Positions 1-19,620 are shown, counted from the first letter of the stretch. The stretch: DNA of 19,620 bases from Candidatus Eiseniibacteriota bacterium (GCA_023132135.1 JAGLYR010000099.1:1-19620), one strand, 5' to 3'. A program made the numbers and translations. Notes: generated from the letters alone by a model not told the origin.

Positions 1-854
1 TTGTTCTTCGCAAAGAGCCTCCTGGTAGCGGCCAGATTGAACTTCTTCGAGAACGGCGGCATGTTCTCCAGGACCGTCCAGCTTTTTGGATACACGGCAT
101 CCGCTCCCTCAAAAGCCTTTTCCATGTCGTACATCACCTCAAAGGATCCCCCGGAAGCTCTTGCATTTCGCTTGCAGGCCTTGACCACCTCCGGGTCCAG
201 ATCCAGCCCCTCCGGCTGGGCCTGAACCACCTCCATACCCATGAGAGTCGCTGCGATCACGGCGCTCTGTGGGACACTCATGGGCTTTTCCACACTCGGC
301 GAGTACGCCCACGACATCACGAACTTCTTCCCTTTGAACCCTCCCAGCTTCTCCTTGAGGGTAAGAATGTCCGCCAGGCCCTGGCATGGGTGGTACTTGT
401 CGCACTCCATGTTGATGATGGGAATGTCGGCCCATTTGGCGAACTCATTGATGATCAAGTTCGCCTTGCCATAGATCCATTCTACGGGGTCTCCGTACAT
501 CCGGATGGAAATTCCGTCCCCCATGTGAGACAGGGTGCGTGCAACATCCGACACCCGTTCGGTGGAGTAGGCCTTCTCATCCCCTTCCAGGGCAGGCGCG
601 TAGATTTTCCCCGGCTCGAGGAAGTGCGCGTGCCCGCCCAGCTGGGTCATACCCGCCTCGAAGCTGTTCCGTGTTCTGAGCGACTGGTTGTAGAAAATCA
701 TGAACAGCGACTTCGCATCCAGAAGCTTGTGCGGTTCACCCGTCGCGTACCTCCGCTTCAGATCCAAGGCCACATCCAGAATAGTCTCTACCTCTTCCCG
801 CGTGTAGTCCAGAAGAGTAATGAAATCCCGTCCCCGAAACCCCTGTGTAATCAT
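1..854 (-). CDS. ygeW: YgeW-type knotted carbamoyltransferase, C-terminus cut by window edge
   Basis: The first 284 residues are visible; the family is about 390-400 residues, so roughly the last quarter lies beyond the left edge. Seen: a carbamoyl-phosphate loop SLRTR (residues 58-62) followed by NSFEAGMTQLGGHA, and HPCQGLAD at 155-162, the HPxQ signature of aspartate/ornithine carbamoyltransferases. The SLRTR form and the long insert after GGHA resemble the knotted subgroup that holds YgeW and N-acetylornithine carbamoyltransferase. The ATG at 854 follows a strong GGGAGGA ribosome site 6 nt upstream. YgeW's natural substrate is not established to my knowledge; it is encoded in purine/urate degradation clusters, where it is thought to work toward carbamoyl phosphate. 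Being last in an operon with SsnA, HyuA and two purine-type hydroxylases fits that. N-acetylornithine carbamoyltransferase is the main alternative, but the context argues against it. Confidence 0.88.
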   Translation of the reverse strand, partial: MITQGFRGRDFITLLDYTREEVETILDVALDLKRRYATGEPHKLLDAKSLFMIFYNQSLRTRNSFEAGMTQLGGHAHFLEPGKIYAPALEGDEKAYSTERVSDVARTLSHMGDGISIRMYGDPVEWIYGKANLIINEFAKWADIPIINMECDKYHPCQGLADILTLKEKLGGFKGKKFVMSWAYSPSVEKPMSVPQSAVIAATLMGMEVVQAQPEGLDLDPEVVKACKRNARASGGSFEVMYDMEKAFEGADAVYPKSWTVLENMPPFSKKFNLAATRRLFAKN

Positions 855-865
855 TTCTTCCTCCC

Positions 866-892
866 ATCTGCGTAATCTGCGTAATCTGTGGT
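866..892. repeat. Three tandem copies of a 9-bp word (atctgcgta family)
   Basis: In the 59-nt gap between ssnA and ygeW the plus strand reads atctgcgta, atctgcgta, atctgtggt in direct succession. The same 9-bp word family recurs at 14180-14206 in the other main gap. On the transcribed strand the array ends directly upstream of the ygeW ribosome site. No open frame uses it. It looks like one of the short dispersed intergenic words seen in many environmental genomes; its function is unknown. Confidence 0.75.
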
Positions 893-913
893 TGTCTTTT
901 CTCTTTTGGCTTT

Positions 914-2248
914 CTACAACTTCTCCCACAGCTTCCCGGCAACTTCTTTGGAGCGCGCCAGGATTCTCTCCTCGTCGATCCCCAGCAGTTCTCCATCCTT
1001 CATCACCATCCGCCCGCCCACCATCACCGAGTCCACCGGAGTCCCGGCTATACCGAACAGGATGTGCCCAATCACATTCTCCGAATGCACCGGCGTCGGG
1101 GGCCGGTAATCCAGGACAATCAGGTCGGCAAATGCCCCCGCTTCCAGAACGCCGACCGGTCTCTCGAAAAACAGACCCGCTATCTTCGGATTGTTCCGGA
1201 AGAGAAGATCGCAAACCTCCACCGTTCCCACTCCCGGATCCCGCTTCACCAGCTTCTGCAGTATGTTGGCCACTCGCAGCTCGTCCAGGGGACTGGCGCT
1301 GAAGCCATCCGACCCCAACCCCACGGTTACTCCCCTCTCCAGCATCCCCGGAATGTCGGCGGTCCCCACAGCATTGTTGCAGTTGGACTGCGGATTGTGC
1401 ACCGCCTTGGTGCCGGTCTCCGCCAGTGTGTCCATGTCGTCCCCGTCCGTGTGGATGCAATGGATCGCGAGCGTGCGCCCACCCAGAATACCCAGATCGG
1501 CGAGCCTCCCCACGACGGACTTGCCCGAACGCCTGCGGGCGTCTTCGAGATCCGCTCGATCTTCCGCCACGTGAATGTGGAACCCGCTCCCGCCCGCCGC
1601 CTCTGCACACGCGGCAAGGGTCTCGTCCGAGAGCGTGAACGACGCGTGGAGCCCAAAGCTGGCCGCCAGGTTCTCCCGCTCCTCCCGCCGGCACCACTCG
1701 ATGAACGTTCGGTTCTCTTCGATGCCGGCCAAGGCGACTTCCCCGCCGTCCCGGTCGGACACCTCGTACGCGAGACACGCTCTCAGCCCTACCTGGTTCA
1801 CGGCTTCCGCTATCAGGGACAGGCTCCCCGTGCATCCGAATGGACTGGCGTGGTGATCGAAGAGAGTAGTTGTTCCATGCCGCAGGCAGTCGATCAGACC
1901 AACCATGCTGCTCATGTAGACACTCTCGTCATCCAGCAGCTTGTCCAGCTTCCACCAGACCCGTTCCAGGATCTCCAGGAAGTTGGACGGCGCCTCCGAA
2001 GTCAAGGGCATCCCCCGAGCCAGCGCGCTGTAAAGATGGGTGTGAGCGTTGATGAGACCCGGCATGATGAGCCGGTCGCCGAAGTCGATCCTGTTCACAT
2101 CCGGGTGCTCCTTTTCCAGCGCGGCCGACTCCCCGACCGCAACGATCCTGGATCCTTCCACAAGAACCGCCCCGGATGGAATCACGTCCCCGGCATGCCC
2201 CTGGGTAAGCAGCATCCCTCCCTGAACCAGCGTCTTCTCGCCTGCCAT
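914..2248 (-). CDS. ssnA: SsnA-type amidohydrolase (aminohydrolase)
   Basis: A 444-residue metal-dependent hydrolase of the ATZ/TRZ-like amidohydrolase superfamily, matching the usual SsnA length (about 440). Seen: the metal-binding pair NAHTHLY (H69, H71), FHIHVAED (H224, H226), AIHCIHTD (H263, H266), HNPQSNCNNAVG, and the metal aspartate in GLGSDG (D314). The AHTHLYSALARGM stretch and the NAVG stretch are typical of SsnA. The ATG at 2248 follows GCGAGAAAG; an ATG at 2263 (five residues more) has a poorer upstream site, and longer readings run into hyuA. It starts 22 nt after the hyuA stop. SsnA is encoded with YgeW and molybdenum hydroxylases in E. coli and in selenium-linked clusters, and is needed for anaerobic urate breakdown in gut bacteria. 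Its exact substrate is uncertain; deamination or ring hydrolysis of a purine breakdown product is inferred. A guanine deaminase-like enzyme is an alternative. Confidence 0.87.
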   Translation of the reverse strand: MAGEKTLVQGGMLLTQGHAGDVIPSGAVLVEGSRIVAVGESAALEKEHPDVNRIDFGDRLIMPGLINAHTHLYSALARGMPLTSEAPSNFLEILERVWWKLDKLLDDESVYMSSMVGLIDCLRHGTTTLFDHHASPFGCTGSLSLIAEAVNQVGLRACLAYEVSDRDGGEVALAGIEENRTFIEWCRREERENLAASFGLHASFTLSDETLAACAEAAGGSGFHIHVAEDRADLEDARRRSGKSVVGRLADLGILGGRTLAIHCIHTDGDDMDTLAETGTKAVHNPQSNCNNAVGTADIPGMLERGVTVGLGSDGFSASPLDELRVANILQKLVKRDPGVGTVEVCDLLFRNNPKIAGLFFERPVGVLEAGAFADLIVLDYRPPTPVHSENVIGHILFGIAGTPVDSVMVGGRMVMKDGELLGIDEERILARSKEVAGKLWEKL

Positions 2249-2270
2249 GGTCTTTCTCGCCATCCAGTTC

Positions 2271-3626
2271 TCAGCCCAGGTATCGGCCGTCGGCATCGCA
2301 ACCCAGGAAAACCCCGTTGTGGTACACGCGCCGCCCACGGAGGAACACCTGCGCGGGCCAGCCCTGCACCATTCTCCCTTCAAGGGGATTGAAATCGGTG
2401 TTCATGTGAAGGTCCGTCGCCGAAATCGTGATTTCCCTGCGCGGATCGAACACAACCAGGTCCGCATCACCACCAACCGCCACACGGCCCTTTGCAGGCG
2501 ACAGCCCGAAGATCCGGGCCGGATTCCCGCTCAACAGCTCCGCCAGTCGCTCCACCGGGAGTCCCCGCCTGACAACCCCCTCGGAGAACATCACCGGCAG
2601 CCGGGTCTCTACACCGGGAAGTCCCTTTGGCGCCTGCAGGAAATTGTCACGATACCGCATCTTGACTGACCGTGCAAAGGGACAGTGGTCCGTAGCCACC
2701 GTGTCGATCGTCCCATCGCGGATTCCTTCCCAGAGTGCCTCCATGTCTTCGAGCTTCTTCAGCGGCGGGTTCGCCAGGAACTGCACCCCATGTTCTTGCG
2801 CGTATACATCCTCAGTCAGGAGCAGGTAGTGCGGACATGTTTCGGCCCGAACCCGGACGCCTTTGGCTCTCCACTCCCGAATCCGCTCCAACCCCACCCG
2901 CGAGGAAACGTGAACAACGTACACCTCCGCACCCGTAGATTTGGCCGTACCGAGAACGATATCGATGGCTCTCGCTTCGATCTCCGCCGGCCGGGCCCGC
3001 GGGTGATGGACGGGCGCCAGATTCCCATGTGCGTTCAATTCCTCCTGCAACCGCCGGACCTCACCACCCTCCTCCGCATGAACCATGAGGAGTCCACCCG
3101 AGTCGGCCAGCACCTCGGCGAACCGGCGGAGCTCATTTTCTCCGACCTCTACCTCTCGATTGTCAAAGGCCATGTAGGTCTTGAAACTCCGCTGTCCAGC
3201 GTTGGCCATGTTCCGGATCTCGCCCAGACGTTCTATGTCGACTGCGCCCAGCTCCATGTGAAACCCGTAGTCGGCGCTCGTGCGACCGTCGGCTGCTCTG
3301 CGCCGCTCACGGAGTCGATCTTCGAGACTCCGATCCCGGTCGAAGAGAGCAAAATCCAGAAAAGAGGTCGTGCCACCGCACAGAGCGGCTTCCGATCCTG
3401 TCACGAAGGAATCGGATGACACGGCCTTGCCTGTCGGCAATTCGAAGTGGACATGGGGGTCGATCCCGCCAGGGAAAACATAGCAGCCGGACGCATCGAC
3501 CACGTCGGAGGCCCGGGCATCCGACTGGGAACCGACGGAGACGATTGTCCCGTCCTCAATACCGATGTCCGCAGGACGCGGTCCCTCCGGTGTGACAACG
3601 GTTCCATTTCTGATGATCAGATCCAT
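2271..3626 (-). CDS. hyuA: Dihydropyrimidinase/hydantoinase family cyclic amidohydrolase (HyuA-like)
   Basis: A 451-residue cyclic amidohydrolase close in length to E. coli HyuA and bacterial dihydropyrimidinases. Seen: the binuclear metal site DPHVHFE (H58, H60), the lysine expected to be carboxylated in SFKTYMAF (K149), VHAEEGG (H183), VVHVSS (H239) and VATDHCPF (D313). The family hydrolyses five- or six-membered cyclic amide rings (dihydropyrimidines, hydantoins, allantoin). The ATG at 3626 begins MDLIIRNG, the usual N-terminus; the reading frame stays open upstream to 3773, but that part is made of tandem words and the preA tail, so it is not taken as protein. It lies 58 nt after preA. 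With PreA just upstream, the pair looks like the reductive route (reduce a ring, then open it). Here the substrate may be a pyrimidine-like or hydantoin-like purine intermediate; that is inference. Confidence 0.9.
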   Translation of the reverse strand: MDLIIRNGTVVTPEGPRPADIGIEDGTIVSVGSQSDARASDVVDASGCYVFPGGIDPHVHFELPTGKAVSSDSFVTGSEAALCGGTTSFLDFALFDRDRSLEDRLRERRRAADGRTSADYGFHMELGAVDIERLGEIRNMANAGQRSFKTYMAFDNREVEVGENELRRFAEVLADSGGLLMVHAEEGGEVRRLQEELNAHGNLAPVHHPRARPAEIEARAIDIVLGTAKSTGAEVYVVHVSSRVGLERIREWRAKGVRVRAETCPHYLLLTEDVYAQEHGVQFLANPPLKKLEDMEALWEGIRDGTIDTVATDHCPFARSVKMRYRDNFLQAPKGLPGVETRLPVMFSEGVVRRGLPVERLAELLSGNPARIFGLSPAKGRVAVGGDADLVVFDPRREITISATDLHMNTDFNPLEGRMVQGWPAQVFLRGRRVYHNGVFLGCDADGRYLG

Positions 3627-3661
3627 AGTCCCTAGTCCCCAGTCCCGAGTCCCTAGTCCGA
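3627..3661. repeat. Five tandem copies of a 7-bp word (agtccct family) at the hyuA start
   Basis: The plus strand reads agtccct, agtcccc, agtcccg, agtccct, agtccga back to back, ending directly against the hyuA start codon. On the transcribed strand it is a run of GGGACT-type heptads, so the only Shine-Dalgarno-like sequences for hyuA (GGGGA and AGGGA) come from the repeat itself. The array fills more than half of the preA-hyuA gap. Confidence 0.85.
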
Positions 3662-3680
3662 GGAAAAGAGCATTGGAAGC

Positions 3681-3708
3681 GGTGCTACGTGCCCCGTGCA
3701 TCGTGCAT
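3681..3708. repeat. Four tandem copies of a 7-bp word (cgtgcat family) across the preA stop
   Basis: The plus strand reads ggtgcta, cgtgccc, cgtgcat, cgtgcat. On the transcribed strand the array encodes the last few codons of preA (HDARGT), its stop codon and the bases after it. It is a different word from the agtccct array 20 bp away, but has the same 7-bp period. Confidence 0.7.
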
Positions 3709-4893
3709 CTCAATACACCCATCGACAGGGCAAACCTGAACGCACAACCCGCAACCCACGCACCTCTCCTCATCGATCTCGGGGTAGCGATCCTTCTTCA
3801 GCTTGATTGCTCTGTGTCCACCGTCGTGGCACGCAACATGGCACCGATGGCATCGCTTGCACTGGTCTTCCAGGATCCTGAACACAATCCGGCGGCGGGG
3901 CAGCTCGTTGTGGGGCACAATATGCGGAAGCGCCAGGCCGACCAGATCCTCAGGCGACGCAAGCCCCTTGGAAACCAGATAGGCTTCCAGCCCCTCTCTC
4001 AGGCCGTCAATGATCCCGAACCCATGCCGCATCGGGGCCGTACAGTACTGTACCGTCCTGGCGCCTACAAGCAGGAACTCGGCGGCATCCCGCCAGTCGT
4101 GTGCACCGCCCGTACCGGTGATGGGAATGTCCACCCTGCGCGCGATTTCGGAGATCACGCGCAGAGTGATGGGCTTGATAGCCGGCCCCGACAGACCGCT
4201 GTACGAGGACTTGCCCCGCACACAGGGATTGGGGCAAAAGGTATCGAGATCAATTCCCATGAGTGACCGGACTGTGTTGGATGCGCAGACAGCATCCGCC
4301 CCACTGTCTTTCACTGCCTGGGCCACCTCCACGATATCTGCCACCATCGGGCTGATCTTTATGATGACCGGAACACTCTGCGCCGCACCCTTGATCCAGC
4401 CGGCAACCCGGCGCACCAGATCCGGATCCTGGGCCAGCATGGCGCCGGGTTTCGAACCAAGGGTCCCTTGCGGACATGAAAAACTGCACTCGATGAAATC
4501 GGCGCCGGCCTTTTCCAGCCGCCGGACGAGATGCTCCCAGTCCTCCCGCACCGCCCCCATGATGCTGGCCCCCACGATCTTTCCCGGGAACGAGCATTTG
4601 AGGGATTTCACCCATTTCTCGACCTCGTCGATATGGTGTTCGGAGATGAGATCGATGTTCCCAAGGCCGACTATTCTCTCACTACCCACATCGAGACTGC
4701 TCATCATCGGATAGGCAAGGCTGACCTCCTCCGTTTCCACGGATGTCGTCTTCAGAACCACACCCGCCCAACCGGCCTCGAATGCATCCCCGACCATATC
4801 CGGATCATCGGTGCATGGCGACGCGGCGAGTATGAAAGGGCTGTCAAATTCGAGACCGCAGAATCCTACGGAGAGCCTCACGTCACCAGCCAC
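3685..4893 (-). CDS. preA: PreA-like dihydropyrimidine dehydrogenase (FMN and 2x[4Fe-4S])
   Basis: A 402-residue protein, near the 411 of E. coli PreA. Seen: a dihydroorotate-dehydrogenase-like FMN barrel (about 1-320) with SFSCPQ (137-142), KISPMVADI (179-187), SNTV (205-208), SSYSGLSGPAIKPI (229-242) and TGTGGAHDWRDAAEFL, then two ferredoxin-type clusters, CxxCxxCxxxC at C345-C355 and at C378-C388. PreA normally pairs with the NADH-binding PreT; none is seen here. The loop that carries the catalytic cysteine in mammalian dihydropyrimidine dehydrogenase (ending CGQDP) reads MLAQDP here, with leucine (L153) in the cysteine position, so the substrate or mechanism may differ. The start is GTG at 4893, set by the ribosome site AAGGAAGGG seven bases upstream; upstream codons overlap the Fe-S gene in low-quality basic sequence. 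It overlaps the Fe-S gene by 11 nt. Reduction of a purine or pyrimidine ring is inferred from context. Confidence 0.88.
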   Translation of the reverse strand: MAGDVRLSVGFCGLEFDSPFILAASPCTDDPDMVGDAFEAGWAGVVLKTTSVETEEVSLAYPMMSSLDVGSERIVGLGNIDLISEHHIDEVEKWVKSLKCSFPGKIVGASIMGAVREDWEHLVRRLEKAGADFIECSFSCPQGTLGSKPGAMLAQDPDLVRRVAGWIKGAAQSVPVIIKISPMVADIVEVAQAVKDSGADAVCASNTVRSLMGIDLDTFCPNPCVRGKSSYSGLSGPAIKPITLRVISEIARRVDIPITGTGGAHDWRDAAEFLLVGARTVQYCTAPMRHGFGIIDGLREGLEAYLVSKGLASPEDLVGLALPHIVPHNELPRRRIVFRILEDQCKRCHRCHVACHDGGHRAIKLKKDRYPEIDEERCVGCGLCVQVCPVDGCIEMHDARGT

Positions 4894-5389
4894 AGTTTTT
4901 CCCTTCCTTCTTTTCCCGACTCTTCTCCTTCGCGGACGCTGCTGAGATCGCCTCCACGATCTGCTGGTACCCCGTGCACCTGCACAGGTTGCCTGAAATG
5001 GCAACCCGGATTTCCTCTTCCGTCGGGTCCGGGTTCCCATTCAGAAGCGCCTTGGCCGACATCAGCATCCCCGGGGTGCAGAACCCACACTGGACGGCGC
5101 CGTGCCGGATGAACATCTCCTGCAACGGATCCAGGACGCCGTCCTCCTGGAGACCTTCAACGGTGAGAATGTCCGCGCCGTCGACCTGCGCCGCCAGCAC
5201 AAGGCAGGCATTCACCGCCTCCCCGTTCATCACCACCGTGCACGCGCCGCACTCGCCCACCGCGCATCCACTCTTGGTCCCCGTGAGACCCAGACTCTCC
5301 CGCAACATATCGAGAAGCGTCAGATTCGCTTCACACTCGAGCCTGTGCTCGCGACCGTTGACGGTGCATTTTATTGCGACAACTTCCAT
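4883..5389 (-). CDS. Molybdenum hydroxylase 2, 2Fe-2S subunit
   Basis: A 168-residue small subunit of the xanthine dehydrogenase/CO dehydrogenase family. Seen: the plant-ferredoxin-type cluster GCAVGECGACTVVMNG (C42, C47, C50) with C62, then the second cluster AVQCGFCTPGM (C101, C104) and NLCRCTGY (C136, C138). It passes electrons from the molybdenum site to the FAD subunit in the cytoplasm. The ATG at 5389 is chosen because AAGGG lies 6 nt upstream and MEVVAIKCTVNG is a normal beginning; the ATG at 5413 would overlap the FAD gene. The C-terminal tail (about 153-168) is short and rich in lysine and glutamate. It is last of the Mo-FAD-FeS set (6267-8549, 5404-6270) and overlaps preA by 11 nt. 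The E. coli counterpart is called XdhC; no symbol is given because that name is also used for the maturation factor. Confidence 0.92.
   Translation of the reverse strand: MEVVAIKCTVNGREHRLECEANLTLLDMLRESLGLTGTKSGCAVGECGACTVVMNGEAVNACLVLAAQVDGADILTVEGLQEDGVLDPLQEMFIRHGAVQCGFCTPGMLMSAKALLNGNPDPTEEEIRVAISGNLCRCTGYQQIVEAISAASAKEKSREKKEGKNCGW
4901..4909 (-). promoter_or_regulatory. Ribosome binding site that fixes the GTG start of preA
   Basis: AAGGAAGGG on the minus strand, with a 7-nt spacer to the GTG at 4893. It lies inside the last codons of the upstream 2Fe-2S subunit gene (4883-5389), so the two genes are probably translationally coupled. Confidence 0.7.
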
Positions 5390-5403
5390 TTGCCGCCCTT
5401 TCG

Positions 5404-6270
5404 CTAGTCCCAACCCAGCGCTTCCCGCAGTGCTCGCCGGGTCAGCGCCTTCACCGCCGGCTCCTTGTACTCCGTCGACCAGCGGATGCCGGTTTCCTGA
5501 ATCATCTCGGCAGCCACATCCGTTGCTGAGGCGGCGAGTCGTTCGTCCGTCGGCACCGATCCCAGCAACCGGCCCTCAGCCTTCCGCATCCGGTGTGGCC
5601 TCGGCGTCACCGACCCGCACCCAATCCGCACGTCTACCAGATTCCCCTTCTCATCGGGCACCAGCACGACTGCGACGGCCATCCGCGCCTTGGCCGCCGC
5701 CTGCCGCCGGGCAAGGCGAACGTAGGAAGTCAGCGCGCCTGCCGGCAGTTTCGGGATCACGATGTCTGTGAGCAGCGCGTCGTGCGGGACGGTGGTCGAG
5801 TACGGTCCGTCGATGGTTTCCTCCACCGGGAGCAGGTGTTCGCCTTCCGTGGAAACAAAATGGAGTCTTGCATCCAGAGCAATCAGAGCCGGAACCGAAT
5901 CCGCGCATGGAGAAGCATTGCAGATGTTTCCGCCGATGGTTGCCCGATTCCGGACTTGCGGATTGCCCATCCGGGCTGCGGCTCCCGCCAGCGGAGACGC
6001 CAACTGCCGGACCAGCGGAGACAGCGCTATTTGCGCAAACGAGGCGAGGCTCCCAATGACCAGAGCCCTCTCCTCCTCCCGGATCTCGCCGAGGCCTGGA
6101 ATCGTCCCGATATCCAGGAGGATCACGTCCTCCTTCGGCTCAGCACCACGGAGGGAAACAATGAGATCCGTCCCACCTGCGAGAACGCGCGCCGAGGGTC
6201 CCAGGACCATCAATGCAGAGCAGGTTTCCTCAATGCTCCTCATTCGCCTGTACTTCAGGGGACGGATCAT
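5404..6270 (-). CDS. Molybdenum hydroxylase 2, FAD-binding subunit
   Basis: A 288-residue medium subunit (FAD-binding PCMH type, CoxM/XdhB-like), of the usual length for the family. Seen: the first FAD loop AGGTDLIVSLRG (31-42) and the second TIGGNICNASPCADSVPAL (101-119), followed by the C-terminal CO-dehydrogenase flavoprotein domain with RPHRMRKAEG. It accepts electrons from the Fe-S subunit and hands them to NAD+ or another acceptor. The start codon overlaps the stop of the Mo subunit in an ATGA (6267-6270), so translation is likely coupled. The Fe-S subunit starts 14 nt downstream. Confidence 0.92.
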   Translation of the reverse strand: MIRPLKYRRMRSIEETCSALMVLGPSARVLAGGTDLIVSLRGAEPKEDVILLDIGTIPGLGEIREEERALVIGSLASFAQIALSPLVRQLASPLAGAAARMGNPQVRNRATIGGNICNASPCADSVPALIALDARLHFVSTEGEHLLPVEETIDGPYSTTVPHDALLTDIVIPKLPAGALTSYVRLARRQAAAKARMAVAVVLVPDEKGNLVDVRIGCGSVTPRPHRMRKAEGRLLGSVPTDERLAASATDVAAEMIQETGIRWSTEYKEPAVKALTRRALREALGWD

Positions 6271-8549
6271 GTCCTCACCAGCTTCTTTCCCAGAAGCACG
6301 CGTTCCAGATTGGCCGGGAGATCCCGGACGCGTTGCCCGGTCGCATGACAGATGGCGTTGACAACGGCCGGGGCGGCAATTTCGGTTGTCGGTTCACCCA
6401 CGGATTTTGCGCCGTAGGGTCCATGCCGGTCGGGATTCTCCACCATCACGGCTTTCATCTGCGGCATATCCAGGGACGTGGGAATGAGGTACTCGTCGAA
6501 GTTCTCCGTCACCAGGCGCCCTTCGCGCTCCTCCACTTCTTCGAGAAGGCCATACCCCAACCCCATAGCCACTCCGCCGTATATCTGTCCCAGCACACCC
6601 TGGGGATTGACGACGCGCCCCACATCGTGCGCAGACACGAACTGGAGAACCCGTACCTCCCCTGTTTCCTGGTCCACCTCCACCTCCGCCATGTTGGTGC
6701 CGTAGACGTAGGTGAAGTAGGGACTGCCTCTTCCCCTTTGCTCATCCCAGTGAATGTCCGGACCCTTGTACCAGCCGAACTCGAAGAGGGCCACGCCCCG
6801 CTCGAAACAGGCCGCCGCCAGATCTCTGATCCTCATGCGACGCTGTCCGCCAGAGGACACCACCCACCCTCTCTCCAGATCCATGGATTTCGCCTTCGTC
6901 CTGAGAATCAGCCGCGCTTCGGCGAGCATTTTTCGGCGAACGCGCCCAGCGGCCCTGCGGGTGGCTGTCCCGCCCAGCATCGTGGACCGCGACGCCACCG
7001 ATGGCCCGCTGTCACTCATGATCGCAGTGTCGTAGGGTAGCACCGTGACATCCGCGAGATTGACCCCCAGAACCTCTGCCGTGATCTGCGCGATCACCGT
7101 GTAGTACCCCTGCCCCACCTCGGCGATCCCGGACCACACGATCACGCTCCCGTCTGTCTGGACGGATACGACAGCGCCCGCGGCGTCGGTTCCCTCCGCC
7201 CCCAGAGCGCACCCGCGGTAGCTGGCTGCCATCCCGATTCCCTTGCGCCTCCGCGCATTGCGGGGTTGGCCGTCCAGTTCCTCTCGGCGCCTTTTCCAAT
7301 TGATGGACCGTGCGCTTCGCTCCAGTGTCTCGATGAACGCCACGGGTTGGTCCAGCTTCTGTCCCGTGGCTGTCCGGGATCCGGTCCTGATGCCATTGAG
7401 AATCCGCAGATCCAGGGGATCCATTCCCAGTTCCCCGGCCAGCTCGTCCATCAGCAACTCGATTCCGAAGTTGCCCTGCGGTGAACCAAAACCGCGCATG
7501 GCCCCGGTGTAGACCGTGTTGGTGTAGACGCCGTAGGCATCCGCCTTCACGTGGGGCACCACGTAGGGCCCGGCGCACTGCACCACCGACCGCCAGACGA
7601 CAAAGGGGGTCGTCGTCGCGTACGCGCCCGCGTTGGCCACCATCCGGACCTCGAGAGCGGTGAGACGTCCGTTTTTCTTCGCACCGATCCTGTACTCCAT
7701 CACATACGGGTGCCGCTTGTAGCTCTCGTGGAACGACTCCTCCCGGCTGTTGACCATCTGCACGGGCCGCCCGGTCCGAAGCGCCAGCATGGCCGCCCTG
7801 GCCGCCAGCACCGTCATCACTTCGTCCTTCCCTCCAAAGGACCCTCCCACCGTAGTCTGAACCACGCGGATCTTGGCCAGTGGCAGCCGCAAGACTGTCG
7901 ACAGTCCCCGCCTCGTCGTGTACATGTTCTGAACGCAGCCCTCTACAAGAACGCCACCCTCCCCATCGGGGCGGGCCATGACCGCCTCGGGCTCGAGATA
8001 GGCGTGTTCGATGAGTGCGGTCGTATACGTGCGTCTGAGGATGACATCCGCACGCCGGAACCCGTCGGCAATCCGCCCCTTCCGCACCTTGTGATGGACA
8101 AAGATGTTGCTCTTGCCGTGGATCCCCGGGGCCCCCCGTTTCATCGCCTCCTCCGGCGAGAAGACGGCCGAAAGCGGTTCGAGTTGAACCCGGATTCCCG
8201 AGAGAGCCCGGGCGGCTTCCCTCGCCGACCGTGCGGCAACCACGGCAAGACCGTCTCCTCTGAACCGCACCTTGTCGTCCGCCAGCACCCGCTGGTTGGG
8301 AATCATCGTGCCGAAGCGATTGCGGCCGGGAACATCCGCGGCGGTCAGAACAGCTTCAACCCCCGGAAACGAGACCGCTTGGGAAACGTCGATGGATACG
8401 ACTCGGGCATGGGAAAGGGAAGCGCGAAGAACAGCCCCATAGAGCATGTGCGGATCCGCCAGGTCCGCAGCATACCGCGCCTGCCCCGTCACCTTTCCCA
8501 GCGCGTCCACACGCCGGACCTTCTTGCCGACAACCTTGAAATCCTTCAT
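6267..8549 (-). CDS. Molybdenum hydroxylase 2, molybdopterin-binding catalytic subunit
   Basis: A 760-residue large subunit of the xanthine dehydrogenase family, full length for the separate-subunit type. Seen: N-terminal VGKKVRRVDALGKVTGQARY (3-22), QTTVGGSFGGKDE with D242, VVWR with R320, GAMRGFGSPQ with R352, EVGQGYYTVIAQI, and the catalytic glutamate in AKSVGEPTTE (E719). Compared with bovine xanthine dehydrogenase, Q207, D242, R320 and R352 sit at the spacing of Gln767, Glu802, Arg880 and Arg912, so the purine-binding arginines are kept and one glutamate is aspartate. Aldehyde oxidases lose Glu802 and Arg880, so an aldehyde substrate is less likely. The start shares an ATGA with the stop of the upstream FAD gene (8546-8549). 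Hydroxylation of a purine or related N-heterocycle is inferred; the exact substrate is not readable from sequence. Confidence 0.92.
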   Translation of the reverse strand: MKDFKVVGKKVRRVDALGKVTGQARYAADLADPHMLYGAVLRASLSHARVVSIDVSQAVSFPGVEAVLTAADVPGRNRFGTMIPNQRVLADDKVRFRGDGLAVVAARSAREAARALSGIRVQLEPLSAVFSPEEAMKRGAPGIHGKSNIFVHHKVRKGRIADGFRRADVILRRTYTTALIEHAYLEPEAVMARPDGEGGVLVEGCVQNMYTTRRGLSTVLRLPLAKIRVVQTTVGGSFGGKDEVMTVLAARAAMLALRTGRPVQMVNSREESFHESYKRHPYVMEYRIGAKKNGRLTALEVRMVANAGAYATTTPFVVWRSVVQCAGPYVVPHVKADAYGVYTNTVYTGAMRGFGSPQGNFGIELLMDELAGELGMDPLDLRILNGIRTGSRTATGQKLDQPVAFIETLERSARSINWKRRREELDGQPRNARRRKGIGMAASYRGCALGAEGTDAAGAVVSVQTDGSVIVWSGIAEVGQGYYTVIAQITAEVLGVNLADVTVLPYDTAIMSDSGPSVASRSTMLGGTATRRAAGRVRRKMLAEARLILRTKAKSMDLERGWVVSSGGQRRMRIRDLAAACFERGVALFEFGWYKGPDIHWDEQRGRGSPYFTYVYGTNMAEVEVDQETGEVRVLQFVSAHDVGRVVNPQGVLGQIYGGVAMGLGYGLLEEVEEREGRLVTENFDEYLIPTSLDMPQMKAVMVENPDRHGPYGAKSVGEPTTEIAAPAVVNAICHATGQRVRDLPANLERVLLGKKLVRT

Positions 8550-9397
8550 TCCAGGAATCCCCTGAGTCCCCTGCCGAGGAGCACTCCCACCATCTCCCGG
8601 CGATATTCCTCGGTGGACCGGATATCCGCAATGGGTTTCGCTTCGGTCTGGATCATCTCAACGGCTTCCGAGATTACGGTTTCGCCCAGTTTCTTTCCTT
8701 CAAGGCAGGCAGCCGTTCGGGGAGCTCCACACACCGTCGGCGCAACAGCCCCCAGCGAGATCCTGACATCGCTCAACACTCCTCCATCCTCTGCGGCCAG
8801 GAACGCAACCGACACCTTCGCGATCGCCATGGCCCGCCGCTGCCCCAGCTTGAGATAGAACCAGCGAGAGCCCGGCCGCATCTTTGGAACGCGGATCCCA
8901 ACGAGGAGATCCGCGGGCAAGACACGCGTCACCCCGGGCGAGATACAGAAATCCCCCACGGGTATCTCCCGCGTGCCTTTCGAACTCCGTATCTCACACA
9001 CAGATCCCAGCACCCGGAGCGCGGGAACGGAATCCGAAGCCGGAGAGGCATGGCAAAGATTGCCCCCGATCGTCCCGCGACTGCGGATCTGTACGCTTCC
9101 CACTGTACCACAGGCTTCACTCAGAACGGGAATATGAGCTCCAACGATGGCTGATTCCACCACATCCGCGTGAGTCGCCAACGCGCCGATGCGGATTTCG
9201 GTCCCGTCGTCCACAATGCGGTTCAGATCCGGAATACGGCTGAGGTCCAGAAGCGCAACTGCGCCGTACGCGCCCCGGCGGATGCCGGGAATCACATCCG
9301 TGCCCCCTGCCAGCGGGAGCAGAGCCGTCCCGTGGTGTGCCTTCAGCGCCAGAGCTTCTTCCAGCGTCTCCGGAGCCAGGACCTCCAGGGTTCTCAT
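8546..9397 (-). CDS. Molybdenum hydroxylase 1, FAD-binding subunit
   Basis: A 283-residue CoxM/XdhB-like flavoprotein subunit. Seen: LAGGTDVIPGIRRG (29-42) and TIGGNLCHASPASDS (109-123), the two FAD-contact loops, and a C-terminal domain with RISLGAVAPTVCGAP. It is distinct in sequence from the other FAD subunit at 5404-6270. It lies between an XdhC-type maturation gene (9394-10209) and the second Mo subunit (6267-8549), with ATGA overlaps on both sides. Assignment to hydroxylase 1 rests on gene order: that set would otherwise have no FAD subunit, while set 2 has its own immediately after its Mo gene. Cross-pairing cannot be excluded. Confidence 0.9.
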   Translation of the reverse strand: MRTLEVLAPETLEEALALKAHHGTALLPLAGGTDVIPGIRRGAYGAVALLDLSRIPDLNRIVDDGTEIRIGALATHADVVESAIVGAHIPVLSEACGTVGSVQIRSRGTIGGNLCHASPASDSVPALRVLGSVCEIRSSKGTREIPVGDFCISPGVTRVLPADLLVGIRVPKMRPGSRWFYLKLGQRRAMAIAKVSVAFLAAEDGGVLSDVRISLGAVAPTVCGAPRTAACLEGKKLGETVISEAVEMIQTEAKPIADIRSTEEYRREMVGVLLGRGLRGFLE

Positions 9398-10209
9398 GCG
9401 TCGCCCTTCCCCTTGGCGCCCGACAGCTTGGCCGGCGTCTCCACACCGCGGCGGCTGGCAACCAGTTCCGCCACAATGCTCACCGCTATTTCCTCCGGGG
9501 TTTCCGCACCAATGTCCAGACCGATAGGGGAGTGGAGCTTCCTCATGACCTCCTCACCGAATCCGGCTTCCTTCAGATGGGAAATCAGCGTGGCTACTTT
9601 CCTTCGCGAGCCAATCATCCCGACGTATCGAAACGGGCTGTTGAGAACTGCCCGAACCACTTCTTCATCGTGCTTGTGTTCCGGAGTCAGGACAACGACA
9701 TAGGTATCGGGACCCGGGACTGTTTCCGCCGCTACCTCGGCAAACCCCCGGACAACGATATCATCTGCAAAGGGAAAGCGTTCCCGGTTCGCCTGCTCCG
9801 GCCGGGGATCGATCACGGTCACCGCAAAACCCACGCGCTTGGCCAGTTCCGCCAACGCGCGGGCAACGTGCCCCGCCCCGAAGATATGCAGTCTTTCGGC
9901 CGCCAGGAGAGGCTCGAGAAGAATCTCAATCTTTCCCCCGCACAGGGCCCCGGAATCCTTGCCCTCCCCCTCCAGGTCGTATTGCAGGGTTCTGGGCGCG
10001 CCGCTCTTGAGAACCGAGGCCGCTTGCTCGATCACCGCGGACTCGACAAATCCCCCCCCAATGGTTCCCCAGTTCCTCCCATCCGCGGCAATCACCATCT
10101 TCGCGCCAACTCCCCTCGGCGTGGATCCCTCTGTCCGGATCACCGTGGCAGCAACGGCGGGGATGCCTCGCCGGGCCAGATCTGCAATTCGCTCGTAGAC
10201 CTCTCTCAT
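9394..10209 (-). CDS. xdhC: XdhC/CoxI-family molybdenum hydroxylase maturation factor
   Basis: A 271-residue XdhC-type accessory protein. Seen: the N-terminal XdhC/CoxI domain with EGSTPRGVGAKM (27-38), GTIGGGFVE (48-56) and a conserved SGALCGG cysteine (C90), then a Rossmann-like domain with LHIFGAGHVARAL (107-119), MIGSRRK and the closing HSPIGLDIGAETPEEIAVSI. In Rhodobacter, XdhC binds molybdenum cofactor, helps add its terminal sulfur and inserts it into xanthine dehydrogenase. The ATG at 10209 overlaps the Fe-S gene stop as ATGA and begins the normal MREVYERIADL; the frame is open far upstream, but that is shadow of the Fe-S gene. It is the only such factor in the window although two hydroxylases are encoded. 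YqeB is related but about twice as long, so this is not YqeB. Confidence 0.92.
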   Translation of the reverse strand: MREVYERIADLARRGIPAVAATVIRTEGSTPRGVGAKMVIAADGRNWGTIGGGFVESAVIEQAASVLKSGAPRTLQYDLEGEGKDSGALCGGKIEILLEPLLAAERLHIFGAGHVARALAELAKRVGFAVTVIDPRPEQANRERFPFADDIVVRGFAEVAAETVPGPDTYVVVLTPEHKHDEEVVRAVLNSPFRYVGMIGSRRKVATLISHLKEAGFGEEVMRKLHSPIGLDIGAETPEEIAVSIVAELVASRRGVETPAKLSGAKGKGDA

Positions 10210-10685
10210 TGTTCCTCCGTGCGTGCGGCTACGCAGCCGGCTACACGCTCGATGGCTTGGAAGATCTTCCGGTACCCCGTACAGCGACACAGATTTCCCG
10301 TCACGGCCTCCACGATCTCGTCCCTGGAAGGATGCGGATTCCTGCTCAGCAGCGCGTACGCCGACATCAGGAACCCCGGGCTGCAGAAACCGCACTGAAC
10401 CGCGCCCGTGTCCACAAAAGCCTGCTGGAGAGCATGGAGTTCTCCATCGTCTGTCAAGCCTTCGATGGTCAGGACTTCCCGTCCCTCGACCTGCGACATC
10501 AAAACCAGGCAGGAGTTCACGGCCCGACCATCCAGGAGAACCGTGCACGCCCCACACTCGCCCTGCTCACACCCGATCTTGGTACCCGTGAGCCCCAGGT
10601 CCATCCTGAGGACATCCACCAGGCGCCTGCCGGGGTGAACCGTTACATTCACCGGCTTGCCGTTCACCGTCAAACAGATGTACAT
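10206..10685 (-). CDS. Molybdenum hydroxylase 1, 2Fe-2S subunit
   Basis: A 159-residue Fe-S subunit. Seen: IGCEQGECGACTVLLDG (C39, C44, C47) with C59, then VQCGFCSPGF (C98, C101) and NLCRCTGY (C133, C135): all eight ligands of the two [2Fe-2S] clusters. The ATG at 10685 gives the usual MYICLTVNGK beginning five bases after the Mo subunit stop; the ribosome site is weak (GAAG), as expected for coupled translation. The stop overlaps the start of the maturation factor gene (ATGA, 10206-10209). It carries electrons from the Mo centre of the product of 10691-12967 to the FAD subunit. Confidence 0.92.
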   Translation of the reverse strand: MYICLTVNGKPVNVTVHPGRRLVDVLRMDLGLTGTKIGCEQGECGACTVLLDGRAVNSCLVLMSQVEGREVLTIEGLTDDGELHALQQAFVDTGAVQCGFCSPGFLMSAYALLSRNPHPSRDEIVEAVTGNLCRCTGYRKIFQAIERVAGCVAARTEEQ

Positions 10686-10690
10686 TGGCT

Positions 10691-12967
10691 TCAGCGCTTC
10701 GATCGTTCCATCTCCTTCTTCAATCTCTCGGGGGTCAGGGGCAGTTCCCGGATGCGCAGGCCCGTTGCATGGTACACCGCGTTGGCGACGGCAGGGGCGA
10801 CTCCCATGAGCGGCTGCTCGGCGAATCCCTTGGCCCCATGGGGTCCCTTCGAGAATCTGGATTCGACGATGACGGGCGTGATCTCGGGCGCGTCGCTGGG
10901 CGTGGGAATAATGTAGGTCGAGAAATCGGGATTGATGATTCTGCCGTCCTTCCGCAGGACTTCCTCGGTCAGCGCGTAGCCCACTCCCTGGAGAGATCCA
11001 CCCTCGATCTGACCCTCTACCCCCACCGGATTGATGGCCCGGCCCACATCGTGGGCAGCCGTCAGGCGGACCAGGCGTACGACACCGGTTTCGAGATCCA
11101 CCTCGACTTCCGCAATGTTCGTCGCCCATGCGTACACCATGTAGGCGTCGCCCTGTCCCCGCTTCGGATCCCACGAGGTTTTCGGCGCCCGGAACCATCC
11201 CTGCGCCGCCAGGTGAACCCGCCGGGATATGCACTCCCGGGCAACATCCTCTACGGCAACCGACTTGTCCTGCTTCTGCCCCGCGTAGAGAACCCCGCCC
11301 TCCCCCAGCACGTCATGCAACGGGACCCCCAGGATAGACGCCCCCACACCCCAGAGGTTCTTCCGGACTCTGGCGCACGCGTCCCTGAGTGCGTTGCCGG
11401 ACATAATGGTCGCTCGCGAGGCCACGGTGGGACCGCTGTCGGGGACACGGGATGTGTCCGTCTCCGTGGCCGTGACCTGATCCAGGCGAAGACCCAGCTC
11501 CTCAGCCACGATCTGCGCCAGGACCGTGTGCATACCCTGTCCCATCTCGGTCGTTCCCACCGCATAGAGCGCGCTTCCATCCGCATGCACCTGAACAAAA
11601 GCGCCCGCGCGCGTCAGGTACGGCGAAAGACCGCCAAGACCAGCCCCGTAGTTGATCGTGGAGACACCTATGCCTTTCCGGACTGGTCCCCTGTCTTTTC
11701 CCCATCGAGCACGCTTCGTGCGGTAGTCAGAGGCCCGCGAGGCTTCCCGAATCGTCTGGAGCGACCCTACACTGGACCGGAGTTTCTGCCCTGTCGCCGT
11801 CTCGTCTCCGGTGCGGAGGATGTTGTGCTTTCGCAGCGCCAGGGGATCCATCCCCAGCTTCGCGGCCACCTCGTCCATCTGCGACTCGGCCGCGAACAGC
11901 ACCTGCGGGGCGCCGAAACCCCGGAAGGCGCCGCTGGGTTCCTTGTTGGTCGCCACCGCCCACGCGTCGACGCGGACGTTGGGACAACGGTAGGCCCCGG
12001 CGGCATGAACCGTTGCACGCCAGAGAACCACGGGACTGAGGGTACCGAAAGCTCCGCCGTCGTACGTCATCTGAACTTCCACGGCGACCAGGGTCCCATC
12101 TTCCTTCACCCCTGTCTTGTACCGGATGTGGGCCGGGTGACGCTTGCTCATGGAATGCATGTCTTCTTCGCGGTGGTAGACCAGCTTCACCGGCCGCCGG
12201 GTCTTCCATGCCAGCACAGCCGCCTGCCCCCCCACCTCCGAAGGAGCATCTTCTTTCCCACCGAATGCGCCCCCGGTAGTCGTCTGAACAATCCGCACTT
12301 TGCCCAAGGGAAGTCCGAGAATGTGCGCAATGGCGCGCTGGACGTAGAATGGGCACTGCATGGAACCGTAGACCACAATTCCGAGATCGGGAGTGGGAAC
12401 AGCGATCGCGCCTTGGGGTTCGAGGTACGCATGCTCCTGCGCAGGTGTGTGGTAGGTATTCTCCACCACCAGGAAAGCTTCCCGAAAACCCCTCTCCACA
12501 TCACCCCTCCGAACCACATGATGCCCGAAGGTGTTGTCCTCCCCGTACAATCCGGGTGCTCCAGGCAATCTCGCATCGAGTGGATCCAGGAGGGGAGTCC
12601 TGGGTTCGTACTCCACGCGTACCAATCCCGCAGCCAGATCGGCCGCCTCGCGCGTCTCCGCCCCCACCAGCCCCAGCGCCTGCCCACAGAAGTTCGTCTC
12701 TCCCGGAGCCAGTAGAGGATGGCCCGGAAGGATCAGGGGGATGTTGTTCCCGCCGGGAATGTCATCCGGCCCCGCAACGGCCACCACCCCAGGCAAGCTC
12801 AGGACAGACTCCAGATCCATCGAGAGAATCCGCGCCCGGGGTTCCGTGGAGCGCACCACTGCCGCGTACAACATCCCCGGGAAGGCAAGATCGTCGACAA
12901 ATCTAGCCTCACCCGTCACCTTCTCGCGCGCATCAACTCTTGGAACTCGCTGTCCGACGACACTCAT
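10691..12967 (-). CDS. Molybdenum hydroxylase 1, molybdopterin-binding catalytic subunit
   Basis: A 758-residue large subunit of the xanthine dehydrogenase family. Seen: GQRVPRVDAREKVTGEARF (5-23), QTTTGGAFGGKED with E239, VVLWR with R317, GAFRGFGAPQ with R349, TEMGQGMHTVLAQIVAEELG, and the catalytic glutamate in AKGFAEQP (E717). Q204, E239, R317 and R349 match Gln767, Glu802, Arg880 and Arg912 of bovine xanthine dehydrogenase in identity and spacing, so a purine substrate is likely. The catalytic loop reads AEQP rather than the common GEP. No in-frame TGA suggests selenocysteine; selenium-dependent members of this family carry labile selenium instead, which sequence cannot show. The ATG at 12967 overlaps the mocA stop as ATGA. 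It is clearly diverged from the second Mo subunit at 6267-8549, so the two sets are not a recent duplication. Confidence 0.92.
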   Translation of the reverse strand: MSVVGQRVPRVDAREKVTGEARFVDDLAFPGMLYAAVVRSTEPRARILSMDLESVLSLPGVVAVAGPDDIPGGNNIPLILPGHPLLAPGETNFCGQALGLVGAETREAADLAAGLVRVEYEPRTPLLDPLDARLPGAPGLYGEDNTFGHHVVRRGDVERGFREAFLVVENTYHTPAQEHAYLEPQGAIAVPTPDLGIVVYGSMQCPFYVQRAIAHILGLPLGKVRIVQTTTGGAFGGKEDAPSEVGGQAAVLAWKTRRPVKLVYHREEDMHSMSKRHPAHIRYKTGVKEDGTLVAVEVQMTYDGGAFGTLSPVVLWRATVHAAGAYRCPNVRVDAWAVATNKEPSGAFRGFGAPQVLFAAESQMDEVAAKLGMDPLALRKHNILRTGDETATGQKLRSSVGSLQTIREASRASDYRTKRARWGKDRGPVRKGIGVSTINYGAGLGGLSPYLTRAGAFVQVHADGSALYAVGTTEMGQGMHTVLAQIVAEELGLRLDQVTATETDTSRVPDSGPTVASRATIMSGNALRDACARVRKNLWGVGASILGVPLHDVLGEGGVLYAGQKQDKSVAVEDVARECISRRVHLAAQGWFRAPKTSWDPKRGQGDAYMVYAWATNIAEVEVDLETGVVRLVRLTAAHDVGRAINPVGVEGQIEGGSLQGVGYALTEEVLRKDGRIINPDFSTYIIPTPSDAPEITPVIVESRFSKGPHGAKGFAEQPLMGVAPAVANAVYHATGLRIRELPLTPERLKKEMERSKR

Positions 12968-13557
12968 TCACCCACGCCCCTTGCAACCCACCGGTGGTAA
13001 TCTTCCGGCGTGTCGATATCCGCACGCACTCCCTCGTCCTTCACCGGGATCTCCCGAACCGGGACAACGCCTCCGCTCACCACCCAACGCGCCCCCACAT
13101 CCAGCGGCGCCTCAAGAAACCGGCAGAAGTGCCCCGCCCCAAAAACGATGGGGTGCCCTCGTCGCCCCCCAACAGTTGGTATGACAATGTGTTCTGGTGT
13201 TTGCTTGAACGCTTCTATCAAGCTGCGATAGGTGGCCGCTTCGACAACGGGGTGATCAACCAGTGTCATTACCGCACCTTCCGCGCCCCGGATTGCCTCC
13301 AGACCGCACCAGAGGGAAGAGAGCTGTCCTCGCCTGTAGTCCTCGTTGACCGCCCATTCGATATCTCCCGGATCGGCCTCGCGCTGGATCTCCTCCTTGC
13401 CGGCCCCGATCACCGCCACCACCTTCCCGATACCCGCTTCTCTCATTCGCTCGCAGATAATCCTGACAAAGGTCCGTCCCTCAAATTCGAGAAGAGCCTT
13501 CGGTGTTCCCATCCGGCTGGATTCCCCTGCCGCCAGTATGATTCCTGCGAACTTCAT
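12964..13557 (-). CDS. mocA: MocA/YgfJ-type molybdenum cofactor nucleotidyltransferase
   Basis: A 197-residue MobA-like NTP transferase. Seen: the nucleotide-binding signature LAAGESSRMGTPK (8-20), the metal-site region TLVDHPVV (D101), GRRGHPIVF (131-139) and the closing DIDTPEDYHRW (180-190). MocA adds CMP to molybdopterin for enzymes of the xanthine dehydrogenase family; the YgfJ branch is encoded with selenium-linked hydroxylases. The ATG at 13557 shares an ATGA with the NTPase stop (13554-13557), and the stop overlaps the first Mo subunit (12964-12967), so cofactor processing and enzyme are made together. A general MobA is less likely because of this context. Confidence 0.88.
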   Translation of the reverse strand: MKFAGIILAAGESSRMGTPKALLEFEGRTFVRIICERMREAGIGKVVAVIGAGKEEIQREADPGDIEWAVNEDYRRGQLSSLWCGLEAIRGAEGAVMTLVDHPVVEAATYRSLIEAFKQTPEHIVIPTVGGRRGHPIVFGAGHFCRFLEAPLDVGARWVVSGGVVPVREIPVKDEGVRADIDTPEDYHRWVARGVGE

Positions 13558-14075
13558 GGTCTTCCGTCCCGCCCTGGTGGACTTTCCAGATTCCCGAGAA
13601 CCACGTCCACCAGGGAGTCCCGGTTCTCCTTCGAGACCTGCAGAACCACGACACCCGGATGCGAGCGCACCGCGTCCAGGAAGGCATTGCTCTCCGGCTT
13701 GATGACTCCCAGGACCGGCTTGCCCGAGTCGAGAGCCTCGAAGACGGCCCGCTGGAACTTCCGGGCACCCAGCTCCATCCTCCCCAGCTCGTCGAGGAGA
13801 ACCAGATCCGCCCCGTCCATCGCCCTGCGGATCGCTTCCACCCCCGCTTTCTCGAAGACCTCGGTATCCACGTCCATACCCTCTGGACACCGGCGCGCAA
13901 ATTCAAACTCTGCCCCGGTAATGCAATCGATGAGGACAAAACGCCGCCGGCCCGGATCCACATCCACCCGTTGGGTCCGGATTCCACCCACGGAGAAAGG
14001 CAGATTTTCCAGAACCCGCCGGATCACCGTGCTCTTGCCGATCCGCACCGGTCCGGTGAGGAAGATCTTCGCCAT
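13554..14075 (-). CDS. THEP1-like nucleoside-triphosphatase
   Basis: A 173-residue P-loop NTPase similar in size to the THEP1 (Aq_1292) family. Seen: Walker A GPVRIGKST (8-16), GGIRTQ (30-35) and Walker B with the following glutamate LVLLDELGRMEL (91-102), all typical of THEP1, which hydrolyses ATP, GTP and other NTPs in vitro. Its in vivo role is unclear. It is the first gene of the hydroxylase operon and overlaps mocA by 4 nt, so a role in cofactor handling or enzyme maturation is a reasonable inference. The ATG at 14075 has GGGAG nine bases upstream and starts directly with MAKIFLTG, leaving no room for a longer N-terminus before the P-loop. Confidence 0.85.
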   Translation of the reverse strand: MAKIFLTGPVRIGKSTVIRRVLENLPFSVGGIRTQRVDVDPGRRRFVLIDCITGAEFEFARRCPEGMDVDTEVFEKAGVEAIRRAMDGADLVLLDELGRMELGARKFQRAVFEALDSGKPVLGVIKPESNAFLDAVRSHPGVVVLQVSKENRDSLVDVVLGNLESPPGRDGRP

Positions 14076-14107
14076 GCCAAACCGCTCCCAACCCTGAAGT
14101 GGCTTGG

Positions 14108-14136
14108 ATAATAGCAGTTAGACTGGAGTCAGGGAA
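14108..14136 (-). promoter_or_regulatory. Candidate extended -10 promoter of the hydroxylase operon
   Basis: The minus strand reads TGCTATTAT (14116-14108), an extended -10 with five of six consensus bases in the hexamer; the hexamer 17 nt upstream, TTCCCT (14136-14131), is a poor -35. Transcription would start near 14101, giving a leader of about 25 nt before the NTPase ATG. It is the only such site seen in the 172-nt gap. The promoter rules of this phylum are not known. Confidence 0.3.
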
Positions 14137-14151
14137 AGTGAATTGTGGGGG

Positions 14152-14181
14152 ATCAGGGGCACGGCACGCCGTGCCCCTGAT
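14152..14181. repeat. Perfect 14-bp inverted repeat (palindrome) between transcription units
   Basis: The arms atcaggggcacggc and gccgtgcccctgat are perfect complements with only ac between them. As RNA it would form a stem of about 12 bp with a 6-nt loop on either strand. No U-run follows on the minus strand (CCCCCACAAT), so it is not a standard intrinsic terminator, though it lies where the upstream gene's transcript should end. It may be a mobile REP-like palindrome. Confidence 0.85.
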
Positions 14182-14206
14182 ATGTGGAATTTGCGGAATC
14201 TGCGGC
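14180..14206. repeat. Three diverged copies of the 9-bp word (atctgcgga family)
   Basis: The plus strand reads atatgtgga, atttgcgga, atctgcggc, the same 9-bp period and word as the array at 866-892 (atctgcgta, atctgcgta, atctgtggt). It abuts the palindrome at 14152-14181. Confidence 0.6.
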
Positions 14207-14221
14207 TGAGGTTATCGCTCT

Positions 14222-14245
14222 CTTCGCGCCTTCGCCGCGTCGCCT
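14222..14245. repeat. Short degenerate 8-bp tandem word (cttcgcgc family)
   Basis: The plus strand reads cttcgcgc, cttcgccg, cgtcgcct just beyond the stop codon of the secreted protease gene. The copies are few and diverged, so this is a weak call; it is listed because it is one of several such arrays in the gaps of this window. Confidence 0.35.
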
Positions 14246-14247
14246 TG

Positions 14248-17200
14248 CTACTTCAGCATCACAACTTTACGCGTAAACCGATCGCCACCCGCAGTCATCC
14301 GGCAGAAGTACACGCCCGAGCTCACGGCATGACCCTTGGAATCCACGCCATTCCACTCAACGCTGTACGTCCCGATCTCCTGTTTTTCGTCGACGAGCGT
14401 CTTCACCCGCTGGCCCTGAACGTTGTAGAGCATGACCACCACCGGGCCGGACCTCGCCAGCGAATAGGAAATCGTCGTCCTTGGATTGCACGGGTTCGGA
14501 TAGTTCTGATGAAGGGCCGTCCTGAGCGGCGTTCCCGGAAGTTCCTCGCCCCCGGCAACGGGGGTCAGAGCGAACTCGAAGAAACCGGTCCGGTTCGCGT
14601 CGTGGCAGAACATCGGCCACGGCAGGTACTCGGGGTTGAGGGGTCCGTCCAGATCATGAACGTGAACCCCACCGTCATAGGCCGCAAAGGCAATCTCCAC
14701 GTCGCCGTCCCCATCCAGATCCGTGATGACCGGAGAACTGTAGACGTCTGCCAGGGTCGCGATCGGGAAACCCGGCATCATACTACCCGTGTGCTTAATA
14801 GAGAACAGCCCCCCGGCGGTTGATCCCACGAGCACTTCAAGATCTCCGTCACCGTCCAGATCGCCCAGGGCGGGCGACGACCATATGGTCCCCCCACAGT
14901 ACCAGAGATGTCCGTTGGCATGGCGAACGCCGGTGCCATCGTGATGCCAGGCCCACAGCCACCCACAGCTCGCGCCCAGCACGATTTCGAGATCCCCATC
15001 ACCGTCCAGATCGCCCAAGGCCGGGCTGGACCAGATATCGAACTCCGTTTCCACCGGCCATCCCGGCATGATTCCCCCCGTGTCGTCCCACACGTAGACA
15101 AAACCATCCAGGTCGGCACACACGATTTCCAGATCGCCGTCGTCATCGAGATCGCCAATGGAGGGAGACGACCAGATGGGGCCGGTGACGGCAAACACTG
15201 CTGTGGTGTCGCGGTACCCCGTGCCGTCGAACTTCCAGGCGTAGAGATTGCCGCCATTGCTGCCCATGAAAATCTCCGGATGGTTGTCGTCATCCACATC
15301 CGCCACCGCGGGTGAGCCGCCCGCTTCGCCCCCGCCCATGTTCCAGAAAACGCCATCGGGCTGGAGGTACCCACTCCCATCGTGATTCCACACCATCAGG
15401 CGGCCGCCGCAACCGACGAGGATTTCAGGTGTCCAGTCACCGTCCAGGTCTGCGACAGCGGGTGTGGAACGGATCATCTGGTCCGAGACGGCCAGCGTGC
15501 CGTCGCCATTCAGGACCCCCGTACCGTCGGGATTCCAGGCATAGAGCGTCCCGTCGTTGCTGCCAACGATGATCTCCAGATCCGGATCGCCGTCGATGTC
15601 GGCCAGTGCCGGCGACGACCAGATTTCATCGCCCGTGACCACCGGCCAGCCCGATTTCAGGTTACCCTGTGCATCCCACATGTACACACGCCAGTCCTTC
15701 GACCCAACCACAATCTCCAGATCGTCGTTCCCGTCCACATCCCCCACCGCAATCGAGGAGTAGATTGTATCGTCCGTCAGCTGGGGCCACCCGGGCTGGG
15801 ATTCCGGGTTGGTCCAGCAATTCTTGTAATCCGTGTATGCAGTTTCGTTGCCCGACGTGTCCACGGCTGTAACCTGGTACCAGTACATCGTAAGGTCCTT
15901 GAGACCGCTGTCCTCGAAGTATGCCGACCCATCAATTACGCGGCCGTTCGCCCGGTGAAAATCCCACACACCATTTTCCATCTGGTAGACATTGAATCCA
16001 ACGAGATCTTCGTCGTCCTGGCCGTCCCAGGTTAAGACGATCACGCCGGGCCCGGTTACCTCGCAGGAAACCCCCGCGGGCACGGCCGGAGGAATCAGTT
16101 CCCAGTCCTCCCGCCAGATGTGACCGTAGCTGTCCGTCAGTTCCAGGCGCACCCTGGGGGTTGCTCCCGAGCAGTAGACCGAGAACGTCTCTTCCGTTTC
16201 CACGAGGGCTCCCGCCCCAATGTCTCCGAAAACGATGACGCTGTCGAGAAGCACTGCATCCGAGATTGCCGAGAGCACTCCCTCTACACCCATGGCCGCT
16301 CCCCCGCCGTCGTTCGCGATGTAGCACGTGATGAGGAGCGTGTCTCCCACGTCGGGAATCATGTCACCGTTTCCATGAGTGACATCCTCTGCCGAGTGGT
16401 AGTGGTCCCCAAGTGCGGGCGCCGCCACTTCCAGGCGGAAACCGTCCAGCCACTGGTCCCGCGTATCCGCACCGATATCCAGCGAGAACCTCGCCTGGTC
16501 TTCATCCCTGGCATTGGTGTCGGCCCGCACGACAAAGGTCCGGGCCACCGACTGCCCAACATCGATCGAGCCGTAGATCCCGGTTGTATCCAGAATATCC
16601 ACGAAAAAGGAATCGGCCAGCACCAGATCGAGTCCGTCCTCACACTCAGTCGAGTCCGTGGCGAAGGCAAAGGTCACCGTACTGCCGAAGAAGAACTCGT
16701 CGTCCTCGAGCAGTACCGGAACGGCGGCCAGAATCTCGCCGTCCGTCGACAGCGTCCCCACAAAAGCGTGGCTCCGGAGACCACCGCTGCACCGGACGTG
16801 CCATCCTGAGACGTCTTCCCAGACGTGGACTGCGGTATCCGCGCAGGCCATGAAGGAAGGCTTGCCCCAGAGATCCTCGCCGGACAGATCCACGGTGAAT
16901 GGAATAGCCGCTGGGCTCACCCCGTCCCGGCCCAGACGGACGTACCCGGGATCGGCCGCCCCGTCCACCGAGAAAAACGCCGTGAGCATGGACCCTGACG
17001 GCAGGCCCAGATCCGCGGAAACATTCTCGGCCGCCTGGTCCCCGCCGTTCTTCAGCGTGACGGTCACCTCAAGGGTCTCCCCCGCATCCCAGACCCCATC
17101 TCCATTCCCGGAGCTCTGGCCCGAGGAATCATCATCGATAGTCACGGACTCGACGAAGAGGCTGGCCCCGGACCCCACCACCTCCACAGAGTCCACAGCG

Positions 17201-19305
17201 GGGAAGAAGTTGCGCTTGATCACCACGAGGGACGCCGTCCCCAGACTGCTCGGGGTCAGGTCGAATGTCACCTGGCCCAGGGCGTCCGTGATTCCCCTTG
17301 CGTAGTCGTCGCCCTCTTCCTTGTAGAAACACACCATCGCGCCCTCAACCGGGCCGGACCCGTCGCTCACCTCCACCTGGTACACACCACCGTCGATGTT
17401 CACCGAACCCGCGTGGGTAACAACCAGGGACTCCGGCAACTCCGTCCACACCAGCATCTCCGGATCGCCCATTAAAGTGTAGGCCAAGGTACTCCATCGG
17501 AAAGCCGAGATGTCCGGAATGGACTCGGCCATGAAAGGCAGCTTGTGCGCGGCGTTGATTTCGCCAACCCTCTCCAGATCCGTCCGGAACATGAGACGGC
17601 AGAACTCCCCCAGGTAGAACTGGCCGACGTGTGGGAAATCGAAGTGTGTACATCCCAGGGGAGCGATCAATCCCCCGTTGGGATTCAGCAGGAAACGCTC
17701 GTTGATCGACTCCAGCTCCATCTGGCTCAGATGGCAGTTCAGCTGGAACATGACGCCCCGCTTTCCGCGGTTCGTCATGGCCTCGACGTCGTTGGCGTAC
17801 ACGAAGCGATCGTCAGCGGTGGACATCTTGAAGGCGTCCCCATGGCTGACGTAGGCGATCAGAGCGTACCCTTCGTTGAACGCATCAATCACGGTGTCCC
17901 GGGTCTCCGTATCATCCGGATGTTCAAACAGGGTCGTCGTGTCCCAGTGAGCAGGCAGGTACTGCATGCCATGCTGGCAGCAGTCCTTGCCGTTCAGGTA
18001 CACCGGGTCACCGGGATTCCACCAGATAGGGAACACCACTTCCCCGATGAAAAGGGCCCGGGTCTGGAATCCCACGCTGTCCGGGAACTGGTACTCGAAG
18101 AGGTTGTCTATGAACAGATTCACCTCGTCCACCGTATCGGCGGGCACGCGCCCCACGACGAGTTCCGGGTACAGATCGGCGTCGTCGCCGCGGTCTGCGA
18201 CCGACCTGTAGCCTTCACCGAAATCGCTGTCCCCGTCCCCGTTCCAGTTCCCGTCGAGGCACTCCAAGTACAGGTCCGTCGGGATCTGCCAATCGCCGGA
18301 ACCGTAGTAATCACAAGTGGCCCGCCGCATTGGAATCACCGGATCGTCTCCCCCGATCATTACCCAGATGGTTCCCCACTTCTGGTATGCGTCCCTGAGG
18401 AAGTTCCGGATTTTCTCGGGAAGATCGACACCTCCCGGGTAGTTCTCCTCGATCCACGAGATTGTCCGGACGGCCGCCGGAACGCCACACTTCGTCTTCC
18501 ACTGCGCCAGACGCTCGAACGCCGGCACCATTTCGTCGGTTGTGATTATCAGGTATTCCACCAGACTTCCGTCCAGGGATGGAATTTCCGTCGGCGCATG
18601 GCCCCGGGACGATGCCCCCGCGACAATCTCCGGCGCGCCCGTCATGCCCTCGGCCCAGTTCACCACGGAGCTCGCCACGAACCGGCGGTCCGTATCCCAG
18701 CCGTTTACACTCACCCGAAGCCTGCTCGCCGGAGAGCCGTCCCCGTCCGGTTCAAGAACCAGGCGGTATGAAATCTCAGGGTAGAGCACCAGCTCGTGTC
18801 CCCGCGGGCGGTACTGGAGAGGATGAATGGCAACCGTTGCAACCCGGTGCCCCCTCATCCAACCCTGGTTCACCAGCTCCACCAGAGGGCCCGGGAACTC
18901 GCCTGGGGAATCCAGTAGCTCTGCGTTCATGGACCGGGTCCCGCCGTCCATCTGAGCCTCGAAGTACCCGCCCGGCAGGATGGGATGCTCACCCGGAAGG
19001 GGCTGCCTGGATGATTCCACAACCTCCACGCGGGCTACGCGCATCCCCTCGGGGAGAAGATACGTCCGGCTCTGGCTGGGAATCATCGGCTCGCCGAGGT
19101 TAGTGCGAGTGACGAAGCCCTCCAGCGACACCTGTTCATAGCCGTCCGGGCCGGCGCTCGTTCTGACAAGTTCCTCCTCGACTCTCACCACATCCACGAT
19201 GTCCGTAGCATGGGTCGGGGACGCCGGAACAAGAGCAGCGATCAGCAGAACCAGAAAGGGGAGTCCGTGGGCAATACGATGGAGAGATGGGGCACCGACT
19301 CTCAT
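14248..19305 (-). CDS. Secreted gingipain-type (C25) protease with FG-GAP propeller and T9SS sorting domain
   Basis: A 1685-residue exported protein. Seen in order: signal peptide (1-33, hydrophobic FLVLLIAALV, cleavage after THA); a C25 propeptide-like region (about 35-240); a peptidase C25 domain (about 248-620) with likely catalytic histidine in YVSHGDAF (H488) and cysteine in QLNCHLSQ (C524), closing with TLMGDPEMLVW; Ig-like and CARDB-like domains (about 620-1070); a fibronectin type III domain (about 1072-1168); eight FG-GAP repeats (about 1169-1552); and a FlgD-like type-A sorting domain (1596-1685) with NYPNPCNPRTTISY and SSGVYFCRM. C25 enzymes are cysteine endopeptidases; the His-Cys spacing of 36 is close to that of gingipain. 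The sorting domain implies export by the type IX system and attachment or release at the cell surface. AAGGAG lies 8 nt before the ATG at 19305. It is unrelated to the operon downstream. Specificity is not predictable. Confidence 0.9.
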   Translation of the reverse strand: MRVGAPSLHRIAHGLPFLVLLIAALVPASPTHATDIVDVVRVEEELVRTSAGPDGYEQVSLEGFVTRTNLGEPMIPSQSRTYLLPEGMRVARVEVVESSRQPLPGEHPILPGGYFEAQMDGGTRSMNAELLDSPGEFPGPLVELVNQGWMRGHRVATVAIHPLQYRPRGHELVLYPEISYRLVLEPDGDGSPASRLRVSVNGWDTDRRFVASSVVNWAEGMTGAPEIVAGASSRGHAPTEIPSLDGSLVEYLIITTDEMVPAFERLAQWKTKCGVPAAVRTISWIEENYPGGVDLPEKIRNFLRDAYQKWGTIWVMIGGDDPVIPMRRATCDYYGSGDWQIPTDLYLECLDGNWNGDGDSDFGEGYRSVADRGDDADLYPELVVGRVPADTVDEVNLFIDNLFEYQFPDSVGFQTRALFIGEVVFPIWWNPGDPVYLNGKDCCQHGMQYLPAHWDTTTLFEHPDDTETRDTVIDAFNEGYALIAYVSHGDAFKMSTADDRFVYANDVEAMTNRGKRGVMFQLNCHLSQMELESINERFLLNPNGGLIAPLGCTHFDFPHVGQFYLGEFCRLMFRTDLERVGEINAAHKLPFMAESIPDISAFRWSTLAYTLMGDPEMLVWTELPESLVVTHAGSVNIDGGVYQVEVSDGSGPVEGAMVCFYKEEGDDYARGITDALGQVTFDLTPSSLGTASLVVIKRNFFPAVDSVEVVGSGASLFVESVTIDDDSSGQSSGNGDGVWDAGETLEVTVTLKNGGDQAAENVSADLGLPSGSMLTAFFSVDGAADPGYVRLGRDGVSPAAIPFTVDLSGEDLWGKPSFMACADTAVHVWEDVSGWHVRCSGGLRSHAFVGTLSTDGEILAAVPVLLEDDEFFFGSTVTFAFATDSTECEDGLDLVLADSFFVDILDTTGIYGSIDVGQSVARTFVVRADTNARDEDQARFSLDIGADTRDQWLDGFRLEVAAPALGDHYHSAEDVTHGNGDMIPDVGDTLLITCYIANDGGGAAMGVEGVLSAISDAVLLDSVIVFGDIGAGALVETEETFSVYCSGATPRVRLELTDSYGHIWREDWELIPPAVPAGVSCEVTGPGVIVLTWDGQDDEDLVGFNVYQMENGVWDFHRANGRVIDGSAYFEDSGLKDLTMYWYQVTAVDTSGNETAYTDYKNCWTNPESQPGWPQLTDDTIYSSIAVGDVDGNDDLEIVVGSKDWRVYMWDAQGNLKSGWPVVTGDEIWSSPALADIDGDPDLEIIVGSNDGTLYAWNPDGTGVLNGDGTLAVSDQMIRSTPAVADLDGDWTPEILVGCGGRLMVWNHDGSGYLQPDGVFWNMGGGEAGGSPAVADVDDDNHPEIFMGSNGGNLYAWKFDGTGYRDTTAVFAVTGPIWSSPSIGDLDDDGDLEIVCADLDGFVYVWDDTGGIMPGWPVETEFDIWSSPALGDLDGDGDLEIVLGASCGWLWAWHHDGTGVRHANGHLWYCGGTIWSSPALGDLDGDGDLEVLVGSTAGGLFSIKHTGSMMPGFPIATLADVYSSPVITDLDGDGDVEIAFAAYDGGVHVHDLDGPLNPEYLPWPMFCHDANRTGFFEFALTPVAGGEELPGTPLRTALHQNYPNPCNPRTTISYSLARSGPVVVMLYNVQGQRVKTLVDEKQEIGTYSVEWNGVDSKGHAVSSGVYFCRMTAGGDRFTRKVVMLK
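14650..15800 (-). repeat. Eight FG-GAP/VCBS-like coding repeats forming a predicted beta-propeller
   Basis: Eight units of about 40-60 residues share the pattern SSPALGDLDGDGDLEIVVG followed by a short W-containing strand (VYMWD, LYAWN, LMVWN, LYAWK, VYVWD, LWAWH and so on). The DxDGDxD stretch is the calcium-binding loop of integrin-type FG-GAP repeats. The sixth and seventh units share 19 identical bases at 14849-14867 and 14999-15017, which suggests growth by duplication. Confidence 0.8.
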
Positions 19306-19440
19306 GAGTTCTACTCCTTAAGGGCACAGGTTGTGGGTTGCCTTCCCTGCGGAGACTTCTGGATACACGAAATCGGGCGATCCCGCAGATCCCCCGATCA
19401 GACCGGCAAAGCCAGCATATCAAGCCCCCAGTCGACTAAC

Positions 19441-19469
19441 ATGTTACCACATCCGGGCTTCAATTTCAA
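19441..19469 (-). promoter_or_regulatory. Candidate sigma-70-like promoter of the C25 protease gene
   Basis: The minus strand has TTGAAA (19469-19464), a 17-nt spacer and TAACAT (19446-19441), with TG one base before the -10 (TGGTAACAT, extended -10). The -35 matches five of six consensus bases and the -10 four of six. Transcription would begin near 19434, giving a leader of about 130 nt before the ATG at 19305. Confidence 0.5.
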
Positions 19470-19560
19470 CCCAAATCGGGCCTCCCCGACCCAGACCGCT
19501 CTTTCCGTGCAACAGACCGCCACAAGACGCAAGCGCTGCGGCAAGTGCGCCAGGACACCA

Positions 19561-19606
19561 GCCTGGACTATGCACGAATCCGGATGGATTCGCACACAGT
19601 CCAGGC
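19561..19606 (-). other. Long hairpin that is complete only in minus-strand RNA
   Basis: The outer arms gcctggact / agtccaggc and inner arms cgaatcc / ggattcg are perfect complements; the 5-nt segments between them pair fully only in minus-strand RNA (GUGUG with UGCAU, three G-U wobbles), giving 21 continuous base pairs and an AUCC loop. In plus-strand RNA the same segments contain three A-C mismatches. No U-run follows on the minus strand, so a classical terminator is unlikely. It may be a transcript-end structure of an upstream gene, a REP-like element or part of a small RNA. Confidence 0.6.
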
Positions 19607-19620
19607 AGAGCAATAGAGAA

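Follow-up and report, generated by a model that had tools for sequence, protein, structure and literature searches.

Gene content of the window

The window (the whole stretch of DNA analysed, 19,620 nucleotides) was one entire contig, C345, of the 3.4-Mb draft genome G000 (345 contigs, 96% complete). Profile scans of the window identified 13 tightly packed genes, all on the minus strand and running from position 14075 to 1 (Table 1). Adjacent genes of this unit overlapped, mostly by a few bases, or were separated by no more than 61 bases, as with the gaps ahead of HyuA (61 bases) and ahead of the carbamoyltransferase OTC_A (59 bases). A THEP1-like NTPase gene headed this operon. SsnA, PreA, and HyuA each passed their curated cut-offs, and two complete three-subunit hydroxylases of the xanthine dehydrogenase (XDH) type were placed around an XdhC-type factor, the true start of which was probably near 10209. 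A large secreted C25 (gingipain-type) peptidase gene with a propeptide, FG-GAP repeats, and a Por secretion tail (14248-19305) lay outside the unit and was unrelated to it.

Table 1. Genes of the unit identified in the window
Feature	Coordinates	Strand	Evidence
THEP1-like NTPase, first gene of unit	13554..14075	-	PF03266, 124.5 bits; overlaps next gene
MocA-like molybdenum cofactor cytidylyltransferase	12964..13560	-	PF12804; TIGR03310, 141 bits (below cut-off 186)
Molybdenum hydroxylase large subunit 1	10691..12967	-	MoCoBD domains; pucD, 559 bits; GGAFGGKE; motif alignment, tree
Hydroxylase 1 2Fe-2S subunit	10206..10700	-	Profile scans
XdhC/CoxI-type hydroxylase maturation factor	9394..10287	-	PF13478, PF02625; NF045664, 279.7 bits
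Hydroxylase 1 FAD subunit	8546..9397	-	PF00941, PF03450
Molybdenum hydroxylase large subunit 2, D-type	6267..8549	-	GGSFGGKD / WRSVVQ; profile scans, tree
Hydroxylase 2 FAD subunit	5404..6270	-	Profile scans
Hydroxylase 2 2Fe-2S subunit	4883..5413	-	Profile scans
PreA-like protein, predicted yanthine reductase	3685..4911	-	NF006183, 436.8 bits (cut-off 335); PF01180, PF14697
HyuA/dihydropyrimidinase, cyclic amidohydrolase, predicted to convert ureidomethyl-hydantoin (UMH) to 2,3-diureidopropionate (DUPA)	2271..3623	-	TIGR02033, 438.1 (cut-off 393.25)
SsnA aminohydrolase, predicted dihydro-yanthine ring opening	914..2272	-	NF005540, 530.4 (cut-off 444); TIGR03314, 504.5 (cut-off 455.5)
OTC_A, YgeW-like carbamoyltransferase, cut by contig end	1..854	-	PF02729/PF00185; YgeW-type motifs

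The original prediction had described an operon of SsnA, HyuA, YgeW-like, MocA, and XDH-type genes with two full hydroxylases and with a PreA-like protein where E. coli has YgfK, and all of this was borne out by the profile scans (the PreA-like protein being the PF01180 protein). A YgfK gene elsewhere in the operon, named there as evidence that would speak against it, was rejected: the whole G000 assembly gave no above-cut-off match to YgfK (TIGR03315), and the partial sub-cut-off matches covered, where long, only its GltD/FAD region.

Large subunits of the hydroxylases

In the motif alignment (bovine numbering), both large subunits had Arg at the position of R880, and that of E802 was acidic in both (E in subunit 1 and D in subunit 2); in XdhA and XdhD of E. 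coli it was Gln. Subunit 2 grouped, in a supported clade (SH-aLRT 99), with subunits encoded at the SsnA loci L058, L092, L099, L102, and L131. Large subunits of E-type and D-type both adjoined SsnA elsewhere.

PreA-like protein

The PreA-like protein was composed of an FMN TIM barrel plus a C-terminal two-[4Fe-4S] domain in which all eight Cys were kept, and it contained no FAD/NADH domain. Its best PDB match was pig DPD (E 2.3e-67), and on pig DPD numbering it kept N609, C671, N736, and T737 and carried the substitutions E611D and N668S, at two positions that line the pyrimidine site in the published complex. A residue comparison was applied to 25 proteins, with labels taken from gene neighbourhood and residues from sequence, and it displayed three profiles: (i) E611/N668 in 7/7 PreA proteins unlinked to SsnA (E. 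coli, plasmids, and the second copy of the relative G001); (ii) D611/S668 plus the kept Cys in 13/13 SsnA-linked PreA or fused PreTA proteins, that of the window included; and (iii) E611 plus a shortened catalytic loop without Cys in 5/5 UacX-type proteins, a set that excluded C. difficile UacX itself. Because labels and residues come from different sources, the agreement between them is informative, but the fused proteins form a single clade and represent few independent events.

In the tree, the UacX-type clade stood apart at 100/100 with the window's PreA outside it and nearer to the PreA than to the UacX examples, and the placement of the latter protein relative to the fused PreTA clade hung on long branches. 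A grouping with UacX was disfavoured by this tree and by the kept Cys loop, although forcing the window's PreA into the UacX clade (p-AU 0.062) was not formally rejected. The closest PreA found was that of G003 (54% identical, with PreT beside it); this PreA (L046, 3253-4440) had lost one Cys in its first C-terminal 4Fe-4S motif (CLRDGRC).

From its residues and neighbourhood, the window's PreA is probably a reductase of yanthine (2,8-dioxopurine) and not of uracil. It is unlikely that PreA and HyuA make up a reductive uracil pathway that merely lies beside purine genes, with the carbamoyltransferases decarbamoylating N-carbamoyl-beta-alanine. Both proteins did exceed the PreA and dihydropyrimidinase equivalog cut-offs, scores that would equally suit uracil, and the same adjacency was present in plasmid clusters with PreT-PreA-HydA and in Pusillibacter faecalis (PreA-amidohydrolase-carbamoyltransferase, carbamate kinase downstream); however, the window had D and S instead of E and N at the two discriminating positions, its PreA had no adjoining PreT, its SsnA gene overlapped the HyuA gene, and G001 harbored, besides its SsnA-linked PreTA, another PreT-PreA that was of E/N type and accompanied by beta-alanine genes.

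Two pyrimidine clusters were seen in the course of these comparisons. The region L042 (6146-20000), together with L172, in G001 contained PreA, PreT, aminotransferase, HyuA, nitrilase, and methylmalonate-semialdehyde dehydrogenase genes, making up a reductive pyrimidine cluster, and it adjoined carbamate kinase plus tandem carbamoyltransferases. Plasmid pMM59_01 of P. faecalis (L190, 9971-21167) carried consecutive genes for a stand-alone pyrimidine-type PreA (N668), an amidohydrolase, and a carbamoyltransferase, and genes for a cytosine permease, a nitrilase, and carbamate kinase lay downstream; in this region the reductive pyrimidine pathway may end in a phosphorolytic step that yields ATP.

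Fused PreT-PreA proteins (about 820-910 aa, mammalian DPD domain order) were encoded directly before SsnA in L058, L064, L068-L072, L076, L128, L061 (the locus of G001, with identical PreT), and L044, which came from Verrucomicrobiota, Elusimicrobia, UBP16, and relatives of the window; these proteins are probably NAD(P)H-dependent yanthine reductases of a third architecture. Among 80 named SsnA loci sampled, YgfK was found in 31, fused PreTA in 10, and a stand-alone PreA/UacX-like gene in five, the last count including L061, in which the extra copy was of pyrimidine type.

Electron donor of the PreA-like protein

The neighbours of the window's PreA were an XDH 2Fe-2S subunit and HyuA, with no PreT nearby. 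PreT-like sequences of G000 matched at 33-36% identity and lay inside longer proteins (PRK12778-like, HdrA/GltD-like, and Fdh/Nuo-like), none of them near PreA, and the apparent flavoprotein next to the sole NCS2 permease (C307) proved to be a thioredoxin reductase. PydAc has no FAD domain and is ferredoxin-dependent (PMC7332683), and UacX is likewise without an FAD domain, with ferredoxin use proposed (PMC12507026). By analogy with these two enzymes, ferredoxin is the favoured donor for the window's PreA, and the same analogy counts against an NAD(P)H-dependent reductase working with a PreT-like partner in trans, i.e., a split PreTA instead of a UacX-like ferredoxin enzyme. Such an enzyme is a doubtful but substantial possibility: PreT adjoined the closest PreA, fused PreT-PreA occurred next to SsnA in relatives and other phyla, and GltD/NfnB-type flavoproteins were present in G000, while the PreT-like matches of G000 were parts of other protein types away from PreA.

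Contig C344 and the two carbamoyltransferases

A genome search with a related carbamoyltransferase identified a headless 39-residue OTC C-terminal tail right where contig C344 ends; it was followed on one strand by OTC_B (350 aa), a carbamate kinase that exceeded its cut-off (TIGR00746, 375 bits), and a PALP protein. Besides ArgF and PyrB, G000 contained as carbamoyltransferases only the N-terminal part of OTC_A, the C344 tail, and OTC_B. About 26 codons were absent between the tail and the OTC_A of C345, and the tail was without a short stretch present in OTC_A of relatives. We infer that C344 and C345 are very likely adjacent, because relatives show the tandem order OTC_A-OTC_B: this tandem was found in 5/7 relatives, and G002 and G006 each had one of the pair at a contig end. 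Carbamate kinase and a candidate YgeX-like PALP lyase, both expected by the original prediction to the left of position 1, were located on this presumed next contig, while YgeY, also expected there, was missing from the assembly, and the single carbamoyltransferase of that prediction turned out to be two.

The truncated OTC_A had its best NCBIfam score with N-acetylornithine carbamoyltransferase (219.5; YgeW 165/153), all below cut-off; it carried the YgeW knot-region motif WAYSPS..KP.SVPQ plus YPKSW, and its orthologues in relatives were 63-68% identical. OTC_B had no YgeW-type motifs, with HPMP at the place of YgeW's HCLP; its best score, also below cut-off, was with N-acetylornithine carbamoyltransferase, and among the matches listed, its best plasmid relatives had no more than about 38% identity. 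G000 also encoded ArgF separately, with a score above the ArgF cut-off.

The PALP protein of C344 was of threonine-synthase type (25% identity to E. coli YgeX), and it was the only match to the PALP query across G000, and therefore it may be the biosynthetic threonine synthase. Threonine-synthase-like PALP genes were found near 27/80 SsnA loci (e.g., L057, L065, L083, and L130) and YgeX proper in 6, making the former the usual lyase candidate near SsnA in the 80-locus sample.

YgeY and gene order in related genomes

In the known pathway, one ureido group of DUPA is taken by YgeW or UacY and the other by the M20 hydrolase YgeY (PMC12507026), and the order of the two removals is disputed (PMC12990295). 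Eight genomes of the window's phylum (G000-G007) were compared, and SsnA was present in 8/8. YgeY scored >410 bits in G001-G006, and no YgeY was found in G000 (96% complete draft, two queries) or in G007 (also a draft). No ureidase-like M20 protein was identified in G000, where the two strongest of five PF01546 matches were PepT and a dipeptidase and the other three were weaker.

The related genomes displayed different arrangements: (i) in G007, OTC_A-OTC_B-carbamate kinase-fused PreTA of the SsnA-linked type; (ii) in G003, PreT-PreA together with genes for a peptidase, HyuA, SsnA, a PALP protein, and maturation factors and, farther along, those for YgeY and carbamate kinase; and (iii) in G001, G005, and G006, fused PreT-PreA adjoining SsnA. 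G000 and G007, the two YgeY-less genomes among the eight, were also the only ones in which the OTC pair shared an operon with carbamate kinase and a reductase of the SsnA-linked type. OTC_B and the tandem pair also occurred in YgeY-bearing relatives, mostly away from SsnA, and in some of these OTC_B was apart from carbamate kinase.

Proposed pathway

An anaerobic reductive urate pathway is the best reading of the operon and a likely one: SsnA, the marker enzyme of that pathway, was encoded in a packed unit with PreA, HyuA, YgeW-like, and XDH genes, and the enzymes encoded correspond to the pathway demonstrated in vitro with E. coli and C. difficile (PMC12507026). One hydroxylase (either of the two) would convert hypoxanthine/xanthine into urate, and the other, acting as a dehydroxylase, would convert urate into yanthine. 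Yanthine would be dearomatised at the FMN of the PreA-like protein, with electrons supplied by reduced ferredoxin or an unlinked NAD(P)H partner and passed along the two C-terminal [4Fe-4S] clusters. SsnA would open the reduced yanthine ring to give UMH, and HyuA would open the hydantoin to give DUPA. The YgeW-like OTC_A would remove one ureido group by phosphorolysis, and OTC_B would probably remove the other likewise, since YgeY is missing; carbamate kinase would use the carbamoyl phosphate to form ATP, and the candidate PALP lyase would split diaminopropionate into pyruvate and ammonia.

Removal of both ureido groups by phosphorolysis is suggested by the two YgeY-less genomes, the only two of their kind, in which the OTC pair was operonic with carbamate kinase and an SsnA-linked reductase, and we consider it somewhat short of an even chance. 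Gene neighbourhoods suggest that OTC_B may act on beta-ureido groups and stand in for YgeY, because the OTC pair plus carbamate kinase of G001 adjoined a pyrimidine cluster, the product of which is 3-ureidopropionate (a beta-ureido compound), and because in P. faecalis a carbamoyltransferase and carbamate kinase accompany a PreA of the pyrimidine type. Against a replacement of YgeY, the YgeY-bearing relatives keep OTC_B, and YgeY was absent in two genomes only, both drafts. Hydrolysis of the second ureido group by an unrecognised enzyme, with OTC_B serving other metabolism (e.g., of citrulline- or N-acyl-ornithine-type), is quite conceivable, though not to be expected with confidence: it agrees with the best (below cut-off) score of OTC_B and with its conservation in YgeY-bearing relatives, in some away from carbamate kinase, but in both YgeY-less genomes OTC_B was operonic with carbamate kinase plus reductase or SsnA, and G000 had its separate ArgF over cut-off. 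Two-fold phosphorolysis, if true, would be a more energy-saving removal of the last two urea groups; a search of an open-access library yielded no paper describing a reductive urate pathway with two carbamoyltransferases.

The joint proposal is that tandem carbamoyltransferases phosphorolyse both ureido groups, dispensing with YgeY and yielding two ATP per urate via carbamate kinase, and that the PreA lineage supplied the yanthine reductase in a recruitment independent of UacX and YgfK, in a little-sampled phylum. Taken as a whole, it is put forward tentatively, as rather doubtful.

Comparison with known systems

The reductive urate pathway was established in 2025 (Li 2025, PMC12507026), and its listed occurrence covers six phyla, chiefly in a gut context. 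Of the features used there to recognise clusters, G000 had SsnA, an XdhA/XdhD-type hydroxylase, a PF01180 yanthine-reductase candidate, HyuA, and a PF00185 protein with YgeW motifs (the truncated OTC_A scoring below the curated YgeW cut-off), and it had no YgeY. The window's PreA resembled UacX in having FMN and 4Fe-4S without an FAD domain beside SsnA, and it was outside the UacX sequence clade and had no shortened loop; as for PreA proper, it exceeded the equivalog score, and it had neither E611/N668 nor an adjoining PreT. The original suggestion that the route may be undescribed in the window's phylum, for which eight genomes were compared, is plausible; SsnA loci were also found in Acidobacteriota, Verrucomicrobiota, Bipolaricaulota, and Ignavibacteriota, phyla unlisted in PMC12507026. 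The reductive purine/urate interpretation stood as the best reading, whereas the replacement of YgfK was not new, UacX (PMC12507026) and X1 (PMC4016543) having been published already.

The C. difficile UacX cluster, in which UacX replaces YgfK and yanthine to UMH conversion was shown in a coupled assay (PMC12507026), and the related L189 shared with the window SsnA, HyuA, an XDH-type hydroxylase, and an FAD-domain-free FMN/4Fe-4S protein in place of YgfK. The C. difficile cluster handles the ureido groups via UacY and YgeY, while the window's system had carbamate kinase together with a pair of carbamoyltransferases; the UacX-type proteins compared had E611 and a deleted catalytic-Cys loop, while the window's PreA had D611 and kept the Cys. 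L189 itself, from a large plasmid of the fish-associated Fusobacteriota species Cetobacterium somerae, harbored a complete UacX/UacY-type urate cluster at 2043-20593 (dpaL, YgeY, D-aminoacylase, SsnA, UacX, XDH, permeases, and HyuA).

The E. coli cluster shared SsnA, HyuA, a YgeW-like carbamoyltransferase, carbamate kinase, MocA, an XdhC/YqeB-type factor, and a PALP lyase (a candidate one in G000) with the window's system, but it displayed five differences: (i) YgfK instead of PreA; (ii) presence of YgeY; (iii) no second carbamoyltransferase; (iv) XdhD-YgfM instead of two three-subunit hydroxylases; and (v) YgeX instead of a threonine-synthase-like candidate lyase.

The reductive pyrimidine pathway (PreTA/PydA plus dihydropyrimidinase, and PydAc; PMC7332683) shared the FMN domain, the two C-terminal [4Fe-4S] clusters, and an adjoining cyclic amidohydrolase, but it had E611/N668 where the window had D and S, and the window had SsnA and purine hydroxylases in the unit and no PreT alongside. 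Databases would call the window's PreA a pyrimidine enzyme; the D611/S668 signature sets apart those PreA-lineage proteins that are likely yanthine reductases from the uracil reductases bearing the same annotation, and by this signature other 'PreA' or 'DPD-like' proteins linked to SsnA may be misannotated too.

Barba 2013 reported a DPD-family 'dehydrogenase X1' beside hyuA, ygeW, ygeY, ssnA, and xdh genes (PMC4016543). The X1 neighbourhoods shared with the window's system such a DHOD/DPD-family protein, these companion genes, and carbamate kinase, but X1 diverges before the PreA/PydA group while the window's protein lay on the PreA side. The PreA-for-YgfK swap is thus known in kind from UacX and X1 and different in lineage, and the new element, with a candidate function, is a carbamoyltransferase pair in a genome lacking YgeY. 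The operon places a probable, rearranged version of the reductive urate pathway in an uncultured lineage.
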